A DNA stretch of 64,000 nucleotides. It comes from Changchengzhania lutea (GTDB taxonomy: Bacteria; Bacteroidota; Bacteroidia; Flavobacteriales; Flavobacteriaceae). Under the pieces are notes generated by a model. The model was not told the origin of the DNA, ran no database searches, and saw only the letters and a program-made list of their open reading frames with translations. The position numbers were made by a program, and so were the translations under genes. This document shows positions 1 to 64,000 of this stretch, in pieces. Numbering within the stretch: the stretch's first letter is position 1; the number at the start of each line of letters is the position of its first letter. Location: NCBI RefSeq assembly GCF_006974145.1, contig NZ_CP039456.1:1022001-1086000 (forward strand), read 5' to 3'.

Positions 1-216
1 CAAGCTTGATAGCCTAGAGCTAAAGCCATATAGCTTTTACCAACACCTGTACTTCCTGTAATAAGTATACTTTCATTGTTTTTTATAAAATCATACTCTG
101 AGAAGCGTTTTAGTGGATTTTTATTGATATTTCTATTGTCACCATAATCAATATCCTCAACAACAGTTTTGTATCTAAACTTAGCTACTTTGGTTAAACG
201 TTCAATTTTCCTGTTT
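1..216 (-). pseudogene. istB-like IS21 helper ATPase, 5'-truncated fragment
   Basis: The minus strand encodes a peptide with a Walker A loop (GSTGVGKS) preceded by a VVEDIDYG segment, the arrangement found in IstB, the AAA+ helper ATPase of IS21-family transposition. Full IstB proteins carry about 50 further residues before the equivalent of this point. Here the similarity begins abruptly where the neighbouring HD gene ends, and I found no start codon in frame. The C-terminal side runs off the window. This looks like a remnant of an IS21-type element whose 5' end was lost. The family call rests on the Walker A context and is fairly firm; the exact upstream limit is an estimate. Confidence 0.6.
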
Positions 217-752
217 ACTTTGTTCCAGAACCTTTATGCTATAAGCGGTTCTAAAATGGTGCTTCTTTAAAAATTCTAAATTAAGCTTGTGCCAATCCAA
301 ATCTACTAACTTGTTATCACAGAACACTTCCCATTCCCTGCGTAGTAATGGCTTTCTGTAAAAGAAATGCGAGTTACTTATATGGAATATATCTGCACCA
401 CCAAGTACTTCGGCTAATGCATTTGTTGGGCATTGTGGTATTTTTGTAGCGTCAATACAATTACAGACCTTATCAATAAAGTCATTATTGACTTCTAGTT
501 CATTCAAAAATCTATTTGCAATCACTTTGCTTTCGTCTTCGTGGTCTTTGTATGTTTTAGAAAAACCAGTATCGTGAAACCAAGCAGCAGTAAGCAAAAC
601 CTCAGTGTCCTCGTGATTGATATCCATTGCCGCACATAAGTGCTTTACGTTTTGTACTACTTCTTTTAGTATGTTTAAGATTAAAATGGTACCTCTTTAC
701 CTTTTGAAGTCGTAAGCAAGTCTGTGCAATATTTAGAAACGTTGTTAATCAT
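202..752 (-). pseudogene. HD-domain phosphohydrolase, two frameshifts
   Basis: The uninterrupted part (202-627) encodes HDTG of the HD metal site and aligns throughout with the intact HD protein at 13242-13841. Sequence upstream continues the similarity in two other frames: an ATG at 752 starts MINNVSKYCTDLL, then KEVPF, NLKHT and KEVVQNVKHL follow. Removing one base from the AAAA run at 683-686 and one from the TTTT run at 664-667 restores a single frame of about 180 residues, the length of the paralogue. The restored start overlaps the stop of the upstream membrane-protein gene by 8 bases, as expected in an operon. It is either a recent pseudogene or a product of homopolymer sequencing errors. 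The substrate is unknown. Confidence 0.75.
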
Positions 753-1233
753 CGTCGTGGTCATCTTGTGCATCTAATTGAATCACATTAGCATCACTTC
801 TAATTTCAATATGTGTTATCTCACCACCACTTGTTCCTACATATTTAGAAATCCCTATTGAGGTAATTGAAAGCAATAAAACCGCAACAAAGCCATATTT
901 AGAGAATGGAAGCTTTTTATATTCTAAAAACAAAGTTGTTAGCGATACTCCTGCTAAAATCAACATTATAGTCAAAAACAATTCTGCGTACTCTTCGTGC
1001 TTATGAATTAATGTTTCGCTAATTCCAGGTAAGTTCTCAACGATTTCTTCAGCTCCTTCACCTGTTAAAAAAGCTGCTGCTGCTGTGAAGGCACTAAATA
1101 TAAAAATGCCTAGTGCTGTGTTTTTAATTTGAGGTTTTTTAATAATATAACCTACAAGTAATACCAAAAAACCAATCAATACTCCCACAATAGGAAGATG
1201 ATTTACTACTAAATGAAAATGTGCGTCGTTCAT
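745..1233 (-). CDS. Small integral membrane protein, metal-efflux operon
   Basis: A 162-residue protein with about four hydrophobic segments (roughly residues 8-30, 38-58, 84-104 and 110-128) and an acidic, histidine-containing tail (QDDHDDD) that could bind metal. It resembles DUF2231-type membrane proteins seen beside heavy-metal RND pumps in Bacteroidota. Its role is unknown. It is the fourth gene of the efflux operon, 15 bases after the VIT-family gene, and its stop overlaps the start of the broken HD gene. The His/Asp tail and the position suggest a link to metal handling, which is inference. Confidence 0.6.
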   Translation of the reverse strand: MNDAHFHLVVNHLPIVGVLIGFLVLLVGYIIKKPQIKNTALGIFIFSAFTAAAAFLTGEGAEEIVENLPGISETLIHKHEEYAELFLTIMLILAGVSLTTLFLEYKKLPFSKYGFVAVLLLSITSIGISKYVGTSGGEITHIEIRSDANVIQLDAQDDHDDD

Positions 1234-1248
1234 AATTTTATGTTTTGT

Positions 1249-1962
1249 TTAAATGTTTACTCCAAATAGATATCCAACTATGGCAGTCAGACCCATTGCG
1301 ACAGTTCCCCAAAATGTGATACGGACAATTGCTTTTACAATACTTGAACCACCAGTTTTAGCTGCTAATGCTCCTAAAACAATAAGGAAAAATAGCGCAA
1401 AACCGTAGATAGAATATACCATACGTTGCAAAGGCAGAAAAAGCGTTACTAAAAAAGGAAGTAATCCTCCTATTGTAAATGCTGCTCCAGATGCAAAAGC
1501 CGCTTGAATAGGTTGAGCTTGACTTATTTCATTGATTCCTAATTCATCTCTAATATGTGCGCCTAAAGCATCGTGCTCTGTTAATTCTTTAGTTACAGTT
1601 AATGCCGTTGTTTTTTTTAGTCCTCTTTTTTCATAAATTTCTGCTAATCGCTGTAATTCGATTTCTGGCATTTCATCTAGTTCTTGCTTTTCACGTTCAA
1701 TATCAGCTTTTTCGATATCTGTTTGTGAACTTACAGAAACATACTCGCCAGCTGCCATTGATATAGCACCAGCAACAAGTCCTGCCAATGTTGCTAAAAT
1801 GATAGGCTCTCGTATCGCACTCGCAGCTGCAACACCTATTGCAAGACTGGCTGTAGATAAAATACCATCATTAGCTCCAAGTACTGCTGCTCTTAACCAA
1901 TTACTTCTGTGAATGTAATGGCTGTCTAAATAATTGTCTAGTTCTTCTGTTTTTTCTGTCAT
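1249..1962 (-). CDS. VIT1/CCC1-family metal transporter
   Basis: A 237-residue membrane protein of the VIT1/CCC1 family, whose members move iron or manganese across membranes. The N-terminus has LGANDGILSTASL followed by GAISMAAGEYVSVSSQ, the two conserved segments of the first two helices. A hydrophilic alpha-helical stretch rich in Glu and Lys (about residues 80-140) separates them from three C-terminal membrane helices, as in the eukaryotic and bacterial VIT proteins, where this region binds metal. It starts immediately after the adaptor gene and is co-transcribed with the RND pump, so export or detoxification of a divalent metal is likely. The metal cannot be read from sequence. Confidence 0.85.
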   Translation of the reverse strand: MTEKTEELDNYLDSHYIHRSNWLRAAVLGANDGILSTASLAIGVAAASAIREPIILATLAGLVAGAISMAAGEYVSVSSQTDIEKADIEREKQELDEMPEIELQRLAEIYEKRGLKKTTALTVTKELTEHDALGAHIRDELGINEISQAQPIQAAFASGAAFTIGGLLPFLVTLFLPLQRMVYSIYGFALFFLIVLGALAAKTGGSSIVKAIVRITFWGTVAMGLTAIVGYLFGVNI

Positions 1963-3129
1963 CTATTCAGTAATTAGATTAAATGCTCCTTTAGTCAAAA
2001 ATTCTGTGTTTGGATCAAAATCATTGGCATTTACTATTTGTATAAAACCATTATTTGTAGTCCCAACTTTCACTAATACCCTTTTAAAATTTGTCCCGTT
2101 TTCTTTAACCAAAACAAAATAATCATTATCAATATTGGCAACAGCTTCAACTGGTAACGCAAAATATTCTGTCGTTGTGGTTAAAATCTCTCCTTCTATA
2201 TACATTCCTGGGGCAAATAACTTTGCGTCACTTTTATTAACCAAATCTCCGTGAATATTTATGGTTCTGTCTTGAATATTAATTGCTTTGTTTACTAAAT
2301 GCACTTTTCCTTTATAAACATTGCTCATATCGTTTTGCAATCGCACATTAATAGGTAATCCTTCTTTTACCATTGGAAGGTCTTTTTCAAAAATCTTCAA
2401 CTCTATGTGTAAATCGTCTGTATTTGTAACTGTAATAGCAACATCTGAAGGGTTTAAATACATTCCCTTAGTAGCATTAATTGTTGTTGCATAACCCGAC
2501 AAAGGGGAAGGCACGCTGATGACCGAACGAATGTTTTCTCCAGACAAGGTGTTTGGATTAATGTTCATCAGGCTTAACTTCTTTTTCAGCGACTGGTATT
2601 GTGCTAAAGTCACAGTATATTCTGATTCTGCTTTTAGGAAATTCTTTTTGGATGTAACGTTATCTGCCATCAATTCTTTTTGGCGCTCATAGTCTGACTT
2701 TAAATAGTTCAAGCGTCCTTTGGCTTCTAAAAAATCTTGTTGTGCTTGTACATATTCAGGATTTTCAATCGTGAATAATGTCTGGCCTTTTTTGACTGCA
2801 TCTCCAGGCAATAAGCTAATATTTTTTACGTATCCCGCAAAATAGGCACTTACGTCTGCTTGATTTTCTGGTGGAACGGCAAACATACCGTTCGCTTTTA
2901 CTACAGTATTAAATGGTTGAGTTGTTATTTTTCCAACCTCCATATTGCCTGATATAAACTGATTTTCTGTTATGACAATTACATCTGTATCCTCTGCTGT
3001 TTCAGTTGCCTCACTATTTGCAGTTTCAGATTTCTCTTTTGAATTACAAGAAGCTAAAACCATTATTGCTACCAATAAAAGCCCCTTGAGGTATATAGAA
3101 TTAGATATTTTTTTGTTTGTGTTTTTCAT
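1963..3129 (-). CDS. RND efflux periplasmic adaptor lipoprotein (CusB/CzcB-like)
   Basis: A 388-residue membrane-fusion protein of the HlyD/CusB class. The N-terminus is a lipoprotein signal with lipobox LASC (Cys about residue 28). A barrel-sandwich hybrid segment (ADVSAYFAGYVKNI and GDAVKKGQTLFTIENPEY) is followed by a helical hairpin (about residues 125-185), a second lipoyl half (VPSPLSGYATTI), and beta-barrel and membrane-proximal domains. It bridges the inner-membrane RND pump and the outer-membrane factor. The gene lies two bases after the RND-TolC fusion and directly before the VIT gene, so one transcript is likely. Length and order match heavy-metal efflux operons of Flavobacteriaceae. 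Confidence 0.92.
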   Translation of the reverse strand: MKNTNKKISNSIYLKGLLLVAIMVLASCNSKEKSETANSEATETAEDTDVIVITENQFISGNMEVGKITTQPFNTVVKANGMFAVPPENQADVSAYFAGYVKNISLLPGDAVKKGQTLFTIENPEYVQAQQDFLEAKGRLNYLKSDYERQKELMADNVTSKKNFLKAESEYTVTLAQYQSLKKKLSLMNINPNTLSGENIRSVISVPSPLSGYATTINATKGMYLNPSDVAITVTNTDDLHIELKIFEKDLPMVKEGLPINVRLQNDMSNVYKGKVHLVNKAINIQDRTINIHGDLVNKSDAKLFAPGMYIEGEILTTTTEYFALPVEAVANIDNDYFVLVKENGTNFKRVLVKVGTTNNGFIQIVNANDFDPNTEFLTKGAFNLITE

Positions 3130-3131
3130 TG

Positions 3132-6100
3132 TTAATTGGTTAAGTAGTTTAATTCTAAAACTGTATTGTTATACTTGTTTAGGTTTTGTAAATAATTGAT
3201 TTCAATATTTTTTGCACTTTCCAAAAGTTGCACATATTGCAAGAAATCTATCTCGCCATTTTGAAACGCTTTTGAAGCAGTTGTTGTTAATTCTTTTGAA
3301 AGGTTTCTTCCCGTATTTTCATAATAATCAACAGTTTCTTGAAACTTTTTCAGATTAGAAAGTAAGCCATCGTATTTTGATTGTAACTGGATTTTATAGT
3401 TTTCAAATTCATTAGCTATAATCAATGTTTCTGTCTTTGCCGCATTGATTTTTGATTTATGTGCTCCAAACCATAATGGTACAGCAATACCTACTTGAAA
3501 ACCATTATAGTTTCTTGCATTAGCACCATTGTTAGTCCCCTGAAATGCGGATAAGTGCAAATCAGGTAATAGCTTTTGTCGCTCTAATGAAAGTGAAGAT
3601 TTAGCCAAACTTTCTGCCGAATTATAATACATCAGACCTGGATGATCTGCTAGACTAAATTCCTTTAACTCTAATCTTGGTAGCACATCTTCTATAACCT
3701 TAAATAATGAATCACTTTGCACCCATTGATTAAGCATTGTATAGGCTTTAGAGACGTCTTCTCGTGCTTGAGCAAGTGCGATAGATATTTCTTTTTGTTT
3801 TGTTTCTGCAGTTAGCTTTTCTAATAAATTAGTTTCGCCGACATCATATCTTTTCTTTGCTGCTCTAGCAAACTGACTATATAAACTATTTAAATACATA
3901 TACTGTTTGACCAGATTATTACTGTAGACTACGTTGTAATATGCCGTACTAACTTCTTTAGTCAATATTCTTTCGTTTATCCGATACTGCTGAGTTGTTA
4001 ACGCTACTTTTTGTTTTTCTACTTTGCGTTGTGCACCATAAATAGTTGGAAATTGAAGTGATTGACTAATGCCCAAAACCTTTAAAGGCAAACCGTTTTC
4101 TGCAATGTTATTTTGATCATAACTATAGTAAACTTGTGTTCTATCTAAATTGAAAGCACTTCCTACTAATTGTTCAGATTGGTTAATTTTTTTCGCGTAA
4201 GCTTGAAGCCCTTTATTATTCTCAATTGCTATTTTTACAGTCTGTTCTGCATTTACAGGATTTTGTTGAGCTCTTCCGAAAAATGGTAAAAACAGTAAAA
4301 GCATAATGCTTAGAGCCTTTAGATTTACTTTAGTTTTCTTTTTAGGATGATGCCCTTTTCTATCAAACATTGCATATAAAATTGGTAATACCACAAGCGT
4401 TAATGCTGTAGCAGTTATTAACCCACCAACAACTACTGTCGCTAAGGGTCTTTGAACCTCTGCACCTGCGGAAGTTGAAATTGCCATCGGTAAAAACCCT
4501 AAAGCTGCTGCTGCTGCTGTCAATAATACTGGACGCAATCTGTTTTTTGTTCCCATTAAAATTCGCTTATTAATATTGCTAACTCCGTGTGCTTTTAGTT
4601 CCTTGAATTCTTCAATCAGTACAATACCATTTAGTACTGCAATACCAAAAAGTGCAATAAACCCAACACCTGCCGAAATACTAAAAGGAAGATCCCTCAT
4701 ATAAAGTAGCATAACACCACCAATAGCGGATAATGGAATGGCACTATAAATCATTAAGGCTTCTTTTACAGAATCGAAAGCAAAATACAACAGGACAAAA
4801 ATCAATATTAATGCAATTGGTACAGCTACTTTTAATCGTGCCGATGCGGTTCTTAGGTTTTCGAATTGACCTCCATAGCTTATAGAATATCCGGTTGGAA
4901 TCTTAACATCTCTTTCAATTATTGCTTGAACATCTTTTACAACAGATTCCAAATCTCGGTTTCTAACATTTACACCTACAACGATACGACGCTTGGTATT
5001 ATCACGGGAAATTTTTGCTGGTCCTTTAGTGTAGGTAATATTAGCAAATTCACTAAGTGGTAATTTTGTACCGTTGGGTAATGAAACTGATGCTGTCTCT
5101 AAGTTTTCAATATCTTTTCTGTGACCAGTATCAAAACGTAATACCAAATCAAACTGTTTTTCTCCTTCAAACACTGTTCCTGCTGGCATTCCTGCAAAGC
5201 CCATTGTGATGACTTTATTTAAGTCTTCAATATTCAATCCATATTTAGCGATTTTCTGACGATTATACTTTACTGACATTTGAGGTAGTCCTGCTGTTTT
5301 TTCTACGGAAATATCCGCAGCTCCTTCTACATTTTGAATAGCCTTTTCTATTTCTAATGCTTTTCTGTATAAAACATCTAAATCTTCTCCAAAAACTTTA
5401 ATAGCTAAATCGGCTCTTACTCCCGTAATCAATTCATTAAATCGCATTTCGATAGGTTGGGTAAATTCAAAATCCACACCTGCTATTTCATTGGATAAGG
5501 CTTCTTTAAATTTATCTGCTAATTCGTCTTTAGACTCGGCAGATGTCCATTCGCCTTTTGGTTTCAATTTTATAATAACATCACTTTCTTCCATAGACAT
5601 TGGGTCTGTTGGTACTTCGGCAGCTCCAATTCTACTTACTACTTGTTCTACTTCTGGAAATTGTTTTAATATTTTTTCTATTTGAGTAGTGGCTTCAATG
5701 GTTTTGCTCAAGGACATTCCCGTTTTTAATACAGGCTGGATTACAAAATCGCCTTCATCTAGCGTTGGAACAAACTCGCCGCCCATTCTGGAATATAAAA
5801 ATGCTGTAAAAACCAATAAACCTATAGCCATACTTAACACCAATGTCTTTTTGCGCAAAGCCCAAGCAATAGTAGGCTGGTATTTATCTTCTAACAAAGC
5901 AATGAGTCTGGACGATATGGTTTTCTTTTCTGTGTTCGATGGTTTAATGAACATAGAAGCCATTACAGGTATGTAGGTAAAACATAACAGCATTGCGCCA
6001 ATGAGGGCAAAACAGAATACCAATGCCATAGGACGAAACATTTTTCCTTCTACGCCGACTAGAGATAGAATAGGGATAAAAACAATGATGATGATTAATT

Positions 6101-7469
6101 GGCCGAATACTGCGGAATTCATCATTTTTGTGGCACCTTGATAGGTTATTTTATCAATTAATCCCTGTCTTTCTTCTTTTGGAAGTGCTAAAAGTTTAGA
6201 ACGCTGACTCGTGATTTTAAAAGCGATAAATTCTACAATAATTACAGCGCCATCTATGATAATACCAAAATCGATAGCTCCTAAACTCATCAAGTTGGCA
6301 TCGACTCCAAAAATGTACATTAGAGAAAGTGCAAACAATAAACATAATGGAATAACCGAAGCCACAACTAAGCCTGAGCGCAGGTTTCCTAAAAGTAAAA
6401 CCACAACAAAAATTACGATTAAACATCCTAAAATTAGGTTTTCGGCAATTGTGAATGTTGTTTTGGCAATAAGCTCACTTCGTTCTAAAAATGGGTTAAT
6501 TGAGATACCTGTAGGTAATGATGATTGTATCTCTGCCACACGTTGTTTTACTGCCTCGATTACGGCATTGGAATTAGCATCTTTAAGCATCATTACTTGC
6601 CCCAGTACTTTTTCACCTTCACCATTTCCTGTGATTGCTCCGAAACGATTGGCGTGTCCGAAGCCTACAGTAGCAACATCTCTAACATAAACAGGAACAT
6701 CTCCCTTATTAGTAACAACAATATCTTCAATATCCTCTATTGAAGACACTAAGCCTTCACCTCTTATAAAATAACTTTCATTAATTTTTTCAATATAACC
6801 ACCTCCAGCAACGCTATTGTTTTTTTCAAGAGCGTTAAAAACATCGAAAATAGAAACATCCATTGAACGTAGACGTTCTGGATTAACAGCCACTTCATAG
6901 GTTTTTAAGTAACCTCCCCAAGTATTTACTTCTACAACACCTGGTATTCCAGAAAGCTGCCGTTTTACAACCCAATCCTGAATAGTACGCACATCAGATA
7001 ATGAATATTGATCTTTATAGTTGGGATCTACATCGATTACATATTGGTAAATTTCACCAAGACCTGTAGAAACAGGGCCCATAAAGGGTTTGCCAAAACC
7101 TTCTGGAATTTTTTCTTCGGCACTTTTAATTTTTTCAGCGATAAGTTGACGAGGTAGGTAAGTACCCATTTCATCATCGAATACAACAGTAACTACTGAT
7201 AGTCCAAACTTGGAGATAGAACGGATTTCTTTTACTCCTGGTAAATTTGCCATTTCTAACTCTACAGGATACGTCAAAAACTTCTCAACATCTTCGGTCG
7301 ATAAAGTTCTTGAAGTCGTAATGACCTGAACTTGATTATTGGTTACATCTGGAACTGCTCCAATAGGAATATTGGAGAGGGAATACAAGCCGAATCCAAC
7401 GATTCCTGCGGTAAATAACAGTACAATTAGTTTGTGATGAATACTGTATTGGATAATACGTTCTAACAT
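3132..7469 (-). CDS. CusA/CzcA heavy-metal RND pump fused to TolC-type outer-membrane factor
   Basis: A 1,445-residue protein in two parts. Residues 1 to about 1045 are a complete heavy-metal RND transporter starting MLERIIQYSIHHKL, with two groups of membrane helices, two large periplasmic loops and the HME proton-relay helix motif DFGIIIDGAVIIVEF. From about 1070 the chain is a TolC/CusC-type outer-membrane factor rich in coiled coil. Between them is a basic stretch, a hydrophobic segment (ALSIMLLLFLPFF) and GRAQQ, which looks like an internal signal peptide with a cleavage site. Such fusions are known in Bacteroidota. The chain probably matures into separate inner- and outer-membrane proteins (inference). 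The operon is preceded by response-regulator boxes. Confidence 0.93.
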   Translation of the reverse strand: MLERIIQYSIHHKLIVLLFTAGIVGFGLYSLSNIPIGAVPDVTNNQVQVITTSRTLSTEDVEKFLTYPVELEMANLPGVKEIRSISKFGLSVVTVVFDDEMGTYLPRQLIAEKIKSAEEKIPEGFGKPFMGPVSTGLGEIYQYVIDVDPNYKDQYSLSDVRTIQDWVVKRQLSGIPGVVEVNTWGGYLKTYEVAVNPERLRSMDVSIFDVFNALEKNNSVAGGGYIEKINESYFIRGEGLVSSIEDIEDIVVTNKGDVPVYVRDVATVGFGHANRFGAITGNGEGEKVLGQVMMLKDANSNAVIEAVKQRVAEIQSSLPTGISINPFLERSELIAKTTFTIAENLILGCLIVIFVVVLLLGNLRSGLVVASVIPLCLLFALSLMYIFGVDANLMSLGAIDFGIIIDGAVIIVEFIAFKITSQRSKLLALPKEERQGLIDKITYQGATKMMNSAVFGQLIIIIVFIPILSLVGVEGKMFRPMALVFCFALIGAMLLCFTYIPVMASMFIKPSNTEKKTISSRLIALLEDKYQPTIAWALRKKTLVLSMAIGLLVFTAFLYSRMGGEFVPTLDEGDFVIQPVLKTGMSLSKTIEATTQIEKILKQFPEVEQVVSRIGAAEVPTDPMSMEESDVIIKLKPKGEWTSAESKDELADKFKEALSNEIAGVDFEFTQPIEMRFNELITGVRADLAIKVFGEDLDVLYRKALEIEKAIQNVEGAADISVEKTAGLPQMSVKYNRQKIAKYGLNIEDLNKVITMGFAGMPAGTVFEGEKQFDLVLRFDTGHRKDIENLETASVSLPNGTKLPLSEFANITYTKGPAKISRDNTKRRIVVGVNVRNRDLESVVKDVQAIIERDVKIPTGYSISYGGQFENLRTASARLKVAVPIALILIFVLLYFAFDSVKEALMIYSAIPLSAIGGVMLLYMRDLPFSISAGVGFIALFGIAVLNGIVLIEEFKELKAHGVSNINKRILMGTKNRLRPVLLTAAAAALGFLPMAISTSAGAEVQRPLATVVVGGLITATALTLVVLPILYAMFDRKGHHPKKKTKVNLKALSIMLLLFLPFFGRAQQNPVNAEQTVKIAIENNKGLQAYAKKINQSEQLVGSAFNLDRTQVYYSYDQNNIAENGLPLKVLGISQSLQFPTIYGAQRKVEKQKVALTTQQYRINERILTKEVSTAYYNVVYSNNLVKQYMYLNSLYSQFARAAKKRYDVGETNLLEKLTAETKQKEISIALAQAREDVSKAYTMLNQWVQSDSLFKVIEDVLPRLELKEFSLADHPGLMYYNSAESLAKSSLSLERQKLLPDLHLSAFQGTNNGANARNYNGFQVGIAVPLWFGAHKSKINAAKTETLIIANEFENYKIQLQSKYDGLLSNLKKFQETVDYYENTGRNLSKELTTTASKAFQNGEIDFLQYVQLLESAKNIEINYLQNLNKYNNTVLELNYLTN

Positions 7470-7538
7470 TTTCTGGTGGTTTATTAAAAAGAATAGAACA
7501 AATGTAGACGTGATATCTAAGTGTATTCTAAACTGTTT

Positions 7539-7559
7539 CTTAAGATTGACTTAAGATTG
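7539..7559 (-). promoter_or_regulatory. Response-regulator direct repeat upstream of the efflux operon
   Basis: Two perfect copies of CTTAAGATTG with an 11-bp period, 70 bp upstream of the RND gene start. An 11-bp period is typical of OmpR/CusR-class binding sites. The same box recurs at 7741 and 9836, next to the adjacent CusRS-like pair, so that regulator is the likely ligand. Confidence 0.6.
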
Positions 7560-7581
7560 TTTTTCCTCTTAATAACAAAAA

Positions 7582-7613
7582 GCAAAAGCCTTGAGAGTTC
7601 CCAAAGCTTTTGC
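7582..7613 (-). terminator. Rho-independent-type hairpin
   Basis: An 8-bp stem GCAAAAGC/GCTTTTGC with a 16-nt loop. On the minus strand it is followed by TTTTTG. It lies downstream of the sensor kinase gene and upstream of the efflux operon, so it probably ends the regulator transcript. Confidence 0.55.
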
Positions 7614-7740
7614 AACCACTAACCAATAAAAACCAACCAAAAAAACCAAAAATTTAAAGAGAGAATCTATTTTTTTTCAATAATGTGGCTAATTCTTTTG
7701 TAAATGTAATTCTGTAGTTTAAAGAGTATCTAAGGAAAGT

Positions 7741-7760
7741 CTTAAGATTGGCTTAAAAAT
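7741..7760 (-). promoter_or_regulatory. Second response-regulator-type box
   Basis: CTTAAGATTG followed with an 11-bp period by CTTAAAAAT. It overlaps the end of the kinase gene, about 270 bp upstream of the efflux operon start. It may be an auxiliary upstream site or a chance partial match. Confidence 0.4.
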
Positions 7761-9126
7761 GAACAGAAAAAATAGTTCCGATGCCCAATTTACTTTCTAC
7801 TTCAATACTTGCACCAATAGCATCAGCAGCCTTTTTTGCAATCGACAGCCCTAATCCATTACCAGAGATATTTTTATGATTTAAAGCATCTGATCTGAAG
7901 AAATGATTGAATAAATTGTTCAAATCTTCTTTTTTAATTCCTATTCCTTCATCTTGAACCTTACAAACAGTTTTAGAGTCCAATTGTGTAATTGAAATAT
8001 AAATCTTGGTAGCATCCTTGGTATATTTTATCGCGTTGCTAATAATATTTTCCAATATTAAATTGCTAAAATATTGAGGTACTAACGTCTCTTTTTCAAT
8101 ATCATTTTTAAAATTTACAGAAAGCTTCTTTTCTGATATCTGTTTTTTGTGTCTTGAAAGAATTTCGTCGATTAAAGCCGCTAAGGGAATTAAAGCCTTA
8201 TTGGTAGTTTGTGAATTTGTGTCCAATCTTGCCAAAAGTAAAAGTTGCTCTAATGTAGCAGTCATTCGGTCTATTTCTGAAAGACTGAACTTGATTTTCT
8301 CTTCATATTCTGCTCGTTCCCTTGGCTTGCGAATTAAAACCTCTAATGTGCCTTTTAAGGTTGCTAAAGGTGTACGTAATTCGTGAGAAGCATCTGATGT
8401 AAACTGACGTTCTCTTTCCATCGCATTCTCAATACGCTGCAATAAATCATTTATTCCAGAAGACAAATCAAAAAGTTCATCTTTATTTTGGGGAAGTGCA
8501 ACGCGCTCGTTTAAGTTGTTTCTTGTAATTCTATTGGTTGTTTCTGTTACGTTCTTAACAGGTATGATGCTTCTACCAGCTATGTATTTGGAAATAAAAT
8601 AGAGGCTCGCTAAAAGAAGTAAGTAGACAAAAAGTAGAATATTTCTTAAATTAAGTAATACCATTTGTGAAGCTTCCAATGACATAGCCGCTACGATAAA
8701 ACCTTTTATCTTACCATCTTCTTCTATTGGTAATTGAATCTGTCTAATGGGTTTATTATTGAGAATCTCATTATAGCTTCCGCCAAAATTCGCTTTAGTA
8801 TTGTAATCGAGTTGGTTTTCTTTAAGGTTTGGGGATTTATCCATAAATGTCCCGTTCTTATCCAAAATTTGAATAAAAACAGGGTTTACCTGAACTTCTC
8901 TATGTTCTCTTTCTTCCCACTCTTTTTTGTTTTTTATTTTGATACTGTCCCCAACTATTTTCATTTCTTCTGTATGCTTTTCTGCTTCAAAAGACAGGTC
9001 GCTATCCAAATTTTGATACACAACACCTTTAACAACAAAGTAAACAGATGTAAAGGCTACTGCCATTATTATAGCAGTCGCAATCATATAATGTAGCGCT
9101 ATTCTATTTTTAAAACTTAAATTCAT
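7753..9126 (-). CDS. Sensor histidine kinase, CusS-like
   Basis: A 457-residue membrane kinase. Membrane helices at about residues 13-35 and 162-182 bracket a periplasmic sensor domain of about 125 residues. A HAMP region follows, then a HisKA domain with the phospho-acceptor in SDASHELRTPLA, then a HATPase domain with N box ISNAIKYT, G1 DEGIGI and G2 GNGLGLSIAKK. The gene start overlaps the stop of the response-regulator gene by four bases (ATGA). Its place next to a heavy-metal RND operon suggests periplasmic metal sensing, as in CusS, but no metal-binding motif is obvious, so the signal is inferred from context. Confidence 0.9.
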   Translation of the reverse strand: MNLSFKNRIALHYMIATAIIMAVAFTSVYFVVKGVVYQNLDSDLSFEAEKHTEEMKIVGDSIKIKNKKEWEEREHREVQVNPVFIQILDKNGTFMDKSPNLKENQLDYNTKANFGGSYNEILNNKPIRQIQLPIEEDGKIKGFIVAAMSLEASQMVLLNLRNILLFVYLLLLASLYFISKYIAGRSIIPVKNVTETTNRITRNNLNERVALPQNKDELFDLSSGINDLLQRIENAMERERQFTSDASHELRTPLATLKGTLEVLIRKPRERAEYEEKIKFSLSEIDRMTATLEQLLLLARLDTNSQTTNKALIPLAALIDEILSRHKKQISEKKLSVNFKNDIEKETLVPQYFSNLILENIISNAIKYTKDATKIYISITQLDSKTVCKVQDEGIGIKKEDLNNLFNHFFRSDALNHKNISGNGLGLSIAKKAADAIGASIEVESKLGIGTIFSVHF

Positions 9127-9791
9127 ATTTCCTTAGCAATGTAACCAACGCCTCTAACAGTCTGGATATAGTTTTCGTCCTTTCCTAATTTCAATTTCTT
9201 GCGAAGTGCATTTATAAACACATCTATAACACCTGTATTATAGTCAAAATGGATATCCCAAACGCTTTCAATTATTCGAGACCTTCTACAAACCATACCT
9301 TTATTACGTAATAAGTATTCCAGTAAAGCAAATTCTTTCTGTGTTAAACTTACTTCTTCAGTTCCCTTAAGCACTTGATATGTTGAAGTGTTGAGAGTGA
9401 TATTTCCAATTTTGAAAATGGAATGTTCACCAGATTTCGGTCGTAATTGCACTTTTATGCGTTCCAGTAGTTCTTCAAAATGAAAGGGTTTTTTAATATA
9501 ATCATTAGCACCAGCCTGAAGTCCAAAAACCGTCTCGTCTAATGTGTCCCTTGCGGTTAAAAATATAATAGGTGTTTCCTTAAATTGCTTTCTAAATTGA
9601 CGGCATACTTCAATTCCACTCAACCCAGGAATCATCCAATCTAATAGTAACAAGTCATATTCACCAGAAAGTGCTAATTCCAGTCCTTTTTTCCCATCTT
9701 CTGCAATGTCTATGGCATAGGATTCTTCTTCTAGGCCTTGCTTTAGAAAGCTAAATATTCCAGGCTCGTCTTCTACTATTAGTATTCGCAT
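9123..9791 (-). CDS. OmpR-family response regulator, CusR-like
   Basis: A 222-residue two-domain regulator. The receiver has the acidic pair in VEDEPG, the phospho-acceptor Asp in LLLDWMIPG and the conserved Lys in YIKKPFH. The C-terminal winged helix includes LTQKEFALLEYLLRN and ends with VRGVGYIA, typical of OmpR/PhoB proteins. It is the first gene of a regulator-kinase operon. Its own promoter region carries the same 11-bp-period repeat as the efflux operon, so positive autoregulation plus activation of the pump is the simplest model. Confidence 0.93.
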   Translation of the reverse strand: MRILIVEDEPGIFSFLKQGLEEESYAIDIAEDGKKGLELALSGEYDLLLLDWMIPGLSGIEVCRQFRKQFKETPIIFLTARDTLDETVFGLQAGANDYIKKPFHFEELLERIKVQLRPKSGEHSIFKIGNITLNTSTYQVLKGTEEVSLTQKEFALLEYLLRNKGMVCRRSRIIESVWDIHFDYNTGVIDVFINALRKKLKLGKDENYIQTVRGVGYIAKEI

Positions 9792-9835
9792 ACTACAAAA
9801 ATGATTTCTTAAATTTAAAGTATTATTAGTTGTTT

Positions 9836-9856
9836 CTTAAGATTTGCTTAAAATTT
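9836..9856 (-). promoter_or_regulatory. Response-regulator-type repeat upstream of its own gene
   Basis: CTTAAGATTTG followed by CTTAAAATTT at an 11-bp period, 45 bp upstream of the regulator start. It matches the box before the efflux operon at 7539 and suggests autoregulation. Confidence 0.55.
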
Positions 9857-9950
9857 AATTTATCATACATTCTTTTTGCAAAAATATATTGATGAGAACG
9901 GAATACTTACATATTCTCACCTTTAAATTCTTAAGCTTATCACAAAAAAG

Positions 9951-9964
9951 AATGAACATTCATT
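9951..9964. promoter_or_regulatory. Palindromic operator of the TetR gene
   Basis: AATGAA-CA-TTCATT, a perfect 6-bp inverted repeat with a 2-bp centre, 33 bp before the preferred TetR start. It lies just upstream of TATTTTTG (9973-9980), which resembles the Bacteroidota -7 element. This layout suits TetR autorepression. Confidence 0.55.
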
Positions 9965-9996
9965 TTTATCCGTATTTTTGTATGAGAATTTATCAG

Positions 9997-10575
9997 ATGA
10001 CTGAATTATCGAAAAGTGAAATAAAGAGAAGGGCATTAGTTGATGCAACTATCTCATTGGTTAATAATAATGGTTTTCACGCTACACCAATTTCAAAAAT
10101 CGCAAAAATGGCAGATGTATCTCCAGCTACTATTTACTTATATTTTGAAAACAAACAAGACCTTGTAAATAAAGTATATATAGAGGTTAAAGAAGCATTT
10201 ACGGCTTATGCATTTGAATCTTACTCAGAGCGTATGCCTGTTGTAAAAGGTTTTGAAGTTGTTTGGAAACAAATTGCAAAGTTCAAGACTAAACAATTAG
10301 AAAACGCTATGTTTTTAGCCCAATGTGACCATACGCCCATCATTGACCAAGCAAGTAGACAAGAAGGAATTAAACATCTGCAACCATTACTTGATTTATG
10401 GCAACGCGGTAAGGATGAGCAGATCATCAAACCTATATCAGATTATTTACTTTATGCTTATACCATTAATCCATTATCATTTTTAATAGTAATGCAGCAA
10501 CAAGGAGCATTTAAAATAGAAGAAAACCATATTGAAGAGGCTTATCAAGCAGCTTGGAACAGTATTAAATTATAA
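9997..10575 (+). CDS. TetR/AcrR-family transcriptional regulator
   Basis: A TetR-type repressor of about 192 residues. The N-terminal helix-turn-helix is ISKIAKMADVSPATIYLYF, followed by an all-helical ligand-binding domain. I place the start at MTELSKSEIK (9997). The frame stays open back to 9889, but those 36 extra residues are unlike the family and would include the operator and promoter. The nitroreductase gene follows after 18 bases and the broken DJ-1 gene after that, so the regulator probably controls an oxidative or electrophile stress operon. The inducer is unknown. Confidence 0.88.
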   Translation: MTELSKSEIKRRALVDATISLVNNNGFHATPISKIAKMADVSPATIYLYFENKQDLVNKVYIEVKEAFTAYAFESYSERMPVVKGFEVVWKQIAKFKTKQLENAMFLAQCDHTPIIDQASRQEGIKHLQPLLDLWQRGKDEQIIKPISDYLLYAYTINPLSFLIVMQQQGAFKIEENHIEEAYQAAWNSIKL

Positions 10576-10593
10576 AAAAGAAACTACATAAAA

Positions 10594-11226
10594 ATGGAAT
10601 TATTAGACAAATTAAAATGGCGATACGCTGCTAAAGCAATGAATGGCGAAGAAGTAGCGCAAGAAAAAATAGATAGAATTATTGAAGCTGCACGTTTAGC
10701 ACCAACTTCAAGTGGATTGCAACCTTTTGAAATATTTGTTATTACAAATCAAGAAATTAAAGAACAGATTAAACCAATCGCTTGGAATCAATCTGTAATC
10801 ACAGACTGTTCTCATCTTTTGGTATTTGCGGCTTGGGATACGTACACAGCAGATAGAATTAACTATATGTTTGACCTTACTAATGAGGTACGTGGATTTA
10901 AAAACGAAGGATGGGAAAATTACAGACAAATGTTGTTAGACTCTTATCCTCAAAAAGACGCAGAAGAAAACTTTAACCACGCAGCAAAACAAGCCTATAT
11001 CGCTTTTGCTTTAGCTCTAACAGCTGCTGCTTACGAAGGAGTTGATGCAACACCTCTAGAAGGTTTTGATCCTTCTGCTGTAGATAAAATATTAGAACTA
11101 AGAGAAAAAGGATTACGCAGTGCTGTCCTCTTACCAATAGGAAAGAGAGCTCCAAAAGAAGATTGGTTAGTAAATCTTGTTAAAGTGAGAAAGAGTACCG
11201 AGGATTTAGTAACTGTAGTAGATTAA
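10594..11226 (+). CDS. Nitroreductase-family NAD(P)H oxidoreductase
   Basis: A 210-residue flavin enzyme of the NfsB-like nitroreductase family, which reduces nitro-aromatics, quinones or related electrophiles with NAD(P)H in the cytoplasm. Features include the N-terminal RYAAKAMNGE (FMN-phosphate contact region), the APTSSGLQPFEIFVI motif and a C-terminal GLRSAVLLPIGKRAPKEDW segment typical of the family. Length is normal. It is 18 bases after the TetR gene, forming a probable autoregulated operon. The physiological substrate cannot be inferred. Confidence 0.9.
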   Translation: MELLDKLKWRYAAKAMNGEEVAQEKIDRIIEAARLAPTSSGLQPFEIFVITNQEIKEQIKPIAWNQSVITDCSHLLVFAAWDTYTADRINYMFDLTNEVRGFKNEGWENYRQMLLDSYPQKDAEENFNHAAKQAYIAFALALTAAAYEGVDATPLEGFDPSAVDKILELREKGLRSAVLLPIGKRAPKEDWLVNLVKVRKSTEDLVTVVD

Positions 11227-11269
11227 ATAATAATCATTCTGAACTATTCCAGAAGTAAAAATAATAATT

Positions 11270-11949
11270 ATGAAAAAAGTTTTATTCGTGCTTACACGTC
11301 ACGACCAATGAGGAAACACAGGAGAGAAAACAGGATTTTGGATTGAAGAGTTTGCAAGCCCATACTAATTATTAAAAGATAAAGGCGTTGCTGTTACTTT
11401 AGCTTCACCTAAGGGTGGACAACCACCAATAGACCTAAAAGTGCTACTGAAGATTTTAGTACACCAGCTACAGAACGTTTCAATAAGGATCAAGAAGCAC
11501 AAGCGGTATTAAGTAAGACATTGAAACTTGACACCATAAATCAAGCAAATTATGATGCTGTTTTTTATCCAGTAGGACACGGGCCATTATGGGATCTTGC
11601 AGAAGATAAAAACTCTATTGCGTTAATTGAAAGTTTTTACAACAACAATAAACCTGTAGGAGCCGTATGTCACGCACCTGCTGTCTTCAAACATACTAAA
11701 GACGCTAACGGAAATCCTTTAGTCAAAGGAAAAAAAGTAACTGGCTTTACTAATACTGAAGAAACTGGCGTACAATTAACAGATGTAGTGCCTTTCTTAG
11801 TAGAAGATATGTTGAAAGAAAATAGGGGAATTTATTCTAAGGGAGATGATTGGAATCCATATTCGGTTCAAGAAGGTAATTTAATAACTGGACAGAACCC
11901 AGCTTCATCTGAGTTAGTTGCTGAGGGATTACTGGAAATGCTAGGATAA
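11270..11949 (+). pseudogene. DJ-1/PfpI-family type-1 amidotransferase-like gene, degraded
   Basis: Starting at ATG 11270 the sequence encodes MKKVLFVLTRHDQ, then a TGA replaces the next codon before GNTGEKTGFWIEEF. A TAA follows in PY*LLKDKG, and one base is missing in the PPIDPKSATEDF segment. The rest (11521-11949) is open and keeps the nucleophile elbow AVCHAPAVF. The usual YPGGHGP turn reads YPVGHGP. Intact relatives are about 225-residue glyoxalase III or Hsp31-like proteins that act on reactive carbonyls. Three independent lesions make a functional product unlikely. It would have been the third gene of the TetR operon. Confidence 0.85.
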
Positions 11950-11975
11950 ATAATAGCCTATTTATTTAAAAAGAT

Positions 11976-12011
11976 AAACAGCCTAAGCAAATTGCTTAGG
12001 CTGTTTTTTTG
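11976..12011 (+). terminator. Strong rho-independent terminator
   Basis: ACAGCCTAAGCAA/TTGCTTAGGCTGT, a 13-bp perfect stem with a one-base loop, followed by a T run. It closes the TetR operon. The 180 bases after it, up to the next gene, hold nothing I recognise. Confidence 0.9.
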
Positions 12012-12194
12012 TTTAATTAATATCTATCATCACATAGTTAGAACAATCAATTTCGATAATTCATAAGCATTGCTTTAGTGATTATGCAATTCTTAGATGT
12101 TTTAGAAAAGGCTTTATACGTTAATTGTATCAAAGAAATAATCCTCATAATCAATGAAATTTCAAAATTCAATATATTTATGAATTGAGCCAAA

Positions 12195-13187
12195 TCAAAA
12201 CGTAATCCTAACACCTGCCATTTTATGTTCAGAAGTAGACGTAAAAGTGAAATCGGTCTTAAATCGTGGTTCGATTATTTCGCCAGTAACATCACGTTTA
12301 ACTTCTTTTTTAATTCTACGGTTAGCTGCATTTTTCCCAATAATATATCCCATCAAAATAGAAAATGGATAATCTGATGCCCAGTGCACCCTTGTACTCA
12401 TCATTTGAAAAGCCATTATACCTGCTAAAGAATAGCCTACTGGTTTAATCCATTTTACTTCTGGATAGTTAGTGGCTATTACAGTAAGAGTTGCTATATA
12501 GGTTGTCATGTGTCCTGATGGCATGGCATCGTAATTTGGTGTATTGGTTTGGTAGGCTTTAAAACTTGGAAAAGGCCTCCAATGTCCTCCTGGGTTTCCA
12601 CTTTCAATTGCTGCACTTGGGCTTTGTCTTCCTGTGATTCTTTTTAGTATTTGCGTACTTACTCCAGAGGAAATTAACACCTCTATTAATTCACTCGACA
12701 CATTCAATGCGCGATAATCGTTATTAATTTTTCCAGCAATATAAAAACCACCACTTAGCAGTATTGGCGTTAGACCATTTCCTAAATAATAAATTGTTCC
12801 ATTAATATCCTTTGGAAGGAATTCTATACCAAGAACTCTTATATAGCTAACATCTTCCTCCAATCCTAAAGGTTCTCCTAGTTCTTGTGCATTATCCAAT
12901 AGTTTTTGGTCAAAAGGCAATAAAGCTAACGTGCCACCAACTGCCATTCCTGTCCATAACAGATTTTCTTTCTGGACTGTGAATTTACCAAATTCATAAA
13001 TATCACTTGGCACATACCTAAACACATCAAAAAACTTAGGCTTATTATAAGTGTAAGTTACACCATTACTAATTTCGAACGTTTGGGATACTTCAATTTG
13101 TTGTGCGTGATTTGTGTTTGAGATTATGAAACAACTAATGAATATTGATGCTCTAAACAAATTTTTATAATTGTAATTCTGCTTCAT
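12195..13187 (-). CDS. PAP2-superfamily phosphatase, exported
   Basis: A 330-residue protein with an N-terminal signal peptide ending near NHAQQ. The PAP2 acid-phosphatase signature is present in order: KRITGRQSP (C1), DAMPSGHMTTY (C2) and RVHWASDYPFS (C3). These motifs form the phosphohistidine active site that removes phosphate from lipid phosphates such as phosphatidic acid or undecaprenyl pyrophosphate. Several hydrophobic helices surround the motifs. It is longer than the other two PAP2 genes here and lies 54 bases downstream of the HD gene, so it may belong to the same transcript. The substrate is unknown. Confidence 0.88.
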   Translation of the reverse strand: MKQNYNYKNLFRASIFISCFIISNTNHAQQIEVSQTFEISNGVTYTYNKPKFFDVFRYVPSDIYEFGKFTVQKENLLWTGMAVGGTLALLPFDQKLLDNAQELGEPLGLEEDVSYIRVLGIEFLPKDINGTIYYLGNGLTPILLSGGFYIAGKINNDYRALNVSSELIEVLISSGVSTQILKRITGRQSPSAAIESGNPGGHWRPFPSFKAYQTNTPNYDAMPSGHMTTYIATLTVIATNYPEVKWIKPVGYSLAGIMAFQMMSTRVHWASDYPFSILMGYIIGKNAANRRIKKEVKRDVTGEIIEPRFKTDFTFTSTSEHKMAGVRITF

Positions 13188-13241
13188 AAATAAATGTAAT
13201 GTTAATTATCAATAACCATTGTTAATCTCTTTTTTAATGGT

Positions 13242-13841
13242 TTAAGCCATAACGCCCGCTTTTAATTTTTCCATTAACATGATATTCTTCTGCTTCTTTT
13301 CTCGAAGCACATTCTTGCCATAATCTGTGTAATATTTATGATTTACAAGAAATTCCAAATTCAATTGATACCATTCTTCATCGGTAAATATTAAATCCAT
13401 ATAGGTTTTCCACTCTTCCCGTAATAATTCGTTTTTAAAAATGTAGTTACTACTAGCCAAATGAAATAAATCAGCATCACATATAATACATTCGAGTAGT
13501 GTTTCAGGATTTTGGGGCATTTTAGTTGCCATAATACAATTCAATATTTGAACTTTAGCACTATTTGAATAATCCAACTCACTTAAATAATCATGGGCAT
13601 AATTAGCACCAATACTTTCGTGACCCACATAATCTTGGGAAATACCCGTATCATGAAATAATGCAGCGATTTTTAATATTTCAATTTCTTCGCCATTTAT
13701 ACCTTCATAATTCCCTATAGTTTCTACATTTTCAAAAACTTCTAGCGTGTGTTTATTGCTATGAAATGGTAACACCTTACATCTGCTATGTGTCAATAAA
13801 TCGAGACAATGTTTTTTAATATTATTTACTTGTGCATTCAT
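13242..13841 (-). CDS. HD-domain metal-dependent phosphohydrolase
   Basis: A 199-residue soluble protein of the HD superfamily. Metal ligands are visible in LPFHSNKHT (first His), ALFHDTG (HD pair) and CDADLFHL (last Asp). It is the intact paralogue of the frameshifted gene at 202-752, with similarity along the full length. It sits seven bases after the small PAP2 gene and is probably translated from the same message. The natural substrate of this subgroup is not known. Nucleotide or phosphate-monoester hydrolysis is the general family activity. Confidence 0.85.
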   Translation of the reverse strand: MNAQVNNIKKHCLDLLTHSRCKVLPFHSNKHTLEVFENVETIGNYEGINGEEIEILKIAALFHDTGISQDYVGHESIGANYAHDYLSELDYSNSAKVQILNCIMATKMPQNPETLLECIICDADLFHLASSNYIFKNELLREEWKTYMDLIFTDEEWYQLNLEFLVNHKYYTDYGKNVLREKKQKNIMLMEKLKAGVMA

Positions 13842-13847
13842 GTCTGT

Positions 13848-14417
13848 TTAAAATTTATATGTAAGCCCAACTAAATATTCACCATTACCACTTTTAAACG
13901 ATAACTCATAATGTTCTTTTTTATATGGTGTGGTAAATAAATATGTACTTCCAACTCCTACGACCATTCCTCCTAAAACATCCCATACATCATGCCTATC
14001 ATCAATACCTTCTATTCGGGTATAAGCTACTAAACCTGCTACTGCGTATGCAGGGATTCCATATTCCCAACCATAACGCCTTTGTAAAAAGGATGCTCCA
14101 GAGAAGGCAACAGCTGTATGTCCTGATGGAAACGCTTTGCCATCTGTTCTACCATCTGGTCTTGGTTTATCTATCGCATATTTTAGTACATAGGCTACAC
14201 CTAATGTCGTGCCATAAGATTTAGCAAACTGCCAAAATCCCTTTTTGTCTTTTTTTGCAACAATCATGATTAGTGACGTCAATGCAGGCGCATGTTGTGC
14301 ATAATCCCCAAATAACTGATAGCCTGTTTCCCTTCTTATTTCTGAAGGTGTATCGACTTCTTGCGCTAACATACAAAACGGTAGTACACCTATTAATAAG
14401 TAAACTATTTGTTTCAT
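13848..14417 (-). CDS. Small PAP2-family membrane phosphatase
   Basis: A 189-residue protein with a signal-like N-terminus and the PAP2 motifs KYAIDKPRPDG, AFPSGHTAVAF and RIEGIDDRHDVWDVLGG. The C-terminal strand ends LVGLTYKF, resembling an outer-membrane or membrane-anchored tail shared with the next gene. It is a tandem paralogue of the gene at 14435, with the same length and layout. Together they probably dephosphorylate lipid phosphates on the periplasmic side. It lies in an operon 17 bases downstream of its paralogue. Confidence 0.88.
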   Translation of the reverse strand: MKQIVYLLIGVLPFCMLAQEVDTPSEIRRETGYQLFGDYAQHAPALTSLIMIVAKKDKKGFWQFAKSYGTTLGVAYVLKYAIDKPRPDGRTDGKAFPSGHTAVAFSGASFLQRRYGWEYGIPAYAVAGLVAYTRIEGIDDRHDVWDVLGGMVVGVGSTYLFTTPYKKEHYELSFKSGNGEYLVGLTYKF

Positions 14418-14434
14418 TAAAATTTCAGAGTTAG

Positions 14435-15013
14435 TCAGAATTTATATTTAAAACCTAGCATATAGTCTCCATCACTACTATTAAAAGTGAGCTCCATGTG
14501 TTCCTGCTGGTATTGTGTGGTGAATAGTAAATTACTACCAAGACCAATAGCTGCTCCAGCCAATACATCAAGGATATCGTGCTTTTTTGAATCAATCCTA
14601 CTTGCTGCTGTAAAGCCTGCAAGTACGTAGGCTGGAATACTATATTTAAACCCATACCGTCTATGTATATATCCCGCACTATGAAACGTCGTGGATGTGT
14701 GACCGGATGGGAAAGCATTGTCATTACTCATATCTGGTCGCTGTTTGTTTATACTATACTTTAAACCATAGGTAACAGCTTCGGTTAGCATAAGCCCCTT
14801 TGTAAATTGCCAAGCGCCTTTTTCATCTCCAATAATAAAGGATGTTCCTACTGTGGCTATGGGTAGTGCAAAGAGGATAACATCGCCTATTTTTTGAGTT
14901 GTTCCAACCTGTGGTTTCGTCTCATTGGTGTCTTGTGCTTGTAGTGGAATAGATGTAAAAAACAAAACAGCACATAAAAGCGATAAAATTTTTATATTCT
15001 TTAATATCATCAA
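14435..15013 (-). CDS. Small PAP2-family membrane phosphatase, tandem paralogue
   Basis: A 192-residue protein with signal peptide (cleavage near LQAQD) and motifs KYSINKQRPDM, AFPSGHTSTTF and RIDSKKHDILDVLAG. It is the first gene of the PAP2-PAP2-HD run. A direct-repeat box (15079-15099) lies 66 bp upstream, so the operon likely belongs to the regulon of the two-component pair at 19294-21222. Translation may start at the second Met. Family activity is removal of phosphate from lipid (pyro)phosphates; the exact lipid is unknown. Confidence 0.88.
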   Translation of the reverse strand: MMILKNIKILSLLCAVLFFTSIPLQAQDTNETKPQVGTTQKIGDVILFALPIATVGTSFIIGDEKGAWQFTKGLMLTEAVTYGLKYSINKQRPDMSNDNAFPSGHTSTTFHSAGYIHRRYGFKYSIPAYVLAGFTAASRIDSKKHDILDVLAGAAIGLGSNLLFTTQYQQEHMELTFNSSDGDYMLGFKYKF

Positions 15014-15078
15014 ATTAGGGGTATTGATTAAAGTAGCTTTTTTTATATGCAGATTATTTTATATTAAAAGTAAATGGG

Positions 15079-15099
15079 AAATCTTAAGAAAATTTAAAG
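15079..15099 (-). promoter_or_regulatory. Direct-repeat regulatory box, copy 1 of 5
   Basis: Minus-strand CTTTAAATTTT then CTTAAGATTT with an 11-bp period, 66 bp upstream of the first PAP2 gene. It is related to four further boxes at 18028, 18662, 19239 and 21256. Confidence 0.55.
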
Positions 15100-15124
15100 C
15101 TATAATTCTGATAAATTAGCCGGC

Positions 15125-16006
15125 TTATATTAAAACACTTAAAGATTCTTTTTTAATGGATATTGAAAGTGTAACATCATTAATTTTTGATATTTCGCCA
15201 TCAATCTGTGACTCAAAATAAGCACCTTGTTTTCGAGATAATTTCATTTTTTTTGTTTGATAGCATTTGACTTCTTTAAGTATTTCTGGTTTTTTTATGA
15301 ACATACAAAATCCAAAAAACAACATCTTTAACTTGCTGATTCTTGGCACTATGATAACATCTAAAAGACCATCTTTCAAAGACGCCTTGGGTGTAAGGCT
15401 CATGTTATAACCCATAACGTTTGAGTTTGAAACGAAAATTAAAAACGGGTTAACCACCTCTATATTATCATCGATAGAAATGATGATTTCTTCTTTGTTT
15501 GAAAATTGCTGAAATGATTTTAAGGTTGCTTTTATATAGCACACTAATGTTCTTTTTTGCAACGCTTCATAGTTTTCTATAACATTGGCGGTAAAACCAA
15601 AACCAAGATTACTAAAAAAGTAACGTTGATTCACACCACCGACATCTATCGTTGTGGAATGATTGTTTTTAATAATATAAAGTGCTTTTTTTATATTTTT
15701 CGGAATCTTCAAGTTACAAGCCAATCCATTTCCCGAACCAACTGGGATGATACCTAAAGGGATATTTGTCCCCACCAAAGCAGAAGCGACTTCGTTTATA
15801 GTACCATCTCCACCACAGGCGACAATAATATGAGCTTGCTGACGGATGGACTCCATTGTTAAATCAATGGCGTGTCCTTTATATCCAGAAGATTTAATGG
15901 TTATGTTGTACTTATCTGCTTCAAAGTAATCTTGAAGAAATGGTTCAGAAAAACTATGATGTCCGGAGCCTGCAATTGGGTTTACAATGAAATGGATATC
16001 TATCAC
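15125..16006 (-). CDS. Diacylglycerol-kinase-family lipid kinase (YegS-like)
   Basis: A 293-residue soluble lipid kinase of the DAGK catalytic superfamily, which phosphorylates diacylglycerol, sphingoid bases or related lipids. The N-terminal NPIAGSG, the glycine-rich nucleotide loop GGDGTINEVAS and PVGSGNGLACNL are all present, followed by the beta-sandwich C-terminal domain with LKDGLLDVIIV. It begins one base after the sulfatase-fold gene and is surely co-transcribed with it. With three lipid phosphatases next door, the set can both add and remove phosphate from membrane lipids. Confidence 0.9.
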   Translation of the reverse strand: MIDIHFIVNPIAGSGHHSFSEPFLQDYFEADKYNITIKSSGYKGHAIDLTMESIRQQAHIIVACGGDGTINEVASALVGTNIPLGIIPVGSGNGLACNLKIPKNIKKALYIIKNNHSTTIDVGGVNQRYFFSNLGFGFTANVIENYEALQKRTLVCYIKATLKSFQQFSNKEEIIISIDDNIEVVNPFLIFVSNSNVMGYNMSLTPKASLKDGLLDVIIVPRISKLKMLFFGFCMFIKKPEILKEVKCYQTKKMKLSRKQGAYFESQIDGEISKINDVTLSISIKKESLSVLI

Positions 16007-16007
16007 T

Positions 16008-17984
16008 TTATTTACTCTTAATTTTTAGACCTTCATTTCTATACAGATCATCTGCAACCTCATAAAATGAGATGCTTCTCTTTTCAAATCTCACTTCGGA
16101 AGGAATTGCGCTCAAACTATTATCCGTAGGATTCCAAGAATAGAAATGTGCGTTTTTCTGTTCATCCAATATCAATATCTTATCGTCCTTTAGATAGCCT
16201 AATTTTCTGTAGTTTCCTATAAATGCTCTTTCGTCATCAGGTTGCATGGATAGGATATCCCTTCCGAAGAGATTAGATTTATAATCCCAATGTAAAGTCG
16301 AAAACAGGGTGGGAAATATATCAATTTGTGAAGCTAGTTTGTTTACTTTTTTAGGTTGTTGATTTGGCAAGTTGAAAATTAATGCAGGAATGTGATAGTT
16401 CTTCACATCCAACTCCCACCGTCCAGCACTACTGGCACAATGGTCGCTCATGATTACAAGAACAGTATTTTTAAACCACGGTTTATGTTGCGCTTTTTTT
16501 ATAAATTCGTTAATAGCGTAATCGGTATATTTTACTGCTCCATGTCTGCCTGTACCTGACGGAATATCAATTTTGCCTTCTGGATACGTATAGGGTTTGT
16601 GGTTGGAAGTGGTCATTACGAAGTCGAAAAATGGTTTCCCAGATTCGTGGGCTTTGTCTGCTTCTTTGAGTACTTTGTTGTAAATATCAGTATCACAAAC
16701 TCCCCAAGCATTCTCAAAAGTCACTTCGTCATCTTCAATATTCGTGCGAGTTGTGGTAATGCTTTTATCTAATAAAAATCCTCGCCCTCTATCGACAATA
16801 CTAAATCCGTTGCCCCCGAAATACGTATTCATATTATCAAAATAGCCATCGCCACCATAAAAGAAATTACGCTCGTAACCTTGTTGCTTAAACACCTGGC
16901 CAATGGTAAACAGACCTTGATTGTTTTTTCGTTTTACAATACTACGACCAGGTGTTGGTGGAATGGATAGGGTTATGGCTTCCATACCTCTAACGGTTCG
17001 TGTTCCTGTGGCATATAGGTTTTCAAAAAACAGGCTGTTATTTGCTAGGGAATCTAACGTTGGTGTGATATTATTTTTATTCCCAAATGCCTTTAAAAAA
17101 TCGGCACTTAAACTTTCTATACAAATAAAAATGACATTGGGTTTCATTGGTTGCGAAATGCTATCTGAATTCACAATTGACCTGTAAATAGCATCTTCAT
17201 CTGGATTTACAAGTATATTTTTTGAATCCAAATAACTAGCTTTAACCGTTTGAAAAGCTTCTTCTTCCGGAATGGTTTTGTAGAATTCGTTATAAGACAA
17301 TTCATTATTTCTGAAAGCGGCGAAAAATGAGTAAATACCAGATTTTGCGAGTTCGTTATTATAGCGGTTTCCAGAAAAATCAGCTTGCTTGTTTGTTACA
17401 AAAAATACACTTATTGTTACAATAAACAACCAGGGAATGAATGCTATCAATTTAGGTTTAAATGTAGTTTCACTTATAAAGGTCTTACGAAAATATCCTA
17501 ATTTATATATAATAAAAATACTTGTAAGCACTAATAAAAGCATACTAGCAATAAGCACAGGTAATGGATAGGACTCGTTGATGTTCTTTACAACCTCATA
17601 AGTATAAATCAAATAATCAACCGCAATGAAATTATAACGTCTTTGAAATTCATCCCAAAATGTAAACTCTCCAAAAAAGGAAAAGAATAGAATAAGTACT
17701 CCAATTGAGAATCCAAAATAGGTAATCGCTTTATCTATAATGGAACCGTAGATCCGTTTCGGGAAAATGAGTAAATAAATAAGATACGGAATTGCAAAAA
17801 ATGAAATCGTCGCAATATCGAACAAAAATCCAATTAGAAAGGTGTTCCCCAATGTGAAAAAGTTTTTGTCTACTTCGGAAAAATTCCAAATCAAGAAACT
17901 TAATCTTACTATAAACGATAAAATTAAAAACAAGCCTATATAGGCTTTAAGTAACGCAAATCGCTTCGGGAAAATTTCAAGCAT
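16008..17984 (-). CDS. LTA-synthase-like sulfatase-fold membrane enzyme
   Basis: A 658-residue protein with five membrane helices in the first 200 residues and a periplasmic alkaline-phosphatase/sulfatase domain. The first metal ligand lies in FICIESLSADFL (Glu about 290), the nucleophile Thr in ATGTRTVRG (about 328-330), and a later metal site in VIMSDHCAS. This is the layout of lipoteichoic-acid synthase and phosphoethanolamine or phosphoglycerol transferases. In a Gram-negative organism it probably moves a polar head group from a phospholipid to an envelope glycan or lipid, releasing diacylglycerol. The downstream kinase could recycle that diacylglycerol. A regulatory box lies 44 bp upstream. 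Confidence 0.88.
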   Translation of the reverse strand: MLEIFPKRFALLKAYIGLFLILSFIVRLSFLIWNFSEVDKNFFTLGNTFLIGFLFDIATISFFAIPYLIYLLIFPKRIYGSIIDKAITYFGFSIGVLILFFSFFGEFTFWDEFQRRYNFIAVDYLIYTYEVVKNINESYPLPVLIASMLLLVLTSIFIIYKLGYFRKTFISETTFKPKLIAFIPWLFIVTISVFFVTNKQADFSGNRYNNELAKSGIYSFFAAFRNNELSYNEFYKTIPEEEAFQTVKASYLDSKNILVNPDEDAIYRSIVNSDSISQPMKPNVIFICIESLSADFLKAFGNKNNITPTLDSLANNSLFFENLYATGTRTVRGMEAITLSIPPTPGRSIVKRKNNQGLFTIGQVFKQQGYERNFFYGGDGYFDNMNTYFGGNGFSIVDRGRGFLLDKSITTTRTNIEDDEVTFENAWGVCDTDIYNKVLKEADKAHESGKPFFDFVMTTSNHKPYTYPEGKIDIPSGTGRHGAVKYTDYAINEFIKKAQHKPWFKNTVLVIMSDHCASSAGRWELDVKNYHIPALIFNLPNQQPKKVNKLASQIDIFPTLFSTLHWDYKSNLFGRDILSMQPDDERAFIGNYRKLGYLKDDKILILDEQKNAHFYSWNPTDNSLSAIPSEVRFEKRSISFYEVADDLYRNEGLKIKSK

Positions 17985-18027
17985 TAACTAATGGGTTCTA
18001 TATTAATTTATGCCGAAAGTACTATGT

Positions 18028-18048
18028 GATTCTAAAGAAAATTTAAAG
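18028..18048 (-). promoter_or_regulatory. Direct-repeat regulatory box, copy 2 of 5
   Basis: Minus-strand CTTTAAATTTT then CTTTAGAATC, 11-bp period, 44 bp upstream of the sulfatase-fold gene. It is the best match to the shared consensus. Confidence 0.65.
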
Positions 18049-18074
18049 TCTAAGAAGTGCCTATTCTAAAAAAG

Positions 18075-18109
18075 AAAAAGCCCAAAGCTAACACAGCCCT
18101 GGGCTTTTT
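18075..18109. terminator. Bidirectional hairpin terminator
   Basis: AAAAAGCCCA/TGGGCTTTTT, a 10-bp stem with a 15-nt loop, with A/T tracts on both sides. It ends the PepSY-like transcript. Just beyond are three to four tandem copies of AACCAATC. Confidence 0.75.
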
Positions 18110-18158
18110 CAACCAATCAACCAATCAACCAATCATCTATGAAAAACTTAATTAAACA

Positions 18159-18620
18159 CTAATCATTATCTTCTTTACCATCACCCTTTATTACTTCTTG
18201 TTTTACAACTTTACCGCTAGAATTTATTACTACTTCCATCTCATCTTCTCCCTTTTCTATTTCAAATTCATAGACTGTTCCAGTTGCAGTTTCAGAAAGC
18301 TCCATGTCTTCAATATTATAACCTTCAAAGTTAGCATTAAGTGGATCCATAACAACTTGTGGGACTTCAGATTCGGCAACTTCATATTCCGTCTCTACCC
18401 AAGTACCATTTTGCATAAAATTTGAAGTATGCTCTTTTCCGTCGAGCTTAAATTCTGCTTCCCATTCGGTGTCCGATTCTTTTTCCCATTCTACATCTGT
18501 TGCATTAGGAAATCTTGTAGTAAATGCATCTTTTACTTTTTGAGGCGTAGAAGCATCTTTGTCACAGGCAATAAAGCTTAATAATATACCAGCCAAAGCT
18601 AGTAATGTAATTTTTTTCAT
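18159..18620 (-). CDS. PepSY-like periplasmic lipoprotein
   Basis: A 153-residue lipoprotein with lipobox SFIAC (Cys about 19). Two PepSY-like halves follow: FTTRFPNATDVEWEKESD with WEAEFKLDGKEHTSNF, and a second copy ending VYEFEIEKGEDEMEVVINS. This PepSY-like or beta-lactamase-inhibitor-like fold is common in Bacteroidota beside envelope two-component systems. The function is unknown, perhaps binding or inhibition of an envelope protein. A regulatory box lies 42 bp upstream. The promoter region now contains the truncated end of a TonB-receptor gene. Confidence 0.8.
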   Translation of the reverse strand: MKKITLLALAGILLSFIACDKDASTPQKVKDAFTTRFPNATDVEWEKESDTEWEAEFKLDGKEHTSNFMQNGTWVETEYEVAESEVPQVVMDPLNANFEGYNIEDMELSETATGTVYEFEIEKGEDEMEVVINSSGKVVKQEVIKGDGKEDND

Positions 18621-18639
18621 TAGAGTTTAATTTTAAGAA

Positions 18640-19203
18640 TTATAACACAAATATATTTCCTAATTCTAAAGATGATTTAAAGAAAATCTCGCTACCACGC
18701 AACACCACTTTTCCGTCTTGGTCACAAGCAACTCCAGGCATTATTTTCATTGCATCGACCACAGAACCACCAGATTGTGCCACATTATCGTCAAGACTAA
18801 AGGTTTTTTTATCTAGTGCCGAATTTACGGTTGTTCTTTTTGCTTGAATAGTCACTTCGTCCAACGCTTCCGCAGATGGCTTGAGTTCTATTTTTCCTAA
18901 ATCGAAAATTGGGTTCAATCCGCCAAAAGCAATTTTTCGCTGTACAGCTTCAAAACCCAAATAGGTAATATTTACGGTATACTTTCCTGTTTTTAAATCC
19001 TTAATTTCAAACCGACCATTGTCATCAGTTATTGTTCCCATGACTATAGCATTGGTAGTTTCATCATTTACAGAAACACTAACAAAAGGCAATATTTGCT
19101 GGGTTTCTTGGTCTATAATTTGACCGGTAATAGTTATTGTTTCTTGAGCGTTTACAAGAAATAAAAAAAAGAGTAGAATAATTGTAGACGTGTATTTTAT
19201 CAC
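18640..19203 (-). pseudogene. TonB-dependent outer-membrane receptor, truncated
   Basis: The first about 175 residues match the start of outer-membrane beta-barrel receptors: signal peptide, a CarboxypepD_reg-like domain (QETITITGQIIDQETQQILP onward), a conserved EVTIQAKRT linker and the start of the plug (VVDAMKIMPGV, KVVLRGS). Intact relatives run to about 700-800 residues. Here the chain leaves the family after VLRGSE and stops about 15 residues later, just before the next gene. About 600 codons, including the whole barrel, are gone. The box at 18662 lies inside the junction sequence, so the deletion ended next to the PepSY promoter. A functional receptor is impossible. Confidence 0.8.
18662..18682 (-). 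promoter_or_regulatory. Direct-repeat regulatory box, copy 3 of 5
   Basis: Minus-strand CTTTAAATCAT then CTTTAGAATT, 11-bp period, 42 bp upstream of the PepSY-like gene. Confidence 0.6.
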
Positions 19204-19238
19204 TAGATTTTCAATTTAAATAGGGCAAAATAGTAATG

Positions 19239-19259
19239 AAATCTAAAGAGATATTAAAG
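19239..19259 (-). promoter_or_regulatory. Direct-repeat regulatory box, copy 4 of 5
   Basis: Minus-strand CTTTAATATCT then CTTTAGATTT, 11-bp period, 36 bp upstream of the truncated receptor gene. Confidence 0.55.
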
Positions 19260-19293
19260 GAATCAACTTTTTAGTATTAAAACTGAAAAGCTA

Positions 19294-20544
19294 TTATTTT
19301 GAAAAATCTATTGAAAACACATGATGGTCAATCTCAAATTGATATGAGATTTTAAACCCATATAAATCGCATATTTTCTTAACGATTGCCAATCCAAGTC
19401 CTGTGGATTGGTAACCGTTGGACTCTCTATAAAAGCGTAAAAACAAATTCTCGGGATGTACTAAAGCTTTTTCTCCAAAATTTGAAATGATAAGAAAGTT
19501 ATCTTTTGTTTTAATTGTAATATCTTCTTCCTTTTTACTGTGTTTGATAGCGTTTGAAATCAGATTATTAATCAAAATATCTGCAAGATACCCATCCATA
19601 GAAACGGATAATTCTTTTTTTGATGTATGAACTAGGTTTACAAATTGAAGCTCTTTAAAGCTTTCAATCTTTTCATTTATCAAATCTGTTAAATTAATAT
19701 TTTCAATATTTACAAATTGACTGTTATCAATTTTAGTTAACGTCGTGATGCGTTTATTAAGTTGTTTTAAGCGTTGTATATCCTTTTGGATAGAGGTTAT
19801 TTGCTCAAATTGCTTATCGCTAATTTCATGTTCGTTAATGATATTGTCAATTTTTGCTTGAATGATTGCTAATGGTGTTTGCATTTCATGAGAGACATCT
19901 TCTGTAAATTGTTTTAAACTCTCATAATCTGTCCTCACTTTATTTGTGAGTAAAGAAATTTCATTTTTTAATTCTGAAAACTCTAGCACATCACTATCTA
20001 TAAGTTCAATGGGTACTTTTGAAGTTAAAGAGAAACGTTTCATCTGCTCCAAATTTTTAAAAAATGGGCTCCATAATTTAAGATTTCTGGTTGTATTAAA
20101 ATAAAAAAGAAAAATAAATGCCAAAACGAATATAGCTATATTGGAAATAACTATGGCCAATAAAAAGTCTTCAGACTCTACCACCATATTTCTTATAGTT
20201 ATTTGGTAGTTTGTTCCATTTATTACTTTGTAGGTTGAAAGTTCCCGGAACAATTCCATTTCATCCTCGGAAGGATCGTAAATAATAGTGTCTTTTAATA
20301 TCTCTTTGCCTAAACGCTCTACTTTTTTGACTTCCATAACAGGCGGCAAAGAGTAAAGGGTATGGTTCTTTTCTAAAGCATCTACAATTCTGACTTCGGT
20401 TGAATATAGTACTTCTTCAACTTCACTTTCTAAAAGGGTTTTAGTATAAACATATAACGCAATTGAACTCAATAACGCTAAGAACAAACCTGTTAGAAGG
20501 AAAGTTTTAGAAGTTTTTTTTATGAGTTTCGTTTTTTTAGTCAC
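19294..20544 (-). CDS. Sensor histidine kinase
   Basis: A 416-residue kinase with membrane helices at about residues 14-35 and 130-150, a periplasmic segment of about 95 residues, and no clear HAMP. The acceptor His is in TEDVSHEMQTPLAI, the N box in NLISNAIKHSK and the G2 box in STGLGLAIVKK. The usual DxGxG G1 motif reads ISNFGEKAL, a divergence seen in several flavobacterial kinases of this type. It lies three bases after the response-regulator gene. The surrounding lipid and envelope genes carry a shared box, so it probably senses envelope state. Confidence 0.88.
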   Translation of the reverse strand: MTKKTKLIKKTSKTFLLTGLFLALLSSIALYVYTKTLLESEVEEVLYSTEVRIVDALEKNHTLYSLPPVMEVKKVERLGKEILKDTIIYDPSEDEMELFRELSTYKVINGTNYQITIRNMVVESEDFLLAIVISNIAIFVLAFIFLFYFNTTRNLKLWSPFFKNLEQMKRFSLTSKVPIELIDSDVLEFSELKNEISLLTNKVRTDYESLKQFTEDVSHEMQTPLAIIQAKIDNIINEHEISDKQFEQITSIQKDIQRLKQLNKRITTLTKIDNSQFVNIENINLTDLINEKIESFKELQFVNLVHTSKKELSVSMDGYLADILINNLISNAIKHSKKEEDITIKTKDNFLIISNFGEKALVHPENLFLRFYRESNGYQSTGLGLAIVKKICDLYGFKISYQFEIDHHVFSIDFSK

Positions 20545-20547
20545 GTA

Positions 20548-21222
20548 CTAATCTTCTATAAATTTATAACCACTTCCATAAGCAGTTTTAATATATTTTG
20601 CACCTTCAGCAGTTAACTTTTTGCGTAAATTATTGATGTGGACATAAATAAAATCAAAATTATCGAGTAAATCACTATCATCGCCCCAAAGATGCTCTGC
20701 AATAATTTCTTTTGAGAGTACGCGTCCTTTATTGGATATAAAAAATACGAGCAAATCGTATTCCTTTCGTGTTAACGGCATTGCTTTACCATCTATATAC
20801 GCTGTTCTTGATTTGGTGTCTATCCTTATTTCATTGAACTCCATAATCTCGTCGCCACCGTATTTACCACGACGAAGCACTGCATTGATACGAGAGTTTA
20901 GTTCTGCTAAATGGAAGGGTTTGGTGATGTAATCATCTGCTCCTAAATCTAGCCCTTCTAACTTATCTGTCAACGAATTATTCGCTGAAATGATAATAAC
21001 TCCAGATCTTTTCTTTTCTTTTTTAATGGTTTTAAGCACATCAAGACCGCTTCCAGAAATTAAGTTGATATCAAGAATAATAATGTCATAATCGTAAATA
21101 GCTGCTTTTTCTAAAGCCTCACCAAAATCTGAAGCAACTTCACAAATATTGCCATCACGTTGTAGATACGTAACTATGGATTGTTGTAAATCGAGTTCGT
21201 CTTCAGCTATTAGATATTTCAT
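20548..21222 (-). CDS. OmpR-family response regulator
   Basis: A 224-residue regulator with receiver motifs AEDELDLQQ, phospho-acceptor Asp in IIILDINLISGSG and Lys in YITKPFHLAE, plus a winged-helix domain (LTRKEYDLLVFFISN, then YGSGYKFIED). It is the first gene of the regulator-kinase pair. A direct-repeat box lies 34 bp upstream of its own start and four related boxes precede nearby lipid and envelope operons. I infer that this protein is autoregulated and controls that set. Confidence 0.92.
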   Translation of the reverse strand: MKYLIAEDELDLQQSIVTYLQRDGNICEVASDFGEALEKAAIYDYDIIILDINLISGSGLDVLKTIKKEKKRSGVIIISANNSLTDKLEGLDLGADDYITKPFHLAELNSRINAVLRRGKYGGDEIMEFNEIRIDTKSRTAYIDGKAMPLTRKEYDLLVFFISNKGRVLSKEIIAEHLWGDDSDLLDNFDFIYVHINNLRKKLTAEGAKYIKTAYGSGYKFIED

Positions 21223-21255
21223 CTCTATAAATTTAAGACAATAAAATTACTATTC

Positions 21256-21276
21256 GATTCTAAATTTATTCTAAAG
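21256..21276 (-). promoter_or_regulatory. Direct-repeat regulatory box, copy 5 of 5
   Basis: Minus-strand CTTTAGAATAA then ATTTAGAATC, 11-bp period, 34 bp upstream of the response-regulator gene itself. Confidence 0.55.
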
Positions 21277-21291
21277 ATGAAATACCCTAAT

Positions 21292-21590
21292 TTATTCTAT
21301 GTTATCAGAATTTATAATATGTAGAAATCGATGAACTATAGGAGCCATAACCACTACGATGATACTAAAAAAAGCAGTCCCACTAAATAAGGCATAAAAA
21401 GAGGCAAATAACTTAGCCAAATCATTTGCCATAGTTGCTACTGGCCCTACTCCTGCTAGAATCATACAGGCTTTATAGAATGCGTCAATCAACGATAATA
21501 ATCCAAAATACAGATATTACCATCATAACTAATGCATAGATCATATAACGTAATACTCTAATTACAAAGTTTTTCTTTTAATAAATGGAC
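21292..21590 (-). pseudogene. Two-helix ion-channel-like membrane protein, broken
   Basis: A 66-codon segment opening at a TTG (21492) encodes IDAFYKACMILAGVGPVATM, then AKLFASFYALFSGTAFFSI and a basic end. This is the pore-and-last-helix layout of small two-TM potassium-channel-like proteins of Flavobacteriaceae, with GVGPV where true K+ channels have GYGD. Upstream in another frame lies a first helix (FVIRVLRYMIYALVMMVIS) that stops at 21493. The roughly 30 residues normally linking them are missing. I read this as an internally deleted, frameshifted gene. The family assignment is tentative. Confidence 0.45.
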
Positions 21591-21600
21591 TTTTCTTTTG

Positions 21601-21912
21601 TTCAAATCTTAAAAACGACAGGCTCGTATTGACTTTTTAATTCTTTAAATTCACTTAAGATTTCTTTATTAAATTTGAAGTGTGGCAAAAAATTCAATCA
21701 ACTTGTATAAGCTATATGATATGCTTGGATTTCTTTATTATGAGTAGCTCTAGATTTTTTTTTTGCGTTTTGTAGATAAGTAATTTTAAAGGCATGTAAA
21801 ACATTAATTTAAAAGCATAAAATAAAATGTTTTCTAATATAAATTTAGATAAATTTAACATAATTATAAATACACCTTCAATTTTTAGTACTTACTTTGT
21901 TAAATAAGTTTA
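21601..21912. other. Intergenic region, no feature recognised
   Basis: About 310 AT-rich bases between the channel remnant and the next plus-strand gene. Besides T tracts I see no coding frame, hairpin of note or repeat. A promoter for the gene at 21970 probably lies near its 3' end. Confidence 0.4.
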
Positions 21913-21969
21913 GTGATATTAATTTTAATAATTATGATTGCGAACTTAAAATCGAGCCATTATTTCTTC

Positions 21970-22344
21970 ATGAAAATGTTTAAATACATCATAGGTTTTC
22001 TTTTTCTTTCTGTGCTGTTCAAAGTATCAGTTAGTACAGAAAACGTGTCGTTTTCAGAAATCCCTATTCATAATTCGGTTGAAAAAAGTCATGGAGTACA
22101 GTCCTTATCCACTATGGGAATGTATCTTTACATTGATACTGAAGCAGAATCTTTAGTGAGCATATCACACCCTGATAATCTACCTCTATCATGTGATGAT
22201 GAGATATCGAAAACTGATGGTCTCCTTCATAGAAGCCGCAAGTTATCTTTAGCCTATGGCAATACCCTTCAAAATTACAACCGAGATTTTTTTAATAAAT
22301 CCTTCAATAAAGAAATTATCTTTCCCTTTCATTCCTTCTGGTAA
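21970..22344 (+). CDS. Unknown secreted or membrane-anchored protein
   Basis: About 124 residues if translation starts at MKMFKYIIGF. The frame remains open to 21913, but that extension is unlikely to be used. The N-terminal hydrophobic stretch (YIIGFLFLSVLFKVSVS) looks like a signal peptide or anchor. The rest is polar with no recognised motif, including a region with HPDNLPLSCDDE and a Phe-rich end. I do not recognise a family. It is followed 92 bases later by another unknown gene on the same strand. Confidence 0.5.
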   Translation: MKMFKYIIGFLFLSVLFKVSVSTENVSFSEIPIHNSVEKSHGVQSLSTMGMYLYIDTEAESLVSISHPDNLPLSCDDEISKTDGLLHRSRKLSLAYGNTLQNYNRDFFNKSFNKEIIFPFHSFW

Positions 22345-22436
22345 TTAATAGTGTTTCATCTTACGATTAAAATATGCATAGTTTCGAACGGGACTATGCA
22401 AATTCAATATAAATTATATCACAAAAATTAAACATT

Positions 22437-22973
22437 ATGGAAACAGGAATGATTGTTATTACAACAACCCTAATAGTAATATGTATATTGCCATTTATAC
22501 TTCTTTATGGTAGTACTAAGAAAAAAATAAAACAGCTTAAAAAAGCTTTGGAAAATGGCATTTCACGGCATAATGGTACACTAACAGATTATGTAATAAA
22601 CAACGATTTTGCGATTGGATTAGACAGTGCTGCCAAACAAATATACTACTACAAAAAGACTCCAGAAGGAGGGTATCTTCAAAAAGTAGATCTTAATAAG
22701 ATAAAATCTTGTGAAGTAAAAAAAGAGACTAGACGCTTAAGAAACAGTAAATCAAATCATGAGACCATACAAAGAATTGCATTAGAGTTCACCTCTATAG
22801 CAAATAATGTAATTGAACAATTTGAGTTTTATGATTATAATGATAGTTCACAACCAAATGGCGAACTAGCTCAAGCAGATAGTTGGATGAAAAAAGTGAA
22901 TGATTTGTTAACCAAAGACTCTACAAATTTAAAAAAACCTAAAACTAAAAAGACTTCTCTTAAATTTGCTTAA
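22437..22973 (+). CDS. Unknown membrane-anchored protein
   Basis: A 178-residue protein with one N-terminal membrane helix (about residues 5-26), a short coiled-coil-like Lys/Glu segment (KKKIKQLKKALENG) and a cytoplasmic domain with alternating beta-strand pattern (FAIGLDSAAKQIYYYKK and so on), ending in a Lys-rich tail. The domain resembles small PH-like or DUF modules that keep a strand-rich core, but I cannot name it. The gene ends inside a strong terminator. Confidence 0.6.
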   Translation: METGMIVITTTLIVICILPFILLYGSTKKKIKQLKKALENGISRHNGTLTDYVINNDFAIGLDSAAKQIYYYKKTPEGGYLQKVDLNKIKSCEVKKETRRLRNSKSNHETIQRIALEFTSIANNVIEQFEFYDYNDSSQPNGELAQADSWMKKVNDLLTKDSTNLKKPKTKKTSLKFA

Positions 22974-22999
22974 ATAGCTATAAAAAGAAGTCTTTTTTT
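22947..22999 (+). terminator. Terminator overlapping gene end
   Basis: AAAGACTTCT within the last codons pairs with AGAAGTCTTT after the stop, followed by a run of T. The stem is 10 bp with a long loop of about 27 nt. Confidence 0.6.
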
Positions 23000-23142
23000 C
23001 ATTGTGGTTATGTTAGAAAAGGTTGAAATCGTTCAACCTTTTCTATTTTAAACTTGAAAATTTGTATCCTGCTTATTTTTTCCTTCTGGTGGAATACAAC
23101 ATTTCAATACTGCTATTTTATTATTATAATAAAAAATTTCTT

Positions 23143-23308
23143 GAAACCGACTATCCCCGAGGCAAGCCGTAGGGGTGTTTTGCCGGTTTCATTTTGGCCT
23201 TAGGGCCAAAAACCGAAATTTTGTATTTTACCTCACCCAGAACTGCTGAAAATGGCAGTTCTGACCTCTCCCAAGGAGAGGTAAACAGGAAACCCCGACC
23301 CAAGGGTC
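23143..23308. repeat. Cluster of five hairpins, REP-like
   Basis: Five perfect inverted repeats in 166 bp: GAAACCG/CGGTTTC (23143-23190, with an inner CCCC/GGGG), TTTTGGCC/GGCCAAAA (23192-23211), CAGAACTGC/GCAGTTCTG (23238-23263), ACCTCTCC/GGAGAGGT (23264-23282) and GACCC/GGGTC (23297-23308). The block is clearly richer in G+C than its surroundings. Short motifs such as the CTCTCC/GGAGAG arm are common intergenic repeats in Bacteroidota. It lies between a terminator and the permease gene and may be a REP/BIME-like element. Confidence 0.6.
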
Positions 23309-23345
23309 AGAGAATCTTTAGATTAAAATTTAATTATTATTGTTA

Positions 23346-25076
23346 ATGCAAAAAAAACTTAACCAAATCGAAGCTACTGCCATTTGTGGAAACGATATAA
23401 GTTCATCCTGTTTATACGTCTCGGCACTTGCTATTGTATATGCTGGTCAGTATGCTTGGATATCACTACTTATAGTGGCAACTGTATTATTCTTTTTTAG
23501 AAAAATATATGGGGAGGTTGTTGGTGCACTTCCGTTAAATGGTGGTGCATATAATGCGCTTTTAAACACCACAAAAAAATCTACAGCATCATTGGCAGCC
23601 TCACTAACGGTATTGTCTTATATGGCAACTGCGGTAATATCAGCGAGTGAAGCAGTAAAATATATGCACAGTATCTGGTCTGTAGTTCCTATTATTCCGT
23701 CAACTATTGTTTTGATGTTGCTATTTATGGGATTGGTAATCATTGGAATAGGAGAATCATCAAAAGTTGCTATTGCCATTTTCCTTTTTCATCTCTTATC
23801 TCTAACACTCCTCTGCGGATTTTGTCTTTACTTTTTCTGGCAGAATGGGACGTCAACATTGTTTGCAAATTTTAATACTCCTGTTAAAGGTGGTATTGTG
23901 AGTGCTCTATTTTTAGGCTTTTCAGCTGCTATGCTAGGTATTAGTGGATTTGAAAGTTCTGCCAATTATGTTGAAGAACAAGAAAAAGGAGTATTTCCGA
24001 AAACCTTAAGAAATATGTGGATTGTTGTTACCATTTTCAATCCATTAATCGCTTTTCTGGCTTTGGCCATATTACCGATGGATAATGTTATAGCTAACCA
24101 AGATGCTTTACTTTCTGTTTTAGGTAATACCGCTTCTGGCAATTGGCTCTCATTACTAATTGGTATTGATGCTGCTTTAGTTTTGAGCGGAGCTGTATTA
24201 ACGTCTTTTGTAGGTGTAGGTGGGTTAATGCAGCGTATGACTCTGGATCGCATACTACCAAAAGTATTATTGAAAAAAAATAATCGTGGAAGTTTTTATT
24301 TGATATTCATTCTCTTCTTCATTTTGTGTGCTTCAATTCTTTTAGTCACTAAGGGAGACCTTGCGAAATTGGCCGGTGTTTATACTATTGCCTTTCTCTC
24401 GGTAATGGTGCTGTTTGGTATTGGTAATTTATTACTTAAGGTAAATCGTTCAAGGTTACCTAGACCAGAGCGGTCAAGTTGGCTTGGTTTGTTTATTGCT
24501 ATAGCTGCTGTAATAGCGGCTATTATTGGTAATATTGTTTTAAACCCACAATATCTCGCTATTTTCATTGAATATTTGCTGCCCACTTTAGCTGTTGTTT
24601 ATTTTATGCTATACAGAACACATATCTACAAACTATTCTTAAAAATTATTGCGTATCTATTTCCTGATAAAGGCACTTTATTTCAAATGTTGAACAAAAA
24701 AACAAAGCAACTTTTAGCAGAAATAAATAACCAACAGTTTGTATATTTTACCAATCATGATGATATTGCAACTCTCAATAAAGTAATGCTTTATATAAAA
24801 AATAATGAGCCTACGCGAAAAATTAAAATTGTGGCGGTACTTGATAAAAATAAAAGCATAGCAAAAAATTTAATTAATGATGTAAAAGTTCTTGATAGAG
24901 CCTATCCCGAAATCAATATAGAATTTATTGAAGAACCTGGAACTTTCGGTCCCGAAAAAATTAATGAGCTTTCAGAGCGCTGGCATATTCCTAGCAATTT
25001 TATGTTTATTGGCTCACCTGGATATAAGTTTCCCTATAAGATTCAAGAATTGGGAGAAGTTCGACTAATCATTTAA
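23346..25076 (+). CDS. APC-superfamily amino-acid permease
   Basis: A protein of about 576 residues with roughly 12 membrane helices in the first 435 residues and a soluble C-terminal domain of about 130 residues. The first helix has AICGNDISSSCLYVSALA and helix 6 GISGFESSANYVEEQE, which match the unwound substrate-binding helices of APC amino-acid transporters. I start it at MQKKLNQ (23346); a TTG two codons earlier is less likely. The C-terminal part (VYFTNHDDIATLN onward) has alternating strands and helices, as in universal-stress-like or regulatory domains. The substrate is unknown. The gene ends 8 bases inside the converging patatin fragment. Confidence 0.85.
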   Translation: MQKKLNQIEATAICGNDISSSCLYVSALAIVYAGQYAWISLLIVATVLFFFRKIYGEVVGALPLNGGAYNALLNTTKKSTASLAASLTVLSYMATAVISASEAVKYMHSIWSVVPIIPSTIVLMLLFMGLVIIGIGESSKVAIAIFLFHLLSLTLLCGFCLYFFWQNGTSTLFANFNTPVKGGIVSALFLGFSAAMLGISGFESSANYVEEQEKGVFPKTLRNMWIVVTIFNPLIAFLALAILPMDNVIANQDALLSVLGNTASGNWLSLLIGIDAALVLSGAVLTSFVGVGGLMQRMTLDRILPKVLLKKNNRGSFYLIFILFFILCASILLVTKGDLAKLAGVYTIAFLSVMVLFGIGNLLLKVNRSRLPRPERSSWLGLFIAIAAVIAAIIGNIVLNPQYLAIFIEYLLPTLAVVYFMLYRTHIYKLFLKIIAYLFPDKGTLFQMLNKKTKQLLAEINNQQFVYFTNHDDIATLNKVMLYIKNNEPTRKIKIVAVLDKNKSIAKNLINDVKVLDRAYPEINIEFIEEPGTFGPEKINELSERWHIPSNFMFIGSPGYKFPYKIQELGEVRLII

Positions 25077-25599
25077 TGTAAAGTTTTTGTTTTATTTCAT
25101 CTATACTTTCCATCGTAGCTTCATAGCCTATATCAAAAAGTTCGTTGGATCTTTTTACGTCGAACATCCCATATTTAAAAGACTTTTTGATTTCGATTGC
25201 AATATTACATTGGTGCAGGCGATGTTGCATTGTTCCCCAAATAGCAAGCTGTAAACATCGCTCGGCAATATTTCTGAATCCTCTTATTTCATCTCTAGTT
25301 TCGTGAGGACAAACACTAATTCCTATTACTTTCTCGCAATGTTTTAATAATGGCTCTACTGGAAGATTATTTAATAATCCACCATCTACGTATGTGTTTC
25401 CATTAATTATGACCGCCTTAAACAATAGAGGCAACGCACAAGATGCCGCTAAAACCTCAAACAACTCACCTTGTGAGGTTATCTCGAATTTCCCCGAGTT
25501 GATATTAGAAACACAAATGTGTAAAGGCAGTTTTAATTCTTCAAACTTATTATTAGCTATATGGTTTTTCAAAAAATCTTTTAGATAGGTCACTAGCAT
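25069..25599 (-). pseudogene. Patatin-like phospholipase, C-terminal fragment
   Basis: A 176-codon frame with the patatin oxyanion/Asp region (ASCALPLLFKAV and NTYVDGGLLNNLPVEPL, the catalytic Asp in DGG). The N-terminal third, with the glycine-rich loop and the GxSxG nucleophile, is absent. The apparent ATG lies inside the terminal inverted repeat of the adjoining IS4-family element, so the element supplies the start. The missing N-terminal part is not found on the far side of the element either, so sequence was also deleted. Without the Ser it cannot be a lipase. Confidence 0.85.
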
Positions 25600-26976
25600 C
25601 CGAAAGTTTTTAGAGAAAAGCAGAAATCATAGGTCTATCCCAATGTTTTCGTTTAAAATATTAGATTATCCAGAAAATAAGTCTGCGTCAAACACCCATT
25701 CCTTTTGTGTAGTAAACGTGACCTTACGCACGCCTTCTCTTACGTGATTGCATACATAATCCAGTGATAGATAATGATACAGGCAGAATCTTATTTTTTC
25801 TGATAAATTGGAAAAAGCAACTGCTTTTTTGGAGATAGTTCGTTTTATGAGCTCTAAGAGCAGATAATTTATCAGGGCTACATATATTTGGGACTTTACT
25901 GCATTTTCACTGGTTCCCCAAAAGGTCTTTACCTGTAGGTTTTGTTTTAAGGCTTTAAAAAACAGTTCTATGTCCCAACGTTTCTTGTACAGTTCCGCAA
26001 TGGTATTGTATTCCCGGTCAAGTTGGTTTGTAACAATGGCTATCACTTTGTTTTCATCTTCTTTACAGACGTGTGCCAATCTTAGTTTTTGTCCTGAAAT
26101 CCCTGTTTCCATTGCCTTGTTTGAAGTCAGTTGGATTATTTCATCTTTCAGTATATTTTGGTCAACGTTATCCGGTAATTCTAGTTCTTCTATCGTTTGG
26201 TACAACGTATTGGACTTGATCCTGGTAACAAATACATTTTCTGCCTTTATCCTGTTGAGCATCAGTTCAAAATCAAAATAAGCCCTATCTTCAACTATAA
26301 TGGTGTCTTTAGGATAAATCAATTGCTTTAACCCATATCTGTCGTGCACCTTTGCTTCTGTAATATTTACCACATCCGGTATCATTAAATTGTAATCCCA
26401 ACTTGTATGTAATTTAATGCCCCCTTTTGCTGTCCGAAACTCTGCCCAATCAAACATGGCCAAGCATAAGGATATCGTTGAGCTATCTATTAGTTTAACA
26501 ACCTTGCCCTTGATCTCTTTTATGATGTGGGTATTGTGATGTTCTTTCAGCACTGATTTATAATGGCTCAATAAACGATAATACAAACTCTCAAACACGC
26601 GCCAGTCCCTGATTTTATTGCCATCACTCATTGTGGAACGCGCAGGGCTTTGGCGCAGGCCCAAGTCGTTTATGAAAATTTCGCTTACTCCGATCCCTGC
26701 CGATATATCATTCAAGCTCTGGCACTTATTGAGCTGTCCGAAAGTTAGAGCTACAAACTGATCGTATGTTCTGTATTTATGAACACCTTTGTCCGTTTTG
26801 TAAGTATTTGTGCAACTTTTAATTAACCAAGGTGGTACTAAATCTAATAGTTGCCGAATTATTGGTTTATTGGTATTTTTGTTTCACCTGAAGAGTCCCA
26901 TATTTGAAAAGTTTTTCGTAGAACCCTAAAATAAGAGATTCTGAGGGCTTTTTAAAATAGCGACTTTCGGATGCTA
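25594..26976 (-). mobile_element. IS4-family insertion sequence
   Basis: The ends are perfect 14-bp inverted repeats TAGCATCCGAAAGT at 25594-25607 and its complement at 26963-26976, enclosing one transposase gene. The length is about 1,383 bp. The bases directly outside the ends do not match each other, so no target duplication is visible. That agrees with loss of flanking DNA, because the patatin gene continues only on the left. Confidence 0.88.
25666..26715 (-). CDS. IS4-family DDE transposase
   Basis: A 349-residue transposase from the first in-frame ATG. Catalytic residues: Asp in VVKLIDSSTI, Asp in IIVEDRAYFD and the YREK block YKKRWDIELFFKALKQNL carrying the Glu. The frame is open further upstream to about 26883 and encodes the family N-terminus (RQLLDLVPPWLIKSC, then YDQFVALTFGQLNKC), but I find no ATG, GTG or TTG in frame there. 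The element may use a rare start, or the true start codon may be mutated. It cuts and pastes the element by recognising its inverted repeats. Confidence 0.85.
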   Translation of the reverse strand: MNDISAGIGVSEIFINDLGLRQSPARSTMSDGNKIRDWRVFESLYYRLLSHYKSVLKEHHNTHIIKEIKGKVVKLIDSSTISLCLAMFDWAEFRTAKGGIKLHTSWDYNLMIPDVVNITEAKVHDRYGLKQLIYPKDTIIVEDRAYFDFELMLNRIKAENVFVTRIKSNTLYQTIEELELPDNVDQNILKDEIIQLTSNKAMETGISGQKLRLAHVCKEDENKVIAIVTNQLDREYNTIAELYKKRWDIELFFKALKQNLQVKTFWGTSENAVKSQIYVALINYLLLELIKRTISKKAVAFSNLSEKIRFCLYHYLSLDYVCNHVREGVRKVTFTTQKEWVFDADLFSG

Positions 26977-27001
26977 CTGAATTTTTTTATAAGACGAAGA
27001 A

Positions 27002-27030
27002 ACCCTATGGGTCTCTCAGGTCCATAGGGT
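27002..27030 (-). terminator. Hairpin downstream of the LuxR-type regulator operon
   Basis: ACCCTATGG/CCATAGGGT with an 11-nt loop; on the minus strand T-rich sequence follows. A second hairpin (ACCCGTAA/TTACGGGT, 27132-27152) lies nearer the gene. Either could end the kinase-regulator transcript. Confidence 0.5.
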
Positions 27031-27246
27031 AATGTAAATTGCTATTATCAACAAAAAAATTGAGGGATTATCAAATTTTGAAGTGTTGATATTCAAATAT
27101 AAGTATTAGCTTCATCTTCGAACTGCGGAAAACCCGTAACACCTTTACGGGTAAGCTGGAAAACCCAAATATACTTTGAGTTTTTAGGGGTAAAAAAAAG
27201 CCATAAAATTAAAACATTAACATAATTTGAAGGAAGGTTTCTACAA

Positions 27247-27921
27247 CTAAACAAAGCCTTTTTTTCTGGCTTCACCAATAAGCGTTTCGTCCTGGCCATC
27301 CTGAACATCAAAGATGTCCCGTAATTGCTTTTTTCGCTTTTCAATAGCGCTTAATGAAATGTCTAAATGAGAAGATAAATTTTTTGTTTTCACACCCTGA
27401 GAAAGTAAATGCAGAATTTTCCTGTTTTTCTCGTCAATGACAATATCTGTGGTAATGGCCTTTCTTATATGGCTATTCACAGTACCGCTATAAAAGGGTG
27501 GGTTATTGAGCACGGCTTGAAATGCACTTGCCAGCTCACTTGAGGTTAAATCACTTTTTATTAAAAAGCCTTCTGGATCTATGGTTTTTATTATGTTATG
27601 AATTCTAAACGATTCATTAAACATGGTTAAAATAATAATTTTAGCATTTGGTAAAATAGACCTTGCATAGACTGCTAAGTCTTCTCCTGATGTCATCACG
27701 CCATCTGTTGAAGGTGGCAGACTGATATCGACAAACAACACATCATACAAGGTATTGGACTCTAAGGATTTATTCATCAATAATACCGCCTCATCGCAGT
27801 TATTGGCGATATCAATATCCAATTCTTGATTGTCTCTTTTGGTAAATAACAAGGTGTTTTGATACCCTTCTATAATCATAGGATGGTCATCAATCATCAA
27901 TATTTTAATCATTTCAGTCAT
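27247..27921 (-). CDS. NarL/LuxR-type response regulator
   Basis: A 224-residue regulator. The receiver has MIDDHPMIIEGY and the phospho-acceptor Asp in VLFVDISLPPS. The Lys of the active site lies in FLIKSDLT. The C-terminal helix-turn-helix includes LLSQGVKTKNLSSHLDISLSA, a shortened LuxR-like domain typical of flavobacterial partners of TPR kinases. The start may be the Met at 27912 instead. It follows the kinase gene by ten bases, so kinase and regulator are one unit. Targets are unknown. Confidence 0.88.
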   Translation of the reverse strand: MTEMIKILMIDDHPMIIEGYQNTLLFTKRDNQELDIDIANNCDEAVLLMNKSLESNTLYDVLFVDISLPPSTDGVMTSGEDLAVYARSILPNAKIIILTMFNESFRIHNIIKTIDPEGFLIKSDLTSSELASAFQAVLNNPPFYSGTVNSHIRKAITTDIVIDEKNRKILHLLSQGVKTKNLSSHLDISLSAIEKRKKQLRDIFDVQDGQDETLIGEARKKGFV

Positions 27922-27931
27922 GCAATATATT

Positions 27932-29953
27932 TTAGGTTAGGGGAATTTCTATTGTAACTGTAGTGCCTTCGTTTTTTTCTGAAGTAATATGTATTTTTCC
28001 GTTGATTTCATTTATTCTGGAATTCATATTTTTTAAACCAATTCCAGATTTAGCCTTATTAACATCAAATCCTGAGCCGTCATCAGTGATAGTAAAGCAA
28101 ATTACATCATTTTTAAGTTTAAAACTAATATTAACATGTTTAGCATCGGCATGCTTATAGATATTGTGAAGCGATTCTTGCACAATTCTATAAATGTGAA
28201 TTTTATTTTTATTGGATACTTGATCCCAATTAATAGTCTCGTCATGCTCTAGGTTATATGACAACTTGTAGACATTCGTTTGGGTTTCAACTAAAGTTTT
28301 TATGATATCTATAAATCCAGATCCAGAAACAAAATCAGTATTTAATTCATGTGATACCTTTCTTATATCTTCCTCAATGGTTTTAAGTTCAGCGATGTAT
28401 TGCTCACGTGTTTGTATGGCCTCTTTAGTTGAACCCATATTTAAACTATCTAAATTTAAACGCGTACCAAATAAACGTCCGAGTACGCCGTCATGCAATT
28501 CTTGAGAAATTCTTTTTTTCTCTAAAGCCCGGGCCTCTTCAATACTTTCGTTCTGGGAAAGCATTAAATTATAAATTTCTTCGTTGGTCTCCTGTTGCTT
28601 CTGAATAAACTTAAGCTCTTTATTTTTATTTCTTTGAGTGATTATAATATAAACCATTAAGGACGCAATAACCAGTATTATAGATATTACGGTAAGCCAC
28701 ATTCGTTGTTTTGTTATTTTTACATTCTTTGCTTCAATTTGTTGTGTCTCAAAACGGATTCTCGCGTATTTATTCCGTAATTTTCTTTCATTTTTTTGTA
28801 GGCTGTCGTTTAAAGTGATGTATTCATTAAAATGTTTCACTGCCAAACTATCCTCTTCAATCTTTGATAGAAGTAAAAGTGACTTTAATAAGTCGTCATT
28901 GTGATATTCCTTAGATATATCTTTCGCTCTATAAGCATAATATTTAGCAGAATCCTGGTTCTCTATATTATTATAGAATTCTGCTAAATGTTGGTTTATA
29001 ATTATAGAATTGTAACTTCTATCCTCAATACTATCTGCTATTTTAAGTGCCTTTAAATAGAGCTTCGGTAGCCGCTCTCTATTGTTTGATAAATATAAGG
29101 TATGGGCATAATTGTCTAAAACCAGTGCATAAAAATCTGGACGTTCATTAATAAGGTTTTTATTGTCGAGTATTTGATTATAATACATTAATGCCAAGTC
29201 AAATTTATGGGCATTTTTATAGGTATTGGCTAAGTTGTTTTTTGAATTGTCTATGGTAGCCATATTATTGCCATCCAGCTTGTTTTTTAATTCTAGAGCC
29301 TTTTGGTGATACGATATAGATTCATCAAATTGTTCGAGCTGATTAAAAACCATACCAAGGCTGTTAAAAATAAATGATTTAAGTTTTATAACATCATCAT
29401 TTTCATCCAACGATTCTAATAAACTCAATGCATTTATTGAAGTAACTTCGCTACCTCCAAAATCTTTTTCGTCTTTCTGGATCAATGCTATTCTCAGTAG
29501 TACAAAAGCTGCATGAAATCTCTCATCTAGTCCTTTATAAAGTTTTTCCGCTTTGAAATAATAGTGATAGGCACTGTCTGATTTTGCTTCTACTCTATAA
29601 TAACGTCCTAGGTTAGCATAAGTTTCGGCTAAGGAGAGTGAATCATTTAATTTTTGCGAAAGAAGGCTGTTTTCAAAATTAACCTGTTTATAAAGTCCAA
29701 ATTGATTAGTGTCCCAAAAGAGAGCGGATAAATTTTTATTAGATTTTAAAATAAGTGAGTCGATACCTAATTTGAAAGACAGATGCTTAGATCGATTAGC
29801 ATTTTTCAATCTATCCTCCATAGATAATTCGCTTCGGTCTCTCAAAGATTGATTGTAAATAATAATGGAATCTACAATTGATTTTTCACCAGATTGTGAA
29901 AATGTTACTTTAGAGATAACTATGAATACAATCTGTAATAATCTTAATTTCAA
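27932..29953 (-). CDS. TPR-repeat sensor histidine kinase (HisKA_3)
   Basis: A 673-residue kinase. After a signal peptide come tetratricopeptide repeats over about residues 60-390 (for example AETYANLGRYYRVEAKSDSA and YHQKALELKNKL), one membrane helix at about 425-445, and a cytoplasmic coiled coil. The HisKA_3 dimerisation box carries the acceptor His in KKRISQELHDGVLGRL, and the ATPase domain has NIYKHADAKHV and DDGSGFD then GIGLKNM. The TPR part is predicted periplasmic and likely binds a protein partner. It pairs with the LuxR-type regulator just downstream. Confidence 0.9.
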   Translation of the reverse strand: MKLRLLQIVFIVISKVTFSQSGEKSIVDSIIIYNQSLRDRSELSMEDRLKNANRSKHLSFKLGIDSLILKSNKNLSALFWDTNQFGLYKQVNFENSLLSQKLNDSLSLAETYANLGRYYRVEAKSDSAYHYYFKAEKLYKGLDERFHAAFVLLRIALIQKDEKDFGGSEVTSINALSLLESLDENDDVIKLKSFIFNSLGMVFNQLEQFDESISYHQKALELKNKLDGNNMATIDNSKNNLANTYKNAHKFDLALMYYNQILDNKNLINERPDFYALVLDNYAHTLYLSNNRERLPKLYLKALKIADSIEDRSYNSIIINQHLAEFYNNIENQDSAKYYAYRAKDISKEYHNDDLLKSLLLLSKIEEDSLAVKHFNEYITLNDSLQKNERKLRNKYARIRFETQQIEAKNVKITKQRMWLTVISIILVIASLMVYIIITQRNKNKELKFIQKQQETNEEIYNLMLSQNESIEEARALEKKRISQELHDGVLGRLFGTRLNLDSLNMGSTKEAIQTREQYIAELKTIEEDIRKVSHELNTDFVSGSGFIDIIKTLVETQTNVYKLSYNLEHDETINWDQVSNKNKIHIYRIVQESLHNIYKHADAKHVNISFKLKNDVICFTITDDGSGFDVNKAKSGIGLKNMNSRINEINGKIHITSEKNEGTTVTIEIPLT

Positions 29954-30014
29954 CTTGTAAAATAATAATGGATTCCTTCAAATGTATTTATAATTTTTCA
30001 ATTTATATAAAAGA

Positions 30015-30046
30015 AAATACCCTTTATAAATTTATAAAGGGTATTT
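30015..30046. terminator. Perfect palindromic terminator
   Basis: AAATACCCTTTATAAA and its exact complement form a 32-base palindrome flanked by A/T tracts. It sits between the small lipoprotein gene and the kinase gene on the minus strand and would separate their transcripts. Confidence 0.7.
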
Positions 30047-30075
30047 AAATTTTTTAATAAACTTTTTATATTGGC

Positions 30076-30225
30076 TTATTCGCCTTCATTAACACCACCA
30101 CCAGTATAAGTTGTTTCTGTTGGTTCAGCAACTAACATTTCATCTTCATTTAAATCTTGTTTTACACAAGAGGTTAGAGATGCAAATAATACAGTAACAA
30201 TTAAAATAATTTTTAGGGATTTCAT
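30076..30225 (-). CDS. 49-residue lipoprotein
   Basis: A short gene with a clear signal (MKSLKIILIVTVLFASLTSC) ending in a lipobox cysteine, then an acidic segment (VKQDLNEDEMLVAEPT) and a glycine-rich tail. Coding signs are the intact lipobox, a stop just before a perfect terminator, and a start spaced normally from its own upstream region. Small lipoproteins of this type occur next to TPR kinases in Flavobacteriaceae, so it could be a ligand or accessory of the kinase. That link is inference. Confidence 0.7.
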   Translation of the reverse strand: MKSLKIILIVTVLFASLTSCVKQDLNEDEMLVAEPTETTYTGGGVNEGE

Positions 30226-30560
30226 ATCTATTCAATTTTAAGGTTATACAGTTTTTCTCTTTGTTAAAAAATAATTGACCAGACTTTCAAAATTCAAAAT
30301 CTTGGTTGAGGGAAAAAATGGATAATTAACTTTAAAATCGAATACACAATAATGCGCACAGATTTATCAAAACTATGAGGGAATATGACTAAAAGTCAAA
30401 AATTGAATGGATTAATGTATCTTAAATTACTGAGGGGAAATACTTATTGTCGTAATTAAGAACAGCTAAAATAGATATGCCTATCGATAAATCATTATTT
30501 TATCGACAAAATACATATTTCATAGATTAAATGCGTTATTTGCCTAAAAATAACATACTA
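30226..30560. other. Intergenic region
   Basis: About 335 bases between the small lipoprotein and the end of the LacI-type gene. The only structure I see is a weak hairpin, TCGATAAA with TTTATCGA near 30485-30507, which could end the LacI transcript. No coding frame is convincing. Confidence 0.4.
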
Positions 30561-31565
30561 TTATCGCGTGGAATCCCCTTTTAACAAACTTGTTTTCACT
30601 ATTTTGGTCTTAAAATCTTCACGCGCAGAAGTGTTTTGTAGCCTGTTTACCAGTAATTGTGTGGCATTCGCTCCTATAACTTTTGCATGTTGCCTTATAG
30701 TGGTGAGCCGTGGTATGGAATGTATCGAGGTGGCCTTACTTGCAAACCCCACGACCGACATGTCTTTTGGTATTTTAAGCCCATAATTTATCGCTACATT
30801 TATAGCAATAATTCCAGAGGAACTATCTGCAGCAATAACACCATCAATAGATTTATTCTTCTTTAAAAATGATTTTATTTTCTTCTGTGAATCCTCTTTT
30901 CTTTTTATTTTTAGAATAATAGCCTCATAGTTATCAGATTCCAATATAGCCTTCCTATAGCCTCTTTCTCGTAATTTACCAACACTTAGATCATCAATGT
31001 TGCTTATAAATGCAATATGTTTTCGGTTTTCAGCCATTAACTGCTTCGTGACATTATAAGTCGAATCAAAATCATCCACAATCACCTTGTCACACATCAC
31101 GTCGTGCGCCACCCTATCGAACATAACGATAGGTAAACCTTGCGCCATCGTATCTTTAAAATGATTGACTTCGTTTTTAATCTGCGTTTCTTCTGCTACA
31201 CATAATATAAATCCATCAACACTGCCGTTCGCTAATAACTGTAAACTTTGCTTTTCTTTTAATAACGATTCATTCGAAATGCAGGTGATGATATTATAAC
31301 CCAGTAACGTGGCTTCTCTTTCTATACCAAAAAGGACTTTTGCCAAAAAGTGATTTAATATATTAGGAATAATAACCCCTATAGTTTTTGTTTTATTCTG
31401 CTTTAAACTAAGCGCGACCTTATTGGGCTTGTAGTTGTACAACTTAGCCAGCTCTTTAACGCGTTTAACAGTTTCCTTGCCAATTTCTTCGCTGTTATTC
31501 AAAGCCTTAGACACGGTAGAAATCGAGACATTTAATTCTTTAGCTAGCTGTTTTAATGTAACCAT
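30561..31565 (-). CDS. LacI/GalR-family transcriptional regulator
   Basis: A repressor of about 334 residues. The N-terminal helix-turn-helix is LKQLAKELNVSISTVSKALN with the hinge helix YKPNKVALSLKQ, followed by a periplasmic-binding-protein fold (TIGVIIPNILNHFLAKVLFG, and VDGVIAADSSSG near the effector site). I start it at MVTLKQLAKEL, ten residues inside the longest frame, because that matches the family. Regulators of this group control sugar utilisation genes, but no such gene is adjacent, so its targets are elsewhere. Confidence 0.88.
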   Translation of the reverse strand: MVTLKQLAKELNVSISTVSKALNNSEEIGKETVKRVKELAKLYNYKPNKVALSLKQNKTKTIGVIIPNILNHFLAKVLFGIEREATLLGYNIITCISNESLLKEKQSLQLLANGSVDGFILCVAEETQIKNEVNHFKDTMAQGLPIVMFDRVAHDVMCDKVIVDDFDSTYNVTKQLMAENRKHIAFISNIDDLSVGKLRERGYRKAILESDNYEAIILKIKRKEDSQKKIKSFLKKNKSIDGVIAADSSSGIIAINVAINYGLKIPKDMSVVGFASKATSIHSIPRLTTIRQHAKVIGANATQLLVNRLQNTSAREDFKTKIVKTSLLKGDSTR

Positions 31566-32063
31566 ATAATTGGACTCCTTAGTTGGATGATGCAATTTAC
31601 AAAAATAGACGCAGTATCAAATCAATGCTAAAATAAGTTATGAGTAATTTCGGTTTTATCTCAATTTTAAAAAGATGTAATTTCTATAATTATTATAAGA
31701 ACTGTAAACAATGCAATGGCGACTTAGCCAAAATTATAATCACACATGCCAGAACCCAAAAGACTAACGCTACTAAATTAAAATGTATATGTAGTTTAGT
31801 CATATGGTTAACACGTCACCCTGAATTCACTTCAGGGTCTCACATTATTATGTTGATTTACAACATTATGAGATTCTGAAACAAGTTCAGATTGACGTAC
31901 ATTATAATTTTATGACCCCTTTACGGATAATCATAAATTAAATATTAAAAAAACTCGTATTAAGACAAATTTATTTTGGATAGAGACAAAAAAGCCAATG
32001 ATTGATTATTATTTTTAAAAAGTAAGTCATATTGGCTTATATAATTCTTAAAATAACATTATT
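31566..32063. other. Intergenic region with one palindromic repeat
   Basis: About 500 bases between divergent genes. It holds the palindromic repeat at 31813-31899 and, near 31994-32040, a weak imperfect hairpin with CCAAT/ATTGG arms. Promoters for the LacI and CsbD genes should lie at either end. I see no gene. Confidence 0.4.
31813..31899. repeat. Imperfect palindromic intergenic repeat
   Basis: The left arm has CGTCACCCTGAA, then TTCAGGGTCTCA. The right arm has TGAGATTCTGAA, then GTTCAG and TTGACG. The whole forms a large imperfect palindrome with each arm itself a hairpin. This type of repeat (CCCTGAA...TTCAGGGTCTCA) is dispersed in many flavobacterial genomes and looks like a REP- or MITE-like element. 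Confidence 0.55.
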
Positions 32064-32267
32064 ATGAGCAGTCCATTATCAGATAAGACAAGAGGCAATT
32101 GGAATATTGCCAAAGGAAAACTAAAGCAAAAATGGGGAGACCTCACAGATGACGATCTCGATTACCAAGAAGGGAAAGAAGATGAAATGTTGGGCAGAAT
32201 CCAAAAAAAAACAGGGGAGTCCAAACAGCGCATAAACGAGTTTCTTGAAAATCTTAAGTATGATTAG
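32064..32267 (+). CDS. CsbD-family stress protein
   Basis: A 67-residue hydrophilic protein matching the CsbD family over its full length (GNWNIAKGKLKQKWGDLTDD, then EGKEDEMLGRIQKKTG). Family members are small, charged, general-stress-induced proteins in many bacteria. Their molecular role is not established. It is a single gene with its own terminator 20 bases after the stop. Confidence 0.9.
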   Translation: MSSPLSDKTRGNWNIAKGKLKQKWGDLTDDDLDYQEGKEDEMLGRIQKKTGESKQRINEFLENLKYD

Positions 32268-32287
32268 TTCATTAACAACCTTCTGCT

Positions 32288-32317
32288 AAAAAAATCCCGA
32301 GCCCTACGGGATTTTTT
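32288..32317 (+). terminator. Rho-independent terminator
   Basis: AAAAAATCCCG/CGGGATTTTTT, 11-bp stem with a 7-nt loop and a T run, directly after the CsbD gene. Confidence 0.88.
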
Positions 32318-33005
32318 CATTCATACAAGTGCCATAAATTTTAAATAAGATATGCCTTAAAACAAAAAAGCATCCCAATCTTCTTATTCAGAAAAAAGGA
32401 AAGCTTTCCATTGGTTTAACTACTTAAACCTTTAGCAAACACTGGGTGTTTACTAACAACACAACGTCATGATTATTGCCAAAAAAAGTCCTAATTTCTC
32501 AGAGCTCTTTAGCAATACTTGCGGTCTGGACGGGACTGTAACCTTGCTCTATCAGCCCAACCATAGCAGTACAACTGCCAAATATCTTCATTAATGTTGA
32601 CGATTTGTGACCTATTTACAATATTCAATAGTTCATTTTGATTTCGTCTGCCGCAAAAATAGTAATTTGAATCAATTAAATATATTTTATATGAATAAAA
32701 ATTAAATAATTATAACTCAATTAATCAGTTGGTCATAATCAAGCTAACTTTATAAATCAAGAAGCTGATGATGCTTTAGAAGAAGTAATTAACTTTTAAA
32801 ATTCGACCGCATCCATAACGACATCAAATCGATTTTTAACTAGGAAGCCGAAAAAGGGAAATCAAAATGGAGTGATTACAGTTGTCTATAAGGGATGGAA
32901 TATTGTCTATAAAGGATTAAACTCAACTTGATATATGTATAATCTTAAATTTATCTCAATTGTAAATTAATTCATACTAAGTTTGTTGCCAGACATACCA
33001 CACCT
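32318..33005. other. Intergenic region with possible gene remnants
   Basis: Nearly 690 bases without a convincing gene. A 41-codon frame at 32469-32594 (MIIAKKSPNFSELF and so on) and a frame near 32790-32930 with a KFDRIHNDIKSIF segment, interrupted by a stop and then KGKSKWSDYS, could be decayed coding sequence. Neither can be assigned. This region begins the accessory stretch. Confidence 0.3.
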
Positions 33006-33254
33006 ATGGACCATTCTGAAATCACCTATATTCTATCTGCCAATAAGGCAGCCATGGATCTCTATAAGGAATCCAAGGAAACACTTATAAAATCGGCCAG
33101 TTATGATTTTATGGTGTTTAAGTGTTCTGATTGGGATGACATTTTGGAAGACATGCAAGAATGGGAAGATTATATGACTATAGATGAATCTACATATCAT
33201 ACGCTATATAGTAACCTGTGCATTAAGTTTAGAGCGCTTATAAAATTCTTCTAA
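33006..33254 (+). CDS. Small protein of unknown function
   Basis: An 82-residue acidic protein with three tryptophans (two in DWDDILEDMQEWEDYM) and no signal peptide or membrane helix. I do not recognise a family. Codon use is compatible with coding, and it is not a shadow of another gene. It stands alone between two gaps of 300 bases or more. Confidence 0.4.
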   Translation: MDHSEITYILSANKAAMDLYKESKETLIKSASYDFMVFKCSDWDDILEDMQEWEDYMTIDESTYHTLYSNLCIKFRALIKFF

Positions 33255-33562
33255 GGATAGCTTGTGAATAACGTAATTTTTATTCGATAGGCACTTATTT
33301 AAAAACATGCCAGTGCATCAATTTTGATAATACTTTTTTTTATTAAAATGGTAAAAATAATTCATCAAAGATTTGGCAGTAAAATACCATGTTGCCGAAT
33401 CTTTGGTTTTTTAACGCTACATACCAAATAGCAAAAACCATGACTCAATTTACAACATCTAGTGGCAATTTGAAAATTTTACGTTAGTCAGAATTGAAAA
33501 AAATTGCAACGCACAAATAAAAATACAGTCTTTTATCAAAACACATTGAAAATATTCTAATT
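33255..33562. other. Intergenic region
   Basis: About 300 bases, AT-rich. A hairpin made of CAAAGATTTGGCA and TGCCGAATCTTTG (about 33365-33406, arms separated by about 16 nt) could be a terminator for the small gene upstream. Nothing else is seen. Confidence 0.35.
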
Positions 33563-34366
33563 ATGAAGAAAGTACTCTTGTTATTGTGTTTGACAATTTT
33601 ATTTACTAATTGTCAAAATAAGGAAAGAAAAGAACAAAAAATTAATTACGTTTCCGATAGCATTTGGACTTATTCAGACAGGAAAGTGTATTCTATGAGA
33701 AATATAGACTCAACAGATTGGGATATGGAAATGCTTTTAGCGGATATTGAGTCTGTTAAACAAAATAAATGGCCAACAAAACCTGCCCTATCAAATTTTC
33801 CATCAGCTGTGGCTAAATATGGCACAAAAGTAGGCGCTACTGGAGTGGGAACTTTTCTTGGAGGGCTTGAGTTAGAAATGGAAGGAAAGTTATTGAAAGG
33901 TGTTATCGTTGGTTATCAAAGAGATAAATACAGAGAAGTTATTGACCAAAATGATTTGTATGGGATTAAATTCAATCTATTGTGGGTAACCGTAGACCTA
34001 AACTATGAAAACGGAAGTAATAGCGTAGTATCGAGAAATTATCCTCATTATCTATCAACAGGAAAACAAAAAACCAATCAAGGTAATATTGATTGGGTTC
34101 AAATGACTTTAGCAGACGGAAGTAACTTTGCAATAATCAATCAACGCTACTTTGATTTAGAGTTTGGAAAAACTATAATAATTATGCCATTAAAAGATGG
34201 TTCATTGAGGTTTTATCAAACTAATGAATCTATTGGTTCATTGGGAAAATATAACGAACAAATTTTTTCTAAAAAGGCAAAACAATATTATGATAAACTA
34301 AAATCAAATAAAGATTTAATTCTATTACTCAAAAACAACAACATTGTTGAACAGGAAATAAACTGA
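33563..34366 (+). CDS. Lipoprotein of unknown function
   Basis: A 267-residue lipoprotein (signal MKKVLLLLCLTILFTNCQ, Cys at 17). After a charged spacer the chain has a region with a glycine-rich turn (GTKVGATGVGTFLGGLELE) and many aromatic beta-strand-like segments. No family is recognised. It is the first gene of the same-strand array in which genes are separated by palindromic spacers; spacer E1 follows its stop directly. Such lone lipoproteins are frequent cargo in cassette-like regions. Confidence 0.65.
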   Translation: MKKVLLLLCLTILFTNCQNKERKEQKINYVSDSIWTYSDRKVYSMRNIDSTDWDMEMLLADIESVKQNKWPTKPALSNFPSAVAKYGTKVGATGVGTFLGGLELEMEGKLLKGVIVGYQRDKYREVIDQNDLYGIKFNLLWVTVDLNYENGSNSVVSRNYPHYLSTGKQKTNQGNIDWVQMTLADGSNFAIINQRYFDLEFGKTIIIMPLKDGSLRFYQTNESIGSLGKYNEQIFSKKAKQYYDKLKSNKDLILLLKNNNIVEQEIN

Positions 34367-34380
34367 AAATAACTATAGCT

Positions 34381-34503
34381 AAGCCGTGCATAAGCCATTG
34401 CTTGGTCAACGCTTATCTGGAAAATCCTATGGGATTTCCCAGCGGAGTTTTGTACCTTTAATGGTTAGTGCCGAGACACGCCACTAATCATAAACACGTT
34501 GGC
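34381..34503 (+). repeat. attC-like palindromic spacer E1
   Basis: The left end GCCGTGCATAAG pairs imperfectly with the right end CATAAACACGTTGGC. Inside is ATTGCTTGGT, then GAAAATCCTATGGGATTT, closely matching spacer E5 at 40409. The spacer fills the gap between two same-strand single-gene modules. Confidence 0.55.
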
Positions 34504-34525
34504 ATTCATTTACAAAACAAATAAT

Positions 34526-35161
34526 ATGAAAAAAGAGATTTTGATATTTACAACAAGTTTTATGATCTTAACCCTAATGGGATGTTCAAGTAAAATAATC
34601 CACTTAGCAAATGATAATTTAGATGTTAGAAATAGGGACATTATATCAATTAATAGTACCACCAACACTTTGGTATTGAATAGCAAAATAGGAGATGGAA
34701 TTGCAATAATCAAAGGCTTGGAATTCGATGATGGGATTATTGAATTAGAGTTAAAAGGAGAGAATAATCCAGGAAAAAGTTTTGTGGGTATTGCATTTAA
34801 TATTCAAAATGACACTACATACGAAGCGATTTACTTCAGACCATTTAATTTTAAATCTGATGAAAAAATAAGAAGAGAACATTCTGTTCAGTATATCTAT
34901 CATCCTAAATATAGTTGGCGATTTTTGAGAACCAACTTTGAAGGGCAATTCGAGGCTGAATACCCACGCCAACCATCACCTGAATATTGGTTTGGAATAC
35001 AGGTTAAAATTGATGATAAAAAAGTTTACGTTTATGATAAAAAAACAAACACGGAATTATTATCAATAAAGCGATTAACACATCAAGTATCTAATAGAAT
35101 AGGACTCTGGACAGGTTATAACTCGAAAGGTGAGTTTAGAAATTTAAAAATAAGGAAATAG
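34526..35161 (+). CDS. Lipoprotein with concanavalin-like beta-sandwich
   Basis: About 211 residues from MKKEILIFTTSF, chosen over an ATG nine codons earlier because it begins a proper lipoprotein signal with lipobox LMGC. The body (GIIELELKGENNPGKSFVG, IAFNIQNDTTYEAIYFRP and the end NRIGLWTGYNSKGEFRNLKI) has the pattern of LamG or DUF1080-type jelly-roll domains that bind or act on glycans. No catalytic residues can be assigned. It is a single-gene module between spacers E1 and E2. Confidence 0.65.
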   Translation: MKKEILIFTTSFMILTLMGCSSKIIHLANDNLDVRNRDIISINSTTNTLVLNSKIGDGIAIIKGLEFDDGIIELELKGENNPGKSFVGIAFNIQNDTTYEAIYFRPFNFKSDEKIRREHSVQYIYHPKYSWRFLRTNFEGQFEAEYPRQPSPEYWFGIQVKIDDKKVYVYDKKTNTELLSIKRLTHQVSNRIGLWTGYNSKGEFRNLKIRK

Positions 35162-35175
35162 AAAACGAAATGTCA

Positions 35176-35304
35176 ACAACGTATCCTATTAATTCATTGC
35201 TACGGATTTTCCTTCGGAAAATCCTCTCATTTTTGCTATCTTCGTTTCTCAGCGGAAAGAATCCTGCGGATTTTTCCGTAACGAAATCATAGCCCAAACG
35301 TTGT
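35176..35304 (+). repeat. attC-like palindromic spacer E2
   Basis: The left end ACAACGTATCCTATTAATTC pairs with the right end GAAATCATAGCCCAAACGTTGT. Internal hairpins are GGATTTTCC/GGAAAATCC (35204-35224) and CGGAAAGAATCC/GGATTTTTCCG. GTATCCTA and the GGAAAATCCTC core are shared with E4, E7 and E10. Confidence 0.6.
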
Positions 35305-35323
35305 GTGATTTAAGAACAACCTA

Positions 35324-35728
35324 ATGGAAAATTTTGATGTAAAAAATAATGTCAATCCCTTTTTAGTTAAGGGAGCATTAATTGTAATTGAAAATGAAAT
35401 CTGTAAAATAGTAGATATGGATTCAGAGAGTATTTTCGCATTGGATAAAAATGGTGAAAATAAAACTATATCAAATAAAGAATGGGAACCAATTGAATTA
35501 AATGAAAGTTGGTTGAAAAAGTTTGGTTTTGAAAAAGGTTCAAAAATAAAAAACACTTCAACTAACGTAGATTGGGTAATAAAAACTACAGGAAATATAT
35601 ATTATATTACTATTCACAACGACAATGCTTATGGAGACAATCCTGTAATCGGACTTAAATACGTTCACGACCTACAGGAATGGTTTTTTAGATTAACAAA
35701 GGAGAACTTAAATTACATTGAAATTTAA
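35324..35728 (+). CDS. Unknown cytoplasmic protein with KYVHDLQ motif
   Basis: A 134-residue soluble protein. The C-terminal segment LKYVHDLQEWFFRLTKENL resembles the YVH-LQ-LYF-LT ending found in many small uncharacterised Bacteroidota and phage proteins. The N-terminal half (VKGALIVIENEICKIVDMD) looks strand-rich. The function is unknown. It is followed after two bases by another small gene, so the two form one module between spacers E2 and E4. Confidence 0.55.
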   Translation: MENFDVKNNVNPFLVKGALIVIENEICKIVDMDSESIFALDKNGENKTISNKEWEPIELNESWLKKFGFEKGSKIKNTSTNVDWVIKTTGNIYYITIHNDNAYGDNPVIGLKYVHDLQEWFFRLTKENLNYIEI

Positions 35729-35730
35729 AA

Positions 35731-36105
35731 ATGGCCTTTTTTGGCTTTCTTAAAAAAAAGAAAATGCCGATTAACTTTTCAGAAGAAAACATTTCGGAAT
35801 TGACTCTGAAATCGGATTTACTTGGACAAACTCTAATTGACAATGGACTTGGATTTTATGTCGACCATTTGTCTCAAATCCGACTTTCGGCTGACAAAAA
35901 AAATGAATCGGAATTTAGGAAATTGGTAATTAGTCGAGAATTATTCGGAGGAGCTGGAGCACTTTGGGAAATCTATATTGAGAATCTGGCTGAATATCAA
36001 AAATATAATAAACAATTTTCGGAATATGTTGACTTACTTACTCAAATGGGAATTAAAAACGGACGAGTTAAACAGATTCAGAAAACAATGCGAAAACTGA
36101 ATTAA
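35731..36105 (+). CDS. Small unknown protein
   Basis: A 124-residue protein starting MAFFGFLKKKKMP, then a mainly helical region (FRKLVISRELFGGAGALWEI, then a Tyr-rich segment and a basic end NGRVKQIQKTMRKLN). The short hydrophobic and basic start could associate with the membrane. I do not recognise a family. It is translationally close to the preceding gene. The pair may be an immunity or toxin-type module, but there is no direct sign. Confidence 0.5.
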   Translation: MAFFGFLKKKKMPINFSEENISELTLKSDLLGQTLIDNGLGFYVDHLSQIRLSADKKNESEFRKLVISRELFGGAGALWEIYIENLAEYQKYNKQFSEYVDLLTQMGIKNGRVKQIQKTMRKLN

Positions 36106-36118
36106 AAAATAAAAAACC

Positions 36119-36190
36119 ACACCGTATCCTATGAAAAATTGCTGGTGTTGTGCTAAAACAAACGTGCAACTTTCCATATAAACACGTTGT
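36119..36190 (+). repeat. attC-like palindromic spacer E4
   Basis: The left arm ACACCGTATCCTATGAAAAA with TTGC pairs over most of its length with the right arm GCAACTTTCCATATAAACAC then GTTGT. The centre (TGGTGTTGTGCTAAAACAAA) is shared with E10. The right arm from 36166 is also the left end of the 2,165-bp duplication. Confidence 0.65.
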
Positions 36191-36241
36191 AACACATTCT
36201 GAGAGTCCTTGTGCGTTTAGAGTTTATATTAATAAAACTAT

Positions 36242-37438
36242 ATGAGACCCAAAACTAAATATACTAAAAGCGGTGATTTTAATATTGCGTATCAAGTGGT
36301 AGGTCAAGGATCAATTGACATTTTATATATTCCTGGTTGGGTTTCAAACATTGATATGATGTGGTCCGAACCAAGGCTTGCTACCTTTTTAACTAGGCTT
36401 TCCTTATTCTCTAGACTGATTATTTTCGATAAAAGAGGCACAGGACTTTCAGATCGTTCAGATGAGTATTCCACTATGGATGAGCGAATGGACGATATCA
36501 ATGCAGTATTGGATGCTACAAATTCAGAAAAAGCATTTTTATTTAGTCATTCAGAAGGAGGATCGGTTAGTCTTTTGTTTTCTTTAAAGTATCCTCAAAT
36601 AACTTTAGGAGTAATTGGTTTCGGAATATTTGCAAAACGGAGGTATTCAAAAGATTACCCTTGGGCTCCTAAAGTTGAAGAACGTGAAGTTTCTAATAAA
36701 TTAATTGAAGACAATTGGGCACATGGAAATCTTGATGGGCTTAGGTCTTTAGTTCCATCATTAGCGCATGATAATGGATTTATGGATTGGTTGGCTAGTT
36801 ATTTACGCTCTGGCGCAAGCCCTAAAGCTGCATTAATTTTACATAAGCAGTGTGCACAAATCGATATAACTGATATTTTGGGCTCAATCAAAGTTCCAAC
36901 GCTTCTTCTGTTTAGAAAAGATGACATAGAAATTCTTGTTGAAGAAGGTAGATATCTAGGAGAACGCATTCCTAATTCTAAACTTGTTGAATATCGCGGC
37001 AAAGATCATCTTTTCTGGACAGGTGACACTTATCCGATTTTAGCAGAAATAGAAGAATTTGTTACCGGAATTCGTCCAAACAAATCAGAATTTCAAAGTG
37101 CAAAGCAAAAAAGTAGCAAAACAGGAATAGATCTAGCAACTGTAATGTCTGAAAATTTCTTATATAATTTGAAAGTTGAAGAATTCGCCAAATTATGTGG
37201 CCGAAGTTTATCCGCGTTTAAAAGAGATTTTAAAAACACATTTAATACGACACCATCTAAATGGATAAAGTCTAAACGACTTGAGTATGCGAGAGCACTT
37301 CTTATAGAAAGTAATTTAAACATAAACCAAATCTGTTATGATTGCGGTTATATAAACGCATCACATTTTATAAAATCTTTTAAAGAAAAATATAACATTC
37401 CTCCTCAAAAATACAGATCTGATAACATTAGAACATAA
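36242..37438 (+). CDS. Alpha/beta-hydrolase domain fused to AraC-type DNA-binding domain, copy 1
   Basis: A 398-residue fusion. Residues 1-270 form an alpha/beta hydrolase of the kind joined to adenylate cyclases or LuxR domains in other bacteria (SGDFNIAYQVVGQG, IPGWVSNIDMMW, FDKRGTGLSDRS), with nucleophile Ser104 in FSHSEGGS and His256 in GKDHLFW. Residues about 300-395 form an AraC/XylS double helix-turn-helix (EFAKLCGRSLSAFKRDF, and INQICYDCGYINASHFIKSF). The hydrolase part probably acts as a ligand sensor that controls the two genes downstream. The identical copy is at 44888. Confidence 0.85.
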   Translation: MRPKTKYTKSGDFNIAYQVVGQGSIDILYIPGWVSNIDMMWSEPRLATFLTRLSLFSRLIIFDKRGTGLSDRSDEYSTMDERMDDINAVLDATNSEKAFLFSHSEGGSVSLLFSLKYPQITLGVIGFGIFAKRRYSKDYPWAPKVEEREVSNKLIEDNWAHGNLDGLRSLVPSLAHDNGFMDWLASYLRSGASPKAALILHKQCAQIDITDILGSIKVPTLLLFRKDDIEILVEEGRYLGERIPNSKLVEYRGKDHLFWTGDTYPILAEIEEFVTGIRPNKSEFQSAKQKSSKTGIDLATVMSENFLYNLKVEEFAKLCGRSLSAFKRDFKNTFNTTPSKWIKSKRLEYARALLIESNLNINQICYDCGYINASHFIKSFKEKYNIPPQKYRSDNIRT

Positions 37439-37541
37439 TTTGTTGTTTGGACGTTTTAGAATGTTTTTTGAACTTTTTTGAAAGCTCTATGTACTTGTTT
37501 TTAGTGAACTTTACAGTATTCATTTAAACAAATACTACATT

Positions 37542-38021
37542 ATGAAAACTAGATTAGCACTTATATTAATTTTGATTTTAGGATTAGCACTTACTAGCTG
37601 TAAAGCACAAGTTGACCTAATCAATGACGAATTTCCTGAAGCGAAGCAAGAAGTTATGGAAACTTTTGGAGCAATTGCACAAAGCATTAAAGATGGCGAT
37701 TTAGATAAACTAATTTCATTTCATGCCTACAGTCCAAAGTTTACAGAATTTAAAAACGGAGCACCACGAAATGGTGGTGAAGCTAACGAAGTTCACGAAC
37801 GCAATGTTTTTGGTTCGGTAACCGAAGTTGTGAAATTTGATGCTAAAGATTTACAAATAGCTGTATATGGTGATGTTGCCAACCTAACTTTTCACTCAGA
37901 TTTTCATTTAAAATTTGGTGAAGATTTAATAATCGTAAATGATCAAATTACTTTATTGTTTGTAAAAACTAAAGATGGTTGGAAAATGGTACATGAACAC
38001 CATTCGCCTCTTCAGAAATAA
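37542..38021 (+). CDS. SnoaL/NTF2-like lipoprotein, copy 1
   Basis: A 159-residue protein with a lipoprotein signal ending LALTSC and an NTF2-like cone fold (IAQSIKDGDLDKLISFHAYS start, WKMVHEHHSPLQK end, the family's usual last strand). SnoaL-like proteins bind or isomerise small hydrophobic molecules. It lies 103 bases after the hydrolase-AraC gene and before a hydrolase gene, which suggests a small-molecule response operon. An identical copy is at 46188. Confidence 0.8.
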   Translation: MKTRLALILILILGLALTSCKAQVDLINDEFPEAKQEVMETFGAIAQSIKDGDLDKLISFHAYSPKFTEFKNGAPRNGGEANEVHERNVFGSVTEVVKFDAKDLQIAVYGDVANLTFHSDFHLKFGEDLIIVNDQITLLFVKTKDGWKMVHEHHSPLQK

Positions 38022-38136
38022 AAAAACAAGTATTCAATTTTTTTAGACCTCCATATAAAAGCTAGAGTTGCTTTAAGTAGACTCTAGCATTTATAGCATA
38101 AGTTTAAAAATTTACAAAATATAAATATTGAAAGTA

Positions 38137-38349
38137 ATGGGCGAAATAATTAAAACTCTAGCAGTCGTTTTTTTAGCAAACTTAATGGCTTGTAACAATA
38201 ACCAAAATCCCAAGCTAAATCCTGAGTCTAATTCAACTGGAATTATTTCGTTTAAAAATATTGAGTTTAAATCTCAAGGAGCAATGCTTAGAGGAAGGCT
38301 ATATTTACCTGAAAACAATTTGAAAAAAAACCCTTTTGGGAACTTTTAA
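38137..38349 (+). pseudogene. Alpha/beta hydrolase lipoprotein, truncated copy
   Basis: The first about 65 codons equal the intact gene at 46783-47802 (MGEIIKTLAVVFLANLMACN). At the duplication boundary (38330) the frame runs into unrelated DNA and stops after NPFGNF. The hydrolase core and nucleophile are absent, so no activity is possible. Confidence 0.9.
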
Positions 38350-38414
38350 TACCTGCACTATTGTAATAAATATTGATTAAAAACTTTGTATTTATGAACT
38401 AAAACAAAAAAAGC

Positions 38415-39827
38415 ATGAAACAAATCCTCACAACAACAATCGCAATAATTGCTTTGGCAGTTACAACTTTTGCACAAACCGGCTCCATTGACACCACCTT
38501 TGACCCGGGTACAGGAACGAACAGTTCTGTCTATACCTCTTCCATTCAAAGCGATGGAAAAATAATTATTGGAGGTTTTTTCGTTACTTACAATGGAACT
38601 GCGAGCAATCGGATTGCCCGCCTGAATGTTGACGGAACGCTGGATGCCAACTTTAACCTGGGAACAGGAGCGAACTCTTTTGTCTTGACAAATTCCATTC
38701 AAAACGATGGAAAAATTATTATTGGAGGCCTTTTCACTTCTTACAATGGAACTGCGATAAATCGGATTGCCCGCCTGAATGCTGACGGAACCCTTGACGG
38801 CTCTTTTGCCCCGGGAACAGGAGCGAACAATACTGTCGAAACTAGTTCCCTTCAAAGCGATGGGAAAATTATTATTGGAGGCGATTTTACTTCTTACAAT
38901 GGAACTGCGATAAATCGGATTGCCCGCCTGAATGCTGACGGAACCCTTGACGGCTCTTTTGCCCCGGGAACAGGAGTGGACGATACTGTCAGGGCTTTTT
39001 CAATTCAAGGCGATGGGAAAATTATTATTGGAGGCGATTTTACTACTTACAATGGAACTGCTAGAAATCGGATTGCCCGCTTGAATGCTGACGGAACCCT
39101 TGACGGCTCTTTTAACCCGGGAACAGGAGCGGACAGTTTTCTCTGGGCTACTTCCCTTCAAAGCGATGGGAAAATTATTATTGGAGGCTTTTTCACTACC
39201 TACAATGGCACTGCGATAAATCAGATTGCCCGCCTGAATGTTGACGGAACGCTGGATACGACTTTTAACCCGGGAACAGGAACGGACTTCGAGGTCCAAA
39301 CTATTTCCCTTCAAAGCGATGGGAAAATTTTTATTGGAGGTGCTTTCACTACTTACAATGGAACTACGAGAAATCGGATTGCCCGCCTGAATGTTGACGG
39401 AACCCTTGACGGATCATTTAATCCGGGAACGGGAACGAACAATAATGTCTTGACTATTTCTATTCAAAGCGATGGAAATATTATTATTGGAGGCAGTTTC
39501 AATTTTTACAATGGAACGGGAAGAAACATGATAGCGAGAATTTTAGGGGGATCGACAATGGGGTTAACATTAATTGGCAATTCCACGAGCATTACGGTTT
39601 ATCCAAATCCTTTTTCCCTACAGACAACTTTACAGTCAGACCGTTTTTTAAAGAATGTGACTATGACAGTTTACAATATACAAGGACAGGTGGTAAAAGA
39701 AATTAAAAACATTTCGGGGCAGACAGTTACTTTATTCCGTGACAATCTTCCAAGCGGACTGTACTTCATTCAGATGACAGAAGCAAATAAGATCATCACG
39801 GCAGCCAAATTAGTAATTACGGACTGA
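38415..39827 (+). CDS. Delta-60-repeat beta-propeller protein with T9SS sorting domain
   Basis: A 470-residue secreted protein: signal peptide (cleavage near TFAQT), seven tandem repeats of about 50 residues with the pattern SIQSDGKIIIGG, YNGT, NRIARLN, DGTLD, F-PGTG, and a C-terminal type IX secretion domain (VYPNPFSLQ, then GLYFIQM and KLVITD). The repeats should close into a seven-bladed propeller. The DNA is a 150-bp tandem repeat, clearly richer in G+C than neighbouring genes, which points to recent acquisition. The T9SS tail means export across the outer membrane. The ligand is unknown. Confidence 0.88.
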   Translation: MKQILTTTIAIIALAVTTFAQTGSIDTTFDPGTGTNSSVYTSSIQSDGKIIIGGFFVTYNGTASNRIARLNVDGTLDANFNLGTGANSFVLTNSIQNDGKIIIGGLFTSYNGTAINRIARLNADGTLDGSFAPGTGANNTVETSSLQSDGKIIIGGDFTSYNGTAINRIARLNADGTLDGSFAPGTGVDDTVRAFSIQGDGKIIIGGDFTTYNGTARNRIARLNADGTLDGSFNPGTGADSFLWATSLQSDGKIIIGGFFTTYNGTAINQIARLNVDGTLDTTFNPGTGTDFEVQTISLQSDGKIFIGGAFTTYNGTTRNRIARLNVDGTLDGSFNPGTGTNNNVLTISIQSDGNIIIGGSFNFYNGTGRNMIARILGGSTMGLTLIGNSTSITVYPNPFSLQTTLQSDRFLKNVTMTVYNIQGQVVKEIKNISGQTVTLFRDNLPSGLYFIQMTEANKIITAAKLVITD

Positions 39828-40335
39828 CACGAATGGCTAACAACGGTAATCGTTGCACAACCATAAGCATTCCTGCTCCACTTTTCACTCTTTTTTGGGT
39901 GAATTTCAGATACTTTTTCAGGTTATAAGCAATGGCGGATAGATGCATTACTTTGTTTGCCTGTTTTATTCCCAATGTATTTATTTTTCGAAGCCCCAGA
40001 AACTGGGTGAGCGTTCTGCTTATCGTGGAATGCCAGGGTAGTTCCTCATCAATATCATAGCCTAAAAAGTATAAGATATCTAGGCATAAACTACAATGAC
40101 TTATTAAATCTCTATCACTAATAATATTCTCCAAATAACCCACCAAACAGAGTTTAAAGAAAACAACTGAGTCAATACTTTTTTGACCACTTTCCCCGTA
40201 ATACGGTCTGGTCAGACCATAAAGGAAATCCAATTCTAGAACCGCTTTTAAGCGTCTGTAAAAATTGTGCTTTGGAATCCGCTCGCTCAGTTGAAATTGC
40301 GAACAATTTTTCTTGGTAATCTTTCTTGCCTTGCA
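39817..40335 (-). pseudogene. IS1182-family transposase relic
   Basis: From ATG 40335 (MQGKKDYQEKLF) a frameshift leads to LSERIPKHNFYRRLKAVLEL, then DFLYGLTRPYYGESGQKSID to the PWHSTISRT region of IS1182-type transposases, then directly to the extreme C-terminal part (KVMHLSAIAYNLKKYLKF). Most of the catalytic core is deleted. The last residues run into a palindromic spacer remnant. The relic is inactive. Confidence 0.85.
39838..39862 (+). repeat. Spacer remnant with AACGGTAATCGTT core
   Basis: CAACGGTAATCGTTGCACAA is nearly the same as spacer E6 at 43927 (AACGGTAACCGTTGCACAAC). It marks the 3' edge of the T9SS module at the point where the IS1182-type relic ends. Confidence 0.45.
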
Positions 40336-40408
40336 TAACTAAAGTTAAGAAATAACAAAGCTACTTTTATTTTGGAATGCTATCTTTATCAACAAACTTG
40401 TGCAACAG

Positions 40409-40512
40409 GCACAACGTGTATAATTAATTGCTTGGTTCTAGACTACTTACGAAAATCCTCGCGGATTTCTATTCGGTTTTTATTTGCTAACTTTAGTGTT
40501 TAAAACACGCAA
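40409..40512 (+). repeat. attC-like palindromic spacer E5
   Basis: The left end ACAACGTGTATAATTAATTG pairs with the right end TTTAAAACACGCAAC. The core ATTGCTTGGT, then GAAAATCCTCGCGGATTT is shared with E1. It lies between the IS1182-type relic and the GH9 gene. Confidence 0.55.
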
Positions 40513-40692
40513 CTTCACAGTATGATACGGAGTGAAAAGTAGTACTTTAAGGTACTGAACACGGAGGTAATCTGTTTGTTTTCCGTGTGGCTGGCGTCAT
40601 TCAGATGGCATGATCTTTATGTAGGCTTATTTATGGAACTCGGCATTTAAAAATGGAGTGATGAAATTAAATAGTAAAAAAAGCAATGATTT
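40513..40692 (+). other. Untranslated leader of the GH9 operon
   Basis: About 180 bases with two hairpins: AGTAC/GTACT (about 40540-40556) and ACACGGA/TCCGTGT (about 40559-40589). They may be part of a structured leader. No coding frame is seen. Confidence 0.35.
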
Positions 40693-42477
40693 ATGAGTAT
40701 TGTTCGAGCATTATATATTCTGTTATTTGGGGCTTTTGCCGTTAGTTCTCAGGCACAATCTGCAGTAGAGATTAGGGTCAATTTAGAAGGCTACCCAAGC
40801 AATATGCCCAAAAAAGCACTTATTCTTAGTAAAGGCGCATTGGACAATCCAATATTGATATTAAAAAATGATAAAGGAGTAACACTAAAAGAGTACAAGT
40901 GCCCACCTCATGAAAAGTCTTGGCATCCATTTTCTCATTATTATATAGCCGATTTTTCAGATTTTCAAAAAGCAGGAAAGTATTACTTTGAACTAGAAGA
41001 AGGCGAAATTGTAAGTCAATTTTTTAATATTGGCGCTTATCCTAAATGGCAAGAAGATGTCATTGGTTTTATAAGAACACAACGTTGTGGTTTTAATCCG
41101 TATACCAAGGAGTTCTGCCATCAAAGAGACGGGTTAAGTTTCTTCGGTAAAAGATTGGATTCCACCAGAATTGATGCTACGGGTGGTTGGCACGATGCCG
41201 GTGACCAGTTAAAATATCTTATTACAAGTAGCAACACTACTGCCAGATTGCTTATGGCGTATCAAATGAAACCAAGCAGTTTCAATAATGAATTTGATGC
41301 TAGAGGTTTACAGGGTGCAAATGAATTACCTGACGTACTTGATGAAGCAATGTGGGGGCTGGAATGGATATTGAAGCTTCACCCAAGTCCCGATGAACTG
41401 TACCACCAAGTGGCAGATGATAGAGACCATAGAGGCTTTAAACTACCCCATGAAGAAAATGCTGATTATGGATGGGGACCAAATAGTTTCAGACCTGTTT
41501 ATTACGCTACAGGTAAGCCACAAGGCCTTTCTAAATACAAAAGCCAAGCAACAGGAATCGCTAATTTAGCTGGTCGTTCGTCTGCTACGCTAGCATTAGG
41601 GTATCAAGTCTTTAGCCAGTTCAAGGAATATGAAGTATTTGCCCAAGCATGCCTAAAGGCTGCGCAGGAACTTTACAACATGGGAAAACAGCAAGAAGGA
41701 TACCAACAAGGTAACAGCTATGGTTCTCCTTATCGTTATGAGGAAAATACTTGGGCGGATGATATGGAATGGGCTGCTGCTTGTTTGTACAAAATTTCTA
41801 AAGAGGAGAAATTTCTTAAAGATGCCAGAGCTTATTCAAAAATCATTGGCACCTGGTCTTGGATGGAACGAGACTCTACCAGCCATTATGAAATGTACCC
41901 CTTTGTAAATATGGGGCATTATGCTCTGTGGCAAGTTGGTGATTCGACGGATAAAAAAGAGATGAGCAGGTATTATGAACACAATTTAGAAAATGTAAAA
42001 AAGAGAGCGGAGGAAAACCCGTATGGAGTAGGTCATCTGTTTATTTGGTGTTCTAATAATCTGGCTGCTGCAGTCGCTACACAAGCGATGTTATATGAAG
42101 AAATGACGGGTTCAACGAAATATCGCTTTCTCATGCAAAATCATGTGAATTGGTTATTAGGTTTAAACCCATGGAGTTCGAGTATGATTACAGAAATTCC
42201 TGAGAATGCTGATACGCCAGTAGATGTGCATATGCCATTTTGGAAAATTTTTAAAAAACCAATCAAGGGAAGCCTTGTTGATGGTCCGCTTTGGTCCTCC
42301 ATTCATGATAAAATGTTAGGAATTACGCTGTCTGAACCTGACGAATACGCTCATTTGCAGCCTAAAAATATCAAGTACATGGATGACTGGGCAGATTATA
42401 GTACTAATGAGCCAACGCTAGATGGTTCGGCAGAATTACTTCTTATTTTAACCCATTTGAGTAGTGAACAAAATTAA
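40693..42477 (+). CDS. Glycoside hydrolase family 9 enzyme
   Basis: A 594-residue exported enzyme: signal peptide (cleavage near SQAQS), a CelD_N immunoglobulin-like domain (about 25-115) and a GH9 (alpha/alpha)6 barrel. The catalytic aspartates lie in GGWHDAGDQLKY (Asp168, Asp171), and the general acid is Glu573 in DYSTNEPTLDGSAELL. Family activities are inverting endoglucanase, glucosaminidase or chitobiose-type hydrolysis. It overlaps the next gene, a polysaccharide deacetylase, by 14 bases, so the natural substrate may be a partly acetylated glucosamine polymer; that is inference. Confidence 0.92.
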   Translation: MSIVRALYILLFGAFAVSSQAQSAVEIRVNLEGYPSNMPKKALILSKGALDNPILILKNDKGVTLKEYKCPPHEKSWHPFSHYYIADFSDFQKAGKYYFELEEGEIVSQFFNIGAYPKWQEDVIGFIRTQRCGFNPYTKEFCHQRDGLSFFGKRLDSTRIDATGGWHDAGDQLKYLITSSNTTARLLMAYQMKPSSFNNEFDARGLQGANELPDVLDEAMWGLEWILKLHPSPDELYHQVADDRDHRGFKLPHEENADYGWGPNSFRPVYYATGKPQGLSKYKSQATGIANLAGRSSATLALGYQVFSQFKEYEVFAQACLKAAQELYNMGKQQEGYQQGNSYGSPYRYEENTWADDMEWAAACLYKISKEEKFLKDARAYSKIIGTWSWMERDSTSHYEMYPFVNMGHYALWQVGDSTDKKEMSRYYEHNLENVKKRAEENPYGVGHLFIWCSNNLAAAVATQAMLYEEMTGSTKYRFLMQNHVNWLLGLNPWSSSMITEIPENADTPVDVHMPFWKIFKKPIKGSLVDGPLWSSIHDKMLGITLSEPDEYAHLQPKNIKYMDDWADYSTNEPTLDGSAELLLILTHLSSEQN

Positions 42478-43189
42478 TTTAAGTTGTCTGTTTTTTATAA
42501 TCACTATATCGTTTTATGCACAACGTATAGTTGATAAGGAAGGTGCAATTGTTAGGTCTGATACCTTGAAGAAGAATATTTACCTATGTTTTACAGGTCA
42601 TGACCATGCTGAAGGATTTGAAAATGTAATAAGTGTTCTAAATAAACAAAAAGTGAAAGGGTCTTTCTTTCTTACTGGTGATTTTGTGAGGAGCAATGAG
42701 AATTTAGTAAAAGAGCTTTCAAAAAGTGGACACTTTGTGGGAGCTCATTCTGATAAACATCTCCTGTATTGCGACTGGATTAAAAGAGACAGCCTTTTAC
42801 ATTCAGAAAAACGTATAAAAGAGGATATTTTGCAGAATCTTAATGCCTTGAAAAAGCTAGAGATTTGTCCCAAACATTTTATGCCACCATATGAATGGTA
42901 TAATAAAAAGGTGGTGGAAATAGCCTTGCAATTAAACCAAATAACGGTCAATTTTTCTAGTGGCACTCGTTCGAATGCCGACTATACAACCCCTGAAATG
43001 CCCAACTATATCTCAAGTAATGATATTTTAAAAAGCATATATAGCTATCTATCATTAAACAGTATGAATGGTTTTCATTTACTAATCCATCCTGGAACCA
43101 GCCCAAAAAGAAAGGATAAATTCTATTTACGACTAGATGAACTAATTAATAAATTAAAGAAGGAAGGCTATCAATTTTCTAAGTTTTAA
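42464..43189 (+). CDS. Polysaccharide deacetylase-like (NodB-fold) protein
   Basis: A 241-residue exported protein with NodB motifs: FTGHDHAEG in place of the usual TFDDG (the metal-binding Asp47 remains), the His pair in GAHSDKHL (His95, His99), and PPYEWYN in place of RPPYG. This variant motif set occurs in Bacteroidota deacetylases. It removes acetyl groups from amino sugars or esters, probably in the periplasm. Its start lies within the GH9 gene, so translation is coupled, and the two enzymes should act on the same glycan. Confidence 0.8.
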   Translation: MNKINLSCLFFIITISFYAQRIVDKEGAIVRSDTLKKNIYLCFTGHDHAEGFENVISVLNKQKVKGSFFLTGDFVRSNENLVKELSKSGHFVGAHSDKHLLYCDWIKRDSLLHSEKRIKEDILQNLNALKKLEICPKHFMPPYEWYNKKVVEIALQLNQITVNFSSGTRSNADYTTPEMPNYISSNDILKSIYSYLSLNSMNGFHLLIHPGTSPKRKDKFYLRLDELINKLKKEGYQFSKF

Positions 43190-43407
43190 CTTTGAGTAAA
43201 GTGGAGCAAGATTTACGAAACATCAAATATTTTTAATAAAAAGGGAAATAATGACGGCACATCAATAAATATAGGCATTAGACGGATAGTGGTAAGTGTG
43301 AACATGAGTAAATTTAACAAAATATATAACCGTTTGATAAGGAAGTGCTTTGAAATGCTCAACAAACCATATCCCTTAACGAACATTTACGAAGTCGCTT
43401 AGAAGAA

Positions 43408-43920
43408 ATGATTGAAACAAAGAAATATTCTGAATTATCTGAACAAGTTAGAGATCAACTGAATTTATATATAGAAGGTGAATTTGGACAAATTCCAATT
43501 GTAAATGAAACGGAATGGGCGGTCCCAAATTGGACTGTAATATATTATGATACAACTCAAATAGCCACTTTCTATAATATTGTCGAAAGGGAAATTACCA
43601 TTGACGATAAAATATTTAGAGTTGGTGGAATAAATAACGTAATCACACCAAAAGAATTTCGTGGGATGGGTTACGCATCAAAAACTTTAAGGGAAACAGA
43701 AGATCTGATCTTTGAGGACTTGAATTGTGAAATGGGAGTTTTACTTTGCGCAGATGATTTGATTCCTTTCTATGAAAGATTAAATTGGTATAAAATAGAT
43801 TGTTCCGTTTATTTTGAACAGTCAAGCGGAAAAAAATTGTGGGGAGCAAATATTATGCTATTGACTAGGAATGAAAAAATAAGTCCTTATAAAATTGAAT
43901 TGAACGGTTTGCCCTGGTAA
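43408..43920 (+). CDS. GNAT-family N-acetyltransferase
   Basis: A 170-residue acetyltransferase-like protein. The acetyl-CoA motif A is NNVITPKEFRGMGYASKTLR (R/Q-x-x-G-x-G/A pattern in FRGMGYA) and motif B CADDLIPFYERLNWYK, which includes the FYERLNW turn typical of GNATs. The acceptor substrate cannot be predicted; antibiotics, polyamines or proteins are possible. It is a single-gene module followed by the short spacer E6. GNATs are among the commonest cargo of integron cassettes, which supports the cassette reading of this region. Confidence 0.85.
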   Translation: MIETKKYSELSEQVRDQLNLYIEGEFGQIPIVNETEWAVPNWTVIYYDTTQIATFYNIVEREITIDDKIFRVGGINNVITPKEFRGMGYASKTLRETEDLIFEDLNCEMGVLLCADDLIPFYERLNWYKIDCSVYFEQSSGKKLWGANIMLLTRNEKISPYKIELNGLPW

Positions 43921-43926
43921 AAAAAC

Positions 43927-43959
43927 GACACCACAATAACGGTAACCGTTGCACAACAC
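43927..43959 (+). repeat. Short palindromic spacer E6
   Basis: CACCACAATAACGGTAACCG followed by TTGCACAACAC contains the perfect palindrome AACGGTAACCGTT. It separates the GNAT and reductase genes and is nearly repeated at 39838. Confidence 0.5.
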
Positions 43960-43965
43960 TTAAAA

Positions 43966-44520
43966 ATGAAAACCGAAACATCAAAAGTGACAATACATAT
44001 GGTTTCCAGTCTTGATGGATTTATCGCCAAAAAGGACGGAACTGTATCGTGGATGCAATCGACCGACAACTACCAAAAAGGAATTACACTTACCGATGAA
44101 TATATTGCGGAATATCTAAAATCTATAGATTGCTATATAATGGGTTCAAAAACATATGAACGTGCTCTTGAACTTGGATGGCCATATGGCAATAAACCAG
44201 TTTTCGTTCTGACCCAAAACAAACTCAAAACCGATAAGGAAAATGTGCAATTCTCTTCGGGAGAACTTGAAAAGATTATAAATGAAAAATTGAAACCGAA
44301 TTACAAAAATATTTGGATGGTCGGAGGCTCAAAACTGACAAAGGAATTTATGCGATTGGGTTTGGCCGACAAAATTGTTCTGACCATTACACCAATAATT
44401 CTTGGAGACGGAATACTGTTTTTTGATTACATTGGTAAAGAATATTTATTGCATTTAGAAGATGTTATGGCATTTAAGGATGGAATGGTGGAATTATGCT
44501 ACGAAATTAGAAAGGAATAA
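43966..44520 (+). CDS. RibD C-terminal/dihydrofolate-reductase-like reductase
   Basis: A 184-residue NADPH-dependent reductase of the RibD_C/DHFR-like family. Recognisable parts are VSSLDGFIAKKDGTVSWM, the YIMGSKTYERAL helix, KPVFVLTQ and the nucleotide-binding turn IWMVGGSKLTKEFM, ending with LTITPIILGDG. Members reduce pteridines or flavin precursors; this subgroup is uncharacterised. It is a single-gene module between spacers E6 and E7. DHFR-like genes are a classical cassette cargo, although this is not the trimethoprim-resistance type. Confidence 0.88.
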   Translation: MKTETSKVTIHMVSSLDGFIAKKDGTVSWMQSTDNYQKGITLTDEYIAEYLKSIDCYIMGSKTYERALELGWPYGNKPVFVLTQNKLKTDKENVQFSSGELEKIINEKLKPNYKNIWMVGGSKLTKEFMRLGLADKIVLTITPIILGDGILFFDYIGKEYLLHLEDVMAFKDGMVELCYEIRKE

Positions 44521-44525
44521 AAAAA

Positions 44526-44661
44526 CGTGTGCAATACCGTATCCTAAAAAATTGTTATTTTTAGCTTAACCAATGTGAGTTGCTCGTTTGCAAGCTTCTA
44601 ATTTTCCTGCGGAAAATCCTCGCATACAAAACCGCACTATTATCATAAATGTTAACTGCAA
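44526..44661 (+). repeat. attC-like palindromic spacer E7
   Basis: It begins GTGTGCAATACCGTATCCTA and contains ATTTTCCTGCGGAAAATCCT then CGCATACAAAACCGC, matching E10 closely. The outer right arm is less well conserved than in E4 or E10. Confidence 0.55.
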
Positions 44662-44682
44662 CCGACTGCATACTTAAAAGAA

Positions 44683-44838
44683 ATGAAGAACATAAAAACA
44701 AAAAAAGTAACAATAAACGATATTGGTTATTTACAAAAAATAGTAAAATTAACTTTTTTTGAAACGTATTCTTTCGAAAACAGTAAAGAAAACATGAATG
44801 CTTATTTACACGCAACTTTCCATATAAACACGTTGTAA
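44683..44838 (+). pseudogene. GNAT acetyltransferase, N-terminal fragment
   Basis: A 51-codon frame with a typical GNAT start (VTINDIGYLQKIVKLTFFET, then NSKENMNAYL). After codon 43 it meets the left end of the duplicated segment (44812) and stops within the arm sequence. The acetyl-CoA-binding part is lost, so the gene was cut when the duplicate arrived. Confidence 0.8.
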
Positions 44839-44887
44839 CACATTCTGAGAGTCCTTGTGCGTTTAGAGTTTATATTAATAAAACTAT

Positions 44888-46084
44888 ATGAGACCCAAAA
44901 CTAAATATACTAAAAGCGGTGATTTTAATATTGCGTATCAAGTGGTAGGTCAAGGATCAATTGACATTTTATATATTCCTGGTTGGGTTTCAAACATTGA
45001 TATGATGTGGTCCGAACCAAGGCTTGCTACCTTTTTAACTAGGCTTTCCTTATTCTCTAGACTGATTATTTTCGATAAAAGAGGCACAGGACTTTCAGAT
45101 CGTTCAGATGAGTATTCCACTATGGATGAGCGAATGGACGATATCAATGCAGTATTGGATGCTACAAATTCAGAAAAAGCATTTTTATTTAGTCATTCAG
45201 AAGGAGGATCGGTTAGTCTTTTGTTTTCTTTAAAGTATCCTCAAATAACTTTAGGAGTAATTGGTTTCGGAATATTTGCAAAACGGAGGTATTCAAAAGA
45301 TTACCCTTGGGCTCCTAAAGTTGAAGAACGTGAAGTTTCTAATAAATTAATTGAAGACAATTGGGCACATGGAAATCTTGATGGGCTTAGGTCTTTAGTT
45401 CCATCATTAGCGCATGATAATGGATTTATGGATTGGTTGGCTAGTTATTTACGCTCTGGCGCAAGCCCTAAAGCTGCATTAATTTTACATAAGCAGTGTG
45501 CACAAATCGATATAACTGATATTTTGGGCTCAATCAAAGTTCCAACGCTTCTTCTGTTTAGAAAAGATGACATAGAAATTCTTGTTGAAGAAGGTAGATA
45601 TCTAGGAGAACGCATTCCTAATTCTAAACTTGTTGAATATCGCGGCAAAGATCATCTTTTCTGGACAGGTGACACTTATCCGATTTTAGCAGAAATAGAA
45701 GAATTTGTTACCGGAATTCGTCCAAACAAATCAGAATTTCAAAGTGCAAAGCAAAAAAGTAGCAAAACAGGAATAGATCTAGCAACTGTAATGTCTGAAA
45801 ATTTCTTATATAATTTGAAAGTTGAAGAATTCGCCAAATTATGTGGCCGAAGTTTATCCGCGTTTAAAAGAGATTTTAAAAACACATTTAATACGACACC
45901 ATCTAAATGGATAAAGTCTAAACGACTTGAGTATGCGAGAGCACTTCTTATAGAAAGTAATTTAAACATAAACCAAATCTGTTATGATTGCGGTTATATA
46001 AACGCATCACATTTTATAAAATCTTTTAAAGAAAAATATAACATTCCTCCTCAAAAATACAGATCTGATAACATTAGAACATAA
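44888..46084 (+). CDS. Alpha/beta-hydrolase domain fused to AraC-type DNA-binding domain, copy 2
   Basis: The protein is identical to that at 36242: hydrolase domain (residues 1-270, Ser104 in FSHSEGGS, His256) followed by an AraC-type DNA-binding domain. Here the two downstream genes are both intact, so this copy belongs to a complete operon. The lack of divergence in coding and non-coding DNA shows that the duplication is very recent or kept identical by gene conversion. Confidence 0.85.
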   Translation: MRPKTKYTKSGDFNIAYQVVGQGSIDILYIPGWVSNIDMMWSEPRLATFLTRLSLFSRLIIFDKRGTGLSDRSDEYSTMDERMDDINAVLDATNSEKAFLFSHSEGGSVSLLFSLKYPQITLGVIGFGIFAKRRYSKDYPWAPKVEEREVSNKLIEDNWAHGNLDGLRSLVPSLAHDNGFMDWLASYLRSGASPKAALILHKQCAQIDITDILGSIKVPTLLLFRKDDIEILVEEGRYLGERIPNSKLVEYRGKDHLFWTGDTYPILAEIEEFVTGIRPNKSEFQSAKQKSSKTGIDLATVMSENFLYNLKVEEFAKLCGRSLSAFKRDFKNTFNTTPSKWIKSKRLEYARALLIESNLNINQICYDCGYINASHFIKSFKEKYNIPPQKYRSDNIRT

Positions 46085-46187
46085 TTTGTTGTTTGGACGT
46101 TTTAGAATGTTTTTTGAACTTTTTTGAAAGCTCTATGTACTTGTTTTTAGTGAACTTTACAGTATTCATTTAAACAAATACTACATT

Positions 46188-46667
46188 ATGAAAACTAGAT
46201 TAGCACTTATATTAATTTTGATTTTAGGATTAGCACTTACTAGCTGTAAAGCACAAGTTGACCTAATCAATGACGAATTTCCTGAAGCGAAGCAAGAAGT
46301 TATGGAAACTTTTGGAGCAATTGCACAAAGCATTAAAGATGGCGATTTAGATAAACTAATTTCATTTCATGCCTACAGTCCAAAGTTTACAGAATTTAAA
46401 AACGGAGCACCACGAAATGGTGGTGAAGCTAACGAAGTTCACGAACGCAATGTTTTTGGTTCGGTAACCGAAGTTGTGAAATTTGATGCTAAAGATTTAC
46501 AAATAGCTGTATATGGTGATGTTGCCAACCTAACTTTTCACTCAGATTTTCATTTAAAATTTGGTGAAGATTTAATAATCGTAAATGATCAAATTACTTT
46601 ATTGTTTGTAAAAACTAAAGATGGTTGGAAAATGGTACATGAACACCATTCGCCTCTTCAGAAATAA
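46188..46667 (+). CDS. SnoaL/NTF2-like lipoprotein, copy 2
   Basis: Identical to the 159-residue protein at 37542: lipobox LALTSC, NTF2-like core and C-terminal WKMVHEHHSPLQK. It lies between the regulator fusion and the hydrolase gene. A hairpin follows the stop (CTAGAGTT...GACTCTAG, near 46708-46734) and may attenuate read-through into the hydrolase gene. Confidence 0.8.
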   Translation: MKTRLALILILILGLALTSCKAQVDLINDEFPEAKQEVMETFGAIAQSIKDGDLDKLISFHAYSPKFTEFKNGAPRNGGEANEVHERNVFGSVTEVVKFDAKDLQIAVYGDVANLTFHSDFHLKFGEDLIIVNDQITLLFVKTKDGWKMVHEHHSPLQK

Positions 46668-46782
46668 AAAAACAAGTATTCAATTTTTTTAGACCTCCAT
46701 ATAAAAGCTAGAGTTGCTTTAAGTAGACTCTAGCATTTATAGCATAAGTTTAAAAATTTACAAAATATAAATATTGAAAGTA

Positions 46783-47802
46783 ATGGGCGAAATAATTAAA
46801 ACTCTAGCAGTCGTTTTTTTAGCAAACTTAATGGCTTGTAACAATAACCAAAATCCCAAGCTAAATCCTGAGTCTAATTCAACTGGAATTATTTCGTTTA
46901 AAAATATTGAGTTTAAATCTCAAGGAGCAATGCTTAGAGGAAGGCTATATTTACCTGAAAACAATTTGAAAAAAAATCCTGTTGTTATAATGGCACACGG
47001 ATTTACAACTACCATCAACGGGATGACAGCCGATAAATATGCTGAGAAATTTAGTGAAGCAGGATTTGCTGCACTGTTATATGATCACCAAAATTTTGGC
47101 ATTAGTGATGGTGAACCGCGCCAAGAAATTAATTTTTGGGTTCAATCCAGAGGTTATATTGATGGTATCGATTTTGTAATTACTCAACCGGAAATTGATA
47201 CAACAAAAATAGCTGTTTGGGGAGCTAGTTTAAGTGCACGAGAAGCATTTCTTGTTGGTTCGGTAGATAAAAGAGTAAAAGCAATAATAAATCAGATTCC
47301 AGCTTATGGAAGTAATTTTCCTATAGAAGACAAGGACGGTCAGTTATATTCGTTTGCTAAAGAAACAATTCTAACTGAGAGAATAAAGGATTTGCCTCAT
47401 ACAGTAACTGTACAAATGCCAATCGTTTCATCAGACCAATTAGGCACACCTTCTGCTCTTTCAAAAATAACTGCGTATCGTTGGTTTATTGAATATGGTG
47501 GGCGTTATGGTACAAATTGGAAGAATATAGTTTCATTTTCCAATATAGAAATTCCAGACCTATTTCACATTGGTCAATGTGCACAATATTTAAAAGGCCC
47601 GATTCTTATGGTTGTAGCCACTAACGATGAAATGGAAGGTGCTAGCAATGAAGTTACAAACGAAGTATTTAAAATGATTGAAAAGCCAAAAGAATTATTT
47701 GAAATTGATGGTGGACATTTTGGATTATTGCATTACCCAAGTTCAATATTTGATAAATCGAGTCAAGCACAAATCGATTTTCTAAACAAATATTTTAATT
47801 AA
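46783..47802 (+). CDS. Alpha/beta hydrolase lipoprotein
   Basis: About 339 residues from MGEIIKTLAV; a TTG three codons earlier is less likely. The signal ends in LMAC (lipoprotein). The hydrolase fold is clear: VVIMAHGFTTTINGM (oxyanion HG), LLYDHQNFGISDG, nucleophile Ser in WGASLSAREA, Asp in VVATNDEMEG and His in IDGGHFGLLHY. It resembles YcjY or S15-like serine hydrolases that act on small esters. Its regulator fusion and SnoaL partner suggest a response to an aromatic or terpenoid-like compound. A truncated copy lies at 38137. Confidence 0.85.
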   Translation: MGEIIKTLAVVFLANLMACNNNQNPKLNPESNSTGIISFKNIEFKSQGAMLRGRLYLPENNLKKNPVVIMAHGFTTTINGMTADKYAEKFSEAGFAALLYDHQNFGISDGEPRQEINFWVQSRGYIDGIDFVITQPEIDTTKIAVWGASLSAREAFLVGSVDKRVKAIINQIPAYGSNFPIEDKDGQLYSFAKETILTERIKDLPHTVTVQMPIVSSDQLGTPSALSKITAYRWFIEYGGRYGTNWKNIVSFSNIEIPDLFHIGQCAQYLKGPILMVVATNDEMEGASNEVTNEVFKMIEKPKELFEIDGGHFGLLHYPSSIFDKSSQAQIDFLNKYFN

Positions 47803-47806
47803 GAAT

Positions 47807-48085
47807 AACGTGTCACAGTCGAGTAGGTAAAGGGGGATTTCATCCCTAAACCTCTCACAGAACCGTACGTGAACCTCTCGATTCATACGGCTCTTGTTAT
47901 ACAGTCGATAAAACCTAAATTGTATTTAAACCAGTTTGTATCCCGGCCCCCAATGATTGAACAGATTTGGATATAGTTTATGGCGGTTGAAGTGCTAAAT
48001 ATGAGTATTTTAGCATTAAATAAACATCGGTGTAAGTTGAAACTTTTGTGTTTCAAAACCGCCACAAAACCATATACTCAACGTT
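47807..48085 (+). repeat. Palindromic spacer E9, interrupted by a group II intron tail
   Basis: The left end AATAACGTGTCACA follows the hydrolase stop. The rest (47966-48085) has GATATAGTTTATGGCGGTTG pairing with CAAAACCGCCACAAAACCAT then ATACTCAACGTTG. Between them sits intron sequence. The E9 arms differ in sequence from E4 and E10 but keep the size and the ACGTTG end. Confidence 0.5.
47818..47893 (-). ncRNA. Group II intron 3' fragment (domains V and VI)
   Basis: On the minus strand, 47893-47860 is a 34-nt domain V: GAGCCGTA pairs with TACGGTTC, TGAATC with GGTTCA, a GAGA tetraloop caps it, and a two-base CG bulge is in the right place. A short stem (about 47830-47850, GGGAT/ATCCC) and the 3' end CTACTCGAC (47826-47818) follow as domain VI. 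No reverse-transcriptase gene or upstream domains are recognisable, so only the tail remains and it cannot move on its own. Confidence 0.8.
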
Positions 48086-48125
48086 GCCTACAATTTCCTG
48101 TCGAACCTGCATAAAATCAAAAAAA

Positions 48126-48848
48126 ATGAGTTTAAAAAAAGTAGTTATTTTAATTTTGTTCTCAAATGTGATAAATACCTATTCACAGAACTGGCATTTT
48201 AAATCAGGAAAAGATGCTTTTGACGGAAATTATAGAACTTCTTACGTAATCGGAAAAGGTGAATTTCCTTATAATACACCTGAATTATACATAAACGTGT
48301 TTAATGAAAACGATTTGAATTTTTATATTTCGTCATCTGGTTATTACCCAACAGAGAGTGATATAAAAGTAATGTTAAAATTCAATAATGATCCAAACAT
48401 TATATACACTTCAAATTTTGTAAGTTTATCAAAAGACAAGGAAACCATTTTCCTTTTCTCTTTTAAAAATAAATTAGATTCTACATTCAATAAGCACGAA
48501 ATCATTAAAAAACTAAAAAAAGGAAGTTCTTTAAATGTGAGAATTGCAACTGATTTTGGAGATAAAAACCTTTATTTCAGTTTAACAAACAGTTCTAAAT
48601 CAATAGATTTCATTTACTCTGACAAATATTTAAACTACTTGAAACAACAAGAAAATGAACAAATGCTAATAGCCAAAGACAGAAAAAAAATTTCAGATTC
48701 GATTAATAATATATTTGAGCAAAGAAAAATTGAAAATCAAAATAGAGAAAATTTACTCTTGGAAATATTGACTAAAGCTGGTATTGTAAAATTAGAAATA
48801 AACAAGGCGATGGATATTTTAAAATATCATTTATTAATAAGAGCATAA
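48126..48848 (+). CDS. Unknown exported protein with coiled-coil tail
   Basis: About 240 residues from MSLKKVVILILFSN, a signal peptide with cleavage near TYSQN. The middle is strand-rich (IYTSNFVSLSKDKETIFLF). From about residue 175 a long charged helix follows (LKQQENEQMLIAKDRKKISD). I do not recognise a family. The stop is five bases before an IS630-type insertion, so the C-terminus is close to its natural end or has been slightly altered. It is a single-gene module after spacer E9. Confidence 0.6.
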   Translation: MSLKKVVILILFSNVINTYSQNWHFKSGKDAFDGNYRTSYVIGKGEFPYNTPELYINVFNENDLNFYISSSGYYPTESDIKVMLKFNNDPNIIYTSNFVSLSKDKETIFLFSFKNKLDSTFNKHEIIKKLKKGSSLNVRIATDFGDKNLYFSLTNSSKSIDFIYSDKYLNYLKQQENEQMLIAKDRKKISDSINNIFEQRKIENQNRENLLLEILTKAGIVKLEINKAMDILKYHLLIRA

Positions 48849-48852
48849 ATTA

Positions 48853-49934
48853 GTTCTTATTCTGAAAATTTTACGTATCTTTATTGTATGAAAACAAAGG
48901 TGAAGAAGCGTAAGAACCAAGATGCCCAAGAGGAAACACGGTTGCGTGTGGCCGATTATCTCCGCAAGAAATTGGGCACCCAGAGACAGGCCGCCGAGAT
49001 TTTCGGTATCACCGAGCGTTCGGTAAACAAGATATGGGCGCGGTACAGGGCCGGCGGCAAGCGCGCGCTGTGCAGCAGGAAACGTGGTGTGCAGGGCGGC
49101 ATGAAACTCAAGAAGGACCAGGCCCATAAGGTGCGGGAACTTATCAGGGAAAAACTTCCCGAGCAGTTGAAGCTCCCCTTCGGACTTTGGACAAGGGAAG
49201 CCGTACAGCAGCTGATATCGCAGAAGTTCGGCGTCGAGCTGTCGCGCTGGCAGGTAGGGCGCTACCTGAAAAAATGGGGGTACACTCCCCAAAAGCCCAT
49301 AAGAAAGGCGTTCGAGCAAAAGCCGGAAAACGTACGGAAATGGCTGGAGGAAGAATATCCGGCGATAGAAAAAAGGGCAAAGGCAGAAAGAGCGATAATA
49401 TACTTTGGGGACGAGACGGGCTGCAGGAGCGACCACCAGGCAGGCAAGAGCTATGCCCCTAAAGGAAAAACGCCTATAATAAAGGCAACGGGGAAAAGAT
49501 ACACGGTCAATATGATCTCCGCAATAAGCAACAGGGGGCATCTGCAGTTCATGTTGATGGAGAAGGGCTTCAACAGCGAGGTCTTTAAGATGTTCTTGCT
49601 ACTGATGATAAAGTATAGCAATAAAAAGATATTTTTCATTACCGATAACCATCCCGCCCACAAGACCATCAAACTTGACCAATGGCTAGAGGAGAACAAT
49701 GATAAGATCGAAGTATTGTTCATCCCGCCCTATTCCCCGGAACTGAATCCCCAGGAATACGTCAACCAAGATCTGAAGACCAATATTATCGGCAAGAAAA
49801 GGGCGATCAACAAGGAACAGCTAAAGGAAAATATCAATGATTTTATGAACAAAAGAAAAAAGGACAAACCACAAGTGAAAAAATATTTTCATCACAGACA
49901 CGCCAGATATGCTGCCTGACAATCTTATAAGAAC
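48853..49934 (+). mobile_element. IS630-family insertion sequence
   Basis: The ends are GTTCTTAT at 48853 and ATAAGAAC at 49927-49934, flanked on both sides by TA, the target duplicated by the IS630/Tc1 group. One intact transposase fills it. G+C is much higher than in the surroundings, so the element is a recent arrival. Confidence 0.8.
48888..49919 (+). CDS. IS630-family DDE transposase
   Basis: A 343-residue transposase. The N-terminal helix-turn-helix (RQAAEIFGITERSVNKIWAR) and winged domain bind the ends. The catalytic triad is Asp in IIYFGDETGC, Asp in FFITDNHPAHK and Glu in YSPELNPQEYVNQDLK. The frame is intact, so the element may be active. Codons are G/C-ending far more often than in the host genes. 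Confidence 0.93.
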   Translation: MKTKVKKRKNQDAQEETRLRVADYLRKKLGTQRQAAEIFGITERSVNKIWARYRAGGKRALCSRKRGVQGGMKLKKDQAHKVRELIREKLPEQLKLPFGLWTREAVQQLISQKFGVELSRWQVGRYLKKWGYTPQKPIRKAFEQKPENVRKWLEEEYPAIEKRAKAERAIIYFGDETGCRSDHQAGKSYAPKGKTPIIKATGKRYTVNMISAISNRGHLQFMLMEKGFNSEVFKMFLLLMIKYSNKKIFFITDNHPAHKTIKLDQWLEENNDKIEVLFIPPYSPELNPQEYVNQDLKTNIIGKKRAINKEQLKENINDFMNKRKKDKPQVKKYFHHRHARYAA

Positions 49935-49951
49935 TAAATAACCTAACGATT

Positions 49952-50114
49952 AATAAACTACAATCATCTCTATATTTATGAAATAAGACAAATAAATCTC
50001 TACATCAATACCTTTGGTGTTTTAGCTTTTAAAATGTACAACTCAGAGAAAAAATTAATAGACTCAATTTCTGTGCAATTACCAGAAACATACAGAAAAG
50101 TAAGGGATAAATAA
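49952..50114 (+). pseudogene. C-terminal remnant of an unknown gene
   Basis: A frame of about 54 codons without a start codon ends in LIDSISVQLPETYRKVRDK and a stop, immediately before spacer E10. Its position right of the IS630-type element suggests the 3' end of a module gene whose 5' part was lost or displaced. Confidence 0.35.
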
Positions 50115-50118
50115 AAAC

Positions 50119-50250
50119 TGTAGGCAATACCATATCAAAAATTGCTGGTGTTGGGCTAAAACAAAGGTCGTTGCACGTTTGCTACATCTGATTTTCCTTC
50201 GGAAAATCCTCGCACGCAAACACGCAACTTTCCATATACAAACACGCTGT
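50119..50250 (+). repeat. attC-like palindromic spacer E10
   Basis: The left arm TGTAGGCAATACCATATC plus AAAAATTGC pairs with the right arm GCAACTTTCCATATACAAAC then ACGCTGT. Inside are GTTGCACGTTTGC, the hairpin ATTTTCCTTCGGAAAAT and CGCACGCAAACACGC. It is the longest and clearest member and shares its centre with E4 and E7. Confidence 0.65.
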
Positions 50251-50299
50251 AAAGACAAAAAGGATATTTTTCGTAAATTTGCTTATTAAAGATTTTAAA

Positions 50300-50518
50300 A
50301 TGGACATTCAAACTACAAAACTGGAATTACTTAAAATTATTTTGGAAAATGAAAATTCTGAATTTATCCAACGTGTCTCTGATTTTGTAAAAAAAGAAAA
50401 AACTGACTTTTGGAATGAATTAAATTTGTCTGAACAGAAAGAAATAAAAAAAGGAATTGAGGATTTAGATAACGGAAAAAGAGTTTCTTATGAATCTTTT
50501 TTAAAGAAAATTTCATAG
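50300..50518 (+). CDS. Antitoxin of a ParE/RelE-type toxin-antitoxin pair
   Basis: About 72 residues from MDIQTTKLELLKIILENEN; seven codons of open frame upstream are unlikely to be used. The C-terminal half (EQKEIKKGIEDLDNGKRVSY) carries the toxin-binding motif typical of small Bacteroidota antitoxins paired with RelE/ParE toxins. The toxin gene follows after three bases but is broken, so this is an orphan antitoxin. It is a two-gene module directly after spacer E10. Confidence 0.75.
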   Translation: MDIQTTKLELLKIILENENSEFIQRVSDFVKKEKTDFWNELNLSEQKEIKKGIEDLDNGKRVSYESFLKKIS

Positions 50519-50521
50519 GAA

Positions 50522-50641
50522 ATGAAAGTGTTCTTATCTGAACTTGCCGAATCAAAACTTTTAAAACTGTCGGAATACTTATTAGAAAATTGGAATTTAA
50601 AAATCTTTATAAATGTGTCGTAACTAAACAAACGACATTTG
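50522..50641 (+). pseudogene. RelE/ParE-type toxin, deleted and truncated
   Basis: The start MKVFLSELAESKLLKLSEYL and LENWNL is typical of RelE/ParE toxins. An internal deletion of about 30 codons with a frameshift follows. Then LYKCVVTKQTTF, the conserved late strand, appears in another frame and is cut at once by a group II intron-like tail (50641). The toxin cannot be made. Confidence 0.75.
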
Positions 50642-50676
50642 AGTGTGCCTCTCACACCACCGTACATACGGATGGT
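50641..50676 (-). ncRNA. Possible second group II intron tail
   Basis: Minus-strand CCGTATGTACGGTGGTGTGA followed by GAGGC resembles the 3' half of a group II intron domain V and the joining strand, with the middle of domain V missing. It abuts the broken toxin gene. Confidence 0.4.
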
Positions 50677-50764
50677 ATTATTCGAGATATGGAAAGGTTG
50701 TAATTCTTATTGTTGTTATTAGTATTACTATATTAATAATCTTAGAAAAATTAGGTATTCAATT

Positions 50765-51001
50765 ATGACATTGTATGAGTTTAATGGACTTCTTAAGCAT
50801 GATAAACATAATCATGTTTTTACTAAAGGAGACTTTATTGATTTCAGATTTGAAAATGAAAAGCGATTTGCTCTTTATGCAATAAATATGTTTTTTGTTG
50901 AGATTGAATATAATAATTTAGAAAATAAACTTCAAATCATTAGAAGTTTTAAATGTGGTGAAATGTTGAGTAAATATTCTTTTATTCGTAAAGATGATTA
51001 A
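50765..51001 (+). CDS. Small unknown protein
   Basis: A 78-residue protein rich in Phe, Tyr and Asn (FNGLLKHDKHNHVFTKGDFI, then FRFENEKRFALYAINMFF). No signal or known motif. It converges with and overlaps by four bases the helix-turn-helix gene on the other strand, so the two may form an antagonistic or counter-regulated pair. The function is unknown. Confidence 0.5.
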   Translation: MTLYEFNGLLKHDKHNHVFTKGDFIDFRFENEKRFALYAINMFFVEIEYNNLENKLQIIRSFKCGEMLSKYSFIRKDD

Positions 51002-51315
51002 TTATTCTTTTTAAAATTTTCTATATCAATTTCAGTAAGTGAGTCGTATATCTTCGCAAAGTCTACTAATTTAAATCCCATTGACTCAATAATTAAAATT
51101 ACCGTTGTATAGTTTGGACCTGATTTAGATTTTGCGTTAAAAGTATCAGAAACCGTAGCTTTTCGAATGTCGGCTTCTAATGCTATTTCATTATAACTAA
51201 TTGCAATTTCTTCCTTAGTATTTTTATATGGCTTGAATTTTTTACTTAATTCTAAAAGTCTAATTAAGCTTATTGAAATTTTAATATTTATATATGAAAT
51301 TGAATCTTTTTTCAT
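50998..51315 (-). CDS. Helix-turn-helix regulator, Xre-like
   Basis: A 105-residue DNA-binding-type protein. Residues about 40-75 (ISYNEIALEADIRKATVSDT) form a helix-turn-helix in which the recognition helix would be RKATVSDTFN. The end (ESMGFKLVDFAKIYDSL) is a typical last helix of this group in Bacteroidota. A perfect 18-bp-stem palindrome lies 22 bases upstream of its start, the expected place for an autoregulatory operator. Targets are not known. Confidence 0.65.
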   Translation of the reverse strand: MKKDSISYINIKISISLIRLLELSKKFKPYKNTKEEIAISYNEIALEADIRKATVSDTFNAKSKSGPNYTTVILIIESMGFKLVDFAKIYDSLTEIDIENFKKNN

Positions 51316-51336
51316 TTATGCAAGTAACTATTTCAT

Positions 51337-51378
51337 AAAATAAATATCGGTACGCTTTGACGTACCGATATTTATTTT
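51337..51378. promoter_or_regulatory. Perfect 18-bp inverted repeat upstream of the HTH gene
   Basis: AAAATAAATATCGGTACG, a 6-nt loop, and the exact complement. A related half, GTATCGGTTATT, follows at about 51391-51402. The TATCGGTA/TACCGATA core is a good operator candidate for the adjacent Xre-like protein. It could also act as a terminator for convergent transcription. Confidence 0.55.
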
Positions 51379-51424
51379 TATATTTGACTTTGTATCGGTT
51401 ATTTATGATACTTTTTAAATAAAT

Positions 51425-51605
51425 TTGCGAAAGCATTTCTAATAAAAATTAGAAGCATTCGCTTAGAATCTCGCCTTAGAAAACTGGTAATTTTTGCAAC
51501 GAGATGATAAGTAAGATGCTCACGTCTTAGGGCGTGGGCTCACTTATTGTTGCACGGTATACCAGTACCTCTAGGGCAGTAAGCTGAGTTCCACGCCTTT
51601 TTTGT
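51425..51605 (+). ncRNA. Candidate structured RNA
   Basis: About 180 nt with nested helices: GCGAAAGC...TTCGC capped by TTCTAAT/ATTAGAA (51427-51462), ATCTCG/CGAGAT (51469-51506), GCAAC/GTTGC (51496-51553) enclosing ATAAGT/ACTTAT, and GCTCACG/CGTGGGC. GGCGTGG (51530-51536) can instead pair with CCACGCC (51591-51597), which is followed by seven T. No protein frame is present. The complexity is far above that of surrounding intergenic DNA. A HEARO/omega-type RNA, a relic of an IS605-like end, or a regulatory RNA with a terminator are all possible. Confidence 0.45.
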
Positions 51606-52182
51606 ATCTATCATTTTAGGTTTACTTAGTTATTCTTAGCGTTGTTTTATTTTTTTGAATGGCAAAGGGTCACTTTTAAACTAAAAGCAGCATGCAGCAC
51701 AGGTTTTGTATGGTAAAACAAGGCGTTTCTTCTCAACATCATTTGTTGTTTGAAGTTACTGTATTCGACATCCTCTTTAAGAAAAAGCCTAAAAACCCAA
51801 TATAAAATACCCGTGGTGTGGGATTGACGTTATACAATCATTTCGGATTTTCACCTTTCATTTTTATCCCATCACTAATCCATCCATCCTTTTATTGTAT
51901 CCGAACAAACGACGATTTAGAAAGCGTAAAGCCCTTATACTTTCTAAGGTCCTTAAGTCTAATCTATCTGAGTTAGTCATTTCATACCATAAAACTTTAG
52001 ATATGAAATAAATGGATTTACTAAAGGGCCGATGAAAGCTACATATAGATTTAAACCATTAAAACCATATAACTGCCTATGAATAGACACTAAACACAAA
52101 AAAAAACCTCCCAACAAACTTTTGTAGGGTCGATGGGAGATTAAGATTTAACAAGATTATTTAAAACCTCTAATTCAAAATT
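51606..52182 (+). other. Long leader region of the SusC operon
   Basis: About 575 bases without a coding frame. At 52108-52139 CTCCCA/TGGGAG forms a hairpin, with an alternative inner ACAAA/TTTGT stem, 44 bases before the SusC start. It could influence expression of the operon. I see nothing else. Confidence 0.35.
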
Positions 52183-55100
52183 ATGAAAATTAATTCTATT
52201 ACAAGAGGTAGGTGGATACTATTGTGTATGGCCTACCTCATTATTTCCCCATTTTGTACATATGCCTTAGACTATAGTTGTGTTTTGCATACGCCTATTT
52301 CAGACCATCTAAATGTCCAACAGTCCAAAATTAGCGGGATCATAACAGACAACCTTGGCAACCCTTTAGTAGGTATTCATGTTATGGTACAAGCCCAAAA
52401 GCAAGGTGTCGTAACAAATTTTGATGGTACGTATACCGTTACAGCCAATCCAAAGGATACCTTGGTAGTTTCGGGGCTTGGGTTTAAAACACAGACCATT
52501 GCTATTAATAATCGGCAGGTTATCAATATTCAGTTACAGGAGGACATCACACAGTTGGATACGGTGACACTTAATGCAGGGTATTATACCGTAAAGGACA
52601 AAGAGCGTACAGGTAATATTTCCAGAATTTCCTCAAAGGATATTGAAAAACAGCCTGTAAGCAATCCTTTGGCAGCGCTTCAAGGGCGTGTTTCTGGTGT
52701 TGAAATCACGCAAACCTCAGGCGTTCCAGGTGCTGGCTTCAATATTAAAATTAGAGGACAAAATAGCATCCGTGCTAATGGAAACGATCCTTTATATGTT
52801 ATTGATGGTGTCCCCTATGCCTCCGAAACTTTAGGAGATAGACAAACATCGGGTTCTATTATCCCCCTATCTGGTGTAAGCCCTTTAAATAATATCAACC
52901 CAACAGATATTGAGAGTATAGAAATCTTAAAAGATGCTGATGCCACAGCTATTTATGGTTCTAGAGGTGCCAATGGGGTCGTGCTTATTACGACCAAAAA
53001 AGGCAAAGTAGGAACTTCTTCTTTTAAATTGAATGTGTCCACTGGTTTTGGAAATGTGGCTCGCAGATTAGATGTACTCAGTACACAAGACTATATAAAC
53101 ATGAGGGAGGAAGCTTATGCTAATGATGGGATAGCTACGTTACCCTTTAATGCGTATGACATTAACGGCACTTGGGACACAAACCGAAATACCGATTGGC
53201 AAAAAGAACTCTTTGGAAAGACCGCTTATTTAACCAATGTACAAGGAACGTTTTCTGGAGGGAGTGAACAGACACAGTTTTTACTAAGTGGTAATTATAA
53301 TAAACAAACCACGGTATTACCAGGAGATTCTGATAATGATAAAATAACGGTGCATAGTAACTTAAACCATCAGTCTAAAGACAAGAAATTGGCAATTCAA
53401 TTTTCTGCCTACTACACGTCGAATATAAATAATTTACCAGCATCCGATTTGGTAAGAGAGGCCTTGACTTTGGCACCAAATGCGCCTGATCTATATAATG
53501 ATGATGGATCACTAAACTGGGAAAACTCGACATGGAATAATCCGCTTCGTAATTTGGAAGGTAAATACTTAGCCCAAAGCACTACTTTAATAAGTAATGC
53601 AACTATCAATTATACTCTTAATAAAGGTTTAAAGTTAGTCACCAGTTTAGGCTATACAGAGAGCGATCTGCAAGAACTAAGAACCGTACCGTCTACCACG
53701 CTGAACCCCGCTTATGGTCTAGGTAGCGACATCTCATCGGCTATTCATAATAATGCCGATAGAACCTCATGGATTATAGAGCCTCAATTACATGGGACGT
53801 TTCATTTGGGGAAAACCAAAATAGAATCCTTGGTTGGATTCACTTTTCAAGAACAAAAGAGCCATCGACTATCGCAATTTGCCTTTGGGTTTACCAATAA
53901 TAACTTTATTGAAAACATTGCGGCGGCATCTAGCCTATTTGTTCTTGGTGACACCCAAACACAATATAGATACCACGCGCTTTTTAGTAGGATTAATTTA
54001 AATCACCAAGGGAAATATATTCTTAATCTAACAGGAAGACGTGATGGTTCCAGCAGATTTGGGGATGACAAGAAGTTTGCCGATTTTGGAGCTGTGGGTG
54101 CTGCTTGGATTTTTTCAAATGAATCTTTTATAGAATCTGCTTTGCCATTTTTAAGCTTTGGTAAAATACGGGCGAGTTATGGTACTTCAGGCAATGACCA
54201 GATAGGAGACTATCAGTATTTAGACACCTATAATTTTGGCAGCTCACCCTATCAAAATATTATAGGTTTACAACCTACAAGACTATACAACCCTAATTTT
54301 AGTTGGGAATCCAATAAAAAACTGGAGTTTTCTATGGAACTTGGGTTTTTACAAGACCGTATTTTTATAAGCAGTAGTTATTACCGTAACAAATCATCCA
54401 ACCAATTGGTTGGTATTCCATTGCCAGGGACAACAGGTTTTAATTTTTTAAATGCCAATCTTAATGCAACGGTAGAAAATAAAGGCTGGGAATTTGAATT
54501 GAATACAACCAATATAGCTAGTAAAAATATACGTTGGACGACTTCAATTAACTTGACCCTACCTAAGAATAAACTTTTAGAATTTCCAGATTTGGAAGGG
54601 TCTACTTATGCCAATCAATTGGTGATAGGACAACCTCTAAATATTATAAAGGTGTATCAATATACAGGGGTAAATCCGCAAACGGGACTTTATGAATTTA
54701 CGGATTTTAATGAAGATAGTACTATTTCTGCACCTGATGACAAGCAGGTTATTAAAGACCTTAATCCCAAGTATTTTGGAGGTATAAACAATCATTTTTC
54801 CTATAAGAAATTTAGTCTGGATGTGCTGTTTCAGTTTACCAAACAATTAGGTGTGCACTTTTTGGGTATTCCCGGGACTATGGGGAGTCAAACTAATGAC
54901 GTATTGCAGCGGTGGCAAAATGTGGGCGACCAAACGTCTGTGCAACGTTATACCAGCGGATTAAACTTTGAAGGTTTAGTAGCTTATTCTAATTATACTC
55001 AAAGTGATGCTGTTATTGGCGACTCCTCTTATCTGCGCTTAAAAACGTTGGCTTTATCTTATCAGATTTCAAAAAAGACGAGCAAGGGTATTGGTTGTGA

Positions 55101-55227
55101 CCTCTTTTTAAGAGCTCATAATCTGCTGACCATTACGAGCTATAATGGACTTGATCCAGAGACCAGATCCAGTTCAACCATTCCTCCATTACGATTTATC
55201 TCCTTAGGAACGCAACTTACATTTTAA
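52183..55227 (+). CDS. SusC/RagA-family TonB-linked outer-membrane receptor
   Basis: A 1,014-residue transporter: a signal peptide, a CarboxypepD_reg-like domain (KISGIITDNLGNPLVGIHVM), a plug with the SusC signature (PLYVIDGVPY and DADATAIYGSRGANGVVLIT) and a 22-strand barrel ending RFISLGTQLTF. It imports a large ligand, a glycan or peptide, across the outer membrane using TonB energy, with SusD as lid. The SusD gene follows after 11 bases. The neighbouring metalloprotease suggests peptide rather than glycan import; that is inference. Confidence 0.95.
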   Translation: MKINSITRGRWILLCMAYLIISPFCTYALDYSCVLHTPISDHLNVQQSKISGIITDNLGNPLVGIHVMVQAQKQGVVTNFDGTYTVTANPKDTLVVSGLGFKTQTIAINNRQVINIQLQEDITQLDTVTLNAGYYTVKDKERTGNISRISSKDIEKQPVSNPLAALQGRVSGVEITQTSGVPGAGFNIKIRGQNSIRANGNDPLYVIDGVPYASETLGDRQTSGSIIPLSGVSPLNNINPTDIESIEILKDADATAIYGSRGANGVVLITTKKGKVGTSSFKLNVSTGFGNVARRLDVLSTQDYINMREEAYANDGIATLPFNAYDINGTWDTNRNTDWQKELFGKTAYLTNVQGTFSGGSEQTQFLLSGNYNKQTTVLPGDSDNDKITVHSNLNHQSKDKKLAIQFSAYYTSNINNLPASDLVREALTLAPNAPDLYNDDGSLNWENSTWNNPLRNLEGKYLAQSTTLISNATINYTLNKGLKLVTSLGYTESDLQELRTVPSTTLNPAYGLGSDISSAIHNNADRTSWIIEPQLHGTFHLGKTKIESLVGFTFQEQKSHRLSQFAFGFTNNNFIENIAAASSLFVLGDTQTQYRYHALFSRINLNHQGKYILNLTGRRDGSSRFGDDKKFADFGAVGAAWIFSNESFIESALPFLSFGKIRASYGTSGNDQIGDYQYLDTYNFGSSPYQNIIGLQPTRLYNPNFSWESNKKLEFSMELGFLQDRIFISSSYYRNKSSNQLVGIPLPGTTGFNFLNANLNATVENKGWEFELNTTNIASKNIRWTTSINLTLPKNKLLEFPDLEGSTYANQLVIGQPLNIIKVYQYTGVNPQTGLYEFTDFNEDSTISAPDDKQVIKDLNPKYFGGINNHFSYKKFSLDVLFQFTKQLGVHFLGIPGTMGSQTNDVLQRWQNVGDQTSVQRYTSGLNFEGLVAYSNYTQSDAVIGDSSYLRLKTLALSYQISKKTSKGIGCDLFLRAHNLLTITSYNGLDPETRSSSTIPPLRFISLGTQLTF

Positions 55228-55238
55228 AAAAGAACATT

Positions 55239-56636
55239 ATGACACATATAATTAAACATACAAACCCGTCTAGAAGTTTAGCCTTCATGCTTTTACTTCT
55301 TGTGCTTTTGACCTCTTGTGAAGATTTTGTTGACATAGATCCTCCAAACAATCAGCTTACTAGTGCCATTGTATTTGAAGACGCAGCAACTGTTAATGCA
55401 GCCTTAACTCATGTTTACGGTCAACTTAGAGATCAGGGACTCACCAATGGAGGTGTCTCAGGATTGGGCTATCTATTGGGGCATTACACGGATGAACTAA
55501 CACTTTATAGTACCTCACAGTCTGGGATTCAGTTATTTTTCGATAATAATGTATTGGCAACAGACAATACAGTTTTAAGCCAATGGAATAGCAGTTATAA
55601 TCTTATATATGCAACCAACAACATCATAGAAGGTGTTAAAAGTTCAACAGGTTTAGCAGAGGAAGATAAAGACCAATTTCTTGGTGAGGCGTACTTTATA
55701 AGAACCTTAATTCATTTTTATTTAGTGAATCTCTTTGGAGATATCCCTTATATAGATACGACTGACTATCGCACTAATAGTACTACTTCAAGACTGGAAG
55801 CAGATCAAGTGTATCAAAAAATGATTGATGATCTGGTGTTATCGAAATCATTGTTATCTGCAAATTATGGAGATGCAAACAGAGTACGTCCCAATAAATG
55901 GGTAGCAACTGCGCTTTTAGCTAGGGTATATCTTTATAACGAGAATTGGGATGGGGCTTTAAGCGAAGCTACCGAGATACTTTCTAGTGGCGTTTACGCT
56001 TTGAATACTGATATTAATCAGGTGTTTTTAAAAAATAGTACAGAGACCCTTTTGCAATTTGATGCTGGGATTTCGGGGGCTAATACCATAGACGCCTTGA
56101 CATATATTTTTACAAGTGGCCCACCTCCAAACAGTAGTTTAGCAGATTATTTTATTGATAGTTTTGAAGTTGGGGATGCGCGCTTTAGCGATTGGATGGG
56201 TACCGTTTCTAATGGTACAGATACTTGGTATTATCCTTTTAAATATAAGCTGAATACCAATACTAGGACTACTCAAGAGTGTTCCATCCTATTTCGATTG
56301 GCAGAATTATATCTTATTTCGGCGGAAGCCAACGCCCAATTAGGCAATGTGTCTAACGCTTTAGATCAGTTAAATGTTATACGAGAAAGATCGAGTTTGG
56401 CACCTGTGTTGGTAACCGATACAGCTGCACTTTTAGAGACCATTTATCAGGAACGTAAAATGGAGTTCTTTACTGAAATGGGGCATCGCTTTTTTGACTT
56501 GAAACGAACTAGTGCAGCAACTAGTGAGCTATCTCCAGTAAAACCTAATTGGCAAGCTACGGATGTACTATTGCCTATTCCAGAATCAGAACTCCTTTTG
56601 AATCCTAATCTGAAACCGCAAAACGATGGGTATTAA
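55239..56636 (+). CDS. RagB/SusD-family lipoprotein
   Basis: A 465-residue surface lipoprotein (lipobox LLTSC) with the RagB/SusD layout: TPR-like helices (YNLIYATNNIIEGVKSS, FLGEAYFIRTLIHFYLVNLF) and the C-terminal signature RLAELYLISAEANAQLGN, then ERKMEFFTEMGHRFFDLKR. It captures the substrate for the SusC barrel. It lies directly between the SusC and metalloprotease genes. Confidence 0.95.
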   Translation: MTHIIKHTNPSRSLAFMLLLLVLLTSCEDFVDIDPPNNQLTSAIVFEDAATVNAALTHVYGQLRDQGLTNGGVSGLGYLLGHYTDELTLYSTSQSGIQLFFDNNVLATDNTVLSQWNSSYNLIYATNNIIEGVKSSTGLAEEDKDQFLGEAYFIRTLIHFYLVNLFGDIPYIDTTDYRTNSTTSRLEADQVYQKMIDDLVLSKSLLSANYGDANRVRPNKWVATALLARVYLYNENWDGALSEATEILSSGVYALNTDINQVFLKNSTETLLQFDAGISGANTIDALTYIFTSGPPPNSSLADYFIDSFEVGDARFSDWMGTVSNGTDTWYYPFKYKLNTNTRTTQECSILFRLAELYLISAEANAQLGNVSNALDQLNVIRERSSLAPVLVTDTAALLETIYQERKMEFFTEMGHRFFDLKRTSAATSELSPVKPNWQATDVLLPIPESELLLNPNLKPQNDGY

Positions 56637-58986
56637 AATGATACGTCTAAATCGATTAGAGACTATTAAAGGTATTGGCTTTGCCTCCATTGGCAAACTT
56701 TTGTTTCCAATGATTATTTTGTTAGTCACCTGCTCCTTATGGGGGCAGGTTAACAACAAGCTGGATCTCAATGATTTCTTAGCATCTGGAGATTTTATAA
56801 AAGTTCATTGGCAAGACAGTAAGGTTTTCTTTGAAATTGATGAAAAATTATTGGGTAAAGACCTGCTGTTTGTGAGGCATGATAAGGGCTATAAGCATGT
56901 GATTTGGACTAAATACAAGGATCAGATACTTTTAGAAACCCCAAGAATTAAATCGTTGTCAGGGGTTATTATTCCCATAGATAATCATCCATCTATAGAA
57001 AAAAGTATCCTTGGTATATTTCCAATTATAAAAGAAAAAAGTGATCTCAAGACCCTTTATATTGATGTGACTGATTTATTTCTAAAGAACAGTGTGGCGT
57101 GGTATTCCAATTTTAAGGAAACCATTATACCTGATTTATCAGCAATAGAAGAAATAAAGTATTTGAAAAATGAAATTGTGATTTCAACCAAGAGAGTCTT
57201 ATCAAAAAACACAAGCAAATCAACAAATCAGGTTGATTTTAGTTTTTTTCTATTGCCAGAGTCCATGAAACCTAGATTATTTGACCATCGCATAGGCTAT
57301 TTTATAGAGGATGAATTGAGCCCAATTAATCATTTTCCTAAACATGCTAAAGCGAGTATATCAAGATGGCACTTGGAAAAAAAGGATGCAAACAAGAAAA
57401 TCAGTGTCCCTGTTAAGCCCATTACGTTTTACTTAGATACTAATATCCCCAATAAGTGGAAACCCTATATAAAAGCGGGGATTCTTGAATGGCTGCCAGC
57501 TTTCGAAGCAGCAGGTTTTAAAAATGCCATTGAAGTTAAAGAGATTCCAAATAATATTAAGAATTGGCAAAGTAACAGCGTCAATAATTCTGTTGTGAGA
57601 TGGTTGAACAAAGAAGGGATAAGAGGTCAGAATAATAAAGCAGGTTCTGGAGTGTCTAGAATAGTTGATTTAAGATCGGGTGAAATTATAAAATCAGATA
57701 TTATTATTGGCTCCTCATACCAATATTTTTCAGACAGCTATTTTATTAGATGTAGCCCCTTGGATAAGCGTGCACAGCAATATCCATTTTCAGATGATTT
57801 AATGGGAGCACTTATTCAATCGGTTGTGGCACATGAAGCAGGTCATGCTTTTGGAATCAAGGATGCTAATTATGGGGAATATGCCTATCCATTTGACAAA
57901 ATGCGAGATAAAAAATGGCTCCAAGATATGGGGCACACCCCAAGTGTTATGTCTTATGCCAGGCATAATTATATGGTGCAGCCAGAAGACCATATACCAC
58001 CCTCTTTATTAATTCGGAAAGTTGGACCTACTGATGTTTATACTATTAAATGGGGATACGAATCCTTTCCAAATATTAATGAGCCACAAGACGAACTACC
58101 ATATTTAGAAAAAATGATTCGTCGGCAGGATTCCATTCCTTGGTATCGCTATAATATAGGCAACTATGAAAAGACGGGTCCAGATTGTAGTAATGAAGTC
58201 GCTGATAATAATAATCCCATAAAGAGTGCAGAACTAGGACTATTAAATATGAAAAGAGTGATTGAACTCTTATCAACGGTTACAAAGACTCAAAAGGATA
58301 ATGAACTGTTAGAGCGATTATATAATAAAACAATAACGCTTTGGTTTGATCAAATGAGTCATGTCATGACTTCAATTGGTGGCTATACGACGCATTATAA
58401 ATCGGGAGCACAAACGGGTGCGGTGTATACACCAATTCCTATGCAACTTCAACAAGAGGCTGTAGATTTCCTAAATTTAAATGCCTTTAAGATTCCTGAT
58501 TGGTTAGCGCATCCAATGTTTTATTCTAGGATTATGTACTCGACTTCGACTGATAAAATAATGGCATATCAATTACAATTACTATCGGAAATATTGAGTC
58601 CATTAAGAATGAAAAGGTTAGAAAATATGGTGTTTTCTTCTAAAGCCGATGGTGTTATCAAAGCATTACTATCAAAATTGCGTATTGGTCTTTGGAGTGA
58701 ATTATCTCAAAATAAAATAAGCATTATACGCCGAAGACAGGAACTACAAAGTGCTTATATCGCTTTGTTAAGTGAGGCAATTACAAAACCAAAAAAATAT
58801 GGAATCACAAACCCAAGTGATATGTACTTTGTGTACAGCGATTATTCAAGAAGTATTTTTATGTCTGAACTCATGTTATTAAAAAAGGATATTATAAGTA
58901 CAGGAACTAGCGTTACAGATAGCATCACTTTTGGTCATTTAAAACGTTGTTTGTTAAATATAGATGACATCTTAATCGGGAAGTAG
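56626..58986 (+). CDS. Zinc-dependent metalloprotease (DUF5117/DUF5118 type)
   Basis: A 786-residue exported protein. Zinc site HEAGHAFGIKD (about 403-413) is the extended HExxHxxGxxD of metzincins, followed by a VMSYARHNYM segment that could hold the Met-turn. N- and C-terminal regions match the DUF5118-DUF5117 architecture common in Bacteroidota. The start overlaps the SusD gene by 11 bases; an ATG at 56638 is an alternative. Its place as the third gene of a SusCD operon implies proteolysis of the imported or surface-bound substrate. Confidence 0.88.
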   Translation: MGIKMIRLNRLETIKGIGFASIGKLLFPMIILLVTCSLWGQVNNKLDLNDFLASGDFIKVHWQDSKVFFEIDEKLLGKDLLFVRHDKGYKHVIWTKYKDQILLETPRIKSLSGVIIPIDNHPSIEKSILGIFPIIKEKSDLKTLYIDVTDLFLKNSVAWYSNFKETIIPDLSAIEEIKYLKNEIVISTKRVLSKNTSKSTNQVDFSFFLLPESMKPRLFDHRIGYFIEDELSPINHFPKHAKASISRWHLEKKDANKKISVPVKPITFYLDTNIPNKWKPYIKAGILEWLPAFEAAGFKNAIEVKEIPNNIKNWQSNSVNNSVVRWLNKEGIRGQNNKAGSGVSRIVDLRSGEIIKSDIIIGSSYQYFSDSYFIRCSPLDKRAQQYPFSDDLMGALIQSVVAHEAGHAFGIKDANYGEYAYPFDKMRDKKWLQDMGHTPSVMSYARHNYMVQPEDHIPPSLLIRKVGPTDVYTIKWGYESFPNINEPQDELPYLEKMIRRQDSIPWYRYNIGNYEKTGPDCSNEVADNNNPIKSAELGLLNMKRVIELLSTVTKTQKDNELLERLYNKTITLWFDQMSHVMTSIGGYTTHYKSGAQTGAVYTPIPMQLQQEAVDFLNLNAFKIPDWLAHPMFYSRIMYSTSTDKIMAYQLQLLSEILSPLRMKRLENMVFSSKADGVIKALLSKLRIGLWSELSQNKISIIRRRQELQSAYIALLSEAITKPKKYGITNPSDMYFVYSDYSRSIFMSELMLLKKDIISTGTSVTDSITFGHLKRCLLNIDDILIGK

Positions 58987-59046
58987 TTAAAAGTTTATAT
59001 TTTGTGTGCGTCAAAACTTTGACTTTAAATCAACCAATTTTTAACC

Positions 59047-59080
59047 AGAAAAGGGGCATACAGCCCCTTTTCTTTTTTTA
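59047..59080 (+). terminator. Strong terminator between convergent operons
   Basis: AGAAAAGGGGC/GCCCCTTTTCT, an 11-bp stem with a 5-nt loop and a T run. It ends the SusCD-protease transcript. Confidence 0.9.
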
Positions 59081-59092
59081 TACCTAAATCCC

Positions 59093-59356
59093 TTAAGGTC
59101 TAAAAACTACCAGAGGACAAGTTGTTTGACTTGGAAACATTTTCCCAAAGGCTTGTTGTCCTTGCGCATTGGTACAAAGAATCTCTCCATCAGGAGAACA
59201 ATCAACTTTTTGTGTACAAGGTGCTGGAGAATCAATATAGCCATCTACTATGGCTAAATTTGCTACATTCGAACTAGTCGAAGTAGCAAAGGCGCTGGTT
59301 AAAGCAAAAATGATTGCTACAACCGGAATTAATAATTTAAACTTGAAAGTTTTCAT
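59093..59356 (-). CDS. Secreted four-cysteine peptide (DUF6520-like)
   Basis: An 87-residue preprotein: a signal peptide (KLLIPVVAIIFALTSAFAT), then about 62 residues containing four cysteines (47, 53, 61, 80) and a C-terminal CPLVVFRP. It has the layout of DUF6520 proteins, small exported peptides found in multiple copies in Flavobacteriaceae and Sphingobacteriaceae beside MauE/DoxX-like genes. Their function is not known. It is probably oxidised to two disulfides after export. It converges on the SusCD-protease operon and follows two membrane-protein genes. Confidence 0.75.
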   Translation of the reverse strand: MKTFKFKLLIPVVAIIFALTSAFATSTSSNVANLAIVDGYIDSPAPCTQKVDCSPDGEILCTNAQGQQAFGKMFPSQTTCPLVVFRP

Positions 59357-59420
59357 AATTATTATTTTTAAATGAATGTTATGATCTACTCTTTTATACA
59401 GGTTTTCGATCTCAGTCCTG

Positions 59421-59434
59421 TTACCGGCCGGTAA
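59421..59434. promoter_or_regulatory. Perfect palindrome upstream of the peptide gene
   Basis: TTACCGGCCGGTAA, a 14-bp perfect palindrome and unusually G+C-rich for this DNA, 65 bp upstream of the peptide start. It may be an operator. Confidence 0.4.
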
Positions 59435-59493
59435 ATCTTTTATCTTATGGTGGCATTTAAGCTATTAGCCATCTGTGTGTTATTCAAAGGTTA

Positions 59494-60543
59494 CTAAAAA
59501 TGTGAGGGCTTTAATTGGTATACAGAAAGCACAACATCTATTAGAGCAACCAAATGATTGTTATAAACATTAAATTCTCTAACTTTTCTTTGACCAATAT
59601 TATAGAGGTAAAAGCTAAATTGATAGCTTTGCTTTTTCCAGTTGTAAACATCAATTATTGCGGCTTGGTTTAGCATAGATTTTTCTTCATATTTACCTAG
59701 TCTATTAGAGTGAATCATCATCAGGTTTTGATATAAAGCAGCCGTTTTATTTACTTCTAATGGAGGCACTTTCATTTTAATTTCTCCCAGTTCATTTTTT
59801 TGGGATAATTGAATTTGGGCAACCCGAACAGTGTCTATAGTTTCTTCCCTGCGGAGTAACTTCAGATCAGGATTCATAATCATAAATTGGTTGCGGTAGA
59901 AGTAAACATAACCCAGGTTTTCTTTGTCTTCTGAAACGATCATAGTACCATCGACATCAAACATGCCATCTATTTGTCTTTCTAATAAGTCAGGATCTAA
60001 TATTATATTAAAATCATCCTGTTTCTCTAGAACCCCAAGTGTGGCTTCATTTGTTTTACTACTGATAGCCTTTATATATAATTTGTTAGAATCTATAGGG
60101 ATGGCACGCGTAAAATAGGTTTTGTTTTTCATCCAAAGGCTGGCATGCCAGTCTCCAATGTTTCCGCGGAAAATACAGGGTACAAATCCATCGGTTACAA
60201 AGAAGTATGGTGGGTGAAACTTTACTGTTATGGATCGAAAAGGTAAATCCATTCTATCCAATGTAATCCGGATATGTTGGGTGTCTTTAGTTTTTAAGTT
60301 TACCTCTAAAAGATGTAATGGGGCCGTGGTATTTCCTAAATACAATATCTCATTTTCGTATCCAGCGATATAATAGGAATTGTATTTAAGAGAAAGGTCA
60401 TACTTTTTAGTAATGGGATGGTGGGGATACCTTCTAACAAAAGCGTTATTACGATGCATTTGGTTTTCGGAAAGTAAAAACATGATTATAACGAGAGAGC
60501 AACTCAATAATCCAAATATTGATAACCTTAAAAGAGTTTTCAT
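59494..60543 (-). CDS. Unknown membrane-anchored protein, possible propeller
   Basis: A 349-residue protein with one N-terminal membrane helix (LSIFGLLSCSLVIIMFLL) and a periplasmic domain of repeated four-strand units (YYIAGYENEILYLGN, YFFVTDGFVPCIFRG, GYVYFYRNQFMIMN), suggesting a beta-propeller. No catalytic motif. It begins one base after the MauE-like gene, so the two are co-translated. In related clusters such a protein accompanies MauE and DUF6520 peptides. The role is unknown. Confidence 0.65.
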   Translation of the reverse strand: MKTLLRLSIFGLLSCSLVIIMFLLSENQMHRNNAFVRRYPHHPITKKYDLSLKYNSYYIAGYENEILYLGNTTAPLHLLEVNLKTKDTQHIRITLDRMDLPFRSITVKFHPPYFFVTDGFVPCIFRGNIGDWHASLWMKNKTYFTRAIPIDSNKLYIKAISSKTNEATLGVLEKQDDFNIILDPDLLERQIDGMFDVDGTMIVSEDKENLGYVYFYRNQFMIMNPDLKLLRREETIDTVRVAQIQLSQKNELGEIKMKVPPLEVNKTAALYQNLMMIHSNRLGKYEEKSMLNQAAIIDVYNWKKQSYQFSFYLYNIGQRKVREFNVYNNHLVALIDVVLSVYQLKPSHF

Positions 60544-60544
60544 G

Positions 60545-60994
60545 TTATTTTGCTTTTAAGGTTAAAGGGTTTCTTTCTAAATAAAAGATGGCAATAACTG
60601 CCATTATAATAAATATCAGATTGAATATAATATGCTCTGTCCATCCCAAATGTTCCAATACACCGCCACAGGAACAAGGGATATAGTCGCTAAAATTCAG
60701 GATAAGTATGATGTAAGCAGTAAATAGTATCATTAATGAGAAACTGGCATAAAACGCCAATAGCATACACTTTGGAATTAAGAATAGACCTGAAATTACC
60801 AGTTCTATTATTGGTATTCCCCAAGCCACCCAACTGGCATACCTCGTAACAATTGGGGATTGACCCAATTGTATTTGAAACTGATTGAAATCAAGAAGCT
60901 TGCTTGTGGCAGCATAAACAAATAATACAATGAATAAAATACGTATACTATTTGTTATTGTTACTAATTGATATCGTGTATTCGAACCTGTCAT
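60545..60994 (-). CDS. MauE/DoxX-like membrane protein
   Basis: A 149-residue protein with four membrane helices and a conserved cysteine pair in PCSCGGVLEHLGW (Cys107, Cys109). This matches MauE-like proteins, membrane partners in periplasmic thiol chemistry such as disulfide handling in methylamine dehydrogenase maturation. Here the obvious client is the four-cysteine peptide two genes downstream, which is inference from gene order. It is probably the first gene of the three-gene operon. Confidence 0.8.
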   Translation of the reverse strand: MTGSNTRYQLVTITNSIRILFIVLFVYAATSKLLDFNQFQIQLGQSPIVTRYASWVAWGIPIIELVISGLFLIPKCMLLAFYASFSLMILFTAYIILILNFSDYIPCSCGGVLEHLGWTEHIIFNLIFIIMAVIAIFYLERNPLTLKAK

Positions 60995-61052
60995 ACCTTT
61001 TGATTTGATATGCCAAAGTTCCGAAATAAAATTTAACCCTAAGGGATAATTA

Positions 61053-61067
61053 GTTGACTGTGAGGGA
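61053..61067 (+). promoter_or_regulatory. Shared motif GTTGACTGTGAGGGA
   Basis: It lies 59 bp upstream of the MauE-like gene. A 13-of-15 match (GTTGACTCTAAGGGA) occurs at 62652-62666 upstream of the oxoamine synthase gene. It could be a binding site for the PAS-AraC regulator encoded between them. Confidence 0.3.
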
Positions 61068-61068
61068 T

Positions 61069-62079
61069 TTATTTATTAAAATGTGGTTTGTGTACTTGTT
61101 TTTTATCAGGATTCAATGTTTTTTTACGTAAGTCTCTAGGCGTATATCCATAACGTTTTTTAAATGTTCTGGTGAAATGAGGGTTGCTTTTAAACCCTGT
61201 CATTTCTGCAATTGACTTGAAAGTTTGGCGGGTATACTGAATCATCATTTTCGCCTTTCTTAAACGTTCTTCCTTTAAGAACCGATAGACCGTAGTGCCA
61301 TACAACTCCTTAAACCCATACTTCAGTTTAAACTCATTGGTGCCCAATTGCAGTGCGAATTTTTTAAGCGAGGGGAAGTCCTTTTCAAGATTATTGATAA
61401 TGATGCTATGGGCTTCACGTATTCTACGAATGTCCTCAAAGCTCAGTCGAAGCTTTTGTTTCTGATTTTCTGATCGCGTATTATTTGAACTTTGTTGGTC
61501 GTTGGAGTGTTGGATGACCCGTTGCTTCAAATCATTTTCCAGATGATCCTGTCTATTGGAATGGTGAATCACCGTAATAAGGGCCTTTTTAAAATCATTT
61601 TGTTTACCATTAAGACTCGTCATATAGCAAGTCTTTGGAATGACCAAACTTCCCTTGGATTTGAAGGTTAGCTCCAGGGACCTGTCCTGAAATTTACTTT
61701 GCTTTAGGCTACGCCATGCCTCCTTCCACGATATTCGTGACTTTTCTATTAAAAAATCTGAAAAAGGGTGTCCTATAATATCCATCTGTAAAACAGATAG
61801 CATATTGCAAGCTTGTTGGTTGGCAATGTCAATGAACCCATCCTTATCCACAACGAAGCTCATTTGAACAATGGCCGCAATGGGGCTATTGGTGTTGGCA
61901 TAGCCCTGATGGAGTAGGGTTTCCTGAATTTCTTCAGCCAGCATATTCAGTGATAGACCTATCGCTTCGAGATTATCATTTTTACCAGAGCGCTCCAAAC
62001 GGTAAAAGAAATTCCCTGAGGCCATTTCCAATAACATTTGGTTGATTCGTTTCATTCTTCGCTTTTTACCGGTACTCAC
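61069..62079 (-). CDS. PAS-domain AraC-family transcriptional regulator
   Basis: A 336-residue regulator. A HAMP-like or helical N-terminus (INQMLLEMASGNFFYRLER) leads into a PAS domain (about 70-160; FVVDKDGFIDIANQQACNML). The C-terminus is an AraC double helix-turn-helix (LKKFALQLGTNEFKLKYGFK and IAEMTGFKSNPHFTRTFKKR). The HAMP-like start without a membrane helix is unusual. The gene lies upstream of the MauE-peptide operon on the same strand and next to a STAS-like gene. It probably responds to a small ligand or redox cue and controls adjacent genes. Confidence 0.85.
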   Translation of the reverse strand: MSTGKKRRMKRINQMLLEMASGNFFYRLERSGKNDNLEAIGLSLNMLAEEIQETLLHQGYANTNSPIAAIVQMSFVVDKDGFIDIANQQACNMLSVLQMDIIGHPFSDFLIEKSRISWKEAWRSLKQSKFQDRSLELTFKSKGSLVIPKTCYMTSLNGKQNDFKKALITVIHHSNRQDHLENDLKQRVIQHSNDQQSSNNTRSENQKQKLRLSFEDIRRIREAHSIIINNLEKDFPSLKKFALQLGTNEFKLKYGFKELYGTTVYRFLKEERLRKAKMMIQYTRQTFKSIAEMTGFKSNPHFTRTFKKRYGYTPRDLRKKTLNPDKKQVHKPHFNK

Positions 62080-62155
62080 ATCTAAAGTATTATATATAAA
62101 TTAATTGTGAGAGACTCTACTAAAAAAAATAGCAATTATTTAAGGCGTAAATCCT

Positions 62156-62539
62156 TTATTGTTCCATAAATCCAGAAAGAAACGCTATGGCATGTTCCAT
62201 AGAATCAAATGTCTTTGTCGGGATTGGTGGATTGCTGGTTCGGATATAAAATTCGGACAGCATTTCAGAAACCGGTGGATCTACAATAACCGCCACAGCC
62301 GTTATCAAGGTTGAACCTTCCATGGCCAAATAGGCCCTGGCAGATTTATTGATTTCCTTTACACCTCTAATGTCGCATAGTACAGGGAATTCACGACCCT
62401 CATGTAAAGTCAGTCTATCCTCGACAATCTGTACGGCAGCTTCTAAATCCACAGTAACACCTTGGTGGTAGATAATATGTAATACACCATCTAGGAACCT
62501 ATACGAGGTATAATCATTTTCAAAATAATTTCGCATCAT
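62156..62539 (-). CDS. STAS/SpoIIAA-like protein
   Basis: A 127-residue protein with the alternating strand-helix pattern of SpoIIAA/STAS-like domains (VLHIIYHQGVTVDLEAAVQI, then FPVLCDIRGVKEINKSARAY). Many flavobacterial genomes hold such stand-alone proteins near PAS regulators; the function is unknown. It lies 76 bases upstream of the PAS-AraC gene on the same strand and may modulate it. The start could be the second Met. Confidence 0.7.
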   Translation of the reverse strand: MMRNYFENDYTSYRFLDGVLHIIYHQGVTVDLEAAVQIVEDRLTLHEGREFPVLCDIRGVKEINKSARAYLAMEGSTLITAVAVIVDPPVSEMLSEFYIRTSNPPIPTKTFDSMEHAIAFLSGFMEQ

Positions 62540-62651
62540 GTAGAAAACTGGTTTTTCATTATAAACTTACAAAATAATCAAGACTAGCCTATACCATTTA
62601 TCGATTTCCCTTAGTAATTATTGGCTTTTTATTGCCTACCAAGGATTAAAA

Positions 62652-62666
62652 GTTGACTCTAAGGGA
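62652..62666 (+). promoter_or_regulatory. Shared motif GTTGACTCTAAGGGA
   Basis: It lies 71 bp upstream of the oxoamine-synthase start and matches the motif at 61053-61067 at 13 of 15 positions. Confidence 0.3.
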
Positions 62667-62736
62667 GTATAGAGCCGACTCATTTTGTAAAATCCTACAA
62701 ATGATGTTAAATTATATGAAATAAAAACATAATAAG

Positions 62737-64000
62737 ATGGCAAAAATCAAACACAACAATTTTTTGAGTACCGTTCACGAAGTATTTACAGATGCCAAAC
62801 AAGAGGGCATTATGCATCTCTATGCCGAAGGCGAAGCATTTACTGGGCGTACTATTGGCGTAAAGGACAGACAATTATTTCACTTTGGAACCACGGGATA
62901 TTTAGGCCTGGAGCAGGATGCGCGATTGAAGGCCGCTGCGATAGATGCTATTACCAAATACGGAACGCAATTTCCATTATCCAAGTCTTACATTTCCAAT
63001 CCCCTCTACAGGCAGTTGGAAGAACGCTTAACGGCGATGTACCAGAACCCAATCATTATAACCAAGAACAGCACTTTGGGGCACATGGGTGCTATACCTA
63101 ATGCGGTGAATGACCAAGATGCCATTATCCTAGACCATCAAGTCCACTGGAGTGTGCAAAGTGCCGCCAAAGTTTTAAAGAACAGATCGGTTCCCATTGA
63201 TATGATCCGCCATAACGATTTGAACATGCTGGAGGACAAAATAAAATCGCTTTCCGATAAACATAAAAAGATCTGGTATATGGCCGATGGCATCTATTCC
63301 ATGTACGGTGATTTTGCACCGATTCAGGATTTAAAGACCTTGAGCTTAAAGTATCCCCAATTACATCTATATATAGATGACGTGCACGGGATGAGTTGGG
63401 TGGGCAAGAACGGAACGGGTTATGCCTTGAGCGAGCTCAAAGAACTTTCAGAAAATGTTCTGCTCTTTGGCACCCTGAGTAAGACCTTTGGAGCAAGTGG
63501 TGCGGTATTGGTATGTTCCAATAAAAAGATGTACCAAGAAATAAAGACCTTTGGCGGGCCCTTGACCTTTTCAGCGCAATTGGAACCAGCGTCTGTGGCA
63601 GCAGCCACGGCCTCGGCAGACATACACCTATCCCCTGAAATCTATGAACTTCAAAATGACCTAAGGGAACGGATTCAGTATTTCAATGCACTATTAGAGC
63701 AAACCGACTTGCCTCTAATTGATAAAAATCTGTCACCTGTGTTCTTTATAGGTACGGGCATGCCGAAAACGGGCTATAATTTTGTCGGTCGACTTATGAA
63801 AGAAGGGTTCTATGTGAACCTTGGTATTTTTCCAGCTGTGCCCGTAAAGAATACAGGGGTGCGCATTACCATATCCAGACATAACCAAAGGGAGGAAATC
63901 AAAGCCTTGGTAGAGGCGATGGTATATCATTATCCAAAAGCGCTTGAAGACACGCACACGAATGCACAACGGGTCCTGCACGCCTTTAAAATGGATGCTA
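62737..64000 (+). CDS. Alpha-oxoamine-synthase-family PLP enzyme (SPT-like), partial
   Basis: The gene starts at ATG 62737 and is still open at the window end, giving at least 421 residues. It is a fold-type I PLP enzyme of the alpha-oxoamine synthase family: FHFGTTGYLGL near the start, the cofactor Asp in YIDDVHGMSWVG and the PLP Lys in LFGTLSKTFGASGAVLV. Members condense an acyl-CoA or acyl-ACP with an amino acid. In Bacteroidota this branch includes serine palmitoyltransferase and the enzyme that makes sulfonolipid (capnine) bases. The lipid made here cannot be decided from sequence alone. Confidence 0.88.
   Translation, partial: MAKIKHNNFLSTVHEVFTDAKQEGIMHLYAEGEAFTGRTIGVKDRQLFHFGTTGYLGLEQDARLKAAAIDAITKYGTQFPLSKSYISNPLYRQLEERLTAMYQNPIIITKNSTLGHMGAIPNAVNDQDAIILDHQVHWSVQSAAKVLKNRSVPIDMIRHNDLNMLEDKIKSLSDKHKKIWYMADGIYSMYGDFAPIQDLKTLSLKYPQLHLYIDDVHGMSWVGKNGTGYALSELKELSENVLLFGTLSKTFGASGAVLVCSNKKMYQEIKTFGGPLTFSAQLEPASVAAATASADIHLSPEIYELQNDLRERIQYFNALLEQTDLPLIDKNLSPVFFIGTGMPKTGYNFVGRLMKEGFYVNLGIFPAVPVKNTGVRITISRHNQREEIKALVEAMVYHYPKALEDTHTNAQRVLHAFKMDA

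Follow-up and report, generated by a model that had tools for sequence, protein, structure and literature searches.

The window analysed here, 64,000 nt of the Changchengzhania lutea genome (contig NZ_CP039456.1, positions 1,022,001 to 1,086,000), carries predicted envelope-lipid genes beside a two-component system (Table 1). The regulator has a receiver and a winged-helix C-terminal domain, as expected of the OmpR/PhoB type, and its best PDB sequence match is BasR/PmrA (8jo2). It was rejected as a PmrA (BasR) equivalog at 154.7 bits against a cut-off of 330 (NCBIfam NF007928). The adjoining kinase is the only PorY-family member in the genome. The sulfatase-fold protein next to the DAG kinase belongs to the LtaS/OpgB type, with five hydrophobic segments (membrane helices), the sulfatase-fold domain and conserved Thr and Asp-His motifs; its best NCBIfam model is OpgB-like, at scores under both the OpgB and the LtaS equivalog cut-offs. 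Assignment as an EptA/MCR phosphoethanolamine transferase was rejected, as the Sulfatase domain alone was found, with no EptA-type N-terminal domain. Likewise, PAP2 phosphatase a reaches 40.5 bits as an LpxE lipid A 1-phosphatase (NCBIfam NF007159, cut-off 177). Because both enzymes fall below these cut-offs, the phosphatase by far, lipid A as the substrate is a guess from context.

Table 1. Genes, boxes and promoter elements of the locus in window coordinates. Distances are those between the box edge and the start of the gene.
Feature	Position	Strand	Details
PAP2 phosphatase c	12195-13187	-	330 aa; linked to the regulon in related loci L166 and L164
HD-domain protein	13242-13841	-	linked to PAP2 in relatives
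PAP2 phosphatase b	13848-14417	-	
PAP2 phosphatase a	14435-15013	-	signal peptide, C-terminal Phe
-7 element, PAP2 operon	15065-15072	-	TACTTTTA
Box, PAP2 operon	15079-15099	-	CTTTAAATTTTCTTAAGATTT; 66 bp; direct reading and genome profile
YegS/DAGK-type lipid kinase	15125-16006	-	operon-internal, without its own box
Membrane LtaS/OpgB-type sulfatase-fold protein	16008-17984	-	658 aa; Sulfatase PF00884; probable head-group transferase
-7 element, transferase-kinase operon	18014-18021	-	TACTTTCG
Box, transferase-kinase operon	18028-18048	-	CTTTAAATTTTCTTTAGAATC; 44 bp; best genome site, E 3e-7
PepSY-like secreted protein	18159-18620	-	PF11396
TonB-dependent receptor remnant	18640-19203	-	187 aa; CarboxypepD_reg-like domain; intact at about 805 aa in relatives (homologue L067)
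-7 element, PepSY-like gene	18648-18655	-	TATATTTG
Box, PepSY-like gene	18662-18682	-	CTTTAAATCATCTTTAGAATT; 42 bp; direct reading and genome profile
-7 position, TonB-receptor gene	19225-19232	-	TATTTTGC; weak
Box, TonB-receptor gene	19239-19259	-	CTTTAATATCTCTTTAGATTT; 36 bp; direct reading; strong versions in relatives
Sensor histidine kinase, PorY family	19294-20544	-	416 aa; NCBIfam NF052314, 405.5 bits, cut-off 350
OmpR/PhoB-type response regulator	20548-21222	-	224 aa; Pfam Response_reg and Trans_reg_C
-7 element, response-regulator gene	21242-21249	-	TAATTTTA
Box, response-regulator gene	21256-21276	-	CTTTAGAATAAATTTAGAATC; 34 bp; direct reading and genome profile
Sixth box	21643-21663	+	CTTTAAATTCACTTAAGATTT; direct reading and genome profile
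-7 element, sixth box	21670-21677	+	TAAATTTG; perfect
APC-family permease	23340-25076	+	original target of the sixth box
Patatin-like gene, 3' part	25069-25599	-	broken by IS
IS copy	25590-26980	-	1391 bp; 99.2% identical to L125:8387-9777

Direct reading bore out an earlier note that had placed five boxes of 11-bp period 34 to 66 bp before gene starts at this locus, and that had called the receptor gene a remnant. Direct repeats of 10-11 bp period at target promoters are an operator trait of OmpR/PhoB-type regulators. The box of the PepSY-like gene now lies inside the 3' end of the receptor remnant. In a relative, the counterpart of the sixth box is found 19 bp ahead of the APC permease gene; here a remnant of the permease 5' end persists at about 21697-21720. 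The 5' part of the patatin-like gene adjoins an efflux operon 1.27 Mb away (L125:8142-8357).

The boxes were sought genome-wide with patterns and with a sequence-only profile. The consensus used to score the motif came from the window itself, and neither the -7 element nor the tolC sites described below played any part in finding it. Allowing at most one mismatch, CTTTANANNNNCTTTAGAAT matched nine times in 4.13 Mb, three of them at the locus, against none for the reversed control. The pattern CTTWARAWNNNCTTWARAW gave ten matches genome-wide against five for its control; seven lay within 14 kb of the window, three of these being a different set. A consensus-only scan of the window returned many 12/17 matches in AT-rich DNA and is weak evidence alone. 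The combined box and promoter profile found exactly seven significant sites in the 4.13-Mb genome (E<=2.1e-4; next best 0.036). Six fall at the locus, and the seventh lies 1.27 Mb distant, upstream of a tolC-MFP-RND efflux operon. This profile, built without the tolC sites, recovers sites upstream of tolC-MFP-RND in this genome and in six other genera.

Conservation among relatives agrees with the genome-wide result. A box matching at least 14/17 positions is present at 50 of the 65 promoters that drive orthologous operon heads, compared with a mean of 0.16 and a maximum of 3 for 300 shuffled consensuses, and precedes only 1 of 39 operon-internal genes. By target, a box precedes the sulfatase gene in 9/10 related loci, the PAP2 gene in 12/16, the TonB receptor in 10/12 and the PepSY-like gene in 11/14, and the same operon heads carry boxes in about 22 genera. 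On the regulator strand of 23 related loci, the noncoding DNA (39 kb) has 67 matches and the coding DNA (302 kb) has 7. The regulator gene itself is preceded by a box in 15 of 24 relatives, mostly at 50-55 bp; in the other nine the box is weak (<14/17), mostly a degenerate copy in the same place, with two or three lacking one. Targets in relatives are the TonB receptor, the PepSY-like protein, the LtaS/OpgB-like transferase with its DAG kinase, PAP2 phosphatases and the efflux pump, and further genes behind boxes encode a GT2 (ArnC-like), a LAB_N and an ArnT-like PMT protein. By predicted function, this list is an envelope-lipid remodelling set.

Sites at E<=1e-3 were found in 20 of 22 genomes with the regulator and in none of 22 relatives without it; of the 63 sites at this threshold, 61 are no more than 20 kb from the regulator. 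One regulator-bearing genome (G148) had no significant site and another (G429) a single marginal one. When distant relatives were scanned with one strict pattern, the matches were scattered and made sense only beside regulator orthologues; in the named-genome scan, Nonlabens antarcticus was the best (75%) among few close named relatives. Since the boxes track the regulator, the lipid and envelope regulon of one two-component system that the earlier note had proposed is supported at the level of sequence, as are its expectations of conservation upstream of orthologues and of scarcity in coding DNA.

Promoters in Bacteroidota are unlike those of E. coli. The Bacteroidota -7 element TAnnTTTG starts exactly 6 bp past the box: of 94 boxes, 70 have it at offset 27 when <=1 mismatch is allowed, whereas any other offset has about 1.3 on average. 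The flanking columns and those separating the box from the -7 element show no conservation in the 94 boxes, so the likeness does not reflect recent shared ancestry. In flavobacteria TAnnTTTG has been mapped as the -7 box of sigma-A promoters (PMC9723704), and the fixed 6-bp gap therefore sets the direct-repeat box at -33, where a PhoB/PmrA-type activator is expected to sit. The fixed element is a new point of this analysis; it had gone unremarked in the earlier note, as had the sixth and the distal seventh box.

We consider it likely that the boxes are operators of the local OmpR/PhoB-type regulator, acting as partner of the PorY-family kinase in class II-type activation of an envelope-remodelling regulon. 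The phosphorylated regulator would bind as a head-to-tail dimer on two 11-bp half-sites (CTTTARATnnT and CTTTAGAATY). Replacement of the -33 element by the box, with the -7 element 6 bp downstream, suggests that it would recruit sigma-A RNA polymerase at each operon head as a class II-type activator, and its own promoter would be included in a positive feedback. From a phospholipid, the sulfatase-fold enzyme may transfer the head group onto lipid A or a glycan as envelope acceptor; the DAG kinase may recycle the leftover DAG, and PAP2 enzymes may take phosphates off lipid A or isoprenoid carriers. The RND pump, TonB receptor and PepSY-like protein would join the lipid enzymes in the regulon, and the signal is probably cationic or membrane-active compounds. 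Because the box overlaps the site of the -33 element, it could also serve a repressor that blocks polymerase until the kinase is signalled. This is improbable, as replacing the -33 element while keeping the -7 element at one fixed spacing is a need of an activator and not of a repressor, and the two tandem pairs 22 bp apart in some promoters also count against it.

Somewhat less probable still is that another OmpR-type regulator binds the boxes, for example the CusR/CzcR-like RR2 (9123-9791), and that the local regulator is a mere neighbour. RR2 has related 11-bp repeats nearby, and weak copies of the box and -7 composite occur at promoters near it. However, its own boxes are CTTAAGATTnn repeats with a palindromic CTTAAG core and face the opposite way relative to their genes, whereas the sites studied here lie beside the local regulator, including on its own promoter, and are absent in relatives that lack it. 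Riemerella PhoP was set aside because its DAP-seq motif differs (core TTTAACA).

The kinase exceeds the PorY-family cut-off and bears the NCBI name T9SS_HK_PorY, and papers on Porphyromonas gingivalis tie PorY and PorX to the type IX secretion system (PMC4800418, PMC8050853), which might suggest that the regulon serves that system. We judge this very unlikely: none of the seven genome sites precedes a T9SS gene, a result that bears on direct and not on indirect control, and each of 29 PorY-family kinases drawn from across the phylum adjoins an OmpR-type regulator of this kind, which calls the label into question. A strict regular expression for the composite found no match at distant PorY-family loci; because the expression also fails on the degenerate regulator box of this genome, the zero count is not evidence of absence there. 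Chance alignment by eye of AT-rich repeats, conceivable in a genome of 34% GC where single half-sites are common, is ruled out for practical purposes by the comparative data (coding versus noncoding matches, offset, genome profile, regulator dependence and shuffled-consensus counts).

Returning to activation by the local pair, we tentatively propose, at somewhat under even odds, that the PorY-family kinases constitute an envelope-sensing system of ancient origin in Bacteroidota, with the OmpR-type regulator encoded next to them as their true partner. In Flavobacteriaceae it would run a PmrAB-like lipid-remodelling and efflux regulon through the box placed 6 bp ahead of the -7 element. The T9SS role of PorY in Porphyromonas would then have arisen by secondary rewiring, or indirectly through changes in envelope lipids. 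The T9SS_HK_PorY label seems to point annotators to the wrong system, and a direct question is raised on the pairing of PorY with PorX. To our knowledge, operator and promoter geometry have been defined for few Bacteroidota regulons; the present analysis supplies both for one regulon, together with predicted sites across more than 20 genera, and offers a candidate circuit that may control envelope-lipid changes like those underlying polymyxin resistance in this group.

Among known systems, PorXY of Porphyromonas gingivalis shares the kinase family, but the C-terminal domain of PorX is an ALP domain rather than an OmpR-type domain, and the PorX gene lies far from that of PorY (PMC8050853), whereas here an OmpR-type regulator adjoins the kinase. 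The mcr-hpap2 and mcr-dgkA pairs also link a head-group transferase with a PAP2 phosphatase or DAG kinase (PMC7559476), although as mobile resistance genes with no such regulon. The lpxE-eptA operon of Capnocytophaga canimorsus likewise joins a flavobacterial lipid phosphatase to a head-group transferase, the two jointly giving polymyxin resistance; it differs in belonging to the lipid A biosynthesis pathway and encoding a true EptA, and the available text of that report mentions no regulator (PMC4730577). ColRS of Pseudomonas places a PAP2 phosphatase and a diacylglycerol kinase under one two-component system (PMC2689224), but DgkA there is a small integral enzyme rather than a YegS-type kinase. 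The ColR box, (T/C)(T/C)NA(C/G)NN(T/C)TTTTT(C/G)AC (PMC2689224), compared by eye with the 94 boxes, gave no match, and identity with ColR was rejected. Parallels are also seen with PmrAB (BasRS) of Salmonella and E. coli, in the OmpR/PhoB-type regulator controlling its own promoter, the direct repeat with a related core (PmrA YTTAAK, PMC10927774) and target genes that alter the charge of lipid A, head-group and sugar transferases among them. The half-site here is mostly CTTTA, with CTTAA occurring, the transferase is LtaS/OpgB-like rather than EptA, the -7 element is of the Bacteroidota type, the kinase is of the PorY family, and the set includes an RND pump, a TonB receptor and a PepSY-like gene. 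We conclude from the sequence data that the pair very probably switches on lipid-remodelling and efflux genes, a layout that resembles the circuit behind polymyxin resistance in E. coli and Salmonella, although the phylum is distant.

All five boxes claimed in the earlier note, each formed by two 11-bp direct half-sites, were found in place on the minus strand, 34-66 bp upstream of the starts assigned to them. The genome is a single contig of 4.13 Mb, in which the window spans G000:C1:1022001-1086000. At ≤1 mismatch, CTTTANANNNNCTTTAGAAT occurs nine times in the whole genome, three of them in the locus, and the reversed-pattern control gave none. A genome search with R1, a 36-position profile of box and promoter whose training set includes the window sites and whose E-values are rough, returned seven sites at E ≤ 2.1e-4, followed by a gap (next, 0.036). 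Six lie inside the window, namely the five reported boxes and one on the plus strand; right behind the latter is a 5'-end remnant of an APC permease gene, the intact copy of which now begins further on without a significant box.

Coordinates of features (window positions unless a genome or locus handle is given; L125 is the region with the distal efflux operon)
Feature	Position	Strand
Reported boxes	15079, 18028, 18662, 19239, 21256	-
Sixth box	21643	+
Seventh R1 site	genome position 2,312,025	
Regulator, OmpR/PhoB-type	20548-21222	-
Kinase, PorY-family	19294-20544	-
APC permease remnant	21697-21720	+
Intact APC permease, start	about 23340	
Insertion sequence copies, each beside one patatin-like half	25590-26980; L125:8387-9777	
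Second regulator, CusR/CzcR-like	9123-9791	
Second kinase	7753-9126	
CTTAAGATTnnCTTAAGAT-like 11-bp repeats	7539, 7741, 9836	+
Weak composite copies	7499-7532; about 7700-7737	-
Broken second copy of CusR/CzcR-like regulator (L017)	G000:C1:1126766	
Direct duplication	36166-38338; 44812-46984	
Imperfect direct-repeat array	38494-39517	

Among 399 family genomes searched, regulator orthologues (66-94% identity) are present in about 23, nearly every one another genus. A named relative, Nonlabens antarcticus, has a regulator with 75% identity. With loci annotated using window proteins as queries and boxes counted at ≥14/17 matches, the box proved conserved upstream of orthologues of the transferase (9/10 loci), PAP2 (12/16), TonB receptor (10/12), PepSY-like (11/14) and regulator genes (15/24, at 50-55 bp in most loci). 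Operon-internal control genes had boxes in 0/10 (DAG kinase), 1/24 (kinase), 0/5 (HD) and 0/5 (PAP2b) cases. The box is also rarer in coding DNA, with seven regulator-strand matches in 302 kb versus 67 in 39 kb of noncoding DNA, and 50 of 65 upstream segments carry it, compared with a mean of 0.16 and a maximum of 3 for shuffled consensuses on identical segments. Both results favor the regulon claim on the points that could have told against it. R1 sites at E ≤ 1e-3 occur in 20/22 regulator-bearing genomes versus 0/22 family genomes without the regulator, four of which gave marginal matches (0.003 to 0.01). No more than 20 kb separates the regulator from 61 of the 63 sites at E < 1e-3 (chance expectation about 1%); many of these regulator-linked sites, unlike those of tolC-MFP-RND operons, went into building R1.

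The seventh site, an independent prediction by R1, stands at the head of a tolC-MFP-RND efflux operon, which begins with a significant R1 site also in genomes G080, G128, G220, G256, G320 and G370. The distal pump is 92.6%, 91.8% and 85% identical to the pump adjoining the regulator in G080, G128 and G220, respectively. A patatin-like gene is split in two: its residues 3-74 are encoded beside the pump, those from 81 to 251 within the window, and both halves abut copies of one insertion sequence (1391 bp, 99.2% identical). The efflux operon was therefore evidently relocated by 1.27 Mb in the window genome, its box carried along, and the insertion sequence pair and split gene are the trace of a large rearrangement. 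Elsewhere in the window are a direct duplication (2173 bp, 99.9% identity) and a repeat array with a unit of about 153 bp (shifted copies 81-83% identical).

In 94 aligned boxes, selected without regard to the -7 element, conservation ends at the box edge and returns exactly 6 bp downstream as TA(C/T)(A/T)TTT(G/A). TAnnTTTG is the flavobacterial sigma-A -7 element (PMC9723704). At ≤1 mismatch it follows the box by 6 bp in 70/94 cases, compared with about 1.3/94 at other offsets, and the box therefore occupies the expected position of the -33 element. Some promoters have two box pairs 22 bp apart, giving four in-phase half-sites. PhoB and PmrA are activators that substitute for the upstream promoter element, and the geometry is as would be expected of an activator standing in for that element in their fashion.

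The CTTAAGATTnnCTTAAGAT-like repeats surround a second OmpR/kinase pair and its RND efflux operon, and the broken regulator copy has the same box. Weak composite copies (box, 6 bp, TACATTTG/A) precede the CzcA-type pump gene and also occur in the gap that separates this gene from its kinase gene; such an arrangement may be general among OmpR-type activators of Bacteroidota. The box regulator has a second clade (loci L088-L094 and L173; 56-60% identical), encoded in several loci a short distance upstream of a gyrB-like gene. Its boxes, for example CTTCAGATTTTCTTTAGAAT, precede small ORFs or untranslated stretches, and its recognition helix reads THMRN in place of VHINN.

The kinase exceeds the cut-off of NCBIfam NF052314 'T9SS_HK_PorY' and is the sole such kinase in the genome. 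An OmpR-type regulator lies directly upstream at 29/29 kinase loci examined (118 Bacteroidota genomes sampled, loci L260-L287; 28/29 kinases above the cut-off), including those of Mucilaginibacter and a Prolixibacteraceae bacterium; these regulators are 43-57% identical to that of the window (its own, 100%). In P. gingivalis, porY is far from porX and its deletion is milder than that of porX (PMC8050853). For both reasons the T9SS label is questionable for most members of the family.

Behind the boxes lie operons for the regulator with its kinase, for a TonB receptor (here a remnant only), for PepSY-like proteins and for the efflux pump. Another pairs a five-helix LtaS/OpgB-type enzyme of the sulfatase fold with a downstream YegS-type lipid kinase, and PAP2 proteins are encoded together with an HD protein. 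Relatives add a GT2, LAB_N and ArnT-like PMT set or a single ArnT-like PMT, DUF347 and additional PAP2 proteins. In LtaS, OpgB and EptA systems, head-group transfer leaves diacylglycerol, recyclable by a kinase; by analogy, the lipid kinase would recycle diacylglycerol left by the predicted head-group transferase. The PAP2 proteins resemble the Porphyromonas gingivalis lipid A phosphatase, predicted to be outer-membrane (PMC12704123), in their signal peptide, few hydrophobic helices and C-terminal Phe. Enzyme substrates and the signal of the putative regulon are guesses from context.

Literature searches found no paper describing the present regulon. Identity with PmrA, ColR, EptA or LpxE was rejected by the membership tests for each. 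The candidate regulon would work in a manner like that of PmrAB and ColRS.

Follow-up and report, generated by a model that had tools for sequence, protein, structure and literature searches.

MauE and MauD are maturation proteins of methylamine dehydrogenase, and a role in disulfide formation has been proposed for the MauE family (PF07291). A disulfide-bearing peptide that is served by membrane maturation proteins is known from the SdpABC system of Bacillus, and operons in which the genes for SusC and SusD are accompanied by peptidase or TlpA-type genes are exemplified by the RagAB peptide importer. Some candidate RiPP clusters of Streptomyces pair mauE with cysteine-rich precursors containing at least eight cysteines, and MauE is thought to make disulfides in these clusters, according to the section of the decRiPPter report that deals with them (PMC7794033). 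Among conjugative transposons, RteC is described as governing the excision and transfer of CTnDOT (PMC1976400).

The Changchengzhania lutea locus described here lies in a stretch of 64,000 nucleotides (referred to as the window) and shares features with each of these systems (Table 1). Its MauE belongs to family PF07291 and would have the disulfide role proposed for the methylamine dehydrogenase protein, but the substrate would here be a small peptide, and no mau genes were noticed in its neighbourhood. Its SusC and SusD genes are followed by an enzyme gene, as in the operons with a peptidase or thioredoxin-like enzyme, but the ligand is apparently the product of a gene on the facing side, where an oxidase for it is encoded as well. 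The three-gene logic of a membrane maturase and an exported disulfide peptide recalls SdpABC; however, this MauE yields only MauE and weak DoxX matches and no HTTM/SdpB match, and assignment to the SDP-type bacteriocin systems, which is based on an HTTM-family SdpB, was rejected on these grounds. A recurring SdpI-like immunity gene was not noticed either. RteC, an HTH_17 excision-type gene and TraG/TraN-type tra genes nearby are shared with CTnDOT-type conjugative transposons, but a PAS-AraC regulator is found here instead of RteAB, and the CTnDOT article, in its parts on these genes, describes no peptide-SusCD module (PMC1976400). The remark on mauE in the decRiPPter report is the closest match in print among those we found: a mauE homologue stands beside a small cysteine-bearing precursor in both cases. 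However, two or four cysteines are present in 130 of 132 distinct DUF6520 peptides, as opposed to at least eight in the precursors of that class, into which the locus therefore does not fall, and SusCD, a propeller and a conjugative element are not mentioned in the corresponding section (PMC7794033). Full-text searches, from whose scope most subscription journals and preprints fell out, returned neither a paper naming DUF6520 nor a title on a system of MauE, peptide, SusCD and conjugative element. The cassette is indicative of a hitherto undescribed system of peptide exchange.

Table 1. Features of the DUF6520 locus and its surroundings (positions are those of the window).
Feature	Position	Strand	Evidence
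SusC/RagA-type TonB-linked outer-membrane protein	52183-55227	+	TIGR04056 709 vs 368 bits
SusD-like surface lipoprotein	55239-56636	+	PF14322 and PF07980 above cut-off
DUF4953/DUF5117/DUF5118 zinc metalloprotease, third gene of the SusCD operon	56626-58986	+	PF16313 270.9 vs 24.2 bits; HEAGH (HExxH)
Terminator-like stem-loop with T run, between the convergent operons	59047-59073	+	
DUF6520 pre-peptide, 87 aa	59093-59356	-	PF20130 43.2 bits vs cut-off 25.4
Probable membrane-anchored beta-propeller, 349 aa; inner membrane, probably periplasmic	59494-60543	-	homology to the propeller half of MauE-propeller fusions
MauE, four-helix membrane redox protein	60545-60994	-	PF07291 113.9 bits vs cut-off 27
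MauE C107-S-C109 (motif PCSCGG), proposed redox site	60668-60676	-	sequence; loop predicted to be extracytoplasmic
PAS-AraC regulator, backbone gene adjoining the cassette	61069-62079	-	PF13426, PF12833
DUF7793 protein, backbone	62156-62539	-	PF25056 151.9 bits
PLP enzyme, start (alpha-oxoamine-synthase-like, 803 aa in full)	62737-64000	+	PF00155

On the minus strand the order of transcription is DUF7793, PAS-AraC, MauE, the 349-aa propeller protein and DUF6520. A single base separates the genes for MauE and the 349-aa protein, which are therefore probably co-transcribed. The set is faced by the SusC-SusD-metalloprotease operon (52183-58986, plus strand). All genes lie where the original prediction from the letters alone had put them, including the facing operon, whose three products match the models for SusC, SusD and a DUF4953/5117/5118 metalloprotease. 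The prediction had also placed a PAS-AraC regulator upstream of the set; it is indeed present (62079-61069), but it tracks the mobile-element backbone and not the cassette. The 15-base word GTTGACTSTRAGGGA occurs in two copies, one before MauE (61032-61067), accompanied by a weaker half-site located 21 bases further upstream, and the other between DUF7793 and the PLP gene (62652-62666). These copies are possible AraC sites, the word having been picked by eye, so that its two perfect matches are by construction. It was not found ahead of SusC, and a comparison of the region before SusC with the promoter regions of the regulator and MauE brought out no clearly shared word. Seven proteins compared with a defence-system library gave no match. 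Elsewhere in the window, a group II intron RNA (47818-47895, minus strand; 62.9 bits) is the sole Rfam match at gathering scores, and a gene block is duplicated (approximately 36242-38128 and 44888-46774, the copies lying 8646 bases apart), with 398-aa and 159-aa proteins whose first 60 residues are identical.

The DUF6520 pre-peptide consists of a signal peptide followed by about 60 residues that contain, as predicted, cysteines at positions 47, 53, 61 and 80. C53 and C61 are invariant in an alignment of 37 rows, and an AF2 model (pLDDT 79) shows a helix at residues 4-28 with small strands after it. Between loci, the mature peptides have a median identity of 22%. An unusually fast evolution of DUF6520 was nevertheless dropped as an idea despite this low overall value, since the peptide is 69-100% identical in the 13 pairs of loci in which MauE and SusD are both at least 70% identical. 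Kinship with the NVEALA peptides (PF14055), prompted by the letters NVANLA in the sequence, was likewise abandoned; PF14055 matches in three of 296 genomes, and this genome is not one of them. At L060 and L074, two or three DUF6520 genes lie beside one MauE-propeller locus, and one of the copies has eight cysteines.

The CSC motif that had been noticed in the MauE-like protein is part of the sequence PCSCGG, and the motif CxCG is present in 136 of 142 cassette MauE proteins. Among the 80 named loci there are 19 in which MauE and the propeller are fused into one protein, and PCSCGG does not vary among 18 fused relatives. For the 349-aa protein, Pfam gave no match at E ≤ 1, and a search of PDB sequences found no relative of either MauE or the propeller at E ≤ 10. 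One such fusion was modelled with AlphaFold (18 sequences, pLDDT 80), and the model consists of four helices, the PCSCGG loop, a fifth helix and a propeller (residues 181-497). Its best match in the PDB is the DUF4221 propeller BVU_1028 (3s9j; Z 18.3, rmsd 4.0, 298 residues), a likeness of fold only at 8% identity. Because NHL propellers score nearly as high, the match supports a propeller fold without pointing to any one family; for the MauE half of the model, the fold search was hardly a test. With a membrane helix followed by a beta-propeller in the model of its fused relative, the 349-aa protein is probably a membrane-anchored beta-propeller, in line with the original prediction.

Of 299 genomes from the same family, 41 contain DUF6520; phylum-wide it was detected in 32 of 395 genomes, 25 of these above the cut-off. 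The family search gave 75 hits besides the one in the window, of which 60 were taken as loci, four lay inside those, four were added later and seven, mostly weak or at contig edges, were left aside; together with the window, the 60 loci make up the set of 61 used below. MauE is present in 298 of the 299 genomes, and we have therefore relied on adjacency instead of co-occurrence at the genome level. MauE adjoins DUF6520 in 55 of the 61 loci and the propeller does so in 32, while SusC lies within 8 kb of DUF6520 in 56 loci and SusD in 51, nearly always facing it. The original prediction was to be given up if these families did not occur together outside the window; they do. With 20 SusC proteins over the cut-off in the 4.13 Mb of this genome, one would be expected in about 8% of random 16-kb stretches, as compared with 56 of 61 DUF6520 loci, an excess well beyond chance. 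Ten loci (L223-L232) come from other families within the class; SusD faces MauE in ten of ten and SusC does so in nine, the tenth being cut by the end of a contig.

In order not to select by DUF6520, loci were also sought from the backbone aminotransferase, with a query built from DUF6520-bearing loci and with the best 80 of 287 relatives being used. MauE and DUF6520 are present in 64 of the 70 loci among these best 80 that have at least 9.5 kb of DNA upstream; SusC and SusD accompany them in 63 of the 64, and a recognized peptidase or thioredoxin-like third gene in 62. Plasmids yielded neither a match to MauE nor one that covered 80% of the aminotransferase. The MauE-propeller-DUF6520 genes and the SusCD-enzyme genes form a real and conserved unit. 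In a side branch of the aminotransferase (L176, L185, L187 and L191), an outer-membrane-like protein of about 890 aa stands in MauE's place, joined in L176 and L185 by a 206-aa protein; these two loci have nevertheless kept DUF6520 and SusC. The Peptidase C39 family is linked to bacteriocin leader processing, and proteins of this family are encoded near two of the cassettes from other families (L229:3676-5040 and L230:3690-5129).

The number of cysteines in the peptide follows the propeller. Since the genome sets overlap in species, distinct mature peptides were counted (n = 132). At least four cysteines are found in 72 of the 75 that stand beside a propeller, exactly two in all 57 without one, and three in none; the exceptions are L066, L181 and L228, which have a propeller yet only two cysteines. 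The spacing in the two-cysteine peptides (mode 7) equals that between the second and third cysteines of the four-cysteine forms. On the aminotransferase tree, 17 of 18 supported independent contrasts showed a change of cysteine count in the same direction and none in the opposite one (sign test, 1.5e-5). On the MauE tree the propeller changed at least seven times, with only three well-supported independent contrasts (p = 0.25). MauE is not nearby in six of the 61 loci, of which L040, L041, L049 and L090 have two-cysteine peptides and L079 and L083 four-cysteine peptides. The simplest reading of this pattern is that MauE may suffice for the pair C2-C3, the propeller being needed for C1-C4, and the covariation offers a sharp and cheap test of how the propeller would aid the second disulfide.

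On the opposite strand, the gene after SusD varies in kind: among 62 backbone-anchored loci it encodes a DUF4953-type metalloprotease in 32, an M16 peptidase in five, an S9 peptidase in 17 and one of two thioredoxin-like proteins in eight. All of these could cut or reduce a disulfide-bearing peptide. We built a tree from 33 cassette SusC proteins and the 19 other SusC proteins of this genome; six of 38 chosen loci were left out as they were without a SusC of 900 aa. The 25 cassette SusC proteins from the window's order, the one in the window included, form one clade with full support, and the eight from more distant families form a second supported clade. None of the 19 others falls inside either clade; the tree is compatible with a single origin for the two but does not show one.

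Distances between loci, compared gene by gene, fall into two blocks with the border between AraC and MauE. The backbone block (TraG, RteC, aminotransferase, DUF7793 and PAS-AraC) correlates at 0.58-0.78. Beyond the border, SusC and SusD correlate with each other at 0.80 and DUF6520 with these two at 0.50-0.64, as against 0.14-0.28 for DUF6520 with the backbone genes. A partial Mantel test of DUF6520 and SusD, given the aminotransferase and AraC, yielded 0.46, and none of 499 permutations was as high. Physical linkage contributes to this covariation; MauE, the nearer neighbour of DUF6520, nevertheless fits the DUF6520 distances less well than SusD does. Individual pairs of loci illustrate the exchange. 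The backbone genes of L166 and L170 are 95-98% identical, but their MauE proteins are so at only 40%, DUF6520 at 31% and SusD at 42%. In six further pairs (three to four of them independent) with MauE at 70% or more and SusD at 50% or less, DUF6520 goes with SusD (21-30%), as does the third gene, and no instance of the reverse was seen. As judged from these distances, DUF6520, SusD, SusC and the third enzyme make up a second block, which is exchanged from one backbone to another.

The set adjoins RteC and genes of the excision type in most of the related loci, and conjugation genes are often present too. Past the end of the window, the rest of the PLP enzyme is followed by RteC (280 bits), an HTH_17-type gene and two further small genes; HTH and ATPase-like genes are among those that follow (L095). 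RteC also has Pfam matches in relatives. The HTH_17 excision-type label rests on a PF12728 match in a relative and, in this genome, on BLAST. TraG (PF19044, 203.5 bits) and TraN (PF13595, 85.5 bits) lie downstream of RteC with 20-odd kb of other genes in between; many relatives have the tra block without such a gap, and tra genes are present in 44 of the 72 aminotransferase loci with enough downstream DNA among the best 80 of 287 relatives. Seen from RteC, the cassette is present at 17 of 56 rows counted in 120 genomes, five of 61 rows having been left out as partial or weak. A tyrosine integrase gene lies at 1150.8 kb beside a tRNA-Leu gene, with a truncated RteC before it (L252:3347-3865 and 6621-7951; approximately 1147.3-1152.0 kb), which we read as a second element end or a remnant. 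No convincing direct repeat was found as a marker of element ends, and the only PF03432 relaxase of this genome is 0.7 Mb away. We propose that the cassette sits on integrative conjugative elements or on remnants of them. The PLP enzyme (62737-64000; L095:738-3146) and DUF7793 are a very conserved part of the backbone, with a median identity of 64%. A relative of the PLP enzyme has a weak GNAT match just under the cut-off, and the product of the enzyme could be a small-molecule signal. In L044, L054, L056, L075, L080, L084 and L239, the PAS-AraC regulator is replaced by a TPR histidine kinase and a response regulator.

The gene set and its conservation, the covariation of cysteines and propeller, the joint swapping of peptide and SusCD and the mobile setting are read directly from the genomes compared. 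On this basis we propose that DUF6520 is exported through its Sec signal peptide, that MauE would act as a dedicated membrane oxidase forming the C53-C61 disulfide, and that the membrane-anchored propeller, where present, would help to form the second disulfide, C47-C80. DUF6520 would pair specifically with the SusC and SusD of the facing operon, which would bind it and import it at the outer membrane, and the third enzyme (metalloprotease, M16, S9 or thioredoxin-like) would then cut or reduce it. We regard this mechanism as a whole, an oxidized peptide with a cognate SusCD on a mobile cassette, as somewhat better than an even bet, with oxidation, partner binding, import direction and role being what we infer. 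Its weakest steps are the exit of the peptide from the cell and the purpose of the loop.

With regard to exit, DUF6520 could remain in the cell as a small disulfide-bonded subunit or adaptor of SusCD that is matured by MauE and the propeller. Swapping together with SusCD would be expected equally in that case, and the dedicated SusC clade would fit, but there would be no explanation for a third enzyme that is a peptidase at some loci and thioredoxin-like at others and, to our knowledge, SusCD pairs mostly function with no subunit of this kind; we think this rather unlikely. SusCD could instead be the exporter of DUF6520, which the signal peptide would bring to the periplasm. A precedent is the TonB-dependent transporter Oar of Myxococcus, reported to secrete the protein PopC (PMC6434023), and co-swapping would again follow, but a peptidase or thioredoxin-like enzyme in the operon fits uptake and breakdown better, and export by SusCD is improbable in our estimation. 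The least probable reading by far is an ordinary gene neighbourhood in which the peptide side and SusCD are functionally uncoupled: in its favour, the operons are convergent and have a terminator-like stem-loop between them, but the facing layout is conserved across a class and the two sides are swapped together between backbones.

The conserved cassette, the cysteine-propeller covariation and the co-swapping together give good comparative support to the originally predicted peptide that is made, oxidized and exported and is matched by an uptake or processing system, but they do not tell apart the roles suggested for it, namely signal, nutrient shuttle or bacteriocin-like pair. In a bacteriocin-like pair, the oxidized peptide would harm neighbours free of the cassette, and SusCD with the peptidase or thioredoxin would remove or destroy it in the producers. 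The peptide is small, variable (median identity of the mature form 22%), disulfide-bearing and predicted to be exported; the recognized third enzymes could all inactivate it, and the swapping of cassettes would suit such a role. Set against this, no membrane immunity protein recurs between the cassette genes, import of a toxin would be an odd form of immunity, and the peptide is not clearly faster-evolving than SusD among close pairs, so that we hold this possibility to be a minor but not negligible one. A carrier for a nutrient or metal, taking up its ligand outside, being re-imported by SusCD and releasing the ligand through the enzyme, would account for a closed loop of making, export, import and destruction, and the SusCD family consists of importers. 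However, cysteine pairs that are coupled to an oxidase are probably disulfides and not ligands, and the DUF6520 alignment contains little other conserved sequence for binding, which makes a carrier quite improbable. Within the favoured mechanism of an oxidized peptide and its cognate SusCD, the most likely purpose is recognition between carriers of the element, by a signal or a competition peptide. Spelled out in full, this would be a mobile-element-borne peptide self-recognition in Gram-negative bacteria: each element would export its own disulfide-stapled peptide and encode both the SusCD receptor-importer that matches it and an enzyme that destroys it, specificities would be exchanged as whole cassettes, and the outcome, passed on through PAS-AraC (or, at other loci, the TPR kinase pair) and RteC, would tell the element whether the neighbours already carry it. 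This complete scheme is tentative, and we would give it only a modest chance.

If the proposed mechanism is correct, Bacteroidota would possess a self-made peptide with a cognate SusCD identified by genetics, in a field where no ligand is known for most SusCD pairs. A dedicated peptide oxidase would be connected with conjugative elements, and both DUF6520 and this branch of MauE would gain a function. If the peptide is a signal, the control of mobile elements by peptides would extend from Gram-positive to Gram-negative bacteria.
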